From Salinimicrobium sediminis (GTDB lineage Bacteria; Bacteroidota; Bacteroidia; Flavobacteriales; Flavobacteriaceae): a DNA stretch of 64,000 nt. This document shows positions 1 through 64,000 of the stretch, in pieces; within the stretch, counting starts at the first letter, position 1, and each line of letters starts with the position of its first letter. The notes beneath the pieces were generated by a model. The model worked only from the letters and a program-made list of their open reading frames with translations, searched no databases and was not told the origin of the DNA. The position numbers and the translations under genes are program-made. Location: contig NZ_OCMF01000001.1 in assembly GCF_900215295.1 (NCBI RefSeq), forward strand, positions 868,001-932,000, given 5' to 3'.

Positions 1-76
1 CGAATCAATGGCTAGGAGACTCACATCCAAAAAATCTCCCGGTAGTTAGTAACTAATGAATTAATAAATCATCAAA

Positions 77-1132
77 ATGAAAAGCAAGATAAATATATTG
101 CTGGTTTTAACTATTGTCTTATGTTGGGGTTCAATGTTCTCCCAGGGATGTGAAGTCGACGACCCGGGGTCGTCAAAAGATTCCCTAAGCGGACCTACAA
201 TCAACGTTTTTGGATATCTTCAACCACAATACGACTACTTTTTTACAGGAGGAGATCAGGAAAACACCTTTCGATTTAAAAGAGCACGCATTGGCGTGAG
301 GGGTAAAGTATTCGAAGATTTTTCCTATTATTTTATGCTGGAAACCAGTCCCTTTATTGGAAGCACCGGAGATGCCTATCTTATGGATGCCTTTGTTACT
401 TATGAAGCCAACAACTGGGCGAGAATTTCTTTGGGTTCCTTTAAACAACCTTTTAGTTTAGACGTTTCAACTCCCTGTAACAGCTTACCAACTATTGAGA
501 GATCCATTGTTGCCGACCAGTTGGTAGCACCTCAACGTGATTTTGGTTTAGCAATTTTTGGAGGAAATAAGTTTAACAGGCTTAATTATGCTGTTGCACT
601 TATGAATGGACGCGGGCTGGGGGTAAAAGACGATAACGTGAAAAAGGATGTGATGGGTAGGGCCTCTTATAAGATTTTCAGGAGTTTTACTGTTGGTGCC
701 AGTTTTAGATATGGGTATCCCATTCCAAACAATAATGAAGACGACAGAACCTCTTACGGGGGCGATTTTATGTTTGAACTTGGTAATTTTTATCTTCAGG
801 GAGAATATATCTATGACGAAGGAGCCTATTTTGCAGGTGCAGGAGGTGGTTGTGGTGCAACTCCAGTAGCCCTTGGCGAGGAAAGAGATGGTGCTTACCT
901 TCTCGCAGCCTATAGTGTCACCCAAAAGTTCCAGCCCGTATTTAAATATGAATTTTTCGATCCGGATATAAACATCAAGGATAACCTCGGATATACAGAG
1001 AGAATGACGGTTGGCTTTAACTATTTTGTCAATGATAATGTCCGTTTCCAGGTCAACTATCTGGCTAATATTGAGACTGTTGTTAACGTAGATAATGATG
1101 CATTACTCACCCAGGTTCAGATTCGTTTTTAA
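77..1132 (+). CDS. Outer-membrane porin, phosphate-selective porin O/P-like
   Basis: The 351-residue product begins with a signal peptide (roughly residues 1-22) and continues as alternating amphipathic strands ending in an aromatic residue (QVQIRF), typical of a beta-barrel assembled in the outer membrane. Segments such as RFKRARIGVRG and the FGYLQPQYDY start resemble the OprO/OprP porin family common in Bacteroidota. It would let small anions cross the outer membrane. The Crp/Fnr gene follows on the same strand, and the sulfur oxidoreductase operon lies just beyond, so a role in sulfur oxyanion entry is possible but inferred only. There is an unusual cysteine in the mature N-terminus (QGCEVDD), which could also be read as a lipobox-like site, but the barrel-type C-terminus argues for a porin. 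Confidence 0.8.
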   Translation: MKSKINILLVLTIVLCWGSMFSQGCEVDDPGSSKDSLSGPTINVFGYLQPQYDYFFTGGDQENTFRFKRARIGVRGKVFEDFSYYFMLETSPFIGSTGDAYLMDAFVTYEANNWARISLGSFKQPFSLDVSTPCNSLPTIERSIVADQLVAPQRDFGLAIFGGNKFNRLNYAVALMNGRGLGVKDDNVKKDVMGRASYKIFRSFTVGASFRYGYPIPNNNEDDRTSYGGDFMFELGNFYLQGEYIYDEGAYFAGAGGGCGATPVALGEERDGAYLLAAYSVTQKFQPVFKYEFFDPDINIKDNLGYTERMTVGFNYFVNDNVRFQVNYLANIETVVNVDNDALLTQVQIRF

Positions 1133-1153
1133 TTAGATTTTTTTAAAGCAATG

Positions 1154-1184
1154 AACCCTTCTGTATTCTACGGAAGGGTTTATT
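1154..1184 (+). terminator. Intrinsic terminator after the porin gene
   Basis: An inverted repeat with arms AACCCTTC and GAAGGGTT, extended by GTA/TAC around a 3-nt loop, is followed by a short T-rich stretch. It sits 22 bp after the porin stop and before the Crp/Fnr start, so the two plus-strand genes are probably separate units. Confidence 0.65.
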
Positions 1185-1214
1185 CATTAAATTTGTATAA
1201 CAACGCCCGCTAAA

Positions 1215-1880
1215 ATGGATAAAAGCCTCATTTTAAAAAGAAAACTTTATCATCAATATTCCGAAATTTTTGAAGATGCCTTACTTCAGGAAATTCTTGA
1301 AGTCGGGTTCATGAAAAAGATAAAAAGCGGAGACCTCCTGATAGATATAGGTGACGAATTGACTCACATACCATTGATACTGAATGGAGTAGTAAAGATT
1401 ATTAGACAGGACAAAGAGGGTTATGAACTGACCTTATTCTACTTAGAACCCGGTCACACCTGCGCTATTTCTTTTGCGAACTGTATCAATAAGAAAAAAA
1501 GCATTTTTAGAGGAACTACAGAATCTGATGTTGAAGCCGTTTTTATTCCGGTTAATTCTGTTGATGAATGGTTGGTCAAATATAAATCCTGGCGCCATTT
1601 TATTATTGATAGTTACCATTTTAGGCTCCTTGAAATGGTCGATTCCATAGATTCACTCGCCTTCCTTACTTTGAGCAACCGCATTTGGAAATATCTGACA
1701 GACAAAGTCAAGATAGCAAAGGATATCGATTTAGGCATCACACATCAAAACATCGCTTCAGACCTCAATTCTTCCCGGGTTGTGGTCACCAGGATTCTTC
1801 AGAAACTACATGACGAGGGAAAAATATATTCCACCAGGAACAAAGTTAAGGTATTGGAACTATTTGATAAGGCTCTGTAA
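1215..1880 (+). CDS. Crp/Fnr-family transcriptional regulator
   Basis: The 221-residue protein has an N-terminal cyclic-nucleotide-binding-type beta-roll (about residues 25-120), a dimerisation helix (about 125-155) and a C-terminal winged helix-turn-helix (about 165-215) with the motif ITHQNIASDLNSSRVVVTRIL, which matches the Crp/Fnr recognition region. It lacks the N-terminal cysteine cluster of classical FNR, so any oxygen or redox sensing would be different; two cysteines lie in the beta-roll (HTCAISFANC). It is encoded near the sulfur oxidoreductase operon, whose divergent promoter region at 8983-9164 contains Crp/FNR-like palindromes, so it is the obvious candidate regulator. That link is inference. 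Confidence 0.85.
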   Translation: MDKSLILKRKLYHQYSEIFEDALLQEILEVGFMKKIKSGDLLIDIGDELTHIPLILNGVVKIIRQDKEGYELTLFYLEPGHTCAISFANCINKKKSIFRGTTESDVEAVFIPVNSVDEWLVKYKSWRHFIIDSYHFRLLEMVDSIDSLAFLTLSNRIWKYLTDKVKIAKDIDLGITHQNIASDLNSSRVVVTRILQKLHDEGKIYSTRNKVKVLELFDKAL

Positions 1881-2020
1881 CTTCAAAGGAAAAAGATTGC
1901 AAAATACAGATCAGGCTCCCCGAATTTTCCTTCCATTCTAAATCCTTTTACAAGGCCGCCGTTCTCCCCGATTCCGATTTTATTCATATCCGGCCTTACA
2001 GAGACCTGGTTTTAAATAAA

Positions 2021-2047
2021 AAAAACCGGATGTATGATCACCCGGTT
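2021..2047 (-). terminator. Possible minus-strand terminator hairpin
   Basis: AACCGG and CCGGTT arms, with an internal TG/CA extension, enclose a short loop. Read on the minus strand, the hairpin is followed by a run of eight T. It faces away from the Crp/Fnr gene. Because a stronger terminator already ends the sulfur operon upstream at 2671-2692, this one is either redundant or belongs to an unseen minus-strand transcript. Confidence 0.45.
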
Positions 2048-2658
2048 CCTATCAACTATCAATGCCCCTTATTTAAATGGATGTATTATGTTTAGAAGAA
2101 TTCCTGATTCTTCAGAAGCAAGTAGTCCATTAAAATTAATCAGGCCATTTCCTTTATATAAATTTTCCCATTTTCCTCTACCCTCTCTTCAATTACACCT
2201 TACTAATACTCTTACCGTGCTAGGTTGGATAGTATCTCATTGGAAGCTCCAATGCCTATATTTTACATTGAAAGGTAGGTAAAATGCAGGCATTCAAATG
2301 CAACCAAAGTCACACATAAAGGAAAATTACTGGTCATTTTTCAAAGAATTTTCATTTGACCTTTAAGTATCTCATATAAAAAAATCAGAGGAATTGCCTC
2401 CAAACTTATTCTCTCTAAAAATCGAGAATCTCCCGATTTTTCAATATTAACGGTTCCTTAAAGGACTTTCCGTCAAACAGAGAACTTAATCTATTTTTCT
2501 TAATCAGGTTTTCGACCTCTACCTATACAAACATTACAGTTCCTGTTTTTTACCTGGCGGGTCGCACTGTTCATAATCTTATTAAATATTCCCTCACAGC
2601 TACTCCAGAGCCCTTTTCTGCACCTCAAGTTTTAATGAAGACAGACTGCCGGTATAGA

Positions 2659-2692
2659 AAACAAAAAAGCCGGTTCTGAAGAGAACCGGCGA
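2659..2692 (-). terminator. Intrinsic terminator of the sulfur oxidoreductase operon
   Basis: A perfect 9-bp stem, GCCGGTTCT and AGAACCGGC with a GAAG loop (2671-2692), is followed on the minus strand by TTTTTTGTTTT. It lies about 75 bp after the stop of the last gene of the operon and is the strongest terminator in this region. Confidence 0.8.
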
Positions 2693-2766
2693 TAGAAAGC
2701 AACAGTATTTACAATTAGAAAAAAGGATTAATTAGTGATTAATTGCCTGGAGGTGAAAAGTAGGGT

Positions 2767-3381
2767 CTAACAGCCTCCTTCTACAGGTAACTTCTTTTTC
2801 TTTTTGACAGGGATAACTTTTTTCGGAATCACTGCCGGTTTTTTAACTTCTTCTTTTTTAGTTGCATTCCTGACCGATTCATCTATAAATGCCCGAATAT
2901 TTGCTACAGGTTTTTCAACATCGGCTGATTCCGTAATAAGGCTGTTGTGCAAATACTTGTTATTTACACTCAGCAATTTGACATTATCATAACCTAACTG
3001 GTAGAGCAAAAGAAAAGGTATGTTCGCTTCTTCTATTTTGTTTCCGTACAGCACTGCCAGTTTATTTGAGTCTTTTAATTTCCGGAAAATTTTTTTGTTT
3101 TCTTCTCTTAAAATTTCTGCAGCGGGAATATTAATTGCATTTTCTAAATGCCCCTGTTCAAAATCATATGGTCTTCTAATATCCACCAAAACAACATCTG
3201 GACTGTCTAACTTATCCATAGGTATGATGTAATTGAGACGGGTGAGGTCTTCAAGAGTACTCTTTGTATTCCTGGCATACATATTTTCCGGGCGTTCATA
3301 CGCCAAAACACCCACCAGAACCGCCAAAATGAACAGAGTTGAGGAAATGGATATACGTTTAACTTTTTCTAATTCTTTCAT
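2767..3381 (-). CDS. Membrane-anchored rhodanese-fold protein with C-terminal GGC tail (1)
   Basis: The 204-residue protein has one N-terminal membrane segment (about residues 10-27), a rhodanese-like domain (about 50-145; VVLVDIRRPYDFEQGHLENA is the family's first signature) and a charged linker ending in PVKKKKKLPVEGGC. In an active rhodanese a cysteine follows the VVY-type strand; here that position reads LAVLYGNK, with Gly113. The only cysteine in the whole protein is the last residue, Cys204. The neighbouring gene encodes a paralog with the same tail and the same substitution. The fold and topology place it in the periplasm beside the PsrA-type enzyme, suggesting the mobile tail, not the rhodanese pocket, carries sulfur. 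That function is inference; the cysteine pattern is seen directly. Confidence 0.85.
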   Translation of the reverse strand: MKELEKVKRISISSTLFILAVLVGVLAYERPENMYARNTKSTLEDLTRLNYIIPMDKLDSPDVVLVDIRRPYDFEQGHLENAINIPAAEILREENKKIFRKLKDSNKLAVLYGNKIEEANIPFLLLYQLGYDNVKLLSVNNKYLHNSLITESADVEKPVANIRAFIDESVRNATKKEEVKKPAVIPKKVIPVKKKKKLPVEGGC

Positions 3382-3408
3382 GATGAATTTTTTGAAATAA
3401 TATTTGAA

Positions 3409-4074
3409 TTAGCACCCTCCTTCCACAGGTCTTTTCTTTTTCTTTTTGACCGGAACTACCTTTCGTGCAGCAGGTTTTTCTATAACAGGCTCTTCAACCC
3501 TGTTTTGTTCCGGATACATTACTCCAAAAAACATACTCGCTGCTTTTCTGGTAGAATAGAGTTCAAAATCTTCAGCAGCAAGTTGTTCGTTAGGAACTGT
3601 GGGATTAATAATGCTGTTGTACCACTCATTTATGCCTCCCTTCAGGACCCGAAGATTTTGATATCCCAGTCGGTTCCCCAGTACCCAGGCCTGATCGGCA
3701 TAAAAATTATCATTTGAGTAAAATATAACATCATACTGGGTTTGATTTATATAAGCTTCGTATTCTTCATCCAGTAAGTTCCTGAGAGGAATATTGACTG
3801 CATTGGGGAGTGAATACTCATTAAAGCTTTGGGGATCCCTCACGTCAACTAAAATGAAAGATGGGTCCTGACTAATTATTTTATCGGAAAGTTCATCTGT
3901 TGAAACATATCTTTCAGTGCTAATAGCTTTATTCAGTAGTTGCTCAGCATGGATCCCTTCCTGCTTTTCCACCTTTGGCAACATCACTAGTCCTCCAGCC
4001 AGGATAAGTAAGATCAATGCCAAAAGCACATATCTAAAAGATAAAAATCTTGCCAGTTTCTTTTTAACCATCAT
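3409..4074 (-). CDS. Membrane-anchored rhodanese-fold protein with C-terminal GGC tail (2)
   Basis: The 221-residue paralog of the downstream gene has an N-terminal membrane helix (about residues 14-31), a rhodanese domain (about 55-155, with FILVDVRDPQSF and the closing LKGGINEWY) and a flexible C-terminus ending PVKKKKKRPVEGGC. The catalytic cysteine position is Ser120 (VIFYSNDN). The single cysteine of the protein is Cys221, the last residue. An EGGC end resembles the GGC-containing C-terminus of SoxY, where the cysteine carries the sulfur substrate; there is no other similarity to SoxY, so this would be convergence. It sits between the YeeE-type transporter genes and its twin, 27 bp from the latter, in the sulfur operon. 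Confidence 0.85.
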   Translation of the reverse strand: MMVKKKLARFLSFRYVLLALILLILAGGLVMLPKVEKQEGIHAEQLLNKAISTERYVSTDELSDKIISQDPSFILVDVRDPQSFNEYSLPNAVNIPLRNLLDEEYEAYINQTQYDVIFYSNDNFYADQAWVLGNRLGYQNLRVLKGGINEWYNSIINPTVPNEQLAAEDFELYSTRKAASMFFGVMYPEQNRVEEPVIEKPAARKVVPVKKKKKRPVEGGC

Positions 4075-4086
4075 AATGTTCTTAGT

Positions 4087-4677
4087 TTAGTAAAATACTT
4101 TTTTGACTCGTTTCCTTACTACATCAGCAAGGGCAAAAGCAACAACAGCTATTATTGAGAATATAAAAATGACCCAGTAAGGATTCCAGTCAAAGGAATC
4201 CATCAATGTTATATTTCCAAGGAAATAACCATCATAAATAGGTTCGATGAAGGTGAAAAATTCAGAAAAAAGTAGCACCCCCACCATAATTCCCAGAACA
4301 TACACCCACGCATCAAGTTTACCAATTGCTACGGCACACAGGCTGGTTCCCGGACAGAATCCTCCGGCAACAAATCCCACTCCCATGATTACTCCACCAA
4401 TGATTGCTCCCCATAAAAAGGTGGGGTGCACATATAGCTGGCGGATATCTAGATACCCGAGGTAATCCATATAGTAAATCCCTATCACTGATACCACTGC
4501 AGCTGTAAAGAAAACTTTCAGCACGGCAAAGTCATAACCGTAAAAGACGCCGGCTAGCTTTCTTGAGGAGGAAAATCCTGAAGATTCCAGAACAAATCCA
4601 AAACAAATTCCAATAAAAATTGCAATAATGCTATCCCATTCGATAGGAATCAAACCATTAGGAATTATTGGTCCCAT
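4087..4677 (-). CDS. YeeE/YedE-family sulfur-compound transporter, second half
   Basis: This integral membrane protein has several hydrophobic helices and the YeeE/YedE signature GFVAGGFCPGTSLCAVAIG, in which the cysteine-containing GxCPGT loop forms part of the thiosulfate path in characterised YeeE. It begins with MGPIIPNGLIP; I chose this start because an upstream in-frame ATG at 4731 would overlap the previous gene by 38 bp and add 18 residues of unlike composition. It pairs with the gene at 4694-5224; together they make the two halves that are one protein in E. coli. The role is probably movement of thiosulfate or a related sulfur compound across the inner membrane for the adjacent oxidoreductase. 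Substrate not proven. Confidence 0.85.
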   Translation of the reverse strand: MGPIIPNGLIPIEWDSIIAIFIGICFGFVLESSGFSSSRKLAGVFYGYDFAVLKVFFTAAVVSVIGIYYMDYLGYLDIRQLYVHPTFLWGAIIGGVIMGVGFVAGGFCPGTSLCAVAIGKLDAWVYVLGIMVGVLLFSEFFTFIEPIYDGYFLGNITLMDSFDWNPYWVIFIFSIIAVVAFALADVVRKRVKKVFY

Positions 4678-4693
4678 AATTTCATTTTTAAAG

Positions 4694-5224
4694 TTAAATC
4701 CAATTCTTTCTAAAGAAGTAGGCCACGGCATAAGCAGAACCGAAAATGGCTAACATGGTTATGAAGCCCCCAACAGATAATACTGCCATACCGCTAAGAG
4801 CGGCACCGCTGGTACATCCACGGGCTATTTGAGCGCCAAGACCGAATAATATTCCACCACCGAGAGCAAAACCAAGTCTACGCCTACTTGTAATTTTAGG
4901 GGAATGCTGAACGCGCCATCTAATTCGACCTGCTAACCCACCTGATATAAAGGCACCTATCAAAATTCCCAAAGCTTCAAAGACTAACCAGGTATTTAAT
5001 GGCGTGTCCTCATCGCTTAGGAAAAGACTGTAATATGCATTAGTTCGAGCATGTGTGGGGGCTACTCCATCTACCAGCGCCACAACACTGCTTTTCATGG
5101 CACCACTTGCCCCTAATCCCCTTCCTGTGAGATAGAAGGTGAAAATGATTATAAGCCCCAGTAAGAATCCGCCGAAATAAGGATTCCAGTAGACGTGTCT
5201 GTTGCTATTTTTATTTGTATTCAT
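4694..5224 (-). CDS. YeeE/YedE-family sulfur-compound transporter, first half
   Basis: The 176-residue membrane protein has about four to five helices and the family motif FGLGAQIARGCTSGAALSG, with the conserved GCTSG loop. A short polar N-terminus (MNTNKNSNRHVYWNPYFGG) precedes the first helix. It is the partner of the next gene downstream; each half contributes one cysteine loop. Split YeeE pairs are common in Bacteroidota and usually lie near sulfur enzymes. Here it follows the NrfD-type subunit by 12 bp, so both are probably translated from one message. Confidence 0.85.
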   Translation of the reverse strand: MNTNKNSNRHVYWNPYFGGFLLGLIIIFTFYLTGRGLGASGAMKSSVVALVDGVAPTHARTNAYYSLFLSDEDTPLNTWLVFEALGILIGAFISGGLAGRIRWRVQHSPKITSRRRLGFALGGGILFGLGAQIARGCTSGAALSGMAVLSVGGFITMLAIFGSAYAVAYFFRKNWI

Positions 5225-5236
5225 AATCGAAGATTT

Positions 5237-6208
5237 TTAGTAGAGATATCGGGTTAACTGGCCCGCTTCTATCATTACAAACCTGAAAACAAGTCCGCCG
5301 ATAATCACAAGAATTGCGGGCACTATAACAGGTACCCTATACCCTACAAGTTCTATTAATTCTAATGTTGCCGGAACCAGCAAACCCAGCAGTACAACAA
5401 AACCAAAGAACATTAAGGTAAATTCCCCTCCTACCAGTAGTTGAACAGCCTCGAGCTGCACCTGCGAACCGGCGTAATAACCCATGATCATGTGCGCAAT
5501 TAGGGCAAGTTCAATAATGATCAACCCCAAATCTATCTTCCCGAAAAGATGTTTTTCTTTTACATTTTTTGATAAGAGAATGATTGCAGCGGCTCCTGTT
5601 GAAAGTCCTGAAGTCAAAAATAAGGGTCCCAGTATCGCATTGTTCCAAAGGGGTCGTGCATTAAAAGCTGATAGTAAAATACCGGTATACACTCCCAATA
5701 CTAAAGCCAACGGAATCAATACATAAGCAATATTCCTCCGGTTTGCTATTACAAACCTCTCCAGGTTATTAAGAAATCTTAACCGCTTAAACAGCTTTAG
5801 TTTAGACTCTACCCCGGCATACGCTTCTCTGTAATAACCAAACAACCAGAGGAAAGAAAGAGGCGTTACAATCATAAGGACCCACGCGCCCCAGGACATA
5901 GGGGATTCAATTCTGAACGAAGTGTACAACTGCCATGTATAAAGCGGATGAGTCAAATCGTACACAAGAGCCAATAATCCTATTGACAAAGCTATTGGGG
6001 GAATAATAGAGGCCTTTTTAACAGCTGCAGGATACTCTTTATCCTTACCCAACACGTAAAACAAGGCCGCAAAAAACAGGATACCTGCAGCTAATCCACC
6101 CAGAAATAAATAGAGGGCAATGGGCCAATGCCATACTTCTAAAGAAGGATCTATGTTTGGAATATTCCGACCACTTGTAAATAATTCTTCTTGCATAACT
6201 TTAACCAT
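5237..6208 (-). CDS. NrfD/PsrC-type quinone-reactive membrane subunit
   Basis: The 323-residue protein is almost entirely hydrophobic helices (about eight), beginning after EVWHWPIALYLFLGGLAAG, the characteristic first helix of NrfD/PsrC. This subunit anchors the periplasmic catalytic and iron-sulfur subunits and exchanges electrons with the quinone pool. It directly abuts the ferredoxin subunit gene (0 bp spacing), which matches PsrABC, PhsABC and TtrABC operons. It has no heme motif, so electron transfer would go through the iron-sulfur partner. Confidence 0.9.
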   Translation of the reverse strand: MVKVMQEELFTSGRNIPNIDPSLEVWHWPIALYLFLGGLAAGILFFAALFYVLGKDKEYPAAVKKASIIPPIALSIGLLALVYDLTHPLYTWQLYTSFRIESPMSWGAWVLMIVTPLSFLWLFGYYREAYAGVESKLKLFKRLRFLNNLERFVIANRRNIAYVLIPLALVLGVYTGILLSAFNARPLWNNAILGPLFLTSGLSTGAAAIILLSKNVKEKHLFGKIDLGLIIIELALIAHMIMGYYAGSQVQLEAVQLLVGGEFTLMFFGFVVLLGLLVPATLELIELVGYRVPVIVPAILVIIGGLVFRFVMIEAGQLTRYLY

Positions 6209-6742
6209 TTAGATTAGGTAGAAAACGTGAGGATTAGTTCCTGCCTCAGGCGCCAGGGTTTTGTACTTTCTATTCTTTAGTAGGTTTGAAACCTCGCTGT
6301 TTGGATTATCCACATCTCCAAAATACATGCATTTTGTAGGACACACCGAAACACAGGCAGGCAGCTGGCCCTTTTCCAATCTATGATGGCAAAAGGTACA
6401 TTTGTCCACATGTCCATCCGGATGTTGATATCGGGCATCATAGGGACAGGATTGAATACAGGCTCCACAACCAATACACTCATCAGCTGTTACGAGTACA
6501 ATACCTCCCTCAACTACGTGACTTGCTCCGGTTGGACAACATCGAACACATGGAGCAGTATCACAATGATTACATCTTTCTGATCTTAATTCTAACTCTA
6601 AATTTGGATATGTTCCACTTACAGCTTCTGTAATCCAGTCCCTGCAAAATCCATGTGGTACATTATTTTCCGTTTGACAGGCCACAACACAATCGCTACA
6701 CCCAACACATTTTAGAGTGTCTATTACCATAGCATATCTCAT
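6209..6742 (-). CDS. 4Fe-4S dicluster ferredoxin subunit, PsrB/NrfC type
   Basis: The 177-residue protein has four cysteine groups able to bind four 4Fe-4S clusters: CVGCSDCVVAC near residues 12-22, CNHCDTAPCVRCCP near 57-70, CIGCGACIQSCP near 89-100, and CTFCHHRLEKGQLPAC around 115-130. This is the standard electron-transfer subunit of membrane-bound molybdopterin oxidoreductases. It has no signal peptide, as usual, because it is exported together with the Tat-bearing catalytic partner. Its start overlaps the end of the catalytic subunit gene by 4 bp (ATGA), indicating translational coupling. Confidence 0.92.
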   Translation of the reverse strand: MRYAMVIDTLKCVGCSDCVVACQTENNVPHGFCRDWITEAVSGTYPNLELELRSERCNHCDTAPCVRCCPTGASHVVEGGIVLVTADECIGCGACIQSCPYDARYQHPDGHVDKCTFCHHRLEKGQLPACVSVCPTKCMYFGDVDNPNSEVSNLLKNRKYKTLAPEAGTNPHVFYLI

Positions 6743-8982
6743 ATTTCTGCTTTTTTATGTGGATTTTCAGTTAAAATAGAAACGAAATTGCCTCTAAGCC
6801 CTGTTCCCCCCATTAATGGATCAACGGCTGTTTGTGAAATCATTTCTGTATCACTTACACCTTTCCCGAAGGCTCTGGAGAGTTTTTTCTCATTATGTCC
6901 AAAACCGTGGTACATATAAACCGAATCCCACCTGATTCTTTCGGTTATTCTTACCTTTATCGGGAAAGTAGAGGCAATGCCATCCTGGTTCTTTAACCAA
7001 ACTTCCTGGTCTTTTTTTAACTTTAATATTCTGGCTGCTTTAGGATTTACCCAAAGTGTATTTTCAGCTTTCAGGTCACTTAGATGCGGGTTATTTATTG
7101 TTCTACTAAAGGTGTGCATTGGTGACCTTCCGTAATTCAATCTGTAAAAGCCCTGAGGCGGTTCCGGATGTTTTGTATATACAGGAATAGGATCGAAGCC
7201 CTTATTAGCTAATTGCTGTGAATAGAATTCTATTTTGCCACTGGGAGTAAAAAAATGATAATCCTGATCTTCTTGCAGATACAGAGGCCCTGAAGTTCGA
7301 TCGAAATTCTTTACTCCTATTTTTTTCATTTCCTCTAAAGATGTTCCCAGTTTATTTAATTGCCATTCAATCACTTCTTCATAATCATCGTAGTTGAAAA
7401 ATTCACCTAAACCAAGGCGCTCCCCTATCTGTTTACTTATCCACCACGCAGGTTTAGAATCGTATTTAGGCTTTACAGCAGGAATTCTAACAGCAATTGA
7501 GGGGGTCCTGTTTGTAGCAGATCGTATTCCGTCGTAGCGTTCCAGGTAGGTGCATTCCGGCAGAACCACATCGGCATAGCCGGTGATTTCCATTGGCATT
7601 GTATCCATTACCACGAGAAAGTCGAGAGCATTAATAGCATCAATGGTCTTATCTCTTTGCGGCAGCGTTTGGATAAGATTTGTTCCCGCGACCATCCAGG
7701 CTTTCACCGGATGCTCATTGCCTTCACTTTCTATGGTCGCCTTCACTACTTCAGAAGTTATTCCCATTTGAGCGAAAGGATATTTTTCTCCAATTTCTTC
7801 CCAACCCCATCTTGGCTTGGGATATTCCGGATGAGGGTAAGAAGGAACTTTGAGGCTTTCTTTAAAGTAAAAACCTCCTCTGTTCCCCCAGCTTCCCAGA
7901 AGTCCATTTAGGATTGCTACAGCACGGCCTCTTTGGGAATCATCTCCATACCATGTTACATGTCTTCCCGGATGAACAATAACGGCAGGGGCAGCAGCTG
8001 CCATTATACGTGCTGTTTTTCTGATTTCTTCCGGCTTTATTCCTGTAATCCCATAGGCCCACTCTGGAGTGTTAGTTCTTACGTGAGCCTTTAACTGATC
8101 AAAGCCTGTAGTGTATTTCTCAACGTATTTCTTATTGTACAGGCCTTCTTCGATCAACACATGCATCCATGACAGTAATAGAGCCATGTCTGTTGCAGGC
8201 TTAATAGCTAACCAGTGGTCAGATTTACTGGCAGCAGTAGAGAACCTTGGATCTACTGTAATAATTTTTGCTCCCTTATCAATGGCATCAGACATTTCCT
8301 GAACCTGGGAATTGTGCATATTCTCTCCAATATGGGAACCTATCAGCACCAGGCATTTAGTGTCTCTAATATCTGTGGGTTCGGGAGATCCCACCCAGGA
8401 TCCAAAAGTTAATCCAAATCCTGTTTCTCTCGGGCCTCTACACTGGGCATACGCAGGTTCGGCAATGGTGTCAGACCCATAAGCCTTGAACAGATGTTCT
8501 AAATGACTTCCCGGAGATCCGTGTTTAAGAAGTGCAAAAGATTCGGGCCCATACTGTTCTTTGATTGTTTGAAACTTTGAGGCAACCAGATCAAGAGCTT
8601 CCTCCCAACTTGCTTCTCTAAAAGTTTCTTCTCCATTAATAGTTGTTCTTATTAAAGGAGTTTTAAGGCGATCCTCATCGGTATACATTCCCACACCACC
8701 AGTTCCTCTTGGACAGAGTCTGCCGTTGCAGTGTGTATCATCATCATTCCCGATAATTTTTGTGATTTCACCTTCTTCATCTGTATATACCCACCCTGCA
8801 CATTTCCAAAAACATACTTCACAATAAGTAGCAGATCTAACGAATTTTCTGGCTATACTTTCCTTTACGGTTTTCTCAAAAAAAGGATTCATCCCAAACA
8901 GGTTAAACGCACCCGAAGTGGTTGCCAAACCTCCTAAACCTAAGGCAGAAATTTTTATGAATTTTCGTCTTGAAGTGGTCAT
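6739..8982 (-). CDS. Periplasmic molybdopterin oxidoreductase, PsrA/PhsA type catalytic subunit
   Basis: The 747-residue enzyme starts with a twin-arginine signal (SRRKFIK, then a hydrophobic stretch to about residue 29). A 4Fe-4S site follows (Cys54, Cys57, Cys61, Cys90, the last in NGRLCPRG), then the MGD-binding domains. Cys181 in AYAQCRGPRETG is the likely molybdenum ligand, as in polysulfide and thiosulfate reductases of the DMSO reductase family. The C-terminal cofactor domain (about 620-747) is complete. With the ferredoxin and NrfD subunits it forms an ABC-type complex. The YeeE transporters and rhodaneses point to a sulfur compound; arsenate or other substrates are less likely in this setting. 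Direction of catalysis is open. Confidence 0.88.
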   Translation of the reverse strand: MTTSRRKFIKISALGLGGLATTSGAFNLFGMNPFFEKTVKESIARKFVRSATYCEVCFWKCAGWVYTDEEGEITKIIGNDDDTHCNGRLCPRGTGGVGMYTDEDRLKTPLIRTTINGEETFREASWEEALDLVASKFQTIKEQYGPESFALLKHGSPGSHLEHLFKAYGSDTIAEPAYAQCRGPRETGFGLTFGSWVGSPEPTDIRDTKCLVLIGSHIGENMHNSQVQEMSDAIDKGAKIITVDPRFSTAASKSDHWLAIKPATDMALLLSWMHVLIEEGLYNKKYVEKYTTGFDQLKAHVRTNTPEWAYGITGIKPEEIRKTARIMAAAAPAVIVHPGRHVTWYGDDSQRGRAVAILNGLLGSWGNRGGFYFKESLKVPSYPHPEYPKPRWGWEEIGEKYPFAQMGITSEVVKATIESEGNEHPVKAWMVAGTNLIQTLPQRDKTIDAINALDFLVVMDTMPMEITGYADVVLPECTYLERYDGIRSATNRTPSIAVRIPAVKPKYDSKPAWWISKQIGERLGLGEFFNYDDYEEVIEWQLNKLGTSLEEMKKIGVKNFDRTSGPLYLQEDQDYHFFTPSGKIEFYSQQLANKGFDPIPVYTKHPEPPQGFYRLNYGRSPMHTFSRTINNPHLSDLKAENTLWVNPKAARILKLKKDQEVWLKNQDGIASTFPIKVRITERIRWDSVYMYHGFGHNEKKLSRAFGKGVSDTEMISQTAVDPLMGGTGLRGNFVSILTENPHKKAEI

Positions 8983-9033
8983 AAGTCTAAATCTTTAGAA
9001 AGGATAAACTTATTTTGAATTTGAGGTGTATAG

Positions 9034-9049
9034 CATGACAAAGATCATG
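9034..9049. promoter_or_regulatory. FNR-like palindrome upstream of the sulfur operon
   Basis: CATGA and TCATG are perfect inverted arms around CAAAGA; viewed as five-base half-sites this is ATGAC, four bases, ATCAT, close to the FNR layout TTGAT-N4-ATCAA. A possible -7 box for the minus-strand operon (TAAGTTTA read on the minus strand, 9005-9012) lies downstream. The palindrome centre is then about 43 bp before the expected start, the usual place for a class II activator. Inference. Confidence 0.5.
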
Positions 9050-9057
9050 TTTACAGT

Positions 9058-9089
9058 ATTTTATATGTGACTATTGTTACATATAAAAT
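9058..9089. promoter_or_regulatory. 32-bp palindrome with Crp-like core
   Basis: Eleven-base perfect arms (ATTTTATATGT and ACATATAAAAT) flank ten bases. Inside lies TGTGA-N6-TTACA, one mismatch from the Crp consensus TGTGA-N6-TCACA. It sits between the divergent sulfur operon and cytochrome gene, making it a good candidate binding site for the Crp/Fnr protein encoded at 1215-1880 or another member of the family. Confidence 0.6.
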
Positions 9090-9123
9090 GTTAAAACCAT
9101 TATCCCGATCCTTTGTTTCCATG

Positions 9124-9148
9124 GACATTTTAAAATGTCGTAATTTTG
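9124..9148 (+). promoter_or_regulatory. Likely cytochrome promoter with overlapping palindrome
   Basis: TAATTTTG at 9141-9148 matches the Bacteroidota -7 consensus TAnnTTTG and lies 16 bp before the cytochrome start codon. Just upstream, GACATTTTAAAATGTC (9124-9139) is a perfect 16-bp palindrome placed between the -33 and -7 regions, where a bound protein would block transcription. A weak -33 candidate (TTTG, 9112-9115) is slightly too far away. Confidence 0.5.
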
Positions 9149-9164
9149 ATTAAGTGGTTAAAAA

Positions 9165-11051
9165 ATGAAAAAGAAATACTTCGAGGTTGGAGTCCTTTCT
9201 ACCGGACTTTTGCTAATTGTGATACTATTTTTTATAAGAAATTATGATTTCTCCAATACCTCTACTCCGACCGAAATTCAATACTCAAAAATAGAAGTTG
9301 GTAACACAGAATCCTGTTTGCAATGCCATCAGAATACAACCGGATATTCCAGTTATCACAATCCACAACTTATAGGGTGCTCAAGTTGTCATTTAGGAGA
9401 CATTTCTTCTTTAGATAAAACCAAAGCTCATAAAGGCATGATCTTAATTCCCGGAAACCTGGCCGATGCTGAGATGACCTGTGGAAAATGCCATTCTGAA
9501 GAATTGAAAAAAATTAATAACTCTTTAATGACCACCAATAGCGGGTTGGTTGCTGTTGACAAGTTTGTATTTGGGGAAGCAGACAGCCCCAACTATCACT
9601 ATCATATCAAGGATATACAATATTCTGCTGCAGATAAACACATTCGGGATCTATGTGCAAACTGTCATTTAGGGGCAGAAAAAGCAGAATACGGGGAAAT
9701 AAACCAGCTAAGCAGAGGTGGAGGTTGTATCGCCTGTCATCTGAATTATTCTGATGAAGCAAAATCTGATTTGGAAAAATATCTCGCATCGGGCAAAAAG
9801 GAATTACCCGGGTTTCATCCTTCAACAGACATATTTGTTAATGACACCCATTGCTTTGGTTGCCATAGCCGTTCCAGCAGGATCTCTACCAATTATATAG
9901 GTCTTCAGGAAACCTTGCTGGATGAGAAAGAAATTGGAAATAAAAAAGAGTATTCGGTATTACAGGACAAACGTGTGTACAAACATTTAGAAGAAGATGT
10001 ACATCATACAAAAGGCCTGCTGTGTATTGACTGTCACTCCTCACATGAGGTGATGGGTACAGGTGTAAAGTATTTACATCAGGAAGATGCTGTCACCCTG
10101 AATTGCAGCGATTGCCACTTTAAAGAAAAACCGAATACCATACCCTATGATTCGTTGGATAGGGAAAGCCTTTTGGTCTTTTTACATCGCGATTATAAAC
10201 ATTCAGATAAAAAAATTATAGCAGTCAAAGAAGATGGACATCCATTAGTAAACACCTATGTGGACTCAACCGGAAACGCCTATTTAATTAGTAAGAACAA
10301 TAGGAAAGTCCATCCCTTAAAGCCACAGGCAGCAGAGTGCTCAAGAGAGAGCCATAAGAACGTAAGCTGTAGTTCCTGCCATTCTTCCTGGACCTCCCGG
10401 TGTATTGGCTGTCACAACGAATTTGACAAAGACAAACCAAAGGCCTTCGACCTGCTCGACAAGAAATATGTGACTGGACAATGGGAAGAATATGTGGCAG
10501 AATTCTCATCCTCACAGTCCGCCCTCGGAGTTCGGGAACATGGGGGCAAAAATGTTATTGAACCTGCCATTCCCGGAATGATCTTAACCATAGATAAAGG
10601 AAGTTATAAGGGCAGACCCGGGGAAGATATTTCTTTTCACAGGCTTTACGCGCCTAATTCCCCTCACACCACAACCAAGGAAGTGAGAGATTGTAAATCC
10701 TGCCACTCCAATTCGGCCACCCTGGGATATGGCATGGGATCCCTGGAATACAAAATTAAAAGTAATAAAGGCTCCTGGATTTTTATTCCGGAATACGCTC
10801 TTAACAGCAATGACAATTTACCTGAAGATGCGTGGATTCCATTTTTAAAAGATGTTGAAAAGGGTGTGGTGAACTCTACCCGGACTAATTTCAGGCCCTT
10901 TAATGTAGAAGAACAGAAAAGGATGCTGTTCATTGGTGCCTGTCTTCAATGTCATAAGGATAATTCCAAAGTAATGAAACAAACTCTGGAACTGGGATTA
11001 CAACCGGTGTTGAAAAAGATATCCGACGCCTGCATTTTGCCTGAAGGATAA
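9165..11051 (+). CDS. Membrane-anchored dodecaheme cytochrome c
   Basis: The 628-residue protein has an N-terminal membrane helix (about residues 8-25) with no lipobox, so it is probably tethered to the inner membrane and faces the periplasm. Twelve CxxCH heme motifs can be counted: CLQCH, CSSCH, CGKCH, CANCH, CIACH, CFGCH, CIDCH, CSDCH, CSSCH, CIGCH, CKSCH and CLQCH. A long heme-free insertion (about residues 420-510) lies between motifs ten and eleven. It is divergent from the PsrA-type operon and probably exchanges electrons with it or acts as a separate reductase or oxidase for the same substrate. I do not recognise a named family. The stop lies 2 bp from the end of convergent moaA. Confidence 0.85.
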   Translation: MKKKYFEVGVLSTGLLLIVILFFIRNYDFSNTSTPTEIQYSKIEVGNTESCLQCHQNTTGYSSYHNPQLIGCSSCHLGDISSLDKTKAHKGMILIPGNLADAEMTCGKCHSEELKKINNSLMTTNSGLVAVDKFVFGEADSPNYHYHIKDIQYSAADKHIRDLCANCHLGAEKAEYGEINQLSRGGGCIACHLNYSDEAKSDLEKYLASGKKELPGFHPSTDIFVNDTHCFGCHSRSSRISTNYIGLQETLLDEKEIGNKKEYSVLQDKRVYKHLEEDVHHTKGLLCIDCHSSHEVMGTGVKYLHQEDAVTLNCSDCHFKEKPNTIPYDSLDRESLLVFLHRDYKHSDKKIIAVKEDGHPLVNTYVDSTGNAYLISKNNRKVHPLKPQAAECSRESHKNVSCSSCHSSWTSRCIGCHNEFDKDKPKAFDLLDKKYVTGQWEEYVAEFSSSQSALGVREHGGKNVIEPAIPGMILTIDKGSYKGRPGEDISFHRLYAPNSPHTTTKEVRDCKSCHSNSATLGYGMGSLEYKIKSNKGSWIFIPEYALNSNDNLPEDAWIPFLKDVEKGVVNSTRTNFRPFNVEEQKRMLFIGACLQCHKDNSKVMKQTLELGLQPVLKKISDACILPEG

Positions 11052-11052
11052 A

Positions 11053-12060
11053 TTATCCCCCAATGGTGGTCATACTCCTGTTCTGGTTATGCAATTTCGG
11101 TTCCTGCAGTTTCTCCAGCGTATCCATTCCTCCACGGATTCTGAATTTACTCTGAACCGCCCTTTGAATGATAGGCTCAATTGGACCGCCTTTACGAAGT
11201 GTGCTTAATAAATTGGATTCAGTAGTAGAAAACAGGCAGTTTTTCAAGTAACCGTTGGCGGTGAGTCGTAACCTGTTACAGGAATCGCAAAAAGGATTGG
11301 TTACCGAGCTTATTACAGCAAAACTGCCTTTATATCCTCTTATCCTGAAATTCCTTGCCGTATCATTCGGCGCATCCTGTAATCTTTCGATCTCATCCTC
11401 TGTAAAAGCGATTTTTACCTTGTCCATTACTTCTTTAAGAGAAACCATTTGGTCCATTTTCCATTTATTGCCATCAAAAGGCATGAACTCTATAAAACGG
11501 ACAGAAACCGGTAAGTCTTTGGTGAGATTAATGAAATCAAGAATTTCATCGTCATTCACTCCCCGCATCAGCACAGCATTTAACTTCACGTTGAAACCTT
11601 TTTGTATCAGGAGCAGTATGTTTTCATAAACAGTATCAAACTGGTCTCGCAGCGTTATTTTATGAAATTTCTCTCTCTGCAGTGAATCCAAACTTACGTT
11701 GATGTTGTTAACCCTGTGTAATTTAAGAGTATCAACAAACTTATCAATGATCACGGCATTGGTGGTTATAGATAATTCCACAGGTAATGAGGCCAGTTTC
11801 TCCAGAACAGAGGAAAAATCCTTTCTTATCAATGGTTCTCCCCCCGTTAGCCTGATTTTGGTAACACCATGATCTACAAAAATCTTCGCTATTTGAAAGA
11901 TCTCCTCATAGGTCATTATATCACTTTTGGGAGTGAGCGGTATGCCTTCTGCAGGCATACAATAAAAACATCGCAAGTTGCAGCGTTCCACCAGGGAAAT
12001 GCGCAGATAGCGATGCTCTCTGCCGTGGGGATCCTGTAGGATATGATCGTGATTTATCAT
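11053..12060 (-). CDS. moaA: GTP 3',8-cyclase MoaA
   Basis: The 335-residue radical SAM enzyme carries the N-terminal cluster motif CNLRCFYC (Cys27, Cys31, Cys34), the TGGEPL motif near residue 73, and a second C-terminal cluster (FCDSCNRLRL and a later LKNCLFS). It ends in the GG that MoaA inserts into its active site. It makes the first cyclic intermediate of molybdenum cofactor synthesis from GTP. It is the last gene of the minus-strand cofactor operon and abuts the moaC-mogA fusion. No terminator is visible in the 1-bp gap to the convergent cytochrome gene. Confidence 0.95.
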   Translation of the reverse strand: MINHDHILQDPHGREHRYLRISLVERCNLRCFYCMPAEGIPLTPKSDIMTYEEIFQIAKIFVDHGVTKIRLTGGEPLIRKDFSSVLEKLASLPVELSITTNAVIIDKFVDTLKLHRVNNINVSLDSLQREKFHKITLRDQFDTVYENILLLIQKGFNVKLNAVLMRGVNDDEILDFINLTKDLPVSVRFIEFMPFDGNKWKMDQMVSLKEVMDKVKIAFTEDEIERLQDAPNDTARNFRIRGYKGSFAVISSVTNPFCDSCNRLRLTANGYLKNCLFSTTESNLLSTLRKGGPIEPIIQRAVQSKFRIRGGMDTLEKLQEPKLHNQNRSMTTIGG

Positions 12061-12972
12061 TTAATCGTGTCTTGCACCCTTTAATATTCTGAAAATATGT
12101 AACACCGACGGGAAAATAGCTTCCATAGATTCTTTAGCTCCGTTGGTTGAACCCGGCAATCCCAGGACTAATGTGTTCTTAATAGTACCGGCAATACTCC
12201 TTGAAAGCATGGAAAAAGGAGTTCTGTCTTGCCCGTAACTGCGAATAGCCTCTTCTATGCCCGGTATACGACGATCTAATAAAGGTTCAAGCGCTTCGGG
12301 TGTTACGTCGCGTTTTGATAAGCCGGTCCCTCCGGTATAGATGATCAGATCCATTCCCTGTTCCTGGAAAATCCTCGCTTTTTCCCGGATCATGTCTTTC
12401 TCATCCGGGATGATGATATAATGAACCACATTGACATTGCAGTCCTGTAGTATTCCTTTAATTGCCTTCCCTGCCCTGTCCTCTTTTTCTCCTGCGGAAA
12501 TACTATCTGAGCAAACGATCACAGCGGCGGAAAGATCTTTCCTGAAGCGGTCCGTAAAATCAGATTTCCCGCCTTTCTTCTCAAGCAACTTTATCTGAAG
12601 GATTTCTATTCCCTTGTCAATTGGTTTCAGCATATCGTACATATTGAGCGCCACCACACTTGCTCCATGCATTGCCTCTACTTCTACACCTGTTTTATAA
12701 ATGGTCTTCACCGTAAACAATACAGAAATTTCCAATCCGTTGATGTCATATTCCACACTTGTAAATTCAATGGGAATGGGATGACAATCGGGCAGAATGT
12801 CGGGGGTCCTTTTGACTCCTAACAAGCCTGCTGCTTTACTCATTGCAAACACATTCCCCTTGGGAACGGTATCATTCTTAATAGCTGCTATAGTTTCCTC
12901 CTTGCTCACTTTTACAATGGCCTGTGCAACTGCTGTTCTCAAGGTTGTACTTTTATGTGTGATATCAACCAT
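12061..12972 (-). CDS. moaCB: Fusion of MoaC (cPMP synthase) and MogA/MoaB (molybdopterin adenylyltransferase)
   Basis: Residues 1 to about 145 match MoaC (VDITHKSTTLRTA, MSKAAGLLGVKRT, DCHPIP, MHGASVVALNMYD), which turns the MoaA product into cyclic pyranopterin monophosphate with MoaA. Residues from about 150 to 303 match MogA/MoaB (VIVCSDSISAGEKEDRAG, IIYTGGTGLSKRDVTPEA, LGLPGSTNG), which adenylates molybdopterin before metal insertion. The two steps are not consecutive in the pathway, so the fusion probably serves co-expression or complex assembly. It is followed directly by moaA and preceded 3 bp away by moaE. Confidence 0.93.
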   Translation of the reverse strand: MVDITHKSTTLRTAVAQAIVKVSKEETIAAIKNDTVPKGNVFAMSKAAGLLGVKRTPDILPDCHPIPIEFTSVEYDINGLEISVLFTVKTIYKTGVEVEAMHGASVVALNMYDMLKPIDKGIEILQIKLLEKKGGKSDFTDRFRKDLSAAVIVCSDSISAGEKEDRAGKAIKGILQDCNVNVVHYIIIPDEKDMIREKARIFQEQGMDLIIYTGGTGLSKRDVTPEALEPLLDRRIPGIEEAIRSYGQDRTPFSMLSRSIAGTIKNTLVLGLPGSTNGAKESMEAIFPSVLHIFRILKGARHD

Positions 12973-12975
12973 TTC

Positions 12976-13419
12976 TTAAGTATTTACTTTCCACTGATGG
13001 GTACTGTCTTCAAAAATTTCCTTTCCAAAAACGGGCACCTTTGCTTTAATTTCTTCCACAACAAATTCCAGCGCCTCAAATATGGTTTTGCGCCGTGGTG
13101 ACGACACAAATACGAACAGGCAGATCTCTCCTGCTTTCACCAGCCCCAGACTGTGATAAATATGCATGCAGGTAAGATCAAACTTTTCAAAAGCTGCTTC
13201 CCTAATTTCATGGAACTTCCGGTTGGCCATCTCTTGATAGGCCGTGTATTCTATTGCTTTGACGGTTTTCTCATCCACAACGTCTGCCCTTACCTGCCCT
13301 AAAAAGATATTATGGGCACCGATCTGATTTTTACTCTGATGTTTGACAATAGACCGAGCTATGAATTCAGCTGAAATCGCTCCCTGTACAAACACATTTT
13401 TAATCTCCCTGTCACTCAT
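12976..13419 (-). CDS. moaE: Molybdopterin synthase large subunit MoaE
   Basis: The 147-residue protein is of usual MoaE length. It shows the family signatures FLGQVRADV, AIEYTAYQEMA, IYHSLGLVKAGE and VSSPRRKTIFEA, and a C-terminal KVPVFGKEIFED with the conserved active-site lysines. It combines with thiocarboxylated MoaD to place two sulfurs on the pterin. Its start overlaps the end of moeB by 8 bp. Confidence 0.94.
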   Translation of the reverse strand: MSDREIKNVFVQGAISAEFIARSIVKHQSKNQIGAHNIFLGQVRADVVDEKTVKAIEYTAYQEMANRKFHEIREAAFEKFDLTCMHIYHSLGLVKAGEICLFVFVSSPRRKTIFEALEFVVEEIKAKVPVFGKEIFEDSTHQWKVNT

Positions 13420-14506
13420 TTGTTACCCGATTAAATGATTCTTTTATGACCCTGTTTATTTCTGAAGCGCCTTCCTTTAAACTGAAGCAGTTGTTTACCT
13501 GAAGGTTGTGTAATACAGAAACCGCCTGTTTGCTTCTAATACCTGACTGGCAGAAGATTGCTTTTATCTTGCGATCACTTATCTCATCAAGATGTTGTTC
13601 TATCCGGCTTAATGGAATTCTTAGGACCCGGTGATCATCGACTTTTGGCTGCTCATGAAGCTCCCTTACATCAATAAGCTGAAGGTCTTGTTTTTCCATA
13701 ACCTCTTTAAGAGAGACCTCTGTAAAATCAACTTTACGTGTGGTTCCTAAAATGCGTTTCTGGAATATCTTTTTATCCTGAAGCACCTTCTGAATTTTAA
13801 CTTCCTTCCTCTTTACATTTATGGTGGTAACCTGGCTTGAAAGGGCATCATAACAAAGAAGTTTCCCTGAAAGTACCTTTCCAAGGCCAAGAATGACCTT
13901 GAGCACTTCATTTGCCAGCAGGGTTCCAATGATTCCCGGTAGAACTCCTAAAACCCCAACTTCAGAACAATTAGGAACACTATGTTTACCAGGTTTATTG
14001 GGAAAAACACACCTGTAGGTGGGGCCATTATTATAATTAAATACCGACACCTGCCCCTGGAACTTGTGGATAGCGCCAAAAACAACCGGTTTATTGCTCA
14101 AAACAGAGGCATCATTAATCAAATAACGCGCTTCAAAATTATCGGTCCCATCGACTATTATATCATATTCTCTGAACAATTCCATCGCATTATGAAACGT
14201 CAGTTTCTCCGGATATGCGTTTATCTGAATCGTGTTGTTGAGATCGTTTAACCGATCTTTGGCCGCCACAGCTTTATTTTGTCCCAGCGAAGCCGAACCA
14301 AATAGAATTTGACGCTGAAGATTCGATTCTTCTACCACATCATTGTCAATTATACCAATAGTACCTACCCCGGCAGCCGCCAAATATTGCAGCACAGGAC
14401 ACCCCAATCCGCCGGCGCCAACAACCAGCACCCTTGCAGCAGCAAGTTTCTCCTGACCTTTCGGGCCGATTTCAGACAGTATAATATGTCGGTTGTATCT
14501 ATCCAT
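13412..14506 (-). CDS. moeB: Molybdopterin-synthase adenylyltransferase MoeB with C-terminal rhodanese domain
   Basis: The 364-residue protein has an N-terminal E1-like domain (about 1-245; RYNRHIILSEIG, VLVVGAGGLGCPV, VDGTDNFEARYL) that adenylates the C-terminus of MoaD. A C-terminal rhodanese domain (about 265-360) carries the active-site FCQSGIRS, with the cysteine intact, and would pass sulfur to the MoaD adenylate. This makes a useful contrast with the two cysteine-less rhodanese domains at 2767-4074. The N-terminal part lacks none of the expected motifs. It follows moaD by 6 bp. Confidence 0.92.
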   Translation of the reverse strand: MDRYNRHIILSEIGPKGQEKLAAARVLVVGAGGLGCPVLQYLAAAGVGTIGIIDNDVVEESNLQRQILFGSASLGQNKAVAAKDRLNDLNNTIQINAYPEKLTFHNAMELFREYDIIVDGTDNFEARYLINDASVLSNKPVVFGAIHKFQGQVSVFNYNNGPTYRCVFPNKPGKHSVPNCSEVGVLGVLPGIIGTLLANEVLKVILGLGKVLSGKLLCYDALSSQVTTINVKRKEVKIQKVLQDKKIFQKRILGTTRKVDFTEVSLKEVMEKQDLQLIDVRELHEQPKVDDHRVLRIPLSRIEQHLDEISDRKIKAIFCQSGIRSKQAVSVLHNLQVNNCFSLKEGASEINRVIKESFNRVTNE

Positions 14507-14512
14507 TTTTTT

Positions 14513-14752
14513 TTAACCTCCGGCGAAAGGAGGTAGCAACACTATATTGGTATTGGTAATTTTATCTTCAGGAGACACCAATTCCATATTCTGGGCTACC
14601 TGAAAGTCTTTATCCTTTAATCCGGAATAGCTCGTGTAAAGCGTTTCCAGCAATTCTGAAATAGAATTCCCTGAGAAAAAGATGCTTTCTTCCTCACATC
14701 CGGTCACTTCTGCGAGCAGTCCGAAATATTTAATTTTTAATTCCATGGGCAA
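14513..14752 (-). CDS. moaD: Molybdopterin synthase small subunit MoaD
   Basis: The 79-residue ubiquitin-like protein ends in PPFAGG, the C-terminal di-glycine that MoeB adenylates and that becomes a thiocarboxylate. Sequence such as KIKYFGLLAEVTG is typical. The start overlaps mobA by about 20 bp; an ATG two codons later would reduce the overlap only slightly. Confidence 0.93.
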   Translation of the reverse strand: MPMELKIKYFGLLAEVTGCEEESIFFSGNSISELLETLYTSYSGLKDKDFQVAQNMELVSPEDKITNTNIVLLPPFAGG

Positions 14753-15314
14753 TAGACTTTAATTCTCCCGGAGTATTAATATTTGAGGTGAAAACATCCT
14801 TTTCAGGATCCAACTCCACATTTTTTACCCTGCAATGATCGAGAGCCACATGTAGTCGCCGTTCATCAGTTTTTAGAAGTTCATGAAAAATCAGTTTACA
14901 CCGTTTGTGGTATAAGGCAATCAGGGGCATACTTCTTCCATTGCTTACGAGCTGAACCACATCAAAAGTACCGTCCTGGGCATAGATCAATAGTTCAAGA
15001 ACTTTGGTTTTGATCAATGGTACATCACAACTCAGCACCAGATTATAAACGGTTTTAGACCTGCTTAATCCGGTGAGAATTCCGGCCAAAGGACCTGCAT
15101 TTGGAATGATATCTTCAAATCTTCCCAACTTTAGGACATCATAAGCGGGATTACCGGAGATAATGAAAGTTTCAGTAACCAGGGGTTCAACTGCAGAAAT
15201 ACTGTATTGAACGAACAGCCTTCCGTTGAGATTGATCAGGCCTTTGTCCGTTCCCATGCGGGAACTTTTTCCTCCGGCCAGAATGATACCCGTTATGTCC
15301 TTCTTTTCGATCAT
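14730..15314 (-). CDS. mobA: Molybdenum cofactor guanylyltransferase MobA
   Basis: The 194-residue nucleotidyltransferase has the N-terminal GTP-binding signature TGIILAGGKSSRMGTDKGL, then PNAGPLAGILTGL and SCDVPL, all diagnostic for MobA. It attaches GMP to the molybdenum cofactor to make the bis-MGD form needed by DMSO reductase-family enzymes such as the PsrA-type protein at 6739-8982. No mobB is visible. It is separated by a single base from the TauE/SafE gene upstream. Confidence 0.93.
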   Translation of the reverse strand: MIEKKDITGIILAGGKSSRMGTDKGLINLNGRLFVQYSISAVEPLVTETFIISGNPAYDVLKLGRFEDIIPNAGPLAGILTGLSRSKTVYNLVLSCDVPLIKTKVLELLIYAQDGTFDVVQLVSNGRSMPLIALYHKRCKLIFHELLKTDERRLHVALDHCRVKNVELDPEKDVFTSNINTPGELKSIAHGIKN

Positions 15315-15315
15315 A

Positions 15316-16059
15316 TTACGTAGTAAACAATTTTACCGAGGCAATGACAAGTACTACCGCCAGGATATAGCTCAGCCGCCGGTTATTGAATTTTTTACTT
15401 CCAAAATAGGCCCCCAGAAAACCTCCTATGAGTGCAATACCGACTAACATCAAAGATTCTCTGCTTAAAGTAACTCCTGTAGTCCACTGTCCGATCAAAC
15501 CTGAAGCGGAATTCACCCAGATAAATAAAGCTGAAACCGCAGCTGCTTCTTTCATTTTTCCCCAGTGCAACAATAGAATAATAGGTGTCAAAACTATACC
15601 CCCGCCAATACCTATGAGCCCGGAAAAAAAGCCTATGATCCCACCAACCACCAGGCCCTGCCACAATTTTACCTTTTTAATGACCTCAACTTCTTTCCCA
15701 AAAACATTCAGCAGTTTCAGGACGGCAAACACCAATAAAAGCGCCAGCACTTTTTTGTACACAGAAGCGTCGACCTCTATTGTCCCTCCCAAAAAAGCGA
15801 GTGGGATAGAGGTGATCGCAAATGAGATAAATAATTTCCGGTTAAAGTAACCTTCCTTATAGTAATAGAAAAAAGCAATGCCCGCCACAAATAAGTTAAG
15901 CAAAAGGGCAGTTGGCTTCATGGTTTCGGGAGCAAAAGAAAACAATGCCATCAAGGCCAGATACCCACTGGCACCTCCATGACCTACACTGGAATACATG
16001 AAAGAAACCACGGGTAGTGCCAGCAGAAATAGATATATGTTCTCTGGTTGTAACATCAT
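15316..16059 (-). CDS. TSUP-family (TauE/SafE) anion exporter
   Basis: The 247-residue protein has about seven to eight membrane helices and the duplicated TauE/SafE glycine motifs (SSVGHGGASGYLAL near residue 22 and GLIGIGGGIVLTPIIL near 135). Family members move sulfite, sulfonates or other small sulfur or carboxyl anions. It is embedded in the molybdenum cofactor operon, between mobA and the ModE-like gene with 0-1 bp spacing, so it is expressed with them. It could export sulfite made by the sulfur enzyme or carry an oxyanion needed for cofactor synthesis. Both are inference; no dedicated molybdate transporter is visible in the window. Confidence 0.85.
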   Translation of the reverse strand: MMLQPENIYLFLLALPVVSFMYSSVGHGGASGYLALMALFSFAPETMKPTALLLNLFVAGIAFFYYYKEGYFNRKLFISFAITSIPLAFLGGTIEVDASVYKKVLALLLVFAVLKLLNVFGKEVEVIKKVKLWQGLVVGGIIGFFSGLIGIGGGIVLTPIILLLHWGKMKEAAAVSALFIWVNSASGLIGQWTTGVTLSRESLMLVGIALIGGFLGAYFGSKKFNNRRLSYILAVVLVIASVKLFTT

Positions 16060-16398
16060 TTACAAACTCTTGATTTTTTCAAGCTGGATGTCCAAAAAAT
16101 TCCAGCATTTTCTATTCATGTCATCAAAAACACCCACCAAGGATTTACCATAGGCAGTAAGTTCTGTTCCTCCGCCACCCTTGCCGCCAATGCTGTTGAT
16201 GGTGACAGGTTTTGGAGTGGTCTTGTTAACCGCATCAATGAGATTCCATGCCTTTTTATAGGAAATATCCAGCGATCTGGCTGCTTTTGACAAGGAGCCG
16301 GTCTCATCAATGGCTTTCAATAACCGGATCTTTCCTTCTCCTAAAAATTCCCTGCCATCCAGTTCAATCCAAATCCTGCTTTTGATTTTATATTTCAT
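16060..16398 (-). CDS. ModE-like winged-helix protein (DNA-binding domain only)
   Basis: The 112-residue protein matches the N-terminal DNA-binding half of ModE (KIRLLKAIDETGSLSKAARSLDISYKKAWNLID, then INSIGGKGGGGTELTAYG), but ends before the molybdate-binding MOP domains. Such short forms are common and may not bind molybdate themselves. Lying directly after moeA and within the cofactor operon, it probably adjusts expression of the same genes. A palindrome at the moeA promoter (17594-17606) is a candidate target. Confidence 0.88.
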   Translation of the reverse strand: MKYKIKSRIWIELDGREFLGEGKIRLLKAIDETGSLSKAARSLDISYKKAWNLIDAVNKTTPKPVTINSIGGKGGGGTELTAYGKSLVGVFDDMNRKCWNFLDIQLEKIKSL

Positions 16399-16408
16399 TT
16401 ACCTCCAT

Positions 16409-17584
16409 TTAAAAGGGTAGCAATATCACCTCAACAATATCGCCCACTCTTATCTCTGTCCATTCTCCCGGCATCTTGATGAGGGCATTTGCCACGGCAA
16501 AAGTTTGTAGCATGGCCGAGCTTTGCCCTTCTAAAATAGAAACACCTCCATCCTTGTATAGTGCTTTTAAAAACTGAGGCCGATCACCATTTTTAATAAA
16601 ATAAGACTTCGACTCGGCCATTACTTTCATCAGGGCTTTATCCTGTCCTGTCATTTTTTGCAGGGAGGCATATACATAGATGTAAAAGCAGGTCAAAGCG
16701 GCCGCAGGGTTCCCCGGAAGTGCAAACAGCAGTGTGTTCTCATTTTTTCCGAAGAAAAGAGGCTTTCCGGGTTTTTGATTTACTTTATAAAAGATTTGCT
16801 CAATATCCAATTCCCTGAGTGTCTTCCCAACAAAGTCATAATCTCCAACAGATATTCCGCCGCTGATTATTACCACCCCATTTTCAGCAATAATATTTTT
16901 TAAGCTGTTATAGGTCTCATTAAAATTGTCCTGAATTTTATAAACCCTAACATCCCTGAAGCCAAGATCGAGCAGTGCACTTTTGAGCATAACAGAGTTG
17001 CTCTCATAAATCTTTCCGAAGGTTAGGGATTTTCCGGCTTCGATAAGCTCATTGCCTGTTGTTACTATTGCAACCGAAGGTTTTTTATTAACAGCAACTT
17101 CCGTAATTCCCAAAGAGCTTAAGTAACCTATAGCGGCAGGGGTTAATTTAGTGCCTCTCTTAAGAGCTACCTCTCCTTTTTTAACCTGCTCTCCTATTGG
17201 CCGGATATTTTCTCCCGGAACAGCTTCGTTTTCGACGATAATCACCTCGTCCTGTACCTTGACTTTTTCCTGCATCACCACCACATTGGCCGAATTAGGA
17301 ACGGGAGCGCCCGTGAAAATACGAAGAGCTTCTCCCTTGCTCAAAACGGGCTGATGATGATCTCCGGCCTTTACTTCAGCTATCAGGGAATATGACTCGT
17401 CTTCACATAGGTTGAGAGCATAACCGTCCATGGCCGCCTGCCTGAAGGGAGGCATATTAATTGGAGAAAGAACATCCCGGAACAAAATTTCATTTTGCGA
17501 ATTTTCAACAGGCAAAGTAACCTCCCTTGAAAGTTCTCTGCTGTTTTCAATGACTGACTTTAAAGCCTCTTCAATGCTGACCAT
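16409..17584 (-). CDS. moeA: Molybdopterin molybdenumtransferase MoeA
   Basis: The 391-residue protein has the MoeA layout: the N-terminal segment with PPFRQAAMDGYAL, the TGAPVPNSANVVVMQE motif, the MoCF-binding core with TTGNEL, KIYESNS and ISGGISVGDYDFV, PGKPLFFG and LPGNPAAALTC, and a C-terminal beta domain. It inserts molybdate into adenylated molybdopterin. It is the first gene of the cofactor operon, with a likely promoter immediately upstream. Confidence 0.95.
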   Translation of the reverse strand: MVSIEEALKSVIENSRELSREVTLPVENSQNEILFRDVLSPINMPPFRQAAMDGYALNLCEDESYSLIAEVKAGDHHQPVLSKGEALRIFTGAPVPNSANVVVMQEKVKVQDEVIIVENEAVPGENIRPIGEQVKKGEVALKRGTKLTPAAIGYLSSLGITEVAVNKKPSVAIVTTGNELIEAGKSLTFGKIYESNSVMLKSALLDLGFRDVRVYKIQDNFNETYNSLKNIIAENGVVIISGGISVGDYDFVGKTLRELDIEQIFYKVNQKPGKPLFFGKNENTLLFALPGNPAAALTCFYIYVYASLQKMTGQDKALMKVMAESKSYFIKNGDRPQFLKALYKDGGVSILEGQSSAMLQTFAVANALIKMPGEWTEIRVGDIVEVILLPF

Positions 17585-17593
17585 GTCAATTCC

Positions 17594-17613
17594 GTTATGT
17601 CATAACAAACATA
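17594..17613 (-). promoter_or_regulatory. Likely moeA promoter with overlapping palindrome
   Basis: Read on the minus strand, TATGTTTG (17606-17613) matches the TAnnTTTG -7 consensus. Immediately downstream is GTTATG-A-CATAAC (17594-17606), a perfect palindrome covering the expected transcription start. Its GTTAT/ATAAC arms recall part of the E. coli ModE operator, so the ModE-like protein two genes on is a candidate binder. The -33 region is weak. Confidence 0.45.
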
Positions 17614-17672
17614 GCGAAAGGCCTCAGCTCTATATATGATAATTGTCAGGGAAAGAAAAATTCAATATGACC

Positions 17673-18929
17673 TCAAGAAATGAATTGGAACCGGGAATAG
17701 AGTGGCTTCAAATGTTTTCTATACAAGTTATCTGTCACATTCTCCTCAATCTTTTCTCTGTACCTCTCTAAAAGTGGGAAAAACTCACCTTCTTTTTCTG
17801 CTGCTATTTTATATGCAGTATGAAGCAGTTGTCTAAAGTGAGGGTTATAATCACCTGAAGCGGAATCATGACGTAGGGCAGCTGCAAACTCCCTTCCGGA
17901 GGAGAAATCTTCCGGAGCCGGCAGTTTTGTTTTATCTATCGCTAGAACTGACTTGTAACCTTTCGTCAGTTCCTCATAGCGGTCCAATGCCTCTCTATAT
18001 AAGTCTATACTGAAGTCAAAACCTTCTCCTTCACTTTCCGCCAGACCTATCAGTTCTTCTAACCAGGTGGTGCCGGCGGTTTTGAGGTGCAAACCAGAAT
18101 TGTGTTTTTTTATAAGCTTGTTGATCACCCGATAAATGGAAAATTTATCGCTGCCGGTATGAACACTTATTTTAAGATTCTTCGGAAGATCAAATTGCGC
18201 AACAGCAAATCTCAGCACCAACAGATCTTCCTCAAATTCCTTTTCAAATTGAGAAATATCGCCAACGTAATCCACTCCTTTGTTGAAGCTTCCGGTGAAT
18301 TTTGGTGCAATGGTGTTTACAGGTACTCCATAATGAGATAGAGCGGCAAGAATGAAGAAAAGTTCCACGGGAGACTGAGGATGTTCTACCTCATCTATCG
18401 AAACTTCAATATGTATATTTTCCTTTTTTTTGCCGGCGATATAGGAGTAAACCTCTCCGGCATTCTTAGCTGCCAGCAGAAAGTTATCCAGCATTTCCCA
18501 AAGATGGGTTTTTGAAATTTGCATCTTATGGTCTATACCCGGAATTTTCAATTCCCCTGAATATTCTCTGAAATAGGTTAGAAAATTCTCCTCTTCAGAG
18601 GCAGGTGCCTTCTTTCCAATGAATTCGGCCACATCTATCGTAAAAAAATTACTCACCTCCAGAAAAGGATCTACCGTGTTGAAATTGATATGATCGGCAT
18701 CAACAAAATAAGCTCCCTGAAAACCCACAGTCTTCACTGCTCTATCGGCTTCTTTTCTGAGACTCTCCGGGCTGGTCCCAACGGTTTTATGCTCCCGGTG
18801 TGACTTATTCCACACCGGCGTCACCTCCACTCCCTCCTGTCTAAGTTTTAAGATAGCTTTCAACTGTGCCGTGCCTTCTTTTCCAAACCTGTCTCCCACT
18901 CCAAAAGAATACTTTCCTAGTCTGCCCAT
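17673..18929 (-). CDS. uxaE: Tagaturonate/fructuronate epimerase UxaE
   Basis: The 418-residue protein resembles the UxaE family (first assigned in Thermotoga), which interconverts D-tagaturonate and D-fructuronate. Recognisable segments are KYSFGVGDRFGKEG, FVDADHINF, SIDEVEHPQSPVELFFIL, APKFTGSFNKGVDY and SVHTGSDKFSIY, the last two holding likely metal and substrate ligands. It is the third gene of the uxuA-SDR-uxaE group and lets galacturonate-derived tagaturonate enter the glucuronate branch. Length fits the family. It is the last gene of the first pectin operon; no clear terminator follows. Confidence 0.85.
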   Translation of the reverse strand: MGRLGKYSFGVGDRFGKEGTAQLKAILKLRQEGVEVTPVWNKSHREHKTVGTSPESLRKEADRAVKTVGFQGAYFVDADHINFNTVDPFLEVSNFFTIDVAEFIGKKAPASEEENFLTYFREYSGELKIPGIDHKMQISKTHLWEMLDNFLLAAKNAGEVYSYIAGKKKENIHIEVSIDEVEHPQSPVELFFILAALSHYGVPVNTIAPKFTGSFNKGVDYVGDISQFEKEFEEDLLVLRFAVAQFDLPKNLKISVHTGSDKFSIYRVINKLIKKHNSGLHLKTAGTTWLEELIGLAESEGEGFDFSIDLYREALDRYEELTKGYKSVLAIDKTKLPAPEDFSSGREFAAALRHDSASGDYNPHFRQLLHTAYKIAAEKEGEFFPLLERYREKIEENVTDNLYRKHLKPLYSRFQFIS

Positions 18930-18940
18930 TTTTTCCCTTT

Positions 18941-19747
18941 TTATACTCCGCTAAAAGCTCCAAAACCTCCATCAACCGCTATAACAGTGCCGGTAACGAA
19001 AGATGAAGCATCTCCCGCCAGCCAGTTTGCCGCTCCCTGAAGTTCTTCGGGCTTGCCAAAGCGATTCATAGGAGTTTGCTTTACAATCGTTTCACCACGA
19101 GAGGTTAGACTGCCATCTTCATTTAATAAAAGATCCCGGTTTTGCTCTCCAATAAAAAATCCGGGGGCAATGGCATTTACCCGAATCCTGTCGCCATATT
19201 TTTGTGCCATTTCTACGGCCAGCCATTTCGTAAAATTGTCTACTGCAGCCTTTGCGGCCGAATATCCCATTACCCGTGTAAGTGCTCTTGTGGCCGCAAG
19301 TGAAGAAATATTAATGATACTACCCTTCTTTTGTTCAACCATACTTTTAGAAAATATCAGGGTAGGCAGCACAGTCCCCTTGAAATTGAGCTGATTCACC
19401 ATGTCAAAATCGTTAATATTAAGATCAAAGATACTTTGATCTGGACTGATGGTAGCACCTTTCATATTCCCACCAGCAGCATTCACCAAGATGTCTACCT
19501 TTCCGAATTTTTTTTCCATTGCTTCTCTGGCTGTCTCTAATTTTAGCTTGTCAAGGACATCTGCAACCAAACCCACAGCTTTTCCGCCGGCCCTCTCTAT
19601 TTCCTCTACTCTGATCTGTACAGTTTCCTCACTGCGCCCCAGGATGCCCACTTTCACTCCTTCGGTGGCCAGTCCCATTGCAATTGCACCTCCCAGCACG
19701 CCATTTCCTCCGGTTATAACTGCTACTTTATCTTTTAAATTATTCAT
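18941..19747 (-). CDS. SDR-family D-mannonate oxidoreductase (fructuronate reductase), probable
   Basis: The 268-residue short-chain dehydrogenase has the Rossmann motif TGGNGVLGGAIA near residue 13, the NAAGG segment, catalytic serine in NISSLAA and the YSAAKAA tyrosine-lysine pair. Standing between uxuA and uxaE, it most likely reduces D-fructuronate to D-mannonate, replacing the unrelated classical UxuB. SDR sequence alone does not fix substrate; the assignment comes from the operon. Spacing to both neighbours is about 12 bp. Confidence 0.8.
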   Translation of the reverse strand: MNNLKDKVAVITGGNGVLGGAIAMGLATEGVKVGILGRSEETVQIRVEEIERAGGKAVGLVADVLDKLKLETAREAMEKKFGKVDILVNAAGGNMKGATISPDQSIFDLNINDFDMVNQLNFKGTVLPTLIFSKSMVEQKKGSIINISSLAATRALTRVMGYSAAKAAVDNFTKWLAVEMAQKYGDRIRVNAIAPGFFIGEQNRDLLLNEDGSLTSRGETIVKQTPMNRFGKPEELQGAANWLAGDASSFVTGTVIAVDGGFGAFSGV

Positions 19748-19759
19748 TTTAGTCTTATT

Positions 19760-20950
19760 TTAATTTCCGAGAGAGCTAATAATTCCCATCTCCAGTCCAC
19801 GCAGTTCTGCGAGGCCACGCAACCTTCCAATGGCCGAATAACCCGGATAGGTGGTTTTCTCCAGATCGTCAAGCATTTGGTGCCCGTGATCTGGTCTCAT
19901 GGGAAGAGGCCGATTTTTTTGCCCTTTTTGACACTCATAGAAAGTGCGCACCAGCTTGTACATCTCTGCATTCCCCTCCAGGTGGTTCGCTTCATAGAAT
20001 CTGGAGTTTCCTTCCCGTTGTACTGATCGTAAGTGGACAAAATGAATACGGTCAAAAAAGGTTCGAATAATTTCTGGAAGGTCATTGTTTTCTGAAGCTC
20101 CAAAACTACCACTGCAAAAGGTGAGTCCATTGGCTATGGACGGCACCTGCCTGAAAATATAATCCAAATCACCTATATTACTTACCACTCGGGGCAATCC
20201 CAATACCGGCCATGGTGGATCATCAGGATGAATGGCCATATTAACACCTGCTTCATCGGCCACGGGAATTATTTCCTCGAGAAAATTCACCAGATTCTCC
20301 CGGAGCTGTTCTGCTGAAATTCCCTTATAATCCTCCAGCCCCTTCCGAAGCTTATCCAGAGTAAAACCTTTTTGATCTCCCGGGAGCGCCATTAACAAGC
20401 TCTCCTTAAGCCTCGCAAGTTCTTCTTCGGCCATTTGCGGATACCTGCTCTTTGCTTTTTCTACCATAGCAGGATCATAGTCGGCTTCGGCATTCTCTCT
20501 TTTAAGTATAAAAAGATCAAATATGATAAGGTCTTCCAAATCGTGCAACAAAGCGGTACCGCCGTCTTCCAGTTCATAGCGCACATTCGTCCGTAACCAA
20601 TCAAGAACCGGCATAAAATTGTAGCATACCCTGGTGATGCCGCTCCTGCCAAGATTTCGCAGACTCTGCTTATAATTCTCTATAAATGCAGTTTTATCCT
20701 TCTTGCCTTGTTTTATGTGTTCATGCACCGGGAGACTCTCTACCACATTCCAGTGCAGAGGAAAGGCATTTTCTTTATTGCTTTGGACAAGTAGAGCTTT
20801 TCTCTTCTCGATCTCTTCCACACTCCACACCTCCCCCACCGGGATATGGTGTAAAGCTGTGACCACTCCGTTGGCACCTGCCTGTTTAATAGCCTGTAAA
20901 TTTACAGGATCATGTGGCCCGTACCACCTCCAGCTTTGTTCAAAGACCAT
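19760..20950 (-). CDS. uxuA: Mannonate dehydratase UxuA
   Basis: The 396-residue enzyme starts MVFEQSWRWYGPHDPV and continues ANGVVTALHHIPVGEVW, the family's N-terminal signature. Metal and substrate residues appear in MAIHPDDPPWPVLGLPRVV, LTFCSGSFGA, FVHLRSV and RPDHGHQM. It dehydrates D-mannonate to 2-keto-3-deoxygluconate. About 100 bp separate it from the GH28 gene upstream. That gap contains TAGTTTTG (minus strand, 20998-21005), a perfect -7 box, so an internal promoter is possible. No LacI-type operator is visible there. Confidence 0.94.
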   Translation of the reverse strand: MVFEQSWRWYGPHDPVNLQAIKQAGANGVVTALHHIPVGEVWSVEEIEKRKALLVQSNKENAFPLHWNVVESLPVHEHIKQGKKDKTAFIENYKQSLRNLGRSGITRVCYNFMPVLDWLRTNVRYELEDGGTALLHDLEDLIIFDLFILKRENAEADYDPAMVEKAKSRYPQMAEEELARLKESLLMALPGDQKGFTLDKLRKGLEDYKGISAEQLRENLVNFLEEIIPVADEAGVNMAIHPDDPPWPVLGLPRVVSNIGDLDYIFRQVPSIANGLTFCSGSFGASENNDLPEIIRTFFDRIHFVHLRSVQREGNSRFYEANHLEGNAEMYKLVRTFYECQKGQKNRPLPMRPDHGHQMLDDLEKTTYPGYSAIGRLRGLAELRGLEMGIISSLGN

Positions 20951-20997
20951 AGCTTATTATTTGTTTCTTCTAAAGTTAAAACCATTTCCCTCCCTTT

Positions 20998-21005
20998 CAA
21001 AACTA
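20998..21005 (-). promoter_or_regulatory. Possible internal promoter before uxuA
   Basis: On the minus strand this reads TAGTTTTG, matching TAnnTTTG, 48 bp upstream of the uxuA start in the widest gap of the operon. No good -33 element lies at the expected 19-21 bp. Confidence 0.3.
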
Positions 21006-21052
21006 AACCGCAATGAATTCTTATGACAGAAGAAATAGCGCAAAAAAGATCT

Positions 21053-22417
21053 CTACTGCTTCCCAGAAACCGAAGTAGGAACTGTAGCTTCTTTTCCAAT
21101 AATTACCTCGTCTAAAATGACATTTTTGGTGTTCGTTATTGAAGTAGCATTTTGGGTCTTGTTTACTTTGATGTTGGTGAGTTTTACATTCTCTACCTTA
21201 CTCTCTTCAAATCCCTGGATAACCACTGCAGTCCCCGTGGCTTCCTCGCAAGTCACATTGGTGATAAAAACATCTGAAATCCTGGAATTAAATCCTTCTC
21301 CTTCCCCGTGATAGTTGGCAGTAATGTAAAAGCAATCTTCAACTTTCTGAAGTTCTATATCGTTAATGTATATATTCCTGATATAACCTCCCCGGTCCGG
21401 ATTAGTTTTGAAGTAGATCCCTCTTTTTAAATAGCCCCAGGCTTTGTTGTTCTCTACGTAGATGTTCTGTACCCCGGCAGACATTTCACTGCCTATCACC
21501 ACTCCGTGGAGACCTTTTAGAAGATTATTTCTAATCACAATATTTTCTGAAGGTGTAGCTGAATTGGACCGCCCCTCATGATCCCTCCCGGCTTTGATAG
21601 CGATATTGTCATCTCCGTTGTCAAATTTCACTTCTTCAATTAAAATATCACTCGCATATTCGGCGTCGAAACCATCGTTATTGAAGTTATGCGCATCAAA
21701 TTTTAATCCCCGCAGCGTCGCACTTTTCGACTTAAGCAGGTGGACGCACCAAAAAGGGGAATCTTCTATAGTGATATCTTCAAGAAGTATATTTTTTGAA
21801 TTCACAAACTGGATCAACTGCGGGCGCAGGTAATGCCCTTTGCCAAAGATTCTTTGCTCCACAGGAACTCCTGTATGATTCATTTTCCGGCTTAGTTGTT
21901 TATCCTTATCCTCAAGCTTCTTCCAGGCTGCCCAGGCTCCTCCCCCTTCTCCATCAATAGTACCTTTCCCCGTAATAGCAATGTTTTCAAGTTCGTTCCC
22001 ATAGATAAGCGGACTGTAATTGTAAAGCATTGTCCCTTCCCAACTGCTAAGGACCAGAGGATAATCTTTAGGATTATCCCCGAACCTTATCTTTGCACCT
22101 TCCTCAAGATGTAGGTTCACATTGTTCACAAAATGAATTGGACCATTAACAGTATACACTCCCTTCGGAACTATAAGCGTTCCTCCCTTTCTTTTCTTCA
22201 GGTGGCTCATAGCCCGGTCAAAAGCTCGTTTATTGTTTGAAACCGAATCTCCCTTAGCTCCAAATTTTATTATGGAAACCGTGTATTCGGGTATCACCGG
22301 AAGCTGGATCCTCTCCACGATCTCTTCAGTGGCTGCCTTTCTTTCCGGCTCAGATAATTGCGCCTGGGCATTCACCCCGACCAAGAGAACTACCCACAAC
22401 AGAATAATTTTTTTCAT
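21053..22417 (-). CDS. GH28 polygalacturonase-type glycoside hydrolase
   Basis: The 454-residue protein has a signal peptide (about residues 1-19, cleaved after AQA) and a right-handed beta-helix domain. GH28 catalytic signatures are present: NNDGFDAEY, FDNGDDNIAIKAGRD with the paired aspartates, and LHGVVIGSEMS with the histidine. The usual RIK motif is altered to YFKTN. It would cleave galacturonic acid residues from oligogalacturonides, probably from the ends in the periplasm since it has no lipobox. It follows kdgF by only 5 bp, linking trimming to handling of the released unsaturated uronate. Confidence 0.9.
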   Translation of the reverse strand: MKKIILLWVVLLVGVNAQAQLSEPERKAATEEIVERIQLPVIPEYTVSIIKFGAKGDSVSNNKRAFDRAMSHLKKRKGGTLIVPKGVYTVNGPIHFVNNVNLHLEEGAKIRFGDNPKDYPLVLSSWEGTMLYNYSPLIYGNELENIAITGKGTIDGEGGGAWAAWKKLEDKDKQLSRKMNHTGVPVEQRIFGKGHYLRPQLIQFVNSKNILLEDITIEDSPFWCVHLLKSKSATLRGLKFDAHNFNNDGFDAEYASDILIEEVKFDNGDDNIAIKAGRDHEGRSNSATPSENIVIRNNLLKGLHGVVIGSEMSAGVQNIYVENNKAWGYLKRGIYFKTNPDRGGYIRNIYINDIELQKVEDCFYITANYHGEGEGFNSRISDVFITNVTCEEATGTAVVIQGFEESKVENVKLTNIKVNKTQNATSITNTKNVILDEVIIGKEATVPTSVSGKQ

Positions 22418-22422
22418 ATCTC

Positions 22423-22761
22423 TTATTTTAGGAAATCCTCACGCACGGGACTGAAAACGTCAATTAACATGCCTGCCTCAAGGCATACGGCGCCGTGTTT
22501 AGCATTAGGCGGAACGAAGAATCCGTCGCCGGTTTCAAGAATTACAGTTTTGCCATCAATGCTGATCTTAAACTTTCCTGAAGCCACGATAGTGCCCTGG
22601 GAATGGAAATGCTCGTGCTCATAACCCACTGCGCCTTTTTCGAATTTCACCTTCACCATCATCAGCTGTGTATTATAGCCTGTGATTTGCCGGGTGATTC
22701 CGTCTCCGGCGGATTCCCATTTGGCTTCAGCTTCTTTAAAAAATGTCTTTCCGTTTATCAT
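22423..22761 (-). CDS. kdgF: KdgF, ketonisation of unsaturated uronates (cupin)
   Basis: The small cupin has metal-binding histidines in YEHEHFHSQG and a later PPNAKHG, and ends with IDVFSPVREDFL, characteristic of KdgF. KdgF speeds conversion of 4,5-unsaturated galacturonate to linear 5-keto-4-deoxyuronate. I chose the start at 22761 (MINGKTFF), which makes an ATGA overlap with the stop of the upstream gene and gives 112 residues, the usual KdgF length; an in-frame ATG at 22788 would add nine residues and overlap more. There is no signal peptide, so it acts in the cytoplasm ahead of KduI. Confidence 0.88.
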   Translation of the reverse strand: MINGKTFFKEAEAKWESAGDGITRQITGYNTQLMMVKVKFEKGAVGYEHEHFHSQGTIVASGKFKISIDGKTVILETGDGFFVPPNAKHGAVCLEAGMLIDVFSPVREDFLK

Positions 22762-24572
22762 TTTTGAGAGGTATGTTTTTGCTGCCATTTGGGATAATCT
22801 TCTTTTATGAGATCTTCAGCGTAATTATCAATGTAGCTGTAGTTGGTGCGCCGTTCATGCTCTATTTCATCAAGATTGTATTTCACCACTCCGTCACGTC
22901 CTATGAACATGATTTTATTAGTCCCAATTTCGGTAAAGCGTCCCCAGAGCGGACCACCCTCAGGATCTTCAACCACGATCCTATCACGACCTTCAGGTAA
23001 TTCCGGGCCCTTGATCCACTCCACTCTTTTTCCCATGACCTTGGCATCTTCAAACCACTGCATGGCGCTTCGGATGGATCTCTTTACTTCTTCCGAAGGG
23101 TTTTCTATTTCCATTAAATACCTCACTATTTCGGCACTTTCCTTACCACTTAAAGAGGCTAATTCATAGGCTCTTGCTTTCGCCGGTTCAAGAGTTTTTT
23201 TATCGTGCTGCGCACCCCACACCGTGAGTTTACCATCAACTTTCACCTGGGTAGCAAGAATTATTTCCAAACCTTTGTTTACAGCTCTGCGGGCTTTTCT
23301 CTTCCTTTCGGAGTCCACGAAAGTGTAGGGTTCTTCATTTTTTGCTACGTCACGCAACAACCTAAGCACTCCTACCATCGCTCCATCGTTGTAAGTAATG
23401 TGCTCGTAATATCCTTTTTTAATCGGATAGAACTGAGGCCAACCTCCATTGGGATACTGCGCCTCCAACAGAAAATCAATACCCTTAAAAAATGCCTTTT
23501 TATACTCCTCTTTTCCGGTAGCCTTGAAAACTTTGGCCAGGTACCGCAGCTGCGTATGGGTGGCTCCATTGTCTATTGTAGTACCGGCATCTTCTACACT
23601 TAATTTCCTAAGCTTTTCTTTCTCCTGGGGAGTAAGCTCATTGGACATGTCAATGTTCTTGTACCAACCTCCATTGTTATGCTGATAAAGCAACACATTG
23701 TCTGCGATCCTTTGAGCCTCTTTACTTCCATACCACTGCTCATCCTGTCTCAACGCTTTTCTCCAGGGAATTTTCTCTGAATATTCCACCGCACCAACCG
23801 ATGGTTCACCCAGGATCTTCTGAAATATAACCGCTTTCTTTATATATTTTTTCAATTCCAGATCCTGCCTTGCAGTCTCCTGAAGTGCCAGGGTGGCAAC
23901 TATTGTCGCACCTGTTTTAGAAAGATGAGTATCATCGGTTACTCCCCTGGGCTCGTATGGATCTTCCCCCGGCTCGAGGTGTAAATGCAACTGTTTTGAA
24001 TCCTGGGGACCGTACATGATCTCCAGCCGTTCTGTCAATAACTGCATATCAATAAAAGGTACATTCATATCATTTGCAACCATTCTCACCACCAGGGGAT
24101 ACTGCCCATGAGTATCTATTAAAACTTCATTTTCATTGAAATTCCGCCGCACGATAGAGCTGAAAAGAACGGGTGTTGCTCCTTTCTCTCTCGTTTCTCT
24201 CACAAACTTCTCAAGATTGCTCCGGTATTGTGTAAAAGGATTGGTATATCTGGCGGGATCGTTTACTTTTTGATCATTGTGACCAAACTGTATAAAAACA
24301 AAATCCCCTGGCTTCAGTTGCTCTTTTACCTTTTCCCAGCGGCCTTCAGCAATAAAACTCCTGGTACTGCGACCGTTCACAGCGTGATTCTCAATATTTA
24401 TGTCAGAAGTCATCAACTCCGGAAGCATCTGTCCCCAACCGTGCTCCGGATTTTTATCGGGATCCTTTTTATCGGACATTGTGGAGTCACCAATCAGAAA
24501 AAGCGTTGGCTTCTCCTGCGCGCCAACTTTCAATGAACAAAGGATCATAAAAAACAGAATTAAATTTTTCAT
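22758..24572 (-). CDS. Fusion of CE12 SGNH esterase and PL10 pectate lyase
   Basis: The 604-residue protein has a signal peptide (about 1-18). Residues 23 to about 240 form an SGNH esterase of family CE12 (LFLIGDSTMSDK, NGRSTRSF, FGHND, DDTHLSKTG), which removes acetyl groups from pectin or rhamnogalacturonan. Residues from about 265 to 600 match pectate lyase family PL10 (NNGGWYKNIDM, TIDNGATHTQLRYL, NGGWPQFYP, HITYNDGAMVGVLRLL), which cuts polygalacturonate by beta-elimination. The pairing would deacetylate and cut the same chain. It lies between the CE8 esterase gene and kdgF. No C-terminal sorting domain is present, so it is probably periplasmic. Confidence 0.9.
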   Translation of the reverse strand: MKNLILFFMILCSLKVGAQEKPTLFLIGDSTMSDKKDPDKNPEHGWGQMLPELMTSDINIENHAVNGRSTRSFIAEGRWEKVKEQLKPGDFVFIQFGHNDQKVNDPARYTNPFTQYRSNLEKFVRETREKGATPVLFSSIVRRNFNENEVLIDTHGQYPLVVRMVANDMNVPFIDMQLLTERLEIMYGPQDSKQLHLHLEPGEDPYEPRGVTDDTHLSKTGATIVATLALQETARQDLELKKYIKKAVIFQKILGEPSVGAVEYSEKIPWRKALRQDEQWYGSKEAQRIADNVLLYQHNNGGWYKNIDMSNELTPQEKEKLRKLSVEDAGTTIDNGATHTQLRYLAKVFKATGKEEYKKAFFKGIDFLLEAQYPNGGWPQFYPIKKGYYEHITYNDGAMVGVLRLLRDVAKNEEPYTFVDSERKRKARRAVNKGLEIILATQVKVDGKLTVWGAQHDKKTLEPAKARAYELASLSGKESAEIVRYLMEIENPSEEVKRSIRSAMQWFEDAKVMGKRVEWIKGPELPEGRDRIVVEDPEGGPLWGRFTEIGTNKIMFIGRDGVVKYNLDEIEHERRTNYSYIDNYAEDLIKEDYPKWQQKHTSQK

Positions 24573-24625
24573 TTTTTGAGAAGTTAAATCAATAGTTTTA
24601 AGGTATCCTTTTTTAAAGCAGGATC

Positions 24626-26521
24626 TTATTTATTCATGGCTTTTGCAGCCCAGTACCAGTCACTGTTAGTGCTAAAAACGTTTTTTAGAGTGTATATAGC
24701 AGCCTCTTCTGAAGTGAGCTGATGAGTCCATTCAGCTCTTGTGGAAGCTGAAGCACCTGGACCTGTACTGTTGTATTCGGCATAGTAAGCAGTTCTTTCT
24801 TTATTCGGAAACATTTTATCCCCCGGCCAGTGATCCCAGCCTGCCGGAAGTATATGGTCTCCTAGATGAGAATTTATAAATACGGTTTTTGCGTAAGGTC
24901 TCCATGGCCTACCGAGGTAAACCTCGTTAACACCTTCGGCAGCAATCAGTTTACAGTCAATGAACACATAGCCGAATTCCTGATTTTGTGGAGTCGCCGC
25001 TGCAGTCACAAAAGAATCTTTTAGACTTTTAATAGTACAGTCTTTAAAAACCGCTGTGGCTTCGCCGAAAATAAAATCTGTTGTTCCTTCGATGTAACAG
25101 TTAAGATACAACTGCCGGCTTCCTTCTGTGGCCGCGTAAAGCGTATCCTGGCAGCCGGTAATATCTGAATCTTTCATTACAAACCGGTCGCCTTCCACAT
25201 GTAATGCCACTGCCTGACCTTCTCCACAGGAAGTATTTTGGATGGTAAGATTCTCCATCTTTATATCATTCCCTCTAACCAAAACTGTATAGGAAGTAAA
25301 GGTTGAATGCTCTTTTCCAGTCTCCGGATCGATCTTTCCTGAAAAATCATCGTTGGTAATGATGGTTTTCTCCCGATCTTCTCCAATGAGCGTCAGTTGC
25401 CGTTTCCAGGAAGGAATCTCCAGTTTTTCATTGTAAGTGCCGGATTTGATCCTGATCACCACTTCCCCCGGACCAAGATCCCGGGTAGAGTTGATGGCTT
25501 CCTGAATGCTGCTGAAATCTGCACTCCCGTCTTTTGAAACTGTGATCTCCCGGTATTTGTCTCTTGCTGAAGACGAATTTTTGAAGATCCTATCGAGGAA
25601 ATTGGTCGTTAATTTTACAGTTTCATCAAACCAGGGATGAACCAGCCAAAAAGCATGAGGCGTTTTGTCTATGGTAAGTACTTCGTTGTAGATCATGTTT
25701 TCGTCAAGTATCTGCAGCATGTCATCCCGGCCGGCATGAAATCTTGGGTAAGAACTGTTGATGACCAAAGTAGGAGGAGTTTCTCCATTTACATATTCCA
25801 GAGGCGAGGCTTCTTTCCAGGTTTCGAATTTGTCGGCTTTAGAACCGTCGAGCCATGTTGCTGCCATCCAGCCTTCTTCGGCGTCGGGATGAATGAAGGA
25901 AACAATTCCGTCGATATTGACAATAGCCTGAACTTCATCTGAAAACGAGGATTTTCCGGAGTTGTATTTTTCAGAATTAGGAGTTACACCAACGAGTGTT
26001 GCCAATTGCGCTCCTGCCGAAGCCCCTAAAACAGCAATCTCATCAGTATTTATCTGAAATTGATCTGCATTCGCTTTCATCCATTTTAGGGCATCTTTGA
26101 GATCAATTACCCCTGCAGGATAAACTGCTTCCGTTCCAAGCCGGTAAGAGGTAGTGACAGCTACATAACCTTCAGCAGCAAGTTTTTGTGCGAATGGCCG
26201 CAGATTCTCTTTAGTTCCGGTAAGCCAGCCCCCGCCATGAACCAACAGAACTGCAGGGAATTTTTCCCCTTTTTCAGCCTTAGGAAGGTAAACATCTGCA
26301 GTCAGATTCTTTTCCGCAGTTTCCTTATAAACTAGATTTTCCCGGGCTTCTATACGGTCTGACATCTGTGACTCAACCGGAGAAATGAAAGGATATTCTT
26401 TTTTAAGCTTCTCGTAGGTGGTGCTAATGGTATATGGCCTCACCTCATTCTTCTGCGCAATCGTTTCAGGGCAAAGGCAGAAAAAAAAGAGGATCGAAAA
26501 AAGGCATTTTTGGAGTCTCAT
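24626..26521 (-). CDS. Fusion of alpha/beta-hydrolase esterase and CE8 pectin methylesterase
   Basis: The 631-residue protein carries a signal peptide (about 1-22). Residues about 65-310 are an alpha/beta-hydrolase with the oxyanion motif VHGGGW, nucleophile elbow GASAG and a late HAFWLVHPW histidine, similar to the esterases associated with carbohydrate deacylation. Residues about 325-625 are a CE8 pectin methylesterase with beta-helix, GQAVALHVEG, CQDTLY, GTTDFIFG (catalytic aspartates) and LGRPWRPYAK (arginine). One protein may therefore remove two kinds of ester. The natural substrate of the first domain (acetyl, methyl or feruloyl) cannot be told from sequence. It sits between the LamG-like lipoprotein and the CE12-PL10 genes. 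Confidence 0.88.
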   Translation of the reverse strand: MRLQKCLFSILFFFCLCPETIAQKNEVRPYTISTTYEKLKKEYPFISPVESQMSDRIEARENLVYKETAEKNLTADVYLPKAEKGEKFPAVLLVHGGGWLTGTKENLRPFAQKLAAEGYVAVTTSYRLGTEAVYPAGVIDLKDALKWMKANADQFQINTDEIAVLGASAGAQLATLVGVTPNSEKYNSGKSSFSDEVQAIVNIDGIVSFIHPDAEEGWMAATWLDGSKADKFETWKEASPLEYVNGETPPTLVINSSYPRFHAGRDDMLQILDENMIYNEVLTIDKTPHAFWLVHPWFDETVKLTTNFLDRIFKNSSSARDKYREITVSKDGSADFSSIQEAINSTRDLGPGEVVIRIKSGTYNEKLEIPSWKRQLTLIGEDREKTIITNDDFSGKIDPETGKEHSTFTSYTVLVRGNDIKMENLTIQNTSCGEGQAVALHVEGDRFVMKDSDITGCQDTLYAATEGSRQLYLNCYIEGTTDFIFGEATAVFKDCTIKSLKDSFVTAAATPQNQEFGYVFIDCKLIAAEGVNEVYLGRPWRPYAKTVFINSHLGDHILPAGWDHWPGDKMFPNKERTAYYAEYNSTGPGASASTRAEWTHQLTSEEAAIYTLKNVFSTNSDWYWAAKAMNK

Positions 26522-26560
26522 CTTTTTAATTCTTTTATTTTCTAATCAGATTGTGGTTTC

Positions 26561-27205
26561 TCAAAAATCTGCTTCCGGAGTGAATCTCACTTCGCTGATC
26601 CCACCTTTGAACCAGGACCTTTTGTCCATACGAGTGCCAAGGGAAGTTTTAGCATTTTCCCCTATTGGCAGGTATTGAAAATTGCCGGAAACTTCTTCTT
26701 TACCGTTCACATAGCCCCGAATATTTCCGTTGCTATACACCATACTAATGGTAAACCATTGGTTTAGCGGGTGTGTATGAGTGGAATCGATCAGAGTAAG
26801 GCTTTCATTTTCAGATTTTATAAACCAGTCGCCATACCACTCATTCTGATCGGTCAGCCTGAGTTCAATCAAGATCCGTCGGTTTTCATTCTCCGGATCC
26901 TGAATGTGCAAAAATCTCTGTTCCCTATTTTCCGGAAATCCGGGATAGGGTTTAAAATCTACTTCTATGGTAAATTCTTCCATTGCGGAAATGGGATTGG
27001 CATATATCAACAAACCATCTTTTTTACCATTAAATTCTACATAATTTGTACCCTCTCCCTCCACAAATTTTGGTTCCCCGTGAACAGTAACAGTATTTCC
27101 TCCTATTTCACGGATATTGTCGATTTTCCAAACGACCTCTTCCTGATCGGGCCCTTCGCAGGAGGCGATGAATAGAACTAAAAGAAAAAGAGAAATTCCT
27201 CTCAT
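26561..27205 (-). CDS. Lipoprotein with a concanavalin/LamG-like jelly-roll domain, function unknown
   Basis: The 214-residue protein has a lipoprotein signal (LFIASCEG, cysteine near residue 16) and one domain with a beta-sandwich pattern: EFTIEVDFKPYPGF, EQRFLHIQD, NQWFTISMVYSNGNIRGYVNGKEEVSG and a C-terminal GGISEVRFTP. These resemble LamG/concanavalin-like domains, which bind sugars or in some lyase families cut uronates. I do not recognise a named family. It is locked between two pectin-active genes (20-40 bp spacing), so it probably binds or cleaves a pectin fragment at a membrane surface. Confidence 0.75.
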   Translation of the reverse strand: MRGISLFLLVLFIASCEGPDQEEVVWKIDNIREIGGNTVTVHGEPKFVEGEGTNYVEFNGKKDGLLIYANPISAMEEFTIEVDFKPYPGFPENREQRFLHIQDPENENRRILIELRLTDQNEWYGDWFIKSENESLTLIDSTHTHPLNQWFTISMVYSNGNIRGYVNGKEEVSGNFQYLPIGENAKTSLGTRMDKRSWFKGGISEVRFTPEADF

Positions 27206-27225
27206 GCGCTTACCGATCAGGAGAT

Positions 27226-28668
27226 CTAATATTCTTTGCCGTTGATGGTGGTGTTCACGAATTGAATGTCCTCAGCATGCTCTATTTTTAGTGGCACCTC
27301 CACATTCTTAATAGTCACATTTTTCAATTTCACATTCTTTACAGGGGATTCTTCCCTTCCAATGATCAATACTCCGTACTCTCCGCCATTTTCTACTTCC
27401 ACATTCTCAAGAAGTATATTTCTTATTACAGGCATAAACTCCCCTTCCTGATTAGCATAGATCGCATACCTGGTATTTATTTTCAACACGGCTTCCTTTA
27501 CCTGTCCTACTTCCAGATCTTTCACAAAAATGTTCTCAATGGTACCACCTCTTCTTGTATTGGTCTTGATCCTTATCGCACGATCAAGATTCGGGCTGTT
27601 CATGGTATTATTGCGGATATAAACATTTCTCACTCCACCGGAAATTTCACTTCCCATAACAACTCCGCCGTGCCCATCTTTCATGGTGCAGTTCTCTACT
27701 ACGATATTTTCACTGGTGATCCCTACGCGTCTTCCGTCATTATCTCTACCCGATTTTATGGCAATACAGTCATCCCCTGTATCAAAAAGGCAGCCTGTAA
27801 TGTGTACATTTTTACTGTATTCGGGATTACAACCGTCATTGTTCGGTCCGTGGCTGATTACACTCACATCCTTCACTCTTACGTTGTTTGATTTTATTGG
27901 ATGCATTACCCAAAATGGTGCATTTACAAAGGTGACTCCTTGGATAAGTACATTTTCACATTCGAAGGGCTCAAAAAAAGTAGGACGAAACTGATGTCCT
28001 TCCCCAAAAACACGCTCTTCCACAGGAGTGCCCTTTTCCACCATATCACTTAGACGAGGCAGATTATGAGCGTCATGCTGCTTTACATCCCCGTCTTTAT
28101 ACCCGTATACATCTTTCCCACTCCACGGCCACCAGTTGTCATTGTCCGCCTGGCCATTGAAAGTTCCTTTACCTGTAACGGCTATGTTCTTCTGCTTGTA
28201 GGCATAGATCAAAGGGGAATAGTTCATGAATTCCATTCCTTCATAAGAAGTATGAACCACCGGCAGGTAATCTTTTTGATCTGTAGAGAATTTTACTTCT
28301 GCACCTTCCTCAAGGTGAAGGTTTACGTTGCTTTTTAGATGAATTGGTCCTGTAAGATAAACTCCGGCGGGAACGAGAACTTTTCCTCCACCGGCATTAG
28401 CACAGGCTTCAATAGCTTTTTTAAAGGCTTCATCACTGCTCTTGCTTCCATCAGCCGTTGCTCCATAATCCATGATGTTGAAAACTTCATCGCGAAATTC
28501 AGGTACTTTAATATTCTTTACGATCTCGTCTGCCTGCTTCCATGGATCATCAAAATTAACTTCTGCTGAAGTTTCCGTATCGGAAGCTACAGGTTCATTT
28601 TGATTCTTGCAAGATATGATCACGAGACCAAGTAAAAGTCCGAGTACTAATTTTAAAATGTCTTTCAT
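27226..28668 (-). CDS. GH28 polygalacturonase-type lipoprotein
   Basis: The 480-residue protein has a lipoprotein signal (LVIISCKN, cysteine near residue 20) and a GH28 beta-helix. Catalytic signatures are all canonical: NNDGCNPEY, DTGDDCIAIKSGRD, DGHGGVVMGSE and RAIRIKTN. It would hydrolyse (oligo)galacturonides while tethered to a membrane. It is about 30-35% like its paralog at 21053-22417 by eye and has the better-preserved RIK motif. It is the first gene of a nine-gene minus-strand operon running to uxaE and is preceded by a LacI-type operator at its promoter. Confidence 0.92.
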   Translation of the reverse strand: MKDILKLVLGLLLGLVIISCKNQNEPVASDTETSAEVNFDDPWKQADEIVKNIKVPEFRDEVFNIMDYGATADGSKSSDEAFKKAIEACANAGGGKVLVPAGVYLTGPIHLKSNVNLHLEEGAEVKFSTDQKDYLPVVHTSYEGMEFMNYSPLIYAYKQKNIAVTGKGTFNGQADNDNWWPWSGKDVYGYKDGDVKQHDAHNLPRLSDMVEKGTPVEERVFGEGHQFRPTFFEPFECENVLIQGVTFVNAPFWVMHPIKSNNVRVKDVSVISHGPNNDGCNPEYSKNVHITGCLFDTGDDCIAIKSGRDNDGRRVGITSENIVVENCTMKDGHGGVVMGSEISGGVRNVYIRNNTMNSPNLDRAIRIKTNTRRGGTIENIFVKDLEVGQVKEAVLKINTRYAIYANQEGEFMPVIRNILLENVEVENGGEYGVLIIGREESPVKNVKLKNVTIKNVEVPLKIEHAEDIQFVNTTINGKEY

Positions 28669-28705
28669 TTGAATAATTTGAAGGTTTATCTCAAGAATAT
28701 TTCGC

Positions 28706-28727
28706 TGTAATCGATTGCACTAAAATA
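28706..28727 (-). promoter_or_regulatory. LacI-type operator abutting the -7 box of the first pectin operon
   Basis: TGTAATCGATTGCA (28706-28719) is a near-perfect 14-bp palindrome with the central CG typical of LacI-family operators. Directly next to it, 28720-28727 reads TATTTTAG on the minus strand, one base off the TAnnTTTG -7 consensus. Bound repressor would cover the transcription start. Same layout as at 41883 and 62449. It lies 38 bp upstream of the GH28 start. Confidence 0.85.
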
Positions 28728-28876
28728 AAGAAATTTTTATGCTTTAAGGGGCCCTAACCCAGGAAATTTTATGTAAGAAATAAGAGATCGATCAATATTT
28801 CATTACGAAAATCAAACTTTTCATGAGAAAAGTCATTTTTCGGCAAAATCTCTCCCTTGAAAATGACAATTTTTGA

Positions 28877-28903
28877 TATCTTTGTTATGCAATTTGTTGC
28901 ATA
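28877..28903 (+). promoter_or_regulatory. lacI-type regulator promoter with degenerate operator
   Basis: TATCTTTG (28877-28884) matches the -7 consensus and a TTG lies 17 bp upstream. Three bases downstream, TATGCAA-TTTG-TTGCATA (28886-28903) is a perfect palindrome whose inner 14 bases, TGCAATTTGTTGCA, match the pectin operators at 11 of 14 positions, differing only in the centre. This suggests weak autorepression of the regulator. Confidence 0.6.
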
Positions 28904-28920
28904 GTCAGGATTCGCTTCTC

Positions 28921-29967
28921 ATGAAAGAAAACGGTAAGGTCACCATTTACGACATTTCTAAAAAATTAAATATAAGTGCTGCCACAGTGTCCAGAGCGCT
29001 GAACAATAATCCGAAAATCAGCAAAAAAACCAGAGACCTTGTCTTTGCAGCAGCCAAGGAAATGAACTACAAGCAAAACCGGCTTGCACAGGCATTGAAA
29101 AGTGGGAAAAGCAAAAATGTCGGAATTATTGTGCCTTACATCAATCGCAACTTTTTCTCTTCTATCATTAGAGGTATTGAAGAAGAGCTGGGACCGCATG
29201 GTTATCATGTGATCATTTGCCAGACACATGAGCAAATGGAAACCGAGGTGGAACAGATAAATACGCTGCTTAATACCCAGGTAGACGGCATCTTCATGTC
29301 GATCTCGAAATCCACCACTAAAACAGATCATTTTAAAAAGGTACTGGACGAAGGAAAGTCCCTTATCTTCTTTGATAGGAAACTTGATGTGCCTGGAGTG
29401 AGCTCTGTAGTTATTGATGACTTCAAGGCCGGATACCTGGCCACAGAACACCTTATATCCCAGGGGTGCAAAAATATTGCACATTTTGCGGGAGATCTTA
29501 ATCTTGAGATCTATAAGAATCGTTATGAAGGCTATATTAAAGCTCTTAAGGACCACGGATTTCAACCAAATCCCGATTACGTGGTTACCACTCTTAGTAG
29601 TGTAGAATCTGGAGCGGCTGCGGTGAGCAAGATCTGGGAATTAAATGAAAAACCTGATGCAATTTTTTCAGCAAGTGATTACACAGCACTGGGAGCTATT
29701 CAGGAACTTAAGAGAATCGGAATTAGAATTCCGGAAGACTTTTGTATCTCAGGATTCAGTAATGAACCCTTCACAAAGTATATGGAAATGCCCATAACAT
29801 CTGTTGATCAAACTCCATTACGTATGGGTAAGATTGCCGCACAGGTGTTTTTAGAGCAGGTTGACAGTCCTCAAAAACTTACTATTGAGAAGAAAGTGGT
29901 GCTTGCTCCTGAACTTATGGTGAGAAATTCTTCAGACAGAAGTCTGCACAAGTTGGCTATCCATTAA
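28921..29967 (+). CDS. LacI-family transcriptional regulator of the pectin locus
   Basis: The 348-residue protein has an N-terminal LacI helix-turn-helix (VTIYDISKKLNISAATVSRALNN), a hinge helix (LAQALKSGKSK) and a periplasmic-binding-protein-like effector domain from VGIIVPYINRNFFS. I start at the ATG at 28921, giving MKENGKVTIYD; an upstream TTG at 28873 is in frame but would put the start inside the promoter and operator. It is the only regulator in the pectin locus and divergent from the first operon. Three matching operators lie at the major promoters. The inducer is probably a uronate catabolite such as KDG, which is inference. Confidence 0.92.
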   Translation: MKENGKVTIYDISKKLNISAATVSRALNNNPKISKKTRDLVFAAAKEMNYKQNRLAQALKSGKSKNVGIIVPYINRNFFSSIIRGIEEELGPHGYHVIICQTHEQMETEVEQINTLLNTQVDGIFMSISKSTTKTDHFKKVLDEGKSLIFFDRKLDVPGVSSVVIDDFKAGYLATEHLISQGCKNIAHFAGDLNLEIYKNRYEGYIKALKDHGFQPNPDYVVTTLSSVESGAAAVSKIWELNEKPDAIFSASDYTALGAIQELKRIGIRIPEDFCISGFSNEPFTKYMEMPITSVDQTPLRMGKIAAQVFLEQVDSPQKLTIEKKVVLAPELMVRNSSDRSLHKLAIH

Positions 29968-29983
29968 TTTAGAAAAAACAAAA

Positions 29984-30004
29984 GGGCGTCTTATAAAGAC
30001 ACCC
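29984..30004. terminator. Bidirectional terminator between the LacI gene and uxaA
   Basis: GGGCGTCTT and AAGACACCC form a stem with one wobble pair. On the minus strand it is followed by TTTTGTTTTTT and overlaps the uxaA stop codon; on the plus strand it is followed by a weaker CTCTTTT. It serves both convergent genes. Confidence 0.7.
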
Positions 30005-31607
30005 CTCTTTTCCATGGAATAAAATCATCCTGGTTTAGCTCATCTGCCTTAGTAGAGACTTCACCGCTTGCTACTTTTACAATAAATTCGAGGATCTCCT
30101 CCCCCATTTCCTCAATGGTTTTCTCGGCTTTTATCACTCCTCCCGCATCAATATCAATAATATCGGGCATTCTGCGTGCAAGGGTAGTATTGGAAGAAAC
30201 CTTCACCACCGGTGCTACAGGATTGCCTGTAGGCGTACCGAGACCTGTGGTAAAAACCACCACATTAGCACCCGCTCCAACCATAGCAGTTGTGCTCTCC
30301 ACGTCGTTCCCCGGAGTACACAACAGGTTTAGGCCCGGTTTGGTAACGTAATCTCCATAATCCAGAACATCCTGTATCGGTGACGTCCCGCCTTTCTTAG
30401 CTGCTCCAGCCGACTTCATGGCATCAGTAATAAGTCCGTCCTTGATATTTCCCGGGGATGGATTCATATCAAAGCCCGATCCTGCATCAATTGCCGATTT
30501 TTCAAAAGCCCTGGTGAGTTCTAAAAATCTTTCTGCCAGCTCATCATTAACACAGCGGTTGATCAATTCCTGCTCAATTCCGCAGAGTTCCGGGAATTCA
30601 GAAAGTATAGGCGAGCCTCCCAATGCCGAAAGCAAATCTGAAGCATAGCCGAGAGCCGGGTTTGCTGATATTCCGGAGAATCCGTCAGAACCACCACATT
30701 CCAAACCTAACTTCAGCTTTGAAAGTGGTGCAGGTCTTCTCGGGATCTCATTCGCTTCCTTAATAGCAGCGTAAGACTCCCTGATGATCTTACTCATCAT
30801 TTCATCAATGGTGCCCTCTTGCTGCTGTTCAAAAATTAATACGGATTTTTCACTATTAAAGTTTATTCTATCAAGCGCTCTTTTAAAGATATCTATCTGA
30901 AGGTTTTGACAGCCTAAGCTAAGTACAGTTGCTCCCGCAACATTTGGATTATTTACATAACCAGCCAGCAATCTTGCCAGTGAAGCCGAATCCTGTCTTA
31001 TTCCTCCACAACCTCCCTGGTGGGTGATGAATTTAACTTCAATATTGTCAAAGATCTCGCTCTCTTCCTCTTCTACCTCAACAGCTTCGGAAGCATCCTC
31101 TCCCTGAATCAGCCGTCGTAACAACAGCCGCTCCCGGGATGGCTTTCTAAAGGAAAGCTCCTTCTCAAAAACCTCTTTTAGAAGCTCAATATTTCTGTTC
31201 TCACAAAATACGAGTGGAAAAAACAGCCATACATTTTTCGTCCCCACCTGTCCGTCGGCGCGGTGATAACCATTAAAGGTCACGTCCTTCCACTTTGAAA
31301 CATCAGGTGCGTTCCAGCCAGTAGTTTCAGTCTTCTTATGAGCCTGTGCAGCCTGATGCTTCACATTGTCGACAGTAAGAACTTCACCTTTTTTTATGGC
31401 AACAGTAGCTGTTCCCACCAGGACACCATACATATAGATCTTATCTCCTTCCCCGAGGTCTACCAAACTAATTTTGTGTTTGGCAGCAACATCGGTGAGA
31501 ACATCAATTTTATTATTCCCAAGGCTCAATACCTCCCCTTTCCAGAGATCTGCAAGGGCTACCGCGACATTATCTTCGGGATGAACTTTAATTATTTTCG
31601 TCTCCAT
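29991..31607 (-). CDS. uxaA: Altronate dehydratase UxaA
   Basis: The 538-residue protein has the short N-terminal SAF-type domain (KIIKVHPEDNVAVALADL, about 1-95) followed by the dehydratase domain with FNGYHRADGQVGTKNVW, THQGGCGGIRQD, LECGGSDGFSGISANPALG and FTTGLGTPTGNPVAPVVKV. It turns D-altronate into 2-keto-3-deoxygluconate. The two domains are fused as in E. coli UxaA. A charged insertion around residues 165-190 (EVEEEESEIFDN) is longer than usual. It is the last gene of the kdgK2-TRAP-uxaBA group and follows uxaB by 5 bp. Confidence 0.95.
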   Translation of the reverse strand: METKIIKVHPEDNVAVALADLWKGEVLSLGNNKIDVLTDVAAKHKISLVDLGEGDKIYMYGVLVGTATVAIKKGEVLTVDNVKHQAAQAHKKTETTGWNAPDVSKWKDVTFNGYHRADGQVGTKNVWLFFPLVFCENRNIELLKEVFEKELSFRKPSRERLLLRRLIQGEDASEAVEVEEEESEIFDNIEVKFITHQGGCGGIRQDSASLARLLAGYVNNPNVAGATVLSLGCQNLQIDIFKRALDRINFNSEKSVLIFEQQQEGTIDEMMSKIIRESYAAIKEANEIPRRPAPLSKLKLGLECGGSDGFSGISANPALGYASDLLSALGGSPILSEFPELCGIEQELINRCVNDELAERFLELTRAFEKSAIDAGSGFDMNPSPGNIKDGLITDAMKSAGAAKKGGTSPIQDVLDYGDYVTKPGLNLLCTPGNDVESTTAMVGAGANVVVFTTGLGTPTGNPVAPVVKVSSNTTLARRMPDIIDIDAGGVIKAEKTIEEMGEEILEFIVKVASGEVSTKADELNQDDFIPWKRGVSL

Positions 31608-31612
31608 AATTC

Positions 31613-33070
31613 TTAGCTTTTCACTTTTGTCTTCTCTCGAAAGGATCGAAAGCCTTCTTCCACTCCTTTTTCCTCCAGCTCTTTGATCGCCACTTTGATC
31701 TGTTCTTTTAACTCCGGAACAATCGTAAGGTCTTGCCCCCAGTAATCTTCTTTTTTAAGCACCTCTTGGGTCAATTCCTCCAGATCATCTTTCTTCCAAA
31801 CCCTGCTAAAGAAATCCTTTATCTGTTGATCATCCTGAACAGGCAGCGTTTCTCCTTTCCACTCGCCTTTGTAGAACCTTATCAAACAGGCAAAGGCAAA
31901 AGTGAGTCGCACCGGCAAAGTAGATTTCCTCTTCTGATATTCAAGCAGACTGGGCAACACCCTCACTTTAAACTTTGAAATTGAGTTAAGGGCGATACTT
32001 GCCAGTTGATGTTTAATAAAAGGATTTCTGAAACGGTCAAGTACTTCTGAAGCAAAGGAATTTAGTTCTTCTTCCGCAAGATCGAGTGTCGGATTTATCT
32101 CCTCAAAAATGGCATTTTTGACGAACTTTCCGGTGAATTCATCATCAACCGTCTCTTTTACAGTCTCCTTTCCGCTGAGAATTGCGAATGGCACCATCGT
32201 GGTGTGAGCACCGTTTAAAATTCTAACTTTGCGTGTGCGGTACGGCTGAATATCCTTCACAATAAGCACATTCTCATCTATTTTATCAAAGGGGATTTTT
32301 GATTTAAAAGCTTCCCCTCCTTCGATCACCCACAGTAGAAATACTTCGGCTGTGACAATAAGCTTGTCCTCAAATTCCAGCTGACTTTGATATTCTTCTA
32401 TTTCGGCTCTTGGATAACCGGGAACAATTCTGTCGACAAGAGTATTGTGAAAAGTATTGTGCTGCTCTATCCAGTTTTTAAAATTACCATCCAGTTTCCA
32501 AAGCTCCACATACTCCAAGATGATCTCTTTAAGATTGTCTGCATTGTAGTTGATAAGCTCGCAAGGAACTATAGTCAATCCTTTATCGGCAGCTCCGTTG
32601 AAATGCTGATATCTCTTATAAAGAAGGGCTGTCACCTTCGCCGGAAAACTATTGTGAGGAACATTTTCAAGCGCATCAGATCCATTAAAAGCAATACCTG
32701 CTTCCGTGGTGTTGGAAATGAGAAATTGCAGTTCTTCTTCAGTAGCCAGGTCCAGATAAGCTGAATAGTCCTGATAAGGATTCAAAGATCTCTGAATACA
32801 GCTGATCGTCCTCTTCTCCTGAATTTCCTTTCCGCCCTTAACACCTCTCATAAACAGGTTGTAAAGCCCATCCTGCTCATTGAGCATTTCCACGAGGCCG
32901 GCATCAATAGGTTGCACAACGGCAACCCCGGCATTAAAATCTGCTTCTTTATTTAATTTATCGATAAGATAGTCAACGAATGCCCGCAAGAAATTCCCTT
33001 CTCCAAACTGAACAACTTTTATTGGAAGGTCTGAAGTAATTCCTGCGGTTTTTCTATTTAATCTTTCCAT
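31613..33070 (-). CDS. uxaB: Tagaturonate reductase UxaB
   Basis: The 485-residue polyol/uronate dehydrogenase starts with the nucleotide-binding stretch IKVVQFGEGNFLRAFVDYLIDKLN and shows the family's ILNGAHTTMVPFAIL lysine-less substrate motif and a C-terminal helical domain. Within this operon, next to uxaA, it reduces D-tagaturonate to D-altronate. Its length fits UxaB. Spacing of 24 bp to the TRAP permease gene and 5 bp to uxaA places uptake and the first catabolic steps in one transcript. Confidence 0.93.
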   Translation of the reverse strand: MERLNRKTAGITSDLPIKVVQFGEGNFLRAFVDYLIDKLNKEADFNAGVAVVQPIDAGLVEMLNEQDGLYNLFMRGVKGGKEIQEKRTISCIQRSLNPYQDYSAYLDLATEEELQFLISNTTEAGIAFNGSDALENVPHNSFPAKVTALLYKRYQHFNGAADKGLTIVPCELINYNADNLKEIILEYVELWKLDGNFKNWIEQHNTFHNTLVDRIVPGYPRAEIEEYQSQLEFEDKLIVTAEVFLLWVIEGGEAFKSKIPFDKIDENVLIVKDIQPYRTRKVRILNGAHTTMVPFAILSGKETVKETVDDEFTGKFVKNAIFEEINPTLDLAEEELNSFASEVLDRFRNPFIKHQLASIALNSISKFKVRVLPSLLEYQKRKSTLPVRLTFAFACLIRFYKGEWKGETLPVQDDQQIKDFFSRVWKKDDLEELTQEVLKKEDYWGQDLTIVPELKEQIKVAIKELEEKGVEEGFRSFREKTKVKS

Positions 33071-33094
33071 ACTATTTTTCTTAGTCTTAAAATT

Positions 33095-34384
33095 CTATTC
33101 AAACAACTTCGGCAGCCACAGGGAGATCTCGGGTATGAATGTCACCAGCAACAATACAATGAACATGGCGACGTACAGGGGCATCAAAGGTTTTATCACT
33201 TTCTGAATACTAGTTTTTGCAACACTCACTCCTATGAACAACACAGAGCCCACCGGCGGAGTACAAAGTCCGACGCAGAGGTTCATTACCATCATAATTC
33301 CAAAATGAACCGGATCCACTCCAAGTGCTGTCACCACGGGTAAAAAGATTGGCGTAAAGATCAAAACCGCAGGAGTCATATCCATAAAAGTTCCCACAAA
33401 CAGCAGCAGGAGATTTATGATAAGAAGAATAACGAAAATATTATCACTCAAACTCAGCAAGGCATCACTTACGGCCTGCGGAATGTTCTCATAAGACATT
33501 ACCCAGGACATACTCATGGATGTAGCAATAAGCAGCATCACTATGGCTGTGGTTCCCACCGAACTCAGGAAGACCCCATGAAGATCACTCACTTTTAGTT
33601 CCCGGTTTATAAAGGACAGAATGAGACAGTACAGAACCGCAATTCCCGAAGCCTCGGTGGCTGTAAAGATTCCCGAGACAATACCACCAATGACCACGAC
33701 CAACAGCAGTAAACTGGGAAGGGCATGTAAGAAGGTAACAGCAATGTTCTTTAGGTTGGCAGGTTCCCCGGCAGGATATTTCTTCTTTTTGATCCAGATC
33801 GCTGCCACAAGCATAAGAGCAAGCCCCATCAAGATCCCCGGAAGATATCCCGCAAGGAAGAGAGAAGCAATAGAGACTCCGCCACTGGCGAGGGAGTAAA
33901 CAATGAGGACATTAGACGGCGGGATTATCAGACCTGTTGTAGACGAGGTAATATTCACTGCCGCTCCAAATTGTTTGGAATATCCTTCCTTTTCCATTGC
34001 CGGACCCAGAATCCCGCCCATAGCCGAAGTCGCTGCCACTGCAGATCCCGCTATAGCCCCAAACAACATTGCGGCAACTACGTTAACATAGATCAATCCT
34101 CCCGGCAGTGCGCCCATGAGCGCTTTGGCAAAGGCAATGAGCCGGTTGGCAATCCCTCCCTGATTCATTATTTGACCTGCCAAAATAAACAGGGGAATGG
34201 CTAAGAGTGAAAAACTATCCAGGCCTGTGGCCATACGTTGCGCTACTGTTGTAAAAGAAGCAAGCGTGTCAATTGATGCCAGTATTGTGAGTACACATGA
34301 GATCCCTATTGACCAGGCAACAGGAACTCCTATCGCCAGCAGGATCACAAAGGACAGCACCAATATTAAAACCTCTGACATCAT
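33095..34384 (-). CDS. TRAP transporter large membrane subunit (DctM type)
   Basis: The 429-residue protein has about twelve to thirteen membrane helices with typical DctM motifs (IPLFILAGQIMNQGG, AAMLFGAIAGSAVAATSA, INLLLLFVGTFMDMTPA, GLCTPPVGSVLF). It forms the sodium-driven translocation channel of a TRAP transporter, here most likely for galacturonate or related uronates given uxaB/uxaA downstream. It overlaps the small permease gene by 4 bp. Confidence 0.93.
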   Translation of the reverse strand: MMSEVLILVLSFVILLAIGVPVAWSIGISCVLTILASIDTLASFTTVAQRMATGLDSFSLLAIPLFILAGQIMNQGGIANRLIAFAKALMGALPGGLIYVNVVAAMLFGAIAGSAVAATSAMGGILGPAMEKEGYSKQFGAAVNITSSTTGLIIPPSNVLIVYSLASGGVSIASLFLAGYLPGILMGLALMLVAAIWIKKKKYPAGEPANLKNIAVTFLHALPSLLLLVVVIGGIVSGIFTATEASGIAVLYCLILSFINRELKVSDLHGVFLSSVGTTAIVMLLIATSMSMSWVMSYENIPQAVSDALLSLSDNIFVILLIINLLLLFVGTFMDMTPAVLIFTPIFLPVVTALGVDPVHFGIMMVMNLCVGLCTPPVGSVLFIGVSVAKTSIQKVIKPLMPLYVAMFIVLLLVTFIPEISLWLPKLFE

Positions 34385-34848
34385 ACTAAATACGTTTTTG
34401 AATGAATGATTTCGTGTACTTTATAATATATCACCAATAAACCGCTCACCGGGACTATGCTGTAGATCCATGAGAGAGGTACTCCCAAAGCTGCTGAAGA
34501 CTGACCAAGCAAATCGTTTACATATACCAGGTTGCCACCTCCAATGACCAACACCGTTAAACTGAACAGAATGATAAGAACATTAATAAAGATGCGCAGT
34601 CTTATCCTGTTGGCAGAATTTAATTTAGGAGGTAAAATATCTATTGACAGGTGCGTTTGTTGCCCCGAAGCATAAGCCGCCCCTAATATCCCTATCCAGA
34701 TAAAAAGGAATCTCGCCAGCTCTTCGGTAAAGGAGCTGGGGGAATTCAAAACGTACCTTGAAAAGATCTGCCACAGGACAGATAACACCATTAGAGTGAG
34801 GAGTACCACCAGGAAGTTTCCTAAGATCTTGTCTATTTTTCTTCTCAT
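34381..34848 (-). CDS. TRAP transporter small membrane subunit (DctQ type)
   Basis: The 155-residue protein has four membrane helices and the DctQ sequence RYVLNSPSSFTEELARFLFIWIG. It supports the large permease in the inner membrane. It is joined to dctM by a 4-bp overlap and lies 2 bp from the substrate-binding protein gene, the standard PQM gene order. Confidence 0.92.
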   Translation of the reverse strand: MRRKIDKILGNFLVVLLTLMVLSVLWQIFSRYVLNSPSSFTEELARFLFIWIGILGAAYASGQQTHLSIDILPPKLNSANRIRLRIFINVLIILFSLTVLVIGGGNLVYVNDLLGQSSAALGVPLSWIYSIVPVSGLLVIYYKVHEIIHSKTYLV

Positions 34849-34850
34849 AA

Positions 34851-35840
34851 TTATTTGATTTCCTGGATCTCCTCGATTAATTTTTTCATCTCAGGATCTT
34901 GAGAAAATTCCTCATACATAGGCTCTACCTTTTGCCGAAAAAGCTCTTTTTCAGGATAAATCACTTGCACCCCGGCCTTTTGGATCTCCTCCATGGCTTC
35001 CAGTTCTGCTGCTCTCCAGATCGTTTTTTGATACTCTGAGGATTCCATAGCAGCTTCTTTTAACCATTTTTGCTGTTGCGGGGAAAGGTCATTCCATATA
35101 AGGGTACTTATCAATAATTCATCGGGAAGTGCAGTATGTTCATCTACAACAAAGTATTTACACACTTCATAATGACGGGAAAGATAGAAGCTGGGCAAAT
35201 TATTTTCGGCCCCGTCAACGATTCCCTGCTGCAGGGCTGTATACAGTTCTCCCCAGGCAATGGGTGTAGGGGACCCGCCCAGGTGCTTCACCATATTAAT
35301 GGCAGTATTACTTTCCATAACCCGCAGTTTCAAACCTTTCAGGTCTTCAGGTTTCTCTACCGGTACCTTACTGTAAAAGCTGCGGCTTCCTGCATCGTAA
35401 AAAGTGAGGCCTTTTAACCTTTTGTCAATACTCTTATTCAGGAATTCTTCTCCTATTTCACCTTCCAGAACTGCAAAGCGATGTTCCCTGTCCCTGAAAA
35501 GGAATGGCAGTCCAAAAAGTTGCAGACTGGGAACAAAGTTTTCAAGAACTCCGGTGGAGACCTTTGTCATTCCTAAACTTCCTATTTGAAGTAGTTCAAG
35601 GGTTTCCCTTTCTGATCCTAATTGCTGGTTTGGGTAAATATCAATGGTCATTGTCCCTCCCGATTTCTCGTACAGACGCTCGGACATATAGACCATTGCT
35701 TTATGTACAGGGTGAGAGGTATCAAGGCCATGGCCCAGTTTGATTTTTTTTACTTTGTTTTGTTCATCACAACCCGCTACCGCAAATAGCAGCACAAGGA
35801 TAAATACAAAATATGTTTTATTTTTTAAGATCTTCATCAT
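34851..35840 (-). CDS. TRAP transporter substrate-binding lipoprotein (DctP type)
   Basis: The 329-residue protein has a lipoprotein signal (FAVAGCDE, cysteine near residue 24) and the DctP fold: KIKLGHGLDTSHPVHKA at the start, PNQQLGSERETLELLQIG, and LKGLKLRVMES, where the arginine binds the substrate carboxylate. The residues before and after, with GGSPTPIAWGELYTALQQGIVDGAENN, are diagnostic of the family. Being a lipoprotein, it stays bound to a membrane instead of floating free in the periplasm. The operon points to galacturonate, glucuronate or a keto-deoxyuronate as substrate. Confidence 0.92.
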   Translation of the reverse strand: MMKILKNKTYFVFILVLLFAVAGCDEQNKVKKIKLGHGLDTSHPVHKAMVYMSERLYEKSGGTMTIDIYPNQQLGSERETLELLQIGSLGMTKVSTGVLENFVPSLQLFGLPFLFRDREHRFAVLEGEIGEEFLNKSIDKRLKGLTFYDAGSRSFYSKVPVEKPEDLKGLKLRVMESNTAINMVKHLGGSPTPIAWGELYTALQQGIVDGAENNLPSFYLSRHYEVCKYFVVDEHTALPDELLISTLIWNDLSPQQQKWLKEAAMESSEYQKTIWRAAELEAMEEIQKAGVQVIYPEKELFRQKVEPMYEEFSQDPEMKKLIEEIQEIK

Positions 35841-35897
35841 CTATTATTGATAATCTAATAATACCCTCCAGCCTTCAGACTTCCTGCCGATAAGACA

Positions 35898-36923
35898 TTA
35901 TCTTTTAATTCTTCCATCAGTTTTTCCATTCGCCACTTCCAGGACTTCCTCTACACTAACAAGGTTTACATCTCCTACATGTGTATGTTTTAAAGCACAG
36001 GCTGCATTGGCAAAATCTAATGCTTCCTGATCTTCAAAATGCTGTAAACCATATAAAAGTCCGGCCGCAAAAGCATCGCCGGTCCCAATGCGATCCACAA
36101 CATTTGTGATCTCCAGTTCGCTGGTGGTAAGATATTCCTTACCGGTCCACGCTCTTCCATAAATTTTCTGCCAGGAGGCATTTACACTTGTCCTCACCTT
36201 ATCAAAGACCTTTGTGACTGACGGGTACTCAGCTATCAGAGCTTTTGCGGCAGCAATGAAACCTTCCTCATCAGAGGAATATTCAGAATCCAGGATCTCA
36301 TTGATCTCGCTAACTCCACCAATGAAAATATTGGAAAGAGAAATTAGCTCTTTCAGGACTTCTTTACTGTTTCTCCCATATTTCCACAAGTTGCTTCTAT
36401 AAGCAGGGTCGGAGGTTACAAGCACTCCTTTTTGGGAAGCCATTTCGAGACCTGCCTTAAGGGTCTGGTAGGCTCCTTCTGATATAGCAGGCGAAATTCC
36501 ACTCCAATGTAAAAATGCAGACTTACTGAGAATGGCTTCCCAGTCTACCTGCTCCGGACTTATATTAGCGAAGGAACTATTACGCCGGTTATAAGCCACC
36601 TGGCTTGACCGCATTGAAGAACCTACTTCCAGAAAATACAGACCTAAAGGAAAGTCCACCTTGTTAACCGCAGAGATTCCTATTCCATACTTCCTCAAAG
36701 TCGAAATTGCAGCTTCACCAACAATGTCATTGGAGACATTGGTAACATGCTGTACTTCTACTCCCAGGTGAGCCAGGGAGGCAGCAACGTTCATTTCGGT
36801 GCCTCCAAAGAAAAAGTCCAGATGATTAGCCTGCAGGAGCTTGCGGTTATCTGATGGCGATAGACGCATCAAAACCTCACCAAAGGTGACGGTTTTTCTC
36901 TTTTCTGAAGCTTCTTCCTGCAT
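35898..36923 (-). CDS. kdgK2: 2-keto-3-deoxygluconate kinase, second copy (PfkB family)
   Basis: The PfkB-type sugar kinase has the N-terminal KTVTFGEVLMRLSP, the GGTEMNVAASLAHLGV motif and the C-terminal catalytic DRIGTGDAFAAGLLYG with the conserved aspartate. It phosphorylates KDG to KDPG. I start at the ATG at 36923 (MQEEASEKRKT), because an in-frame ATG at 36956 would lie inside a terminator hairpin and add eleven hydrophobic residues. A close paralog lies at 37658-38698. This copy leads the TRAP-uxaBA gene group, so it may serve imported saturated galacturonate. Confidence 0.87.
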   Translation of the reverse strand: MQEEASEKRKTVTFGEVLMRLSPSDNRKLLQANHLDFFFGGTEMNVAASLAHLGVEVQHVTNVSNDIVGEAAISTLRKYGIGISAVNKVDFPLGLYFLEVGSSMRSSQVAYNRRNSSFANISPEQVDWEAILSKSAFLHWSGISPAISEGAYQTLKAGLEMASQKGVLVTSDPAYRSNLWKYGRNSKEVLKELISLSNIFIGGVSEINEILDSEYSSDEEGFIAAAKALIAEYPSVTKVFDKVRTSVNASWQKIYGRAWTGKEYLTTSELEITNVVDRIGTGDAFAAGLLYGLQHFEDQEALDFANAACALKHTHVGDVNLVSVEEVLEVANGKTDGRIKR

Positions 36924-36936
36924 GTAACACATATAA

Positions 36937-36966
36937 AAAACTACAGGCAAAAGCACCTGTAGTTTT
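36937..36966 (-). terminator. Intrinsic terminator or attenuator between kdgA and the second kdgK
   Basis: AAAACTACAGG and CCTGTAGTTTT form an 11-bp stem with an 8-nt loop; on the minus strand it runs straight into TTTTTTATATG, a classical intrinsic terminator. It ends the kduI-kduD-uxaC-kdgK-kdgA unit, only 13 bp before the next start codon, and no good promoter lies between, so partial read-through is probable. Confidence 0.75.
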
Positions 36967-36977
36967 CTGTTCTTAAT

Positions 36978-37646
36978 CTATTTTCTGAGCCTTTTAATAA
37001 GGTCCAATGTCTCTCTTACTGTTTTTTCAAGCCCTGCATAATCTTTGTTGGCAATAACCTCCTTGGAAATAAGGTTAGATCCCATTCCCACGCAGGTTAC
37101 ACCGGCGTCAAACCAGCCTTTCAAGTTGTCTTCTGTAGGAGAAACTCCTCCTGTAGGCATAATACTGGTCCAGGGTTGAGGTCCTTTTATTCCTTTTACA
37201 AAGCCGGGACCATAGGTCCCACCAGGAAAAAGTTTTACTATTTCGCAACCCAGTTCCTCGGCACGGGCAATTTCGGTAAGAGAACCACAACCGGGAGACC
37301 ATAATACTTTACGCCGGTTACAAACCACCGCTATATCTTCTCTCAGAACCGGAGTAACGATAAAGTTCGCTCCCAACTGCATGTAGAGAGATGCAGCGGC
37401 CGCATCGGTTACAGATCCTACTCCCATGATCATTCCCGGAAGTTCCTTTGTTGCGTATTTGTTAAGTTCTCCAAAAACTTCAAAAGCGAAATCTCCACGG
37501 CTGGTGAATTCCAATAGCCGTCCACCACCATCATAACAGGCTTTAAGTAATTTTTTCCCCAGTTCAACATCAGAATGAAAAAACAAGGGAACCATCCCTT
37601 GCTCTTTCATTACCGATGCTACTTCTATTCTTGAATATTGAGCCAT
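36978..37646 (-). CDS. kdgA: KDPG aldolase KdgA
   Basis: The 222-residue protein is of usual length for the class I aldolase and contains the family signatures GGRLLEFTSRGDF, MGVGSVTDAAAASLYM, FIVTPVL, WSPGCGSLTEI, VKLFPGG (the Schiff-base lysine) and PTGGVSP. The usual FVSP before the glutamate region reads FIVTP. It splits 2-keto-3-deoxy-6-phosphogluconate into pyruvate and glyceraldehyde-3-phosphate, the exit of all three uronate routes in this locus. It lies 11 bp after the first kdgK. Confidence 0.94.
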   Translation of the reverse strand: MAQYSRIEVASVMKEQGMVPLFFHSDVELGKKLLKACYDGGGRLLEFTSRGDFAFEVFGELNKYATKELPGMIMGVGSVTDAAAASLYMQLGANFIVTPVLREDIAVVCNRRKVLWSPGCGSLTEIARAEELGCEIVKLFPGGTYGPGFVKGIKGPQPWTSIMPTGGVSPTEDNLKGWFDAGVTCVGMGSNLISKEVIANKDYAGLEKTVRETLDLIKRLRK

Positions 37647-37657
37647 AGCTTTATATT

Positions 37658-38698
37658 TTATCGGGCCACACGGCCAGAGGCATCACCGCCCATTAATTTT
37701 TTAACCTCATCTATAGTCACCAGGTTCGCATCACCTTTGATGGTGTGTTTTAATGCAGATGCAGCTACGGCAAAGTTCAGTGCGTTTTGATCATCTTCAG
37801 GATATTTTAAAAGTCCGTAGATCAATCCGGCCATGAAGGAATCTCCTCCTCCAACTCTATCCACAATGTGGGTGATGTTGTATTCAGGAGATTTGAACAT
37901 GGTTTCTCCATCGTAAAGCACTCCCGCCCAGGTATTGTGGGAAGCAGAAAGTGATCCTCTTAGCGTGGTAATCACCTTCTTGGCATTTGGGAACTTCTCC
38001 ATCATTTGCTGACAAACAGAAAGGAATGCTTCAGCTTTTACGTGTTCTCCCTGGGTTGTAATATCAAGTCCTTCAGGCTTGATTCCGAAGTGCTTTTCTG
38101 CATCTTCTTCATTTCCAAGAATGATATCACAGTACGAAGTCAATTCGGTCATGATCGCTTCCGGCTCTACTCCGTATTTCCAAAGCTTCGCGCGGTAGTT
38201 AAGATCTGTAGAAATGGTTATACCTTTTGCACTTGCAGCCTTAACAGCTTCAAGGCAGGCATCGGCTGCTCCCTGGGAAATAGCGGGCGTTATCCCCGTC
38301 CAATGGAACCATCCTGCGCCGTCAAAAACCTCATCCCAATCTACCATTCCTTTTTCTATCTCAGACATGGCGGAATGTGCCCGGTCATAAACCACTTTAC
38401 TACCACGGCTAACAGCACCGGTCTCTAAAAAGTAAATTCCGAGGCGGTCTCCTCCAAAGATGATCTTATCTGTCCCCACGTTTCTCTTGCGCATTTCCAT
38501 CAGGGCACATTCCCCGATGTCGTTTTTAGGTAAGCGGGTAACGAAATCTACCGGCACCCCATAATTAGCCAGAGACACCGCCACATTAGATTCTCCTCCT
38601 CCATATACTACATCAAAACTGTTCGCCTGAGAAAACCGAAGATGTTCCTGCGGCGCCAGACGTAACATTATTTCACCAAAAGTCACTACTTTTTTCAT
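37658..38698 (-). CDS. kdgK: 2-keto-3-deoxygluconate kinase, first copy (PfkB family)
   Basis: The 346-residue PfkB-family kinase begins MKKVVTFGEIMLRLAP, with YGGGESNVAVSLANYGV and the C-terminal HIVDRVGGGDSFMAGLIYG catalytic motif. It makes KDPG from KDG. It is placed between uxaC and kdgA in the operon headed by kduI, so it serves the KduI/KduD branch and the isomerase branch together. It is clearly paralogous to the copy at 35898-36923, sharing the HSGISPAISEGA-like segment (here HWTGITPAISQGA). Confidence 0.93.
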   Translation of the reverse strand: MKKVVTFGEIMLRLAPQEHLRFSQANSFDVVYGGGESNVAVSLANYGVPVDFVTRLPKNDIGECALMEMRKRNVGTDKIIFGGDRLGIYFLETGAVSRGSKVVYDRAHSAMSEIEKGMVDWDEVFDGAGWFHWTGITPAISQGAADACLEAVKAASAKGITISTDLNYRAKLWKYGVEPEAIMTELTSYCDIILGNEEDAEKHFGIKPEGLDITTQGEHVKAEAFLSVCQQMMEKFPNAKKVITTLRGSLSASHNTWAGVLYDGETMFKSPEYNITHIVDRVGGGDSFMAGLIYGLLKYPEDDQNALNFAVAASALKHTIKGDANLVTIDEVKKLMGGDASGRVAR

Positions 38699-38759
38699 AA
38701 TCTGTGTTTAGTTAAATCAATATTTCAGCTTTAAAATCCTCATATAGATCTAAGCTGCT

Positions 38760-40181
38760 TTAAAAGTTAAAATATTCCTTTGCGTTTTTGTAGCTGATAT
38801 TCGCTACTGTTTTGCCAACAAGCTCCATATCATCTGGTAATTCTCCTTTTGCCATCTCTTCCCCAAACAAATTACATAAAACTCTGCGGAAGTACTCGTG
38901 ACGCGGAAAAGACAGAAAGCTTCTGGAGTCGGTCAACATCCCAATGAAAACACTTACCAGCCCCATGTTTGAAAGGGCATCAAGTTGATCTATGATTCCC
39001 TGCTTTTGATCAAGGAACCACCAGCCCGATCCAAACTGTACTTTTCCTTTTATGCTTCCGTCATTAAAATTACCTATCATACTGGCAAAAACAGCATTAT
39101 CGGCAGGATTTAGGTTGTACAGAATTGTTTTGGTGAGCTTGTTCTTACCATCAAGGTGGTTGAGGTATTCAGATATTTTCTCGGCCTGGGGATAATCTCC
39201 AATAGAATCCCATCCGGTATCAGGACCCAACTTCTCAAGCATACGCTTATTGTTGTTCCTTAGAGCGCCAAGGTGAAATTGCTGCACCCATCCAAACTCA
39301 TGGTAGGTCTCGCTTAGGAACAACAGAATTGAGGTCGTGAATTTCCTTACCTCCAATTCAGAAATTTCTTCTCCCTTTCTCTTTTTTGAGAAGATAGATT
39401 CTATTTCGGCTTCAGTAAACTCTTCAAAGGAAATTGAATTCAGTCCATGATCACACAATCTGCAGCCATTCTCGTGGAAAAATTCGACCCTCTTTCGCAA
39501 CGCATTCTGAAGGTCCTTATAAGAATTAATCGATGCTCCCGCAACTTCTGCAAGTCGATCCACATAGGAATTAAAGGAAGGAGAATCTATAAGAACAGCT
39601 TTATCTGGACGAAATGCGGTGCTCACTTTAATTTCGAAGTCACTTTCTGCCAATTGCCTGTGGTATTCCAAGGTATCGAGGGGATCTTCGGTAGTACAAA
39701 GCGCTTCCACTCCCATTTTTTTCAGAAGTCCGCGACAGGAATATTCCGGTTGTCTTAGTTTTTCGTTGACAGCATCATAGATCCTTTCGGCTGATTCTTC
39801 ATTCAGGAGTTCATCAATTCCGAAGTATCGCTGAAGCTCCAGGTGGGTCCAGTGGTACAGCGGATTACGAAGGGTATGAGGCACCGTTTTGGCCCAAGCC
39901 AGGAATTTCTCCCTGTCTGAAGCGTCACCTGTAATATATTTTTCATCGACGCCCATGGTTCGCATTGCACGCCATTTGTAGTGGTCGCCGGCGATCCATA
40001 CCTGAGTAATATTATCGAACTGCCTGTCTTCTGCGATCTCTTTGGGAGAAAGGTGGTTGTGGTAATCAATGATAGGCTGCTCTTTGGCAAAGTTGTTATA
40101 CAGATCTTTCGCCTGTTGGCTGTAAAGCAAAAAATCGTCTGTAATAAATTTTTTGGATTTCATTTTTAACTGTTTATTCAA
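38760..40181 (-). CDS. uxaC: Uronate isomerase UxaC
   Basis: The 473-residue enzyme of the amidohydrolase superfamily has the metal-binding HxH in IIDYHNHLSP near residue 40, the CTTEDPLDTL motif and QFHLGALRNNN, all typical of UxaC. It isomerises D-galacturonate to D-tagaturonate and D-glucuronate to D-fructuronate. An ATG six codons after the chosen start is also possible. It belongs to the kduI operon, spaced 11 bp from kduD. Confidence 0.95.
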   Translation of the reverse strand: MNKQLKMKSKKFITDDFLLYSQQAKDLYNNFAKEQPIIDYHNHLSPKEIAEDRQFDNITQVWIAGDHYKWRAMRTMGVDEKYITGDASDREKFLAWAKTVPHTLRNPLYHWTHLELQRYFGIDELLNEESAERIYDAVNEKLRQPEYSCRGLLKKMGVEALCTTEDPLDTLEYHRQLAESDFEIKVSTAFRPDKAVLIDSPSFNSYVDRLAEVAGASINSYKDLQNALRKRVEFFHENGCRLCDHGLNSISFEEFTEAEIESIFSKKRKGEEISELEVRKFTTSILLFLSETYHEFGWVQQFHLGALRNNNKRMLEKLGPDTGWDSIGDYPQAEKISEYLNHLDGKNKLTKTILYNLNPADNAVFASMIGNFNDGSIKGKVQFGSGWWFLDQKQGIIDQLDALSNMGLVSVFIGMLTDSRSFLSFPRHEYFRRVLCNLFGEEMAKGELPDDMELVGKTVANISYKNAKEYFNF

Positions 40182-40192
40182 AATTTATGGAG

Positions 40193-40954
40193 TTAGCGGC
40201 CCATCCAGCCACCATCTACCAAAACAATGGAGCCGTTCATGTAATCACTTGCTTTGGAAGCAAGGAAGACAACAGGCCCTTTAAAATCTTCGGGTTCTCC
40301 CCATCTACCTGCAGGAATTCTCGCAAGGATAGAAGTGCTCCTATCCTCATCTTCCCGCAAGGCTGCTGTATTATCTGTAGCTATATAGCCGGGAGCAATG
40401 GCATTGATCTGCACCCCTTTTGAAGCCCACTCATTGGAGAAGGCTTTTACAAGTTGCCCCACGGCACCTTTAGAAGCTGCGTATCCGGGAACTGTGATTC
40501 CACCCTGGAAAGTGAGAAGGGAGGCTGTAAAAATAATTTTCCCACTTCCTCTCCTGATCATTTCTTTCCCGATCTCCCGGGTCAAAATGAACTGAGAATT
40601 CTGATTCACCTCGATCACCTTATCCCAATATTCATCGGGATGTTCGGCGGCAGGTTTTCTCATGATGGTTCCGGCGTTATTCACGAGGATATCAATGATC
40701 GAATTATCAGATTTAACTTTTTCAATAAAGGCGTATAGGCTCTTCCTGTCTGAAAAATCACATTGATAGGCTGAGAATTTTCTTCCGGCAGCTTTCACTG
40801 CTTTTTCAATTTCTGAACCTTCTGCCTTTAAGCTTGTAGAAACACCGATGATGTCTGCGCCCGCTTCTGCAAGACCCTGGGCCATGGCGAAGCCAATTCC
40901 GCGGTTACATCCTGTAACCAAAGCTGTTTTTCCGGTTAGATCAAATAACTTCAT
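40193..40954 (-). CDS. kduD: 2-deoxy-D-gluconate 3-dehydrogenase KduD (SDR family)
   Basis: The 253-residue short-chain dehydrogenase has LTGKTALVTGCNRGIGFAMA, the NNAGT segment, FTASLLTFQGG with the catalytic serine, GYAASKGAVGQL with tyrosine and lysine, and a closing YMNGSIVLVDGGWMGR typical of KduD. It reduces 2,5-diketo-3-deoxygluconate, the KduI product, to KDG. Immediate 2-bp spacing from kduI confirms the assignment. Confidence 0.94.
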   Translation of the reverse strand: MKLFDLTGKTALVTGCNRGIGFAMAQGLAEAGADIIGVSTSLKAEGSEIEKAVKAAGRKFSAYQCDFSDRKSLYAFIEKVKSDNSIIDILVNNAGTIMRKPAAEHPDEYWDKVIEVNQNSQFILTREIGKEMIRRGSGKIIFTASLLTFQGGITVPGYAASKGAVGQLVKAFSNEWASKGVQINAIAPGYIATDNTAALREDEDRSTSILARIPAGRWGEPEDFKGPVVFLASKASDYMNGSIVLVDGGWMGR

Positions 40955-40956
40955 AA

Positions 40957-41793
40957 TTACTGGAGGTTACCGGGATCAACTTTATCCATATCTCCGTAAT
41001 CGAGGTTTTCACCTGCCATTCCCCAAATAAAAGTATAATTTGAAGTTCCGGCTCCGGCGTGGATAGACCATTCCGGAGATAACACTGCCTGATGGTTCTT
41101 CATAAAGATGTGTCTTGTTTCATCCGGCTGCCCCATGAAGTGGCTAATGGTTTGCCCCTCTTCCAAATCGAAATAGAAGTAGGCTTCCATTCTACGGGCA
41201 TGTGTATGTGGAGGCATGGTGTTCCACACGTTTCCTTCAACCAGCTCGGTCATTCCCATTTGTAACTGACAGGTCTCAACTATACTGTTCACGATAAGTT
41301 TGTTCAGGATCCTTTTGTTGGCGTATTTTTCATCCCCCAGGTGAACTACTTCAGCATCCTCTTTTCCGACTTTCTTAGTGGGATATTCTTTATGCGCAGG
41401 AGCAGAATTGAGATAAAAAACAGGTTGATCTCCGCCTGACTTCTTAAAAACGACATTTTTAGTTCCCTTTCCTACATAAAGCGCTTCTTTGTGCGCCAAC
41501 TGAAATTCCTTTCCATCAACCTCAACAACTCCGGTTCCGCCAACGTTGATCACCCCGAGTTCTCTGCGGTCCAGAAAATTTTCGGCTTTTAGATCATCAA
41601 TGGTTTCAAGTTTCAAATCCTTACTTACAGGAAAAGCCCCACCTACAATGAACCGGTCATACATGGAATATGTGAGATTGATCTCGTCATTACTGAAGAG
41701 ATTCTGAATCAAAAAGTGTTCTCTTAACTCCTGGGTAGTATATCTTTTGACATCATTTGGATGATGTGCGTAACGTAATTCTGATTTTGTCAT
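40957..41793 (-). CDS. kduI: 5-keto-4-deoxyuronate isomerase KduI
   Basis: The 278-residue cupin-type isomerase matches KduI in length and sequence: [23 protein letters not shown] at the start, [13 protein letters not shown], and the zinc-binding [19 protein letters not shown] with two histidines and a glutamate. It converts the linear ketonised product of KdgF to 2,5-diketo-3-deoxygluconate. It heads the second pectin operon, with a LacI-type operator at its promoter about 90 bp upstream. Confidence 0.95.
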
Positions 41794-41882
41794 TTCGAAG
41801 TGTTTTTGCTATTCTACTTTGTTTTACTCTAAAGTGCAGAAGGTAGGACTTCCTGCCGCACCCCCTGTGGGATTCCAATTTA

Positions 41883-41904
41883 TGCAATCGATTACACAAA
41901 TATA
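41883..41904 (-). promoter_or_regulatory. LacI-type operator abutting the -7 box of kduI
   Basis: TGCAATCGATTACA (41883-41896) is a LacI-type palindrome with central CG. The adjacent 41897-41904 reads TATATTTG on the minus strand, a perfect TAnnTTTG -7 box. The operator begins at the base right after the box, exactly as at 28706 and 62449. Confidence 0.88.
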
Positions 41905-41968
41905 GAATTTTTTCAGCGAAAAGGTTTTCTTTAGCGTTAAAATCCTACAGAACAGGGAAAAAATATGA

Positions 41969-41995
41969 AGTCTCAAAAATGTCATTTTTGAGACT
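41969..41995 (-). terminator. Terminator hairpin overlapping the stop codon of the CE12 gene
   Basis: AGTCTCAAAAAT and ATTTTTGAGACT are perfect 12-base arms around three bases. On the minus strand the stop codon TGA of the CE12 esterase gene lies in the loop region, and a T-rich stretch follows the hairpin (TTCATATTTTTT). It ends the PL1-CE8 to CE12 operon, 73 bp before the kduI operator. Confidence 0.7.
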
Positions 41996-42806
41996 GCTTT
42001 TTTTGCTTTTGATCCCTAAGATCTACTAGTCCCTCGTATACCAGTTTCGCAACTGCCTTAGCTCCTTCAGGTTGAAAATGCGTATTGTCGCTGCTACCTT
42101 CGGGATAAGCTTCATAAATACCGGGGCCAAAATTCATGAAGTAATTTTCGGTTACGTAATCCTTACCTTTTTCGGTAAAATGATCCATCGATCTTTGTGT
42201 AAGATCAATGAGATACACATTCAGTTCATTTGCCACCTCAACAGCAGCTGTGTAATAGTCTCCATGTACATTCTGCAGTTTACCGTCTTCCCAGGGGTAA
42301 TTGCGGTTCACAGGAGTTAAAATCACCGGAATTCCACCTTTTTGACGGGTCTGGTTTACGTAAAGCCGCAGGTACTCCTTGTAACCTTCTACCGTAACAT
42401 ACCGCTCATGCTTATTTTCGGCGGCATCATTGTGCCCAAATTGCATCAACACCAGATCTCCTTTTTGAAGACTCTCATAAACCGAAGACCATCTCCCTTC
42501 CTCAAAAAAAGTGCGGGTGCTACGGCCACCACGAGCTCTGTTATCAATTACTACAGAATCTCTTTTTATTATATGTGACAAAGGTTTCAGGTTCTTTTTA
42601 ATCATTGTTTCCTGAAACACCTGCCCCCATCCCATCAAAGGATATCGTGTTTTCATGTAGTCCTTCCCGGGATCATAATCGCCGCTGTAATCGGCCATGG
42701 TAGAGTCACCTATAAGGTACACCTTTACCACCTCCTCCTGCTGAAACATGAGAAAAGGAACTAAAATGACTATTAAAAAGAAAGGTTTAAAACTCATAAC
42801 ATTCAT
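41982..42806 (-). CDS. CE12-type SGNH acetylesterase
   Basis: The 274-residue protein has a hydrophobic N-terminal signal (about 4-20) and the four SGNH blocks: YLIGDSTMADY (serine), ARGGRSTRTF, MQFGHNDAAEN (asparagine) and SSDNTHFQPEGA (aspartate and histidine). It belongs with rhamnogalacturonan and pectin acetylesterases of family CE12 and resembles the N-terminal half of the fusion at 22758-24572. It is the last gene of the operon that starts with PL1-CE8, 3 bp from the GH43 gene. Confidence 0.9.
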   Translation of the reverse strand: MNVMSFKPFFLIVILVPFLMFQQEEVVKVYLIGDSTMADYSGDYDPGKDYMKTRYPLMGWGQVFQETMIKKNLKPLSHIIKRDSVVIDNRARGGRSTRTFFEEGRWSSVYESLQKGDLVLMQFGHNDAAENKHERYVTVEGYKEYLRLYVNQTRQKGGIPVILTPVNRNYPWEDGKLQNVHGDYYTAAVEVANELNVYLIDLTQRSMDHFTEKGKDYVTENYFMNFGPGIYEAYPEGSSDNTHFQPEGAKAVAKLVYEGLVDLRDQKQKKQSQK

Positions 42807-42809
42807 TTT

Positions 42810-44444
42810 TTACTTACTAAACCTGAACCAGTCAAAATCGGCGTAACCTGAGTCGTTGGTCTTGTTTTCTTTAGTGGCAAATATCCCGACTTTTGCACCA
42901 ACCCACTTTCCTTCTCTTGCTGTGAAATCTTCATTTATTTTGGTGAATTTCCTTCTGTCTTCACTGTAACTGAAGGTACACTTCGCATTTTTGTCCACTT
43001 CTACCCTGAAGTAAACTTCCTTTCCTAATAGCTTTTTCAGCTGTTTCTTTTGTTCCGGATTTCCTTCATCTGCTTTTTCGGCTTCAGCAAAAACCACATA
43101 GATCCCATCCTTTTTGCTTTCCAGAGCCACATAGGCGTAGGATCTTCCCATCACAATGAGTCCGGCTTTTTCATTCTCCAGATCCTTGTTTGGATGGAAA
43201 GTCAATTTGGTTGTAGTGGTAAATTCCTGTGCAGGAAACTTCTGCAGTAAGAGGCTTGGCGCATCCCAAAGGTTCTTTGCTCCTGCCGGCAGTAATTGAG
43301 TGTATAGTCGCAACTGTCCTTTCGCCGGATTGGCAAAGGCCCAGGTAGCGTTGGGATTTGCCTGCCACTGCCACTGGAGCCCTATATTATTTTCGCTAAA
43401 TTCATCAGAATCTTTTGGAGTTTGTACAGGATAGGTTTTTCCTACATTGGGCTTACGGAAAGACATTACCGGCTGCCCGGTTCCATCCCCGTCTTTATCC
43501 TCTCCCATTGTTGGCCAGCCATTCTTCCAGGTCATCGGCTGCATGTGAACTATACGCCCGTAAGCTTCCTTGTCCTGAAAATGAATGAACCAGTCCTCTC
43601 CATTTTCCAGTTCGATCCAGGCACCCTGGTGTGGTCCATTGATATCTGTGCTGCCCTGTGCCAGAGAAACGTGCTCCTCGTAAGGACCGTAAGGATTCTT
43701 TGAACGCAGGATCAATTGCCATCCGGTGGAAACTCCGCCTGCAGGGGCAAAAATGTAATAATAGCCGTCCTTTTTGTAAAACTTGGTGCCTTCTACTGTA
43801 GGATGATCTTCATGACCGTCAAAAACGATCTTTCCGGCACCGGTAGTTTTGGTGCCTTCCCAATTCATAGGTTTCACAACCAAAATACTCTTTATTCCTG
43901 CACGGCTTCCCGCAAAGGCATGAGACAAATAGGCTTTCCCGTCCTCGTCCCACAGCGGCGCGGGATCAATAAGCCCTTTTCCAGATTCCACCAGTACAGG
44001 CTCTTCCCATTCTCCCGCAGGATCTTGGGTCTTCACCATATAGATCCCAAAATCGGGATCTCCCCAGTAAATGTAATATTCCCCTTCGTGAAAACGAAAA
44101 GCCGGTGCCCAAACCCCATTTCCATGTTGGGGGGAGCTGAAATGTTCGTCGGGCACCTGGCGATCCAAAGCATGACCTATTAACTTCCAATTTACCAGGT
44201 CTTTAGAGTGCAAGATCGGTAAGGCAGGGGCCGAATTAAAGGAAGAGGAAGTCATATAAAAGTCATCCCCAACTCTCACCACATCGGGATCTGAATAATC
44301 TGCATGTAGAACAGGATTTTTATAAGTGCCATCTCCCTGATCGGCCACCCATACGTTCGACTTAAAATTTTCCTGAGCATTTGTTATTTCTCCTCCAAAA
44401 GCTGAAAGAATGAATATTGCCGCTAAATTTTTAAGCCTGTTCAT
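42810..44444 (-). CDS. GH43 glycoside hydrolase with C-terminal beta-sandwich domain
   Basis: The 544-residue protein has a signal peptide (about 1-23) and a five-bladed propeller GH43 domain (about 35-335): LHADYSDPDVVRVGDDFY holds the catalytic base aspartate, GLIDPAPLWDEDGKAYL the pKa-modulating aspartate, and TVEGTKFYKKDGYYYIF the acid glutamate. A C-terminal concanavalin-like domain (about 345-544, closing SGYADFDWFRFSK) is typical of xylosidase/arabinofuranosidase members. In a pectin locus it may remove arabinose or xylose side chains. The exact subfamily is not clear by eye. Confidence 0.88.
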   Translation of the reverse strand: MNRLKNLAAIFILSAFGGEITNAQENFKSNVWVADQGDGTYKNPVLHADYSDPDVVRVGDDFYMTSSSFNSAPALPILHSKDLVNWKLIGHALDRQVPDEHFSSPQHGNGVWAPAFRFHEGEYYIYWGDPDFGIYMVKTQDPAGEWEEPVLVESGKGLIDPAPLWDEDGKAYLSHAFAGSRAGIKSILVVKPMNWEGTKTTGAGKIVFDGHEDHPTVEGTKFYKKDGYYYIFAPAGGVSTGWQLILRSKNPYGPYEEHVSLAQGSTDINGPHQGAWIELENGEDWFIHFQDKEAYGRIVHMQPMTWKNGWPTMGEDKDGDGTGQPVMSFRKPNVGKTYPVQTPKDSDEFSENNIGLQWQWQANPNATWAFANPAKGQLRLYTQLLPAGAKNLWDAPSLLLQKFPAQEFTTTTKLTFHPNKDLENEKAGLIVMGRSYAYVALESKKDGIYVVFAEAEKADEGNPEQKKQLKKLLGKEVYFRVEVDKNAKCTFSYSEDRRKFTKINEDFTAREGKWVGAKVGIFATKENKTNDSGYADFDWFRFSK

Positions 44445-44445
44445 C

Positions 44446-45450
44446 TTATTCTAATTTTCCGGATTCCTGAAGTCGGTTTAAATGCTCATCAAGTTCGGTG
44501 ATGAACGCCTCTTTGGTAGTGATCCCTCCCGGCTCCTGTTCCCAGGCGGCAAGGAAATAATAGGTTATTGGTTCTGCCGTTTCGTTGAAGATCACCAGGT
44601 GGTCATGCGGACCTTCCTTAACTTCTTTCACATCGGCAGTTTTGTAAAACAGCGCCATACCAAGTTTGTCCTGATCGTTGACTAAAGTCTGATTGCCGTA
44701 AGTAGCGATGTATGCCCACTCTCCAGCTTCACTTTGCTTCTGAAGCAGGTCGATATTTTCAAACTTTACGATCCCTGTTGTAAGTCCTTCAAGAGGTTCA
44801 GAAAGGTCTAATGTGGCTTTGGTAAAACGACCTTCCGGAAAAATGCTGAGGGTTGAAGTAAGATCCACAGTATCTGCACCTGTTACCCAATCGGAGTACT
44901 CGATCCTGACTTCTGAAGAGGCATCTGAATTTGAGACGTGCGCACGGGTATTACCTACATTCCTGAAGTGGGCTACAGTGTCATTCATGAACCTGCCGTA
45001 GCTCCCAATTCCCAATGATTTTCCGGCCTTTAGGATATCCATGCCCCAGGCAGCTTCCTCGTGGTAAGAATCAAAACCGTCCTGCCCCACCTGCGGAAGG
45101 ACCAGAGTATCTGTTTTCTTTCCGAAGACATCTATGGCATTTCGCCAGTCGAGGTACAGTCGGTATCCCACCTGTGGATTCTCCCACCCCGGGCCTTCAT
45201 ACCTTATGTAGTAGGAATGATCTGTATGCTCCGGTGGCAGCGTTAGTTCCTCTACATTCTCAAAAGTGCCGCCTTTGTATTCCCGGCCTTCCCATTGGCC
45301 TCCTTTCTTCACCGAGATCTCGGCATAGGTTTGTGGTTGAGCAGTCGCGCTGTTTTCCGGAATCAGACGTTCCTCTTTATTTCCATTTTCTTTACAGCCG
45401 AAGGCGGCTATTAGTAGAGAAAAAGCTAAATATTTCGATATTGATTTCAT
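44446..45450 (-). CDS. DUF4861-type lipoprotein, function unknown
   Basis: The 334-residue protein has a lipoprotein signal (IAAFGCKE, cysteine near residue 19) and one large domain with segments YYIRYEGPGWENPQVGYRLYLDWRNAIDVFGKK, EAAWGMDILKAGKSLGIG and DHLVIFNETAEPITYYFLAAWEQE (quoted in parts). This matches the DUF4861 type often found in polysaccharide loci for uronates. No activity is known to me. Its partner genes are GH105 upstream and GH43 downstream, with 1-17 bp spacing, so a sugar-binding or lyase/hydrolase function on pectin fragments is probable. Confidence 0.75.
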   Translation of the reverse strand: MKSISKYLAFSLLIAAFGCKENGNKEERLIPENSATAQPQTYAEISVKKGGQWEGREYKGGTFENVEELTLPPEHTDHSYYIRYEGPGWENPQVGYRLYLDWRNAIDVFGKKTDTLVLPQVGQDGFDSYHEEAAWGMDILKAGKSLGIGSYGRFMNDTVAHFRNVGNTRAHVSNSDASSEVRIEYSDWVTGADTVDLTSTLSIFPEGRFTKATLDLSEPLEGLTTGIVKFENIDLLQKQSEAGEWAYIATYGNQTLVNDQDKLGMALFYKTADVKEVKEGPHDHLVIFNETAEPITYYFLAAWEQEPGGITTKEAFITELDEHLNRLQESGKLE

Positions 45451-45467
45451 TGTATTGTTTCTGATCG

Positions 45468-46691
45468 TTATTTCTGAAGGTCTTCATATTGCAGAGAGGC
45501 AAGAATAAATGGCCCTACTCCTTTTGGATCGTTATCTCTGATGATCTCATTGATGTAATATTCGTAAGAGCCATCGCGGTAAGGATCACCTCCCAGTCCT
45601 GCAACTCCGTTTACATCGGTAAGGCTAATGGTTCCATCCTCGTTTTCTTCAATGAACTGTTCCAGGATCCCTTCGTAAGCTTGAATACCATGTTCTCTAA
45701 ATTTTGGATCGAGATAACCTTTATCAACTCCTTTAAGTAGAAAATATGCGAACATGCTTGATGCAGAAGCCTCAAGATAATTTCCTTCCCTGTCTCCCTG
45801 ATCCATCACCTGATACCACACGCCTGTTTCATCCTGATATCTTACAATGCCTTCGGCAAGTTTTTGCGCTATATCGACAATTTCGTCGCGTCTTGGATGA
45901 TCCTCAGGTAGGAAATCCAGCACATCGACAACAGCCATAGCAAACCAGCCAATACTTCTTCCCCAATAATTCGAGGAAAGTCCTGTTTCAGGATCTGCCC
46001 AGCGCTGCTCTCTACTCTCGTCCCACGCGTGGTGGTAAAGACCCGACTCTTCACTGTAGTGGTACTTATCTACCAGTGCAAACTGTTTGGCCACATCATC
46101 AAAAAGTTCCGGTTCGTCAAAGGTTGCAGCATAGCGGGCTAAGAAGGGACAACCCATGTACAGGCCATCCAACCACATTTGAGAAGGATAGATCTTCTTG
46201 TGCCAGAAACCACCTTCAGAAGTTCTGGGGTGTTCCCTCATTTGATCTCTTAGCGTCTCCACAGCCTTGCGATATCTCTCTTCTCCTGTTTCTTCATAAA
46301 GACCTATGAGAAATCTGCCTCCCTGCACGCGATCAATATTGTAATCTGATTGTTTATAGGTCTTGATCACGCCTTCTTCATTGATCATGAATTCAGCAAA
46401 GTTCTTGATGTAATCGAGATACTTCTCATCTCCGGTAGCCTCGTAAAGCTTCTCCATGGAGGTCATGATAAGACCATGAGTGTACTCCCACTTTGGCTTT
46501 TCATTAAAGTCCAGGGTCCAGCCCTTGGGATTCCTTTTAATTTCTGAATCGGCCATCCAGGTGGAGTATCTTTGCTCCTCTTGTGCCGGTATTGCTTCTA
46601 CAGTGGCCGTTTCTTTTTCAGTTCCTTTACATCCGGTAAAGGCGATAAACAAAAGGAATAAATAAATGTTCGGTTTTAGGGAATAGTGCAT
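45468..46691 (-). CDS. GH105 unsaturated rhamnogalacturonyl hydrolase, lipoprotein
   Basis: The protein has a lipoprotein signal (FIAFTGCKG) and an (alpha/alpha)6-barrel typical of GH105: WEYTHGLIMTSMEKLY, the catalytic aspartate in SQMWLDGLYMGCPFLARY and SSNYWGRSIGWFAMAVVDVLDFLP. It removes the unsaturated uronate left at chain ends by lyases. I start at 46691 (MHYSLKPN), which leaves 10 bp after the upstream gene; an ATG at 46715 would overlap that gene by 14 bp and only lengthen the signal peptide. It belongs to the operon headed by PL1-CE8. Confidence 0.9.
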   Translation of the reverse strand: MHYSLKPNIYLFLLFIAFTGCKGTEKETATVEAIPAQEEQRYSTWMADSEIKRNPKGWTLDFNEKPKWEYTHGLIMTSMEKLYEATGDEKYLDYIKNFAEFMINEEGVIKTYKQSDYNIDRVQGGRFLIGLYEETGEERYRKAVETLRDQMREHPRTSEGGFWHKKIYPSQMWLDGLYMGCPFLARYAATFDEPELFDDVAKQFALVDKYHYSEESGLYHHAWDESREQRWADPETGLSSNYWGRSIGWFAMAVVDVLDFLPEDHPRRDEIVDIAQKLAEGIVRYQDETGVWYQVMDQGDREGNYLEASASSMFAYFLLKGVDKGYLDPKFREHGIQAYEGILEQFIEENEDGTISLTDVNGVAGLGGDPYRDGSYEYYINEIIRDNDPKGVGPFILASLQYEDLQK

Positions 46692-46701
46692 CGAATTCAA
46701 T

Positions 46702-48963
46702 TTATAAGTTTTCAATATCGTTAGGGTTCCAGTTGTCTGTTCCCCCCAAAATGTCTTTTGCAGTATATTTTTTTGCAGCCTCCGGTGTGAGGATCACTGC
46801 CCAGTCCACACGTTTTTCGGGCGTCCAGCCGGGACCCGAATTCTCAAATTCTGCATAACACACAGTGCCTTCGGCATGAGGTTTGTTCCAGTTGTGCCAG
46901 CCTTCTTTCTTAATATGAGCTCCCATTTTGGTATAGATAAAAACAGTTTGGGCAAAAGGTCTCCATGGTCTTCCCAGATAAACGCTTTCTTTCGGCGCAT
47001 CTCCTGTAAGGGTGCAGTTGAAAAAAACGAAACCATGCTTGGCGCCCTCCTCTGTGGAAGCTGCGGTGATATAGTGCCCCCCATCTTTTGAATAGATCTC
47101 ACAGTTTTCAAATACAGCAGTAGACCAGCCAAAAATGAAATCTGTTGTACCTTCTATGTAGCAATTGCGGTAATATTGTCTGCTGTTCCTGCCGTGAGGA
47201 TAAAGTGTATCCTGAAAGCCAAGAAACCTGCAGTTGTCAAAAATGACCTTATCTCCGTCTACTCTCACTGCCACAGCCTGACCTACAGGGCCTGCACTGT
47301 TTTCAAAAGTGATATTTTTAGCGTGAAACCCTTCTGCAAATACAAAAAAGGAGGTGGAGCCGGTAGTACCGATCTCTTCTCCAAAGGAATTTAGCTTTTG
47401 TGCAAAATCGTCATAAGTGAGAATGGTGGAATCTCTGTCTTCTCCTATAAAAGTGACATTGGTTTTGGAAGCCGGCAGTACCAGCTTCTCTTTATAGGCA
47501 CCGGATTTAAGGAAAATTCTGGTTCTTTTTTTCCTGAAATCGGGCACAGCATTGATCGCCTCCTGTACGGTTACAAAATCTCCGGAACCATCGGCAGAAA
47601 CTACATAGTCATACCCAGAAGAACCGACAGCTGCAGTTTTTGAATCGTTTTCAACCAGCTCATTTAAATAAACTTCCAGATTTGTATAACCTTTATCAAG
47701 CTCGTGTCCATTTGCATTTGCTTCAGCCGGATCCAAACCTTTTGCTTTTTCCCATGCATCGGGCATACCATCTTCGTCTGTATCTTTGGGTGCTGTCCCG
47801 CTTTTCAGCTTTGGCCAACCTCCTACCTGCTCCTGAGAGTCAATGATCCCATTGCCGTAGGTGGCTTTTCCGCTTCTGGTCTCGTTGATAATCCGAATAT
47901 CCACCGCATCCCGTTTTAAACTGGCACCGGCTTTTTTCAGTACCAGGTCCATGGCAGTGCGCGCATCCTGGGTGTCAACATTGTTGTTAATGTCAAAAGG
48001 ATCATCAACACGTGCAGCCGCAGGATCATCTCCCTGCACACCTCCGTTCCAGTTGTTTTCAGTTACTTTTTTTGAACCTTCCACGAAGTTCCCATGAACG
48101 TAGAACTTTCCGTAGGGATCATATGGCTCAACAATTCTCTCCTCATCTTCGGTTGCAGGACCCGGTTTGAAATAGTTCTTGACGATATTATAACGGCCGT
48201 TTTCACCTCCGTAAATACTATTATCTTCCCAGTTATATATTACATTGTTTCGGAAGTCTACAAACTCACCTTCAAGGTTTTCTGTAGTCTTGGATCCGCT
48301 GAATCGCGGATTCCTGCTATGATTACTCGCAATTAAATTATGGTGAAAAGTCACATTTTCACCACCCCATATTCCGCCGTAACCGTGATCTCCTTTGGAA
48401 TGTACGGAACTATTCAGAGCTTCGGCGATAATGCACCACTGCATGGTGAAATCTTTATTCTGATAAAAAGACGCATTTTCATCTGTAGCCCAGCTCACGG
48501 AACAGTGATCTAAAATGACATTTTTGACACCTCTTCCTTTAAAGGAATCATCGGCAGTGCCTTTAATATCTCCCATCCTGAAGCGCATGTACCTGATGAT
48601 CACATTGTCATCCTTTACCGCAACCGGATAACCTTTAATGGTGATCCCATCTCCCGGTGCAGTTTGTCCCGCAATAGTGAGATCTCCCTTATTGATGTCC
48701 AGCGGTCTCTCGAGTTCTATGGTTCCTGAAACGGCAAAAATAATGGTGCGGGGACCATCCTTTAAAATGCCTTTTCTGAGACTGCCTTCTCCATCATCAT
48801 TTAAGTTGGTAACGGTGTAGACTATTCCGTCACGGCCTCCTGTCGCATAGCGGCCAAAACCTTCGGCTGAAGGAAAAGCCAGCTGTTGCGCCTGCGTCGG
48901 GAGAGCGGTCACTACCACACTTATAATTAAAAATTTTAGTTTTTTTAAAAAAATGCTCTTCAT
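46702..48963 (-). CDS. Fusion of PL1 pectate lyase and CE8 pectin methylesterase
   Basis: The 753-residue protein has a signal peptide (about 1-25). Residues about 26-400 form a PL1 pectate lyase (AFPSAEGFGRYATGG, DHCSVSWATDEN, HHNLIASNHSRNPRFSG with the catalytic arginine). Around residue 395 a short DTDEDGMPDAWEKAKGL segment resembles a calcium-binding linker. Residues about 455-745 are a CE8 methylesterase (SADGSGDFVTVQEAINAVP, GQAVAVRVDG, GFQDTLY, GTTDFIFGW, LGRPWRPFAQ). One protein can demethylate pectin and then cut the exposed stretch. It is the first gene of a five-gene operon and has no sorting domain. Confidence 0.92.
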   Translation of the reverse strand: MKSIFLKKLKFLIISVVVTALPTQAQQLAFPSAEGFGRYATGGRDGIVYTVTNLNDDGEGSLRKGILKDGPRTIIFAVSGTIELERPLDINKGDLTIAGQTAPGDGITIKGYPVAVKDDNVIIRYMRFRMGDIKGTADDSFKGRGVKNVILDHCSVSWATDENASFYQNKDFTMQWCIIAEALNSSVHSKGDHGYGGIWGGENVTFHHNLIASNHSRNPRFSGSKTTENLEGEFVDFRNNVIYNWEDNSIYGGENGRYNIVKNYFKPGPATEDEERIVEPYDPYGKFYVHGNFVEGSKKVTENNWNGGVQGDDPAAARVDDPFDINNNVDTQDARTAMDLVLKKAGASLKRDAVDIRIINETRSGKATYGNGIIDSQEQVGGWPKLKSGTAPKDTDEDGMPDAWEKAKGLDPAEANANGHELDKGYTNLEVYLNELVENDSKTAAVGSSGYDYVVSADGSGDFVTVQEAINAVPDFRKKRTRIFLKSGAYKEKLVLPASKTNVTFIGEDRDSTILTYDDFAQKLNSFGEEIGTTGSTSFFVFAEGFHAKNITFENSAGPVGQAVAVRVDGDKVIFDNCRFLGFQDTLYPHGRNSRQYYRNCYIEGTTDFIFGWSTAVFENCEIYSKDGGHYITAASTEEGAKHGFVFFNCTLTGDAPKESVYLGRPWRPFAQTVFIYTKMGAHIKKEGWHNWNKPHAEGTVCYAEFENSGPGWTPEKRVDWAVILTPEAAKKYTAKDILGGTDNWNPNDIENL

Positions 48964-49278
48964 AGATTCAATTCCTTTCCATTTCGTGAGCCAAAAAAGG
49001 CTTCACTTTTTCGCCTTTTTGACGCTTCAATCCTGTCTTTTTTTCGAAATCCAGACTTCTGTCCAGTTTCGCAAGAGATCCCATTTCTGAAAAGGTCCTC
49101 CAGACATCTGGTATCATTTCTTCCAAGCAGAACCAACACCTGTTTTTGTTTAGGGACCTTTAATAAAATCTAACAGGCACTAATCCCGTCCTTCACAGTT
49201 GGATAGAAGTGCCTATTAGATCCATTAGCTAACAAACGTTTTGGTATTCAGAAAATTTCTCTTCTGAATTCCTTCAGC
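48964..49278. other. Intergenic region between the PL1-CE8 and PL9 genes
   Basis: About 315 bp without a gene. It holds a weak minus-strand terminator-like repeat (AAAAAGGC at 48994-49001 and GCCTTTTT at 49013-49020) and a wider inverted repeat (AGGCACT at 49175-49181, AGTGCCT at 49208-49214). No LacI-type operator or clear -7 box was seen, so how the PL1-CE8 operon is started is unclear. Confidence 0.5.
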
Positions 49279-51135
49279 TTAAAATTCAAACGCGCCAAGA
49301 TCTGGTGCAGAACCGTTATAAGGCAAGCCTACATCTACTCCCGCGTCTATCATATCACTATCTGGTTCCAGGTGGAAAAAAGTAACATCAGGAAGACTTC
49401 CATCAGGTTTTCTGGGGCCGGTTAGTTGAGAATAATCTATACTAACAAAATCATCCACAGTAGACTCAACTCCCTCCATCCAGCTGTTGTGGGTAACATC
49501 AAGAGTAGTTGCATTTATACTTCCAACCGGTCCAAGAACATTACTGTTTTTAATAGTCAGCTTTTCAAGAGGATTTGTACTTCCAAAGCCATAGTTGGTT
49601 CCATTATCATATGCAGAGCAGTTGTAAAGCGTCACCTCTCCCCTGTTGCTATTGTGATCAAATCCATCAAACCTGTTACCTACAGCAATCGATCTTATAT
49701 ACAGTGCATTGTGCTTCAGATCCTTGTTGTCGCTTCCACCGGTCTTGAATCCGTTTCCGTCTCCACCGCTCACAGAGCCATCCTTTAGGTAACCGTTTTG
49801 TATTGACCAGCAATCTTCATGGATCGTGGTAACATTATCGGCATTCCTAAGGTAACCATCCCACCCGTCGTCAAGATTTTGCCATGCCCTGCACCCAACG
49901 AACTTATTTCCGGTACCAACATCTAACTTACTTGCAAAACCATCAGCATTTTCTAAGGTAGAGTCGGCGTTAAAAAAGGAATCACAATTTAATATCAGGT
50001 TATTAGAAGCACCACTACCTAATTGCAGCCCGGTATCTGAGCACTCAGAAAAAGTACAGAACTCAATAAGGTTATCATGACCTCTTATCAACATTCCATT
50101 ATCCCCTGCTTTATAGACATCAATACCTTTGATGTGCCAATAACTGGCCTCCAATTCGATCCCCCGGTTAGAAGAATCCTCGGTCATTGATGAAAAATTA
50201 AACCGTGGACGGGTTTCGTTCTCAGGATGTGCTATTAAAGAGATTATATTATTCGCACTCCCAGAAGTAGTTATTTTTATAGTAGAGTCAAAAGTATATT
50301 CCCCACCACGTATGTAGATATTTACACCTGGAATAGCCGCTGCTATGGCATCGAGAATTTCCTGTGATGTAGATACTATGGTTCCATTGACAGATGAAAC
50401 ATTATCACCCGTCCTAAAGGTGTAGGTGTTGCTAATCGCGGTATTCCTGCCATCGCTAGTTTCCACATGCCAGTAGTATAGACTGTTTGGCTCTACTTCT
50501 ATCTCCATTGAATTAACAGTGAGGCCTTTCCATTCTTCAGGAGGTTCCTGATTGCCATCAACCTTGTCGGCAAACAAAGTAAATACCAGAGGATCTCCAT
50601 CTGTGTCGGTAGGAGCAGCATCCCACTCAAGGGTTACCATACCGTCCACCGGTGTTACTTTAACTCCGGAGGCCGGTGAGCTAAGTGATGCCGGAAAAGG
50701 CACATTGTTGGAACCCGGTTCTCCAGCAACATAGAATTTATTGGAGGCGGACTCTGTAACATCCTCACCCGAATTTTTGGAAATGATTTTCCAGGAATAG
50801 GCAAAACCTCTCTCCAGCCTTACCATTAAATCTGTAGTTTCAAGGTTGGGCCTTTGCTTAACTTCCTGGGTAGCCAAATTGGTGATCACCAGGTCGTATC
50901 TTTCGGCATCGGTGGCTTCCTCCCATTCAAAGAAAACTTCGGCCATATTAGCTACAACCTCTCCTACTTCGCATTGGGTATTATCCTGTGGAAGAACCAG
51001 ACTGGCCTCCCCGGGAACTGTAGTATTTACATCTAATTCGTCATCATCACTGGAACATGACACCGCCAGAGCAACCAGGAAAAGTAGCAGGAGTCGTTGC
51101 ATATTGCCGGAAGGTATATCTATATAATTTTTCAT
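49279..51135 (-). CDS. PL9-family pectate lyase lipoprotein with N-terminal fibronectin-like domains
   Basis: The 618-residue protein has a lipoprotein signal (LVALAVSCSSDDD) and two fibronectin-like modules (about 45-150 and 150-250, with DAERYDLVITNL and LVFTLFADK). A right-handed beta-helix follows (about 260-618) with NADGFASKLDVGTGNKFVGC and AWQNLDDGWDGY, the PL9 signature that contains the catalytic lysine region. It cuts pectate by beta-elimination at the cell surface. The ATG at 51135 overlaps the upstream stop as ATGA, suggesting coupling; an ATG at 51102 gives a more standard signal peptide. The pair with the large T9SS protein forms a two-gene unit. Confidence 0.88.
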   Translation of the reverse strand: MKNYIDIPSGNMQRLLLLFLVALAVSCSSDDDELDVNTTVPGEASLVLPQDNTQCEVGEVVANMAEVFFEWEEATDAERYDLVITNLATQEVKQRPNLETTDLMVRLERGFAYSWKIISKNSGEDVTESASNKFYVAGEPGSNNVPFPASLSSPASGVKVTPVDGMVTLEWDAAPTDTDGDPLVFTLFADKVDGNQEPPEEWKGLTVNSMEIEVEPNSLYYWHVETSDGRNTAISNTYTFRTGDNVSSVNGTIVSTSQEILDAIAAAIPGVNIYIRGGEYTFDSTIKITTSGSANNIISLIAHPENETRPRFNFSSMTEDSSNRGIELEASYWHIKGIDVYKAGDNGMLIRGHDNLIEFCTFSECSDTGLQLGSGASNNLILNCDSFFNADSTLENADGFASKLDVGTGNKFVGCRAWQNLDDGWDGYLRNADNVTTIHEDCWSIQNGYLKDGSVSGGDGNGFKTGGSDNKDLKHNALYIRSIAVGNRFDGFDHNSNRGEVTLYNCSAYDNGTNYGFGSTNPLEKLTIKNSNVLGPVGSINATTLDVTHNSWMEGVESTVDDFVSIDYSQLTGPRKPDGSLPDVTFFHLEPDSDMIDAGVDVGLPYNGSAPDLGAFEF

Positions 51136-54100
51136 GATTTAATAACTTTTAGAGTTTTATTGACCGTAGTAGATTTCAACATTAGAAAATAAACTCCCTC
51201 TCTAAAATCTTTAAGGTCGAGTTCAATAATCCTGTTTGAAGGAACTACCATTTCTTTTGAAAGGTACTGCTGTCCACGAATATCAATTAATGAAACATTG
51301 ATGGTACTGTCTATTCCGTTGATGTATGCCCTTAAGTCTCCCATGGTTGGGTTAGGGTAAAGCACCACTTCTTCAGAAAGGAAGATTTCTTCATAGAAAG
51401 TTCCCTGACAGTCGGAATCAGTACTAACTGAAAACTTATTCATACCTGTTTTAAGGTCCAGTACAACTTTGGATTGTGACGTGATAGTAACCTGTCCATT
51501 AAGCTCTATCCTGTATTGTTCCGCTCCATCAAGAGTAAGACTCATAGTATTATTTGCATAATTCACAGCAGAATATGCTGCAAGTGGAGTTGGTCCATCT
51601 ATGGTCACTCTAAAACACTGCTCATAATTATCCTGCTCATCAATAGTTACACAAACATCATAGGTTCCCGCCTGAAGATTACTAAAGCTGGTTGCAAAAT
51701 TGTTTGAAGAGGATAAAACTGCAGAGTCTGCATCTGCACCTGCATTTACCACAGTAATATTATAGGTATAGCTGGTATCAGCGGCACTTATAGTTATCTC
51801 ACCGTCACCGTTTCCATTACAGCTCACCTCCTGAGCAGATATTGAGAAGTTATTTGCCGGAAGACTGAAAACCTCACAACCAAATACGTCTACAACAGCA
51901 CCTTCAGGAGTATCGGCACAATTATCTTCATAATTGATTATCCCGTCACCATCATCATCTTCACAAACATCTCCAATTCCATTTTCATTAAGGTCAGCCT
52001 GGTCGGCATTGGGAGTGGTAGGACAATTATCTTCAGCGTTTAATATTCCATCCTCATCAAGGTCTCCGTAAGGTCCATCCGGTACCGGTTCAAAAACAAT
52101 GTCGGTGGTACTTTCACCTGTAATTTCCACTGTATTTTCCGGTATGAAGTAGCCTTCCACCCCTTCACCTACAACGGTATATAAAGTATTTGGCTCAAGC
52201 CTTACGGTGTACGTGCTTGCATCGGTATCAATTATTGGTTGCGGCACATAAAGAGCATCAGCAGCAGGGGGCGGATTAAAGGCCAAAGCTAAATTGGAGA
52301 TCTTTTCGCCCAGGCCAACTATAGAACCTGTAACAGTATAAAGCTCCACTTTTTCAATCCTGATATCAAAAGTGGCCGTTGTTTCACTAATGTTCAGCGA
52401 TGTGCCACTTGAGATAACATATTCATCAGCTCCTTCCAGGTATACAGTATATTCAAAATTCATTGGAAGATCAAGTTGGTAGGAATCACCGGTTGGATCA
52501 ATGCTCCAGGTTTTTCCTTCTTCAATAGAAAATACTATGGCATAATCATCAGGAATTCCCGGGGCTTCAGAAAGATCTATGTTACCGGATACACTTGCAT
52601 AAGTAGCAGGTTCTCTAACAATTCTGAAATAACTTGGCTTATCGGCAGTGTCATAAATATGATAGGTTCCGGTAGCCTTTGCCACAAAACTTACTTCCTG
52701 AAGTTCACCACCAACATTTACCACGTCATTTTGTAATTCAGGATTCCCAATATTTTCAAAGTGAATTTCCCCATTTCCATCCTGGCCGAGCACCCAAAGA
52801 GTCACTTTATCATCCTCATTTAATTCCAGACTCATATACCGGTTAGCAGCTCCTCTGGAATTTATATAAACCCTCCCTTTAAAGTCTTCATAATCATCGA
52901 TATTTTCATCATAACGGGTAAGATCGAGATTTACGGTTCTCAAACGGTCACTTCCACCTCCGGTGAAGCTAAGATCACCAGCTGTAAAATCTGGCAGCGT
53001 GTTTCCAGCACTCCCCGGAGTTATGGATTCGTCGTACCAACTGTTAATCCTTGCTTCATTTAGCATGTTGTTATACTGAGATTCATCCAGTTGTGTAGCA
53101 CCAAAATCCCATACATCGGAAAGACCTTCGACATAAATCAAATCCTTAGAAATATTGATATTAAAGGGAGTGGTACTCTCCGTCACTTCCACGCTTGCCG
53201 CACTGCTTACCGAGTAACCATCTGCACCTTCCAAAGAAACCTCATATTTGTAACCAACAGGAAGTATTACGCTGAAGGAACCTCCATTGTTAACAGGAAT
53301 ACTCCACGATTTTCCCAGTTCATTTGTAAATATTAGGCTGTAGTCAGAGGGTATGCCATCAGCTTCAGTTTCATTAATATTTCCTGTTATCGTAGTGTAG
53401 GTAGCACTTTCGCGCACTATTCTGAAATAACTGGGTTTATCTGTATCATCATAGATCTTAAAGGTACCTGAGGTTTTTGCCATAAATTTTAGCTCTGTAA
53501 GATCACCACCCACGGCAACTACTTCGTTTTGTATACCTGGATCTGGAACATATTCAAAATGTATATTACCATTTCCATTTTGAGTAAGAGCATAGATAAT
53601 AACCTCATCATTTTCCTGTAGTTCCAAACTGAAATATCTTCCTGTAGCGCCAGAGGAGTTGATATAAACTCTCCCCTTAAAATCCTCATACTCATCAATA
53701 TTCTCATCATAACGGGTCAGTGCTGTATTAGTGGTTCTTAAACGATCACTTCCGCCACCGGTAAAGCTTAGATCTCCTACAGTAAAATCGGGTAGTGTAT
53801 TACCAGAACTACCGGGAGTTATAGAAGCATCATACCAAGAGTTGATAACCTCCACCGATAATTGATTGTCAAACTGGGTTTCATCCAGTTGTGTAGCTCC
53901 AAAATCCCAGACATCGACCAAACCGTCTCCTGCTGAAGCTCCATCCTCCTGGATTATAAGGTTTAGCGAAGTATTTTCAGTCACTTCCAGGCTGGTGCTT
54001 CCGGGTATGGAATACCCGTCGGCTCCTTCTAAGGTAATATCGTAAGTATATCCGGCAGGGATATCTAAAAAAAAAGTTCCGGCAGAGACGGAAGCATTCC

Positions 54101-55340
54101 ATGAATCACCATTCTCATTGGTGAAAACGATGGTGTAATCGGCAGGGATTCCAGCTGCCGCAGTAATATCTACGCTACCACTTACAGTAGAAAAAGTTGC
54201 GGTCTTGCGAACAATCCTGAAATAACTCGGCTTATCTGTGTCATCATAAATTTTATAAGTGCCTGCGGCTTTCGCAGTAAAATTCAGTTCGGTGAGTTCT
54301 CCCCCTACTGTAACTATATCATTTTGCAGCGCTGGATCTGCAGCATTCTCAAAATGAATATTCCCTGTTCCATTTTGCGTGAGCGCCCAAATTGTTACCT
54401 CATCATAGGCCTCAAGAACCAGACTGAAGTATCTTCCTGTAGCTCCGGAGGAGTTGATATAGACCCTTCCTTTGAAATCTTCATAATCATCAATATTTTC
54501 ATCATAGCGGGTTAATGCTATATTGGTGGTCCTTAGGCGATCACTTCCACCCCCGATAAAGCTAAGGTCACCCACGGTAAAATCCGGTAGTGTATTACCA
54601 GAACTACCGGGGGTAATAGATGCGTCATACCAGGAGTTAATTACCTCTACCGACAACTGATTATTATACTGGGTTTCATCCAATTGTGTAGCTCCAAAAT
54701 CCCAGACATCCTCGCCATTAATTATTCCTGCAGAAGCGCTATCGCTTTCCCGCATTATTCTGAAGTAGCTTGGCTTATCGGTATCATCATAAATGCGATA
54801 GGTCCCTGCGGTTTGAGCAACAAAAGTGAGTTCCGTAAGTTCTTCCCCTACAGCAGTTACTTCGTTCTGCAGGGAAGGATCTGCTACATTTTCAAAATGG
54901 ATGTTCCCCGTACCATTCTGAGTAAGCGCCCAAATAGTGACTTTATCATTTTCTTCTAATTCCAGACTGAAATATCTCCCGGTAGCACCGGAAGAATTGA
55001 TGTATACTCTACCCTTAAAATCTTCATATTCATCAATATTTTCATCATAGCGGGTCAAGGCAGTATTTGTTGTCCTTAGCCGGTCACTACCTCCGCCTGT
55101 AAAGCTAAGGTCCCCAACTGTAAAATCTGGTAGTGTTTGCCCTGCAGTACCCGGAGTAATTGATTCGTCATACCAGGAGTTAATAATTTCAACAGATAAC
55201 TGATTGTTGAACTGAGACTCGTCCAGCTGCGAAGCACCAAAATCCCAGACATCTGGCAGAGCCGGAGATCCGTCCTGGGAGTACCCCGAAAAAATCCCCG
55301 TTAAGAGACAGAGGTAGAAAAAGAGTAGTCGTTTCATCAT
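51132..55340 (-). CDS. T9SS-exported 1402-residue protein with four large repeats of an unassigned module
   Basis: After a signal peptide (about 1-21), four near-identical modules of about 167 residues follow: 31-197, 212-378, 477-643 and 743-910. Each opens with VWDFGA.QLDE, contains INSWYDxSITPG, LPDFTxGDLSF, GGGSDRLRT, RYDENID, DFKGRVYINS and closes with DKPSYFRI. Beta-sandwich linkers of about 95 residues separate later copies (for instance GIPADYTIVFTNENG). Residues 1090-1145 are calcium-binding thrombospondin type 3 repeats. Residues about 1325-1402 are a T9SS sorting domain (VVLYPNPTMGDL, FREGVYFLMLKS). No catalytic domain is evident, so it probably binds pectin at the cell surface or when released. 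It is coupled to the PL9 gene. Confidence 0.85.
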   Translation of the reverse strand: MMKRLLFFYLCLLTGIFSGYSQDGSPALPDVWDFGASQLDESQFNNQLSVEIINSWYDESITPGTAGQTLPDFTVGDLSFTGGGSDRLRTTNTALTRYDENIDEYEDFKGRVYINSSGATGRYFSLELEENDKVTIWALTQNGTGNIHFENVADPSLQNEVTAVGEELTELTFVAQTAGTYRIYDDTDKPSYFRIMRESDSASAGIINGEDVWDFGATQLDETQYNNQLSVEVINSWYDASITPGSSGNTLPDFTVGDLSFIGGGSDRLRTTNIALTRYDENIDDYEDFKGRVYINSSGATGRYFSLVLEAYDEVTIWALTQNGTGNIHFENAADPALQNDIVTVGGELTELNFTAKAAGTYKIYDDTDKPSYFRIVRKTATFSTVSGSVDITAAAGIPADYTIVFTNENGDSWNASVSAGTFFLDIPAGYTYDITLEGADGYSIPGSTSLEVTENTSLNLIIQEDGASAGDGLVDVWDFGATQLDETQFDNQLSVEVINSWYDASITPGSSGNTLPDFTVGDLSFTGGGSDRLRTTNTALTRYDENIDEYEDFKGRVYINSSGATGRYFSLELQENDEVIIYALTQNGNGNIHFEYVPDPGIQNEVVAVGGDLTELKFMAKTSGTFKIYDDTDKPSYFRIVRESATYTTITGNINETEADGIPSDYSLIFTNELGKSWSIPVNNGGSFSVILPVGYKYEVSLEGADGYSVSSAASVEVTESTTPFNINISKDLIYVEGLSDVWDFGATQLDESQYNNMLNEARINSWYDESITPGSAGNTLPDFTAGDLSFTGGGSDRLRTVNLDLTRYDENIDDYEDFKGRVYINSRGAANRYMSLELNEDDKVTLWVLGQDGNGEIHFENIGNPELQNDVVNVGGELQEVSFVAKATGTYHIYDTADKPSYFRIVREPATYASVSGNIDLSEAPGIPDDYAIVFSIEEGKTWSIDPTGDSYQLDLPMNFEYTVYLEGADEYVISSGTSLNISETTATFDIRIEKVELYTVTGSIVGLGEKISNLALAFNPPPAADALYVPQPIIDTDASTYTVRLEPNTLYTVVGEGVEGYFIPENTVEITGESTTDIVFEPVPDGPYGDLDEDGILNAEDNCPTTPNADQADLNENGIGDVCEDDDGDGIINYEDNCADTPEGAVVDVFGCEVFSLPANNFSISAQEVSCNGNGDGEITISAADTSYTYNITVVNAGADADSAVLSSSNNFATSFSNLQAGTYDVCVTIDEQDNYEQCFRVTIDGPTPLAAYSAVNYANNTMSLTLDGAEQYRIELNGQVTITSQSKVVLDLKTGMNKFSVSTDSDCQGTFYEEIFLSEEVVLYPNPTMGDLRAYINGIDSTINVSLIDIRGQQYLSKEMVVPSNRIIELDLKDFREGVYFLMLKSTTVNKTLKVIKS
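52611..55250 (-). repeat. Four coding repeats inside the T9SS protein
   Basis: Four tandem coding repeats of about 500 bp lie at 54750-55250, 54207-54707, 53412-53912 and 52611-53114. The first three are nearly identical in protein sequence; the fourth is more divergent (for example RTVNLDLTRY in place of RTTNTALTRY). The DNA differs more than the protein, so these are older duplications held by selection, not a recent expansion. Confidence 0.85.
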
Positions 55341-55566
55341 TCCATTTAAGTTTAAAAGTTAATATGTACCATCTTTAGATGGCGGGATTTTACTGCTCTC
55401 ACAAAAAGCAGGCATTGGTCTAATTTTTACTTACTCCACTCGCCTTGCACAAAACCCTCGAGATATGACAAATTTTTCCCTGGATTTCTTTCCAACCTCC
55501 TATATATCTTTACATTTTCACTTCTCACGCCAATTCGTTTCCACCGCGGCTAGCTTCTGTAAATAC

Positions 55567-55602
55567 AAAAAGGGTGTGCATCTTTCGATGCATACCCTTT
55601 TT
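55567..55602 (-). terminator. Intrinsic terminator of the susC-susD-SGBP operon
   Basis: AAAAAGGGTGTGCATC and GATGCATACCCTTTTT form a 16-bp stem with one wobble pair and a four-base loop, just after the stop of the gene at 55627. On the minus strand the 3' arm ends in five T and is followed by GTATTTAC. Confidence 0.85.
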
Positions 55603-55626
55603 ACTATTTACAAAGATCCTTGCATT

Positions 55627-57183
55627 TTATCTCCAACGGGGGTCTCCCACCTGGTTATCGATTAAAGTTTGGTTCGTAACTGTAAAATCTCCTGTTGACG
55701 GATCTACAAAACCTGGATCAAGAGTTGTGTAGTTACTATCATCAAAAATATACTGTGCTGTATCGTAGAATCCGGGAGCATTGAAGTAGTTGTTGTTACC
55801 AAAAGTTGGTGACTCATCTATTCCTTCTCTATCTGCATATCCTTCTGACGCTGTATTTACTATGAGGGTATTTCTTACAATCACATCATTCGATACAAAC
55901 CGTACATATAACAATCTTCTACCGTCATCATCAGAAGCGGCATAGATCGTATTGCTATCGATAAGAATATTGGAAGTTAAACCAGTATCATTCGAAGTAC
56001 CACTGGCATCCATTCTAATAAAGTCTCTATCTGGAGCAACATTATAGAAAGTGTTGCTTAGCAGATTAATATTAAGTACATCAGCATTCCGGAAATCTAT
56101 AAAGTCTCCTCCTGAAGTAAAGATGTCGTGAATAATGCTGTTTTCTACAGTCAAAGTCTGCAATATCGCTCCTGTCTCATTGCCTGCAATGAAGGAACGT
56201 GCGTAATCATAAACGTTACTACCACTAATCAATAGAGAGTTGTAATTTCCGGGGGCGGTATATCTGACAACATCCTGAAGTTCTGAAGATCCTGCACCTA
56301 ATCCCTGTAAGTTGAGATCGATCAATGCGACATCCTCAGCTCCGGCAATCAATTCAAAGTTTAGCTGGAGTAGCGGCTTATCAAAACTTCTCAAGCCTCT
56401 GATAGTTAAAGATTTATCCAAAGTTACAGTACCTGTTTGCGCTGTATAGTCCCCAGGTTCCAGGACAAGAATATCTCCTGAGCTGGCATCTGCAATCATT
56501 TGTAATAAATCGTCTTCAGGAGTGACAAGTATTCCATCACCAATATCTATTCCAGTAGTAAAGGTCTTTACCCCTCTAATTCTACTACCGTTGTATAAAA
56601 TAGCAGTATATTCAGTTTCCGAGGTAAGACCGGTTATAGTCGCTACTCCGGCAGCTCTTTCCTCTGGCGAGATTGTGTAGGTTATATCACCCGGACTCAG
56701 AACTATTTCGGTTACCTCACTACCCGGAACCCATCTCAAAGTAGCTTCCTTAGCCATAATGTCACCATCCTCGCCTTCAATATAGATCTGCTCGGTCAAG
56801 GTCCTAAAGGTGGTTGCTGTCCAGGAGGAATCGTCGAGTCCCCTGTCACTTATGGTTTTTACTCTAACGGAGTATAAGGTTTCACTTTCCAAAGGCACCA
56901 GGACTGGAAGTTCCTCTGGCTTCACCTCAATTGTTTTCACAATATTGTCGAATTGCAATGAATCATTAGCAAACTCTACTATATAACTATTAGCGTTTTC
57001 GTCTACTGTCCAATTCAGCTCTACATTTACCTGATTCCTTACGAAGGTTCTTAAATTAACCGGCGCGAATTCCCGGCTTACCGGAAGCTCTTCGATAAGT
57101 TCCTTGTCATAATCGCAGGCCATAACAGTAACTGCAACCAGCATAGCTATTAATAAACTTTTAAAAATATCTTTTACTTTCAT
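55627..57183 (-). CDS. Surface lipoprotein with fibronectin-like, DUF4957 and DUF5123-like domains
   Basis: The 518-residue protein has a lipoprotein signal (VTVMACDYD, cysteine near residue 23). A fibronectin type III-like domain spans about 40-130 and a second about 130-215. Residues about 220-518 form a beta-helix-like region with DALLQMIADA-type starts (here DDLLQMIADASSGDILVLEPGDY), typical of DUF4957/DUF5123 proteins next to SusC/SusD in pectin loci. It is most likely the surface glycan-binding protein that helps SusC/SusD catch pectin oligomers. No catalytic motif was recognised, but an inactive or unusual lyase cannot be excluded. It follows susD by 27 bp and ends at a strong terminator. 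Confidence 0.82.
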   Translation of the reverse strand: MKVKDIFKSLLIAMLVAVTVMACDYDKELIEELPVSREFAPVNLRTFVRNQVNVELNWTVDENANSYIVEFANDSLQFDNIVKTIEVKPEELPVLVPLESETLYSVRVKTISDRGLDDSSWTATTFRTLTEQIYIEGEDGDIMAKEATLRWVPGSEVTEIVLSPGDITYTISPEERAAGVATITGLTSETEYTAILYNGSRIRGVKTFTTGIDIGDGILVTPEDDLLQMIADASSGDILVLEPGDYTAQTGTVTLDKSLTIRGLRSFDKPLLQLNFELIAGAEDVALIDLNLQGLGAGSSELQDVVRYTAPGNYNSLLISGSNVYDYARSFIAGNETGAILQTLTVENSIIHDIFTSGGDFIDFRNADVLNINLLSNTFYNVAPDRDFIRMDASGTSNDTGLTSNILIDSNTIYAASDDDGRRLLYVRFVSNDVIVRNTLIVNTASEGYADREGIDESPTFGNNNYFNAPGFYDTAQYIFDDSNYTTLDPGFVDPSTGDFTVTNQTLIDNQVGDPRWR

Positions 57184-57210
57184 ACCTTATATATTAATTC
57201 TGTTTAGGTT

Positions 57211-58995
57211 CTAGTAGCCGTAGTCATTTACTAGTTGACCGTTACTTGCATCGATGAAAACCTGCCATATAGGCCAAAACTGTCTATTATCCGGATCTAC
57301 TCCCGGTTTAACCAGGGTGTTCTGGATTTCATCTAGAGGCTGATCCCATGGAAATGCAGAATATTCAGGTCCGGGGTTACCGGTTTCTCCTCTATTAAGT
57401 CCGTAGACAATTAGAGTATATCCATCATCTGCATACTTATAATATAAAGTAGTTGGAACATTTGCATAGTCTCCGGTTCTATTCTCCAGATTCTCCAGCT
57501 CCTGTTTCTCTTCTTCAAGTTTCTCACTTAAAAGATTCCATCGGATTAGGTCCATTTTTCTATCCATTTCCCCTGTAAATTCATACTTGTATTCCTCTAC
57601 GATGGCATCGAACATTTCCTCTTTTGAACCAAGAGCATCTACATATGCATCTACCTTTTCTGCATGAAGCCCTGAAGGGAAGGCCCTGCGGCGAATTTCC
57701 TTAAGATAGGGCGCAGCAGCTCCGGGACCTTCAAGTTCATTGGCCGCTTCGGCAGCAGTTAAAAGCACTTCAGCATATCTCATATAAATTAGGTTCACTC
57801 CGTCATCATTTGTAGAAGTCACATAGCGATCCATCCACTCATAACGGTATTTTCCGAAGTACCACATGTCAATACCTGTAAGTTCCTGTTGAGCAATTCC
57901 ATCTACAGCAGTACCCCACTGGAATGGTACAGCAGTAACATCCCTACGGGTGTCATCTTCATCAAAATCGTAAAAAACTGTTGGTGTAGGTCCTGCAGTA
58001 CCACCTCTTGGCTGACCTGTAAACTGGTCTACACTACGGTGACGTACGGCAAAGGAGAACAGCACCCGGCCACGTCCATCGGCAAAAGGAATTTCCCAAA
58101 GGGATTCTCCACCTGCATTGGTATTTTCAGTATTGTACTTCCTCCAAAAGCCTTCAAAGGAAGGTTCTAAATGTGCTCTTCCACTATTTATTACAGAACG
58201 GGCTTCCTCAAGGGCCAGGCTATACATCTTCTCAACAGAGAGATCTGGATCATTGCTTCTTCTCACTCCGTCGGGATACTGTTGGTAGCCGGCAGCTACC
58301 ATAGCAAGCCGGGCTCTAAACCCTTTTACAAATGCTTTGTTAATACGCTCTACAGAAGTGGTTGCGGCAGTTTCATTTGGCCAGGCAACTAAGGTAGCCG
58401 CTTCCCCAAGATCGGCAATTAGTTTTTTGTAAATGCTGTCACGGCTGGTCTTTGGCAGGTAAAGTGTTTCTGAGGTTATTGGCTCAAAACGCGCAGGCAC
58501 ATCTCCCCAGGCCTTCATAAGGTCTGCATAGTAAACAGCTCTATAAGTAAGCGCCGCTCCCAGGAGTTGTCCGAATTCGTTACCCGGTTCAGGATTACCG
58601 AAATTTCTAATACCTCTAATCACAATGTTAGCACGCTCAATGCCCTGATACATCATAGCCCAGGCATTGTTATCGGTATTCATCCGGGAATTGTTCGGTT
58701 TTGCGTCATAGTACACAAGATCTGCATCAGAACCTTCATCCCCGGCGCTATAATTGTACTCTACATCTGTATTAAATCCATAATAAGGAATAAAACGACC
58801 CCTGTAGGAGTTTGTTTGTCCCATTGGTTCCAGAATTCCATCCACAGCTCCCTTTGCCAAATCAACAGTAGAAAATATAGTAGATTCATCAAGGGTAGAT
58901 TTAGCCGGAGCATCTAAAAATTCTTCCTCACAGGATACCAGGAGGCTTGTGAAGAAAAGCACGGTACAGACTTTTATAATATTTTTCATTTTCAT
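57211..58995 (-). CDS. SusD/RagB-family nutrient-binding lipoprotein
   Basis: The 594-residue protein has a lipoprotein signal (LLVSCEEEFLDAPAKS, cysteine near residue 22), followed by the FLDxxP motif of SusD proteins and tetratricopeptide-type helices (VEERANIVIRGIRNFG, RAVYYADLMKAWGDVP). The C-terminal half has IYMRYAEVLLTAAEAANEL and RRRAFP, both conserved. It sits on the outer face of the outer membrane as the lid of the SusC transporter and binds pectin-derived oligomers. It lies 6 bp after susC. Confidence 0.94.
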   Translation of the reverse strand: MKMKNIIKVCTVLFFTSLLVSCEEEFLDAPAKSTLDESTIFSTVDLAKGAVDGILEPMGQTNSYRGRFIPYYGFNTDVEYNYSAGDEGSDADLVYYDAKPNNSRMNTDNNAWAMMYQGIERANIVIRGIRNFGNPEPGNEFGQLLGAALTYRAVYYADLMKAWGDVPARFEPITSETLYLPKTSRDSIYKKLIADLGEAATLVAWPNETAATTSVERINKAFVKGFRARLAMVAAGYQQYPDGVRRSNDPDLSVEKMYSLALEEARSVINSGRAHLEPSFEGFWRKYNTENTNAGGESLWEIPFADGRGRVLFSFAVRHRSVDQFTGQPRGGTAGPTPTVFYDFDEDDTRRDVTAVPFQWGTAVDGIAQQELTGIDMWYFGKYRYEWMDRYVTSTNDDGVNLIYMRYAEVLLTAAEAANELEGPGAAAPYLKEIRRRAFPSGLHAEKVDAYVDALGSKEEMFDAIVEEYKYEFTGEMDRKMDLIRWNLLSEKLEEEKQELENLENRTGDYANVPTTLYYKYADDGYTLIVYGLNRGETGNPGPEYSAFPWDQPLDEIQNTLVKPGVDPDNRQFWPIWQVFIDASNGQLVNDYGY

Positions 58996-59001
58996 TTAAT
59001 T

Positions 59002-62000
59002 TTAGAAATTAAGATTTAGTCCAAACACAATTTGTTTACTTCTTGGGAACGGAGAGTAATCAACTCCCGGTGTGAGCGGACTTCTTCTCCTTGTAGAAAC
59101 TTCAGGATCAAGACCAGAATAATCAGTAAGAATAAACACGTTGTTTGCAGTAGCGTAGAATCTTAGTTTTGTAAGATTAGCTCTGGAAGCAAGTGCATTA
59201 GGCACGGTGTAACCCAAAGTAAGAGTATTAAGCCTTAGGAAAGAACCATCTTCAACCGCCCAATCACTAAACACATACCTGCCCATATATGGAGACCACA
59301 TAGAAGTGTTTGCATTTGCAGCTGCCAATGCTTCGGGATCTGTGATTAACTGACCTGTTTCAGGATTAAGATTTGTCCACCTTATTCCATCTGCCATTTC
59401 AGAACTTAGGTTACGATACTGTCCATTTTCATTGGCAGTAGTGAACTGAACTTTGTTGGCATTATAAACATCATTTCCAACGCTAAAGTTAAAGGCTGCA
59501 GAGAAATCGAAACCATATACATAGGCATCAATTACAAATCCACCTGTGAAATCCGGGTTCGCATCTCCTATTATGGAGTTATCATTGATGTCAACTATTC
59601 CATCACCTGTGATGTCTTCCAGCTTTATAGAACCAGGTCTTACTTCACCAATAATACTGCTGTTATCTACTACGCCCTCTCTTAGAGTGTAGGTGTTGGT
59701 TTCAGGATCAAAATTAAAGTCTGCAACCTCATAACGTCCCGCATTTCTATAACCATACATTGCCCCAACAGGCTGACCAACCCATACGGCATAATCACTT
59801 CCTATTTCTGAAGACGCCCAACCCGAATAATCTTGGTAGTTCTCAAGAGAACCTAAAGAGTTAATCCTGTTCTTGTTGGCAGATACGTTTAAGGCAAGAC
59901 TAAGTCTGTAGTCATCCTTCATGATAGGATTGTAATTTATCGATCCTTCAACACCTGTGTTCTGGATCTCCCCAAGATTACGGTATTGATATTCATATCC
60001 TGATCCTGGCGTTCTAAAGGCCAGAAGAAGATCTGTTGTCACGTTTTTATAAGCTTCAAGACTACCTCTCAACACGCCTTGCATAACTTCAAAATCAAGA
60101 CCTACGTTTTGAGTCACAGTAGTCTCCCATTTAAGATCTGGATTGGCAAGAACCCTGGAAGCAGACCAGTAAGTTGGAATCCCGTTAAGATAAGTTGTAG
60201 TGTTGGACTGAAAACTTTGTACGGTTTGACCGGCAGGAATGTTATTATTCCCCGCCTCACCATAACTCAATCTCAACTTAAGTACATCCAGCCATTCTGC
60301 ATCCTGAAGGAAATCCTCTTCATTAATTTTCCATGCAACCGCAGCAGAAGGGAAGTACCCCCATCTATTGTCTCCTAAGAATTTACTTGATCCATCTGCT
60401 CTAAAAGTTCCTGTAAGCAGATATTTATTTCTAAAGTCGTAGTTAACACGGCCAAAGAAAGACAATAATTTATCATCTGGCCTATAGAAGTTATCTACAC
60501 TTTGAGGAGTTCCCTGTGTGGTAAGCTTTCTTGTAGTCTCAAAATTAAAATCTTTAGGGAAACCCTGTATTTCAGAAGTTTCCTCATTATCCTCTGTAAT
60601 GATAACCTCCTGTCCAAGAAGCACTCTTAAATTGTGATCTTCTCCAAGATAATCCTCAAAATCGTAGTTAAGAGTATTGGCATTCCTGAAGCTTTCACGT
60701 TTACGATCGCTATAAACTAAAGAAGGTAAACCCTGGTTATCGGCAGAGGGTCTGTTTCTTGAATAATAGGTAGACCTTCCATAATAACGGTAATCCTGCT
60801 CAATGCGGTAATCAAGACCAAAGTCTGACTGAAACCTGAGATTGTCTACTATATCCCAGCCAAAGCTTCCCAACATATTGTAGTTTCTTCTCAGCTGTTG
60901 CCTGTCGTTATCGGCAGTCGCAACAAAAGGGTTTACCAAATACCCTGTAAGAGCCTCATCTGTATTGGTGGTAGTAAGACCTGAAATAGGTATTGGAGAG
61001 TACTGTACACTATATTTAAGCCTTGAATCTGCAGAGGAAACTTCATTTTGCTCATTTGTTCCTCCTCCATCAATTTCAGTTTCTGAATATCTTACAGTAA
61101 AAGACAGATCTACCTTCTCTCCTGCTTCGCTTTTAAGTGCCAATGCCAAATTATCTCTTGTATAAGCTGACCCCAACATGATTGTATTTACATCATAATG
61201 AGCATAATTGAAATTATAGCTGGCTTTTTCAGATCCGCCTCTAATTGAAATATCATGACTTTGCACCTCTCCCATGTTTCCATAGATCTGCTTTTGCCAG
61301 TTGTTTCCCTCCTGACCCACATACAGATCGTAATCTTGCCACAATCCGAAAAAACGCTCGTAAGAGTCAAGATTTTCGGGATCGTCAAGCAACGCATACT
61401 CGTATTGCCACTTCACAAAGTCTTCCGGACTTAGCACATCAATGGTCTCGGCGATCTTCTGAAATCCGTAAAAGCCATTTACGCTAACACTGATCTTTCC
61501 ACTGATTCCATCTTTTGTAGTGATAATAATAACCCCGTTAGCACCTCTGGATCCATAGATGGCTGTTGATGAAGCATCTTTTAATACGGAAATGCTCGCG
61601 ATATCTGTAGGGCTTATATCTCCCATACTGGCTACCGGAAATCCATCAACAATAATTAAAGGAGAGCTATCCTGGGTTAGGGATCCATTACCGCGGATCC
61701 TGATGTTGATCTCGGCATCGGGAGAACCTTCAGTGGAGAGAACCTGTACTCCAGGAAGCCTTCCGGTAAGGGTCTCTGCTACACTTGCTCTCGCCTGTTC
61801 GTCCAGCTTATCTCCCGAAATGGATACAACAGATCCGGTAAGATCCGATTTTCTTGCAGTTCCATACCCCACAACTACAACTTCATCAAGAGCATTTTGA
61901 TCTAATTGCATTTCGACTCTTATATTATTTCTGCCGTTTACGTTTACTTCCTGGGTGCGAAATCCCACAAAGCTATAGACCAACACAGAATTAGGTCCGG

Positions 62001-62223
62001 AAACTTCAATGGAATACTCTCCGTCAAAGTTGGTCATCGTTCCGTTAGAAGTGCCCTTTTCAAGTATGTTCACTCCCGGCAAAGGCTCCTGTGTTTGTGA
62101 GTCCAGTACCGTACCGCTAACAGTAATACTCTCTTGGGCCAATGCCTCTGATCCAAGCAAAAGGAAAAAACCAAGCAAGAACAAATATACCCGTGAAGAC
62201 AGCTCGTTTAGTTTAAAATTCAT
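59002..62223 (-). CDS. SusC/RagA-family TonB-dependent transporter
   Basis: The 1073-residue protein starts with a signal peptide (about 1-29), a carboxypeptidase D-like domain (ITVSGTVLDSQTQEPLPGVNI, about 32-110), the TonB box region DEVVVVGYGTARKSDLTG, the plug domain (GRLPGVQVLS, PLIIVDGFPV, SISVLKDASSTAIYGSRGANGVI in parts) and a large barrel ending FGLNLNF. It imports pectin oligosaccharides across the outer membrane with SusD. It heads the third pectin operon, about 225 bp behind a promoter with the LacI-type operator, leaving a long 5' leader. Confidence 0.95.
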   Translation of the reverse strand: MNFKLNELSSRVYLFLLGFFLLLGSEALAQESITVSGTVLDSQTQEPLPGVNILEKGTSNGTMTNFDGEYSIEVSGPNSVLVYSFVGFRTQEVNVNGRNNIRVEMQLDQNALDEVVVVGYGTARKSDLTGSVVSISGDKLDEQARASVAETLTGRLPGVQVLSTEGSPDAEINIRIRGNGSLTQDSSPLIIVDGFPVASMGDISPTDIASISVLKDASSTAIYGSRGANGVIIITTKDGISGKISVSVNGFYGFQKIAETIDVLSPEDFVKWQYEYALLDDPENLDSYERFFGLWQDYDLYVGQEGNNWQKQIYGNMGEVQSHDISIRGGSEKASYNFNYAHYDVNTIMLGSAYTRDNLALALKSEAGEKVDLSFTVRYSETEIDGGGTNEQNEVSSADSRLKYSVQYSPIPISGLTTTNTDEALTGYLVNPFVATADNDRQQLRRNYNMLGSFGWDIVDNLRFQSDFGLDYRIEQDYRYYGRSTYYSRNRPSADNQGLPSLVYSDRKRESFRNANTLNYDFEDYLGEDHNLRVLLGQEVIITEDNEETSEIQGFPKDFNFETTRKLTTQGTPQSVDNFYRPDDKLLSFFGRVNYDFRNKYLLTGTFRADGSSKFLGDNRWGYFPSAAVAWKINEEDFLQDAEWLDVLKLRLSYGEAGNNNIPAGQTVQSFQSNTTTYLNGIPTYWSASRVLANPDLKWETTVTQNVGLDFEVMQGVLRGSLEAYKNVTTDLLLAFRTPGSGYEYQYRNLGEIQNTGVEGSINYNPIMKDDYRLSLALNVSANKNRINSLGSLENYQDYSGWASSEIGSDYAVWVGQPVGAMYGYRNAGRYEVADFNFDPETNTYTLREGVVDNSSIIGEVRPGSIKLEDITGDGIVDINDNSIIGDANPDFTGGFVIDAYVYGFDFSAAFNFSVGNDVYNANKVQFTTANENGQYRNLSSEMADGIRWTNLNPETGQLITDPEALAAANANTSMWSPYMGRYVFSDWAVEDGSFLRLNTLTLGYTVPNALASRANLTKLRFYATANNVFILTDYSGLDPEVSTRRRSPLTPGVDYSPFPRSKQIVFGLNLNF

Positions 62224-62448
62224 AGTACAAGATAATTTGGTTTAGTTTTAATCTTAGGAGGGCTCTACTCCCCCTTTTTTAACTCAAACGTTTTCGCTTT
62301 AACATTGATAAATTCACCTGTAGGTATCTTATCAAATGTTAAATAGAAACAAATAGAGTAAACAAAGGAAATTGACAGATTGGCGCCTTTACAGTAATGT
62401 TATTGTTAACGTGAAAATTTATCAGGAGTTCCGCTGTCAATTTAATAA

Positions 62449-62493
62449 TGTAATCGATTACACAAACCTAAATAATTATATCAAGAAAACAAA
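62449..62493 (-). promoter_or_regulatory. susC promoter with perfect LacI-type operator
   Basis: TGTAATCGATTACA (62449-62462) is a perfect 14-bp palindrome with the central CG. On the minus strand TAGGTTTG (62463-62470) is a perfect -7 box directly abutting it, and TTTG (62490-62493) lies 19 bp upstream, a textbook Bacteroidota -33/-7 promoter. The repressor would cover the start site. Confidence 0.92.
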
Positions 62494-62810
62494 TTTTCTT
62501 ATAGATAAAATTAATAACCTCTTAACATTTAGGCTTTTTCCAATAGAATTCCTATCCAAAGCACGAATTATTAAAAAGCTTTTCGGTAGAATTGAAAAGA
62601 TACTTCCTCACTTCTATGGCTCCCAGTATAAGGAGTTGGCACTTTGGGAAATCAGTATAAAGAATGTCATGAATGGTCCCAACGGAACTAACATCAATCA
62701 CGATGCATATTGCTCGAAAGTATTGTCACACAAAAAGTGACACCTCTAGATAAAAAAACCGCAACACCTTGTATTTAAGATGATCGCGGTTTACATCTGT
62801 GGTCCTCCCC

Positions 62811-62855
62811 AGGGCTTCCTCGACTTCGCCTAAAAAGGCAAAGCTCGGGACAGGC
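62811..62855. repeat. Possible REP-like intergenic repeat
   Basis: Partly complementary segments around CCTCGACTTCGCC and GGCAAAGCTCGGGAC can fold back on each other. Sequence of the form CTCGACTTCG...CGGGACAGG is common between genes in Flavobacteriaceae. Only one copy is in this window, so its repeat nature rests on recollection. Confidence 0.35.
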
Positions 62856-62880
62856 TTCTCGCCCAGGTGAGCAAAAACAA

Positions 62881-62906
62881 AAAAACCTGCTTTAAAGCAG
62901 GTTTTT
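62881..62906. terminator. Bidirectional terminator hairpin
   Basis: AAAAACCTGC and GCAGGTTTTT form a perfect 10-bp stem around TTTAAA, with A and T tracts on both sides, so it can end transcription in either direction. There is no intact gene directly before it on either strand, suggesting a leftover of a gene or tRNA end. Confidence 0.7.
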
Positions 62907-63115
62907 AGATGTGGTCCCACCTGAACCACACAACCACAAAAATGAAAATCTAAAAAAATCCCCAAACACGGCTATAAAATCAGTAAAAACGCGGTATAAC
63001 AGCATTTCTGCCTAATGTCATTTTCGATTTAGATTGAGGCCGTTTGCATTTATTTGCGCCTAACCGTACAACTATCGTACAAATTATCTACATTTGACTG
63101 TACAAAATATCTGAC

Positions 63116-64000
63116 ATGGCAAGCGTAAATTTCCTCTACCGTTCTACTAAACCTAAAGCTTTTCTAAACCTGAGATTACTCTACCGAATTACTGATGAAA
63201 AATTTCCTAAGGGTTATAATGATTTTTCCCTTGGAGGAAAAACAAAGCTGGAGATATCGAGGCAATATTGGGAAAAAGAACATCTGCAAATACGATTCAA
63301 AAGGACCAATGATATTGATGAACTAAACAGGATCCAGGAGCTCAAGGAAAAACAGAATTCTATTAACCAGGAGCTGACTAAAATTGAAGCTCATATTTTG
63401 CAATCCTTTAATTCTACCGATCCTGAAAAGATCTCTAAAGAATGGCTTCAGAAAACAATTAATGATTACTATAATCCAAAAAAAGTAAAGGAGAAGCCAG
63501 ATGACCTTATCTCTTACGTGGAAGTCTATATTGAGGAAAGAAAAGAGCATGTGAGCCCGGCTACTGTAAAAAAGTCAAACGTAATTAAGCAAATGCTGGT
63601 AAAATTCCAGGATAGCTTAAACCACCCTATTCTACTGAAGGATATCAATCTTGATTTCAAAAGGGATTTTGAAAATTTTATGCTTGAAAAAGGCTATGCT
63701 TACAATACCATTGCAAGAGCCATTAAGTTTACTAAAACAGTAGCAAGACACGCCTATAGCCAAGGTTTGGAAACAAGTCGGCAATTAGACAGCATCAAAA
63801 CAAAAACTAAGGAATCAGAGAAAATATTCCTCACTCTTGAGGAGTTGGAAAAAATTAAGAAGAAGAGCTTTACGAAAGAGCACCTGGAGACTGCCAGGGA
63901 CTGGTTAATAATTTCGTGCTTTACCGGGCAAAGAATTTCCGACTTTATGCGGTTTAATAAAGATATGATTAGGAAGAAAGATGATAAGTTTTTGCTCGAA
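63116..64000 (+). CDS. Tyrosine recombinase/integrase, 3' end beyond the window
   Basis: The open frame runs from the ATG at 63116 off the right edge (295 codons visible). It begins MASVNFLYRSTKPKAFLNLRLLY, an arm-type DNA-binding segment seen in Bacteroidota integrases. A SAM-like core-binding domain spans about residues 130-225 (SYVEVYIEERKEHVSPATVKK, GYAYNTIARAIKFTKTVARHA in parts). The first catalytic arginine lies in SCFTGQRISDFMRF. The remaining catalytic residues would be past position 64000. A TACATTTG -7 box lies at 63089-63096. It may drive integration of a mobile element to the right of the pectin locus. Confidence 0.88.
   Translation, partial: MASVNFLYRSTKPKAFLNLRLLYRITDEKFPKGYNDFSLGGKTKLEISRQYWEKEHLQIRFKRTNDIDELNRIQELKEKQNSINQELTKIEAHILQSFNSTDPEKISKEWLQKTINDYYNPKKVKEKPDDLISYVEVYIEERKEHVSPATVKKSNVIKQMLVKFQDSLNHPILLKDINLDFKRDFENFMLEKGYAYNTIARAIKFTKTVARHAYSQGLETSRQLDSIKTKTKESEKIFLTLEELEKIKKKSFTKEHLETARDWLIISCFTGQRISDFMRFNKDMIRKKDDKFLLE

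Follow-up and report, generated by a model that had tools for sequence, protein, structure and literature searches.

Our analysis suggests that RhdA and RhdB, two rhodanese-fold proteins encoded in tandem within the window (the whole 64,000-nt stretch of DNA analysed here), are pseudo-rhodaneses tethered to the membrane and work as swinging-arm carriers of chalcogen, a reading to which we assign a probability of roughly 60%. In the proposed mechanism, a single N-terminal helix would hold each protein in the inner membrane, presumably facing the periplasm, and the rhodanese domain, having no catalytic cysteine, would serve only as a docking module. A flexible, lysine-rich arm of 30-40 residues would bring the terminal cysteine (...GGC) to the partners, carrying sulfane sulfur (or selenium) as a persulfide or thiosulfonate-like adduct. 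One partner would be a periplasmic redox enzyme, PsrABC here and an octaheme cytochrome c elsewhere, and the second, at nearly all loci, a YeeE channel in two parts; at about half of the census loci the rhodanese shares one ORF with it. As to the direction of transfer, we lean towards an exchange between enzyme, arm and YeeE, which may serve either import or delivery to the reductase. The conservation of the tail, the lost catalytic cysteine, the fusions, the exchangeable partners, the matched tails and the analogies with SoxY and SoxT all argue for the swinging-arm reading. Weighing against it are the failure to detect TusA in 10 of 13 genomes, a locus without a YeeE match (G780), a tail-less copy (L049), the second-tier Psr loci, an orientation charge that agrees in only 41 of 68 proteins, further cysteines in 14 of 68, and a weak tail match in 4 of 17 pairs.

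The rhodanese pair and its operon

The operon runs along the minus strand in the order psrA, psrB, nrfD, two YeeE halves, rhdA and rhdB, as read from the ORF list and Pfam matches. It and its neighbours comprise the following features.

77..1132, plus strand: porin-like outer membrane protein, nearest ExtI (Pfam Porin_O_P; NCBIfam ExtI, 44.6 bits)
1215..1880, plus strand: Crp-family regulator adjoining the operon (Pfam HTH_Crp_2, cNMP_binding)
2767..3381, minus strand: rhdB, paralog of rhdA, 204 aa, Gly113 at the catalytic position (ORF; Pfam PF00581; model; 26% body identity to rhdA)
2770..2772, minus strand: codon of Cys204, the sole and terminal cysteine of rhdB (sequence; census conservation)
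2770..2862, minus strand: C-terminal arm of rhdB, residues 174-204, lysine-rich, ending PVEGGC (low pLDDT from residue 171; tail sequence)
3409..4074, minus strand: rhdA, membrane-anchored pseudo-rhodanese (predicted), 221 aa, Ser120 at the catalytic position (ORF; Pfam PF00581; AlphaFold model)
3412..3414, minus strand: codon of Cys221, the sole and terminal cysteine of rhdA (sequence; census conservation)
3412..3528, minus strand: C-terminal arm of rhdA, residues 183-221, lysine-rich, ending PVEGGC (low pLDDT from residue 181; tail sequence)
4087..4731, minus strand: yeeE half with the FCPGTSLC motif (Pfam Sulf_transp, 1.1e-16; weak alignment to the N-terminal part of TsuA)
4694..5224, minus strand: yeeE half with the GCTSG motif (Pfam Sulf_transp, 1.8e-23; aligns with the C-terminal part of TsuA)
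5237..6208, minus strand: nrfD/psrC-type membrane subunit (Pfam NrfD, 5.2e-53)
6209..6742, minus strand: psrB-type iron-sulfur subunit (Pfam Fer4_11 and others)
6739..8982, minus strand: psrA-type molybdopterin catalytic subunit with a twin-arginine start, SRRKFIK, seen by eye (2vpw match, 615 bits)
9165..11051, plus strand: 12-CXXCH multiheme cytochrome c, divergent from the operon, nearest Geobacter ExtM (NCBIfam ExtM, 231 bits)

A relative of the Crp-family regulator also lies near the cluster in L032, L037, L040, L041 and L042.

RhdA and RhdB each contain exactly one cysteine, the last residue in both cases (221 and 204), and carry Ser120 and Gly113, respectively, at the catalytic position. 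Of the hallmarks of an active rhodanese, the fold is present, with Pfam Rhodanese (PF00581) matching both ORFs (E 3.5e-12 and 3.4e-15), and the catalytic loop cysteine is missing. No Pfam domain other than PF00581 was detected in the rhodanese ORFs at E 0.01, the SoxY domain being among those absent. The tails of the ORFs at 2767-3381 and 3409-4074 read KKVIPVKKKKKLPVEGGC and RKVVPVKKKKKRPVEGGC. A search for the EGGC-ending pattern picks out only the two rhd genes in the window's own genome (G000), with extra matches in G035, G042 and G050, and a backward-pattern control gave 0 to 4 matches per genome. The preliminary description of this DNA had held that the active-site cysteine is replaced in both proteins and that the only cysteine of each is its final residue, and the residues of the ORFs bear out both statements.

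AlphaFold models built from 10-sequence alignments predict for RhdA (pLDDT 79) a helix at residues 3-30 and a core with 10-residue block means of 90-96, and for RhdB (pLDDT 77) an N-terminal helix and core block means of 84-94. The arms fall to block means of 37-56, from residue 181 in RhdA and from residue 171 in RhdB, and are probably flexible in both proteins. In a Foldseek search the best matches of RhdA were rhodanese domains (top match 6mxv, E 4.2e-7), and CDC25 phosphatases, which share the rhodanese fold, ranked lower. The predicted N-terminal helix and confidently modelled rhodanese core of both proteins support the membrane-anchored rhodanese fold that had been proposed for them.

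The best solved relative of the window PsrA is 2vpw (615 bits), named 'thiosulfate reductase' and presumably the Thermus PsrABC. With this match, the psrA, psrB, nrfD order and the subunit set (molybdopterin, Fe-S and NrfD, the export signal being seen by eye only), the enzyme resembles PsrABC/PhsABC. Both YeeE halves contain the Sulf_transp domain that marks TsuA/YeeE, and the GCTSG half aligns to the TsuA structures 8j4c and 6leo (E 3e-5 to 6e-5); the TsuA/YeeE equivalog scores are missed, at 44.7 against 400 and 18.6 against 645 bits. TusA is the usual cytoplasmic partner of YeeE import. TusA (PF01206) was undetected in the window's genome at E 0.001, and in 10 of the 13 genomes tested, the window's included. 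At G780, two tail rhodaneses directly follow nrfD, and no YeeE-half match was found there at E 1e-10. Import by YeeE in the style of TsuA-TsuB is disfavoured by these two observations.

The neighbours of the operon raise the question of the cargo. The 12-CXXCH cytochrome is nearest ExtM and the porin nearest ExtI, though neither reaches its equivalog cut-off (231 against 800 bits for ExtM; 44.6 against 150 bits for ExtI, scored as L035 10077-11129). We considered both sulfur and selenium because of these far sub-threshold similarities and because rhodanese genes occur in a selenite reductase operon. Were selenium (or tellurium) the cargo, the cluster would be a selenite/tellurite-type respiratory system in which a tail Cys-S-Se adduct forms en route to Se0, an alternative we regard as unlikely. 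Excerpts of several papers lend it some weight: loss of extI impairs selenite and tellurite reduction in Geobacter (PMC5877670), rhodanese-domain genes lie in the Bacillus selenitireducens selenite reductase operon (PMC12481199), PsrA, PhsA and SrrA form one lineage (PMC7331816), and selenoprotein forms of YeeE (GUxSG) and of TIGR04315 members exist (PMC13188914). The SrrE/SrrF system of that selenite reductase operon resembles the present one in having rhodanese gene(s) in a PsrA/SrrA-type operon, a comparison of operon content alone (excerpts of PMC12481199). However, the Ext matches lie far under the curated cut-offs, the best PsrA matches carry the name thiosulfate reductase, and the functionally characterised YeeE relatives named in excerpts of the SoxT paper (PMC11582611) transport thiosulfate or increase sulfane sulfur.

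Relatives, census and controls

When 149 related genomes were searched, both genes in tandem turned up in seven further members of the family (G035, G042, G050, G057, G058, G071 and G072) and relatives in two genomes of the order (G090 and G105), and a scan of named genomes gave four loci. The pair was not found in any of 11 further genomes from the window's own genus, two of them about 75% complete, and its distribution is therefore patchy. Among these first relatives, from which L039 was left out as a duplicate of L032, all rhdA and rhdB copies that were read end in EGGC, SGGGC or SGGCG, and D77, R79, N94 and the final GGC are invariant columns in an alignment of 26 sequences. The ending PVKKKKKxPVEGGC, earlier described as shared, is indeed common to the window's two proteins, but in its exact form it is local. 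The loci L043 and L044 hold three paralogs with nearly the same tail, the third being a double rhodanese with catalytic-type cysteines.

The census of 395 genomes of the phylum used a YeeE half as its query so that scoring on the rhodanese itself was avoided. At E <= 2.2e-55 it returned 67 matches, which come from 64 genomes under 19 family labels and are separated by a gap from the next YeeE-half match, at 1.5e-27. An intact rhodanese is fused to or directly follows the YeeE half at 66 of the 67 loci; the remaining locus, L201, carries a frameshift, and its KKKKREGC ending lies in a different frame. The 66 intact loci gave 68 census proteins, two each from the window and G042, with L201 left out and L196, L198 and L199 added after reading by hand. 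A cysteine lies within the last two residues of all 68 proteins and is the very last residue in 59. The usual ending is GC followed by zero or one further residue, the exceptions being RFQC (L215) and GLCS (L218 and L219), and the net charge over the last 17 residues has a median of +4. Within the last 200 residues, 54 of the 68 have this single cysteine and 14 have further ones. Every census protein (68/68) has a hydrophobic, membrane-like segment before the rhodanese, and in only 41 did a crude count place more positive charge ahead of the helix.

With the catalytic column defined from an alignment to a rhodanese whose loop reads CYSGQ, a cysteine occupies that column in two of the 68 census proteins (L200 and L203), and L198 has one a residue earlier; none occurs there among the 26 first relatives in a 94-row alignment. 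The residues found at this column among relatives are S, G, A, C, D and N. The absence of the catalytic cysteine, put forward in the preliminary description, consequently stands as a rule and fails as an absolute. Two kinds of homolog that the same description had named as evidence against a carrier do exist: those with a cysteine at the catalytic position, which are rare (2/68), and those without the tail cysteine, of which one was seen, the 172-aa second copy L049 in G512, whose adjoining copy bears the tail.

These observations also bear on the idea that the terminal cysteine replaces the lost active-site cysteine, the tail folding into its own or its paralog's pocket to form a split sulfurtransferase. 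The invariance of D77 and R79 in the 26 sequences indicates that part of the conserved core of the fold is kept, an arm of 30-40 residues would be long enough, and matched paralog tails could act in trans. We nevertheless consider this idea improbable, since the models give the tail no order, the residue at the catalytic column is variable, and the tail is also kept beside a catalytic-type cysteine (the third gene of L043/L044, L200 and L203).

Two control sets place the terminal cysteine in context, ORFs without a stop having been left out of both. From 54 loci (30 listed loci and the 24 loci L051-L074, which are not a random sample) came 73 generic rhodanese ORFs, none of which has a cysteine in the last two residues and 52 of which have a loop-like cysteine by regular expression. 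One control, L052, would qualify if the last three residues were allowed, and its stretch has a YedE-like transporter (L107); the control locus L069, which has a YeeE-half-like ORF, was kept. Among 1,004 non-rhodanese ORFs, six have a cysteine in the last two residues, one of which is L199, a family member missed by the HMM. A selenocysteine ending in L199 was considered and rejected, GGC being followed by an ordinary stop. The census and controls lead us to reject chance or recent duplication as the origin of the tail pattern, and the strong selection on the tail cysteine that had been claimed is supported across the 19 family labels. The YeeE query alignment was itself built from rhodanese-bearing loci (the genomes of 10 of the 67 loci supplied a row, those of the other 57 none), as was the PsrA query described below, for which 7 of 28 top-tier loci lie in source genomes; the two censuses are for this reason not fully independent.

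Redox partners, YeeE fusion and matched arms

Judged by marker genes in the fetched stretch, the redox partner at the 67 loci is psr at 26, an octaheme cytochrome at 35, and neither at six, one of the six being a 3.4-kb contig. The octaheme protein of L111 passes TIGR04315 (590 against 375 bits), and the other octaheme proteins were assigned by similarity to it. The PsrA search gave 28 top-tier loci scoring at least 1147 bits, and an intact tail rhodanese lies beside 26 of these, G780 included; in the remaining two, the tail rhodanese is on another short contig (G548) or is frameshifted (G778). The co-occurrence with PsrA-type enzymes that the preliminary description had offered as a check is thereby found, and the linkage to YeeE halves and PsrABC that it reported in the window recurs across related loci. 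It is the rhodanese arm beside it, together with a score against NCBIfam PhsA of 473 bits, below the cut-off of 694, that sets the present enzyme apart from PsrABC/PhsABC. A further 14 second-tier Psr loci (833-851 bits, one genus) matched neither the YeeE half (E 1e-10) nor the tail rhodanese (E 1e-12), and we therefore conclude that the arm goes with this Psr clade and not with Psr chemistry generally. G840 matches PsrA partially, at 959 bits, and lacks a YeeE match; a further three PsrA matches score below 273 bits.

The rhodanese and a YeeE half form one ORF at 35 of the 67 loci, 34 identified by script and L199 by hand. These fusions comprise 34 of the 35 octaheme loci (all but L216) and a single psr locus, L186, and in those examined, L111 among them, a charged loop and a hydrophobic stretch are seen by eye between the two parts. 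Partner diversity of this kind is relevant to a further alternative, in which the tail cysteine would be structural, a metal or heme ligand, or part of a disulfide by which the rhodanese is stapled to one of its partners (Psr, octaheme cytochrome or YeeE). Metal centres are abundant in the partners, and a terminal cysteine beside lysine could be a disulfide hook, but the tail is common to different partner settings, and we know of no heme ligand in the form of a Gly-flanked terminal cysteine. That form is instead a known sulfur-binding arm, as in SoxY, for whose C-terminal GGCGG cysteine a sulfur-binding function is established (excerpts of PMC6067878), and we give the ligand or disulfide alternative little credence.

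Within a genome the paralog arms are alike in a way that the bodies are not. Over the 14 residues before the cysteine, compared in 17 two-copy genomes or loci, paralog tail identity is 0.769 within genomes and 0.438 between them, a difference that none of 20,000 shuffles reaches, whereas paralog body identity is 0.268 within and 0.274 between (15,893 of 20,000 shuffles). When the eight divergent genomes are taken alone, 5 of 40,320 permutations reach the observed tail matching. Across genomes, RhdA is 47.1% alike in its body and 45.0% in its tail, and in 4 of the 17 pairs (L034, L103, L104 and L106) the tail matching is weak (21-43%). Identical codons are used at 118 of 208 shared tail residues against 102.5 expected from codon usage, and this closeness to expectation implies that the matching is mostly not recent DNA copying and that selection on the peptide is likelier. 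Recent gene conversion of the tail DNA was accordingly set aside as at most a partial explanation, and older gene conversion may have contributed. The likeness of the RhdA and RhdB arms thus appears, from their sequences, to be maintained mainly in the peptide, which is what would be expected if both serve one receptor.

The rhodanese-YeeE fusion, the octaheme partner class, the within-genome matching of tails and the weak selenite/tellurite-operon similarity of the neighbours go beyond what the preliminary description had noted.

Known systems and a proposed wider family

Sud, a periplasmic rhodanese of Wolinella, supplies Psr with polysulfide sulfur by way of an active-site cysteine that binds polysulfide. 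Its rhodanese fold and Psr linkage are both found here, whereas the active-site cysteine is missing in RhdA and RhdB and the tail cysteine is new. Membership of the Sud family was rejected, as 1qxn ('sulfide dehydrogenase', which we take to be Sud) matched only at E 0.003 and the catalytic cysteine is absent. A further parallel is SoxY(Z), which has a Gly-flanked cysteine at or next to the C-terminus on an arm, corresponding here to the terminal GGC on an arm that is predicted with low pLDDT. The parallel extends to the neighbours, as soxY variants adjoin octaheme otr, and YeeE/D, in excerpts of PMC11237559. RhdA and RhdB differ from SoxY(Z) in fold (PF00581), in their predicted membrane tether and in the frequent occurrence of related rhodaneses in one ORF with a YeeE half. 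The transporter halves share the Sulf_transp domain and the CPGTS and GCTSG cysteines with YeeE/TsuA, SoxT and PmpA/PmpB, and PmpA/PmpB is also a transporter in two halves (excerpts of PMC11582611). They are distinguished from all of these by the fused or adjacent rhodanese arm and by the lack of detectable TusA in most genomes tested (10/13).

The accessible text of PMC11582611 calls the passing of sulfur from the SoxY cysteine to the cysteines of SoxT, which is YeeE-like, conceivable, and states that carrier-bound sulfane sulfur crosses the membrane in Hyphomicrobium 'by unknown means'. Such direct hand-over becomes testable in one polypeptide where an arm with a terminal cysteine is naturally fused to a YeeE half, and the system suggests a second origin of the swinging arm, on an unrelated fold. 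Within the accessible portions of the literature covered, from which subscription papers were mostly absent, we recognised no account of rhodaneses with a terminal carrier cysteine or of a YeeE-rhodanese fusion. A rhodanese ending in GC or GGC beside a split YeeE may also serve as a marker for this sulfur/selenium module, being present in 64 of the 395 phylum genomes.

Outside the phylum, a plasmid search gave three records (Gemmatirosa, Sulfuricella and Cupriavidus). The informative one was that of Gemmatirosa (Gemmatimonadota), whose plasmid shows this layout, a YeeE half and then a rhodanese in which YSEGG replaces the catalytic motif and which ends in RRRGC. The Sulfuricella record has a DUF6691/YeeE pair with no annotated rhodanese in the stretch examined. 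More tentatively than for RhdA and RhdB themselves, and with somewhat less than even odds, we propose an undescribed pseudo-rhodanese-arm family in Bacteroidota and Gemmatimonadota that would present sulfur or selenium at the mouth of YeeE, often as a fusion, and so couple interchangeable redox enzymes to passage across the membrane, as a membrane-bound counterpart of SoxYZ-SoxT of unrelated fold. The redox enzymes in this family reading would be Psr, the octaheme cytochrome and perhaps a sulfurtransferase. In L209, L210, L211 and L214, a gene of about 300 aa that looks sulfurtransferase-like by eye lies upstream of the YeeE halves, the L209 copy being split in two ORFs.

Genes flanking the operon

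Genes of note around the psrA operon, including one that lies just beyond the window, are as follows.

Window 77-1132: porin, nearest to Geobacter ExtI, well under the cut-off
Window 9165-11051: cytochrome with 12 CXXCH motifs, nearest to Geobacter ExtM, well under the cut-off
Window 11053-17584: moaA-, moaC/mog-, moaE-, moeB-, mobA- and moeA-like open reading frames, adjoining the operon
L035 8052-9032 (genome C8:866052-867032), just outside the window on its left side: double rhodanese whose active site reads CYSGQ and which lacks the lysine-rich C-terminal tail

Judged by eye, the genes at 11053-17584 look like a set for molybdenum-cofactor biosynthesis, which would fit the molybdenum enzyme of the operon. 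As their nearest relatives are ExtI and ExtM, the porin and the cytochrome point to a possible chalcogen link, suggested by sequence likeness. Counterparts of the double rhodanese in relatives end in APGCD (locus L037) or carry the full tail (L043 and L044).

Variation in the tail and its partners

At L049 (genome G512), a second rhodanese copy (964-1482) has neither tail nor cysteine and adjoins a copy ending in QGGCS. Fourteen PsrA-like loci (833-851 bits) occur in genomes of family f98, genus g323, where the YeeE-half (E 1e-10) and tail-rhodanese (E 1e-12) searches both gave no match. At L209, L210, L211 and L214, YeeE halves accompany a rhodanese ending in RMGC, with an upstream gene that is sulfurtransferase-like by eye; neither Psr nor the octaheme enzyme was found in these stretches.

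Rhodaneses with SoxY-style endings

At L107 (genome G424), two rhodaneses (5663-6145 and 9203-9703) end in GGGCGG, in the protein with a catalytic-type cysteine, and SGGCGG; by eye, their N-terminal starts are lipoprotein-like. Also encoded in this stretch are a YedE-like transporter of 405 aa, a porin resembling ExtI and a protein resembling ExtH, every score being under the cut-offs. As read from these genes, L107 is a different setting for rhodaneses with SoxY-style ends.
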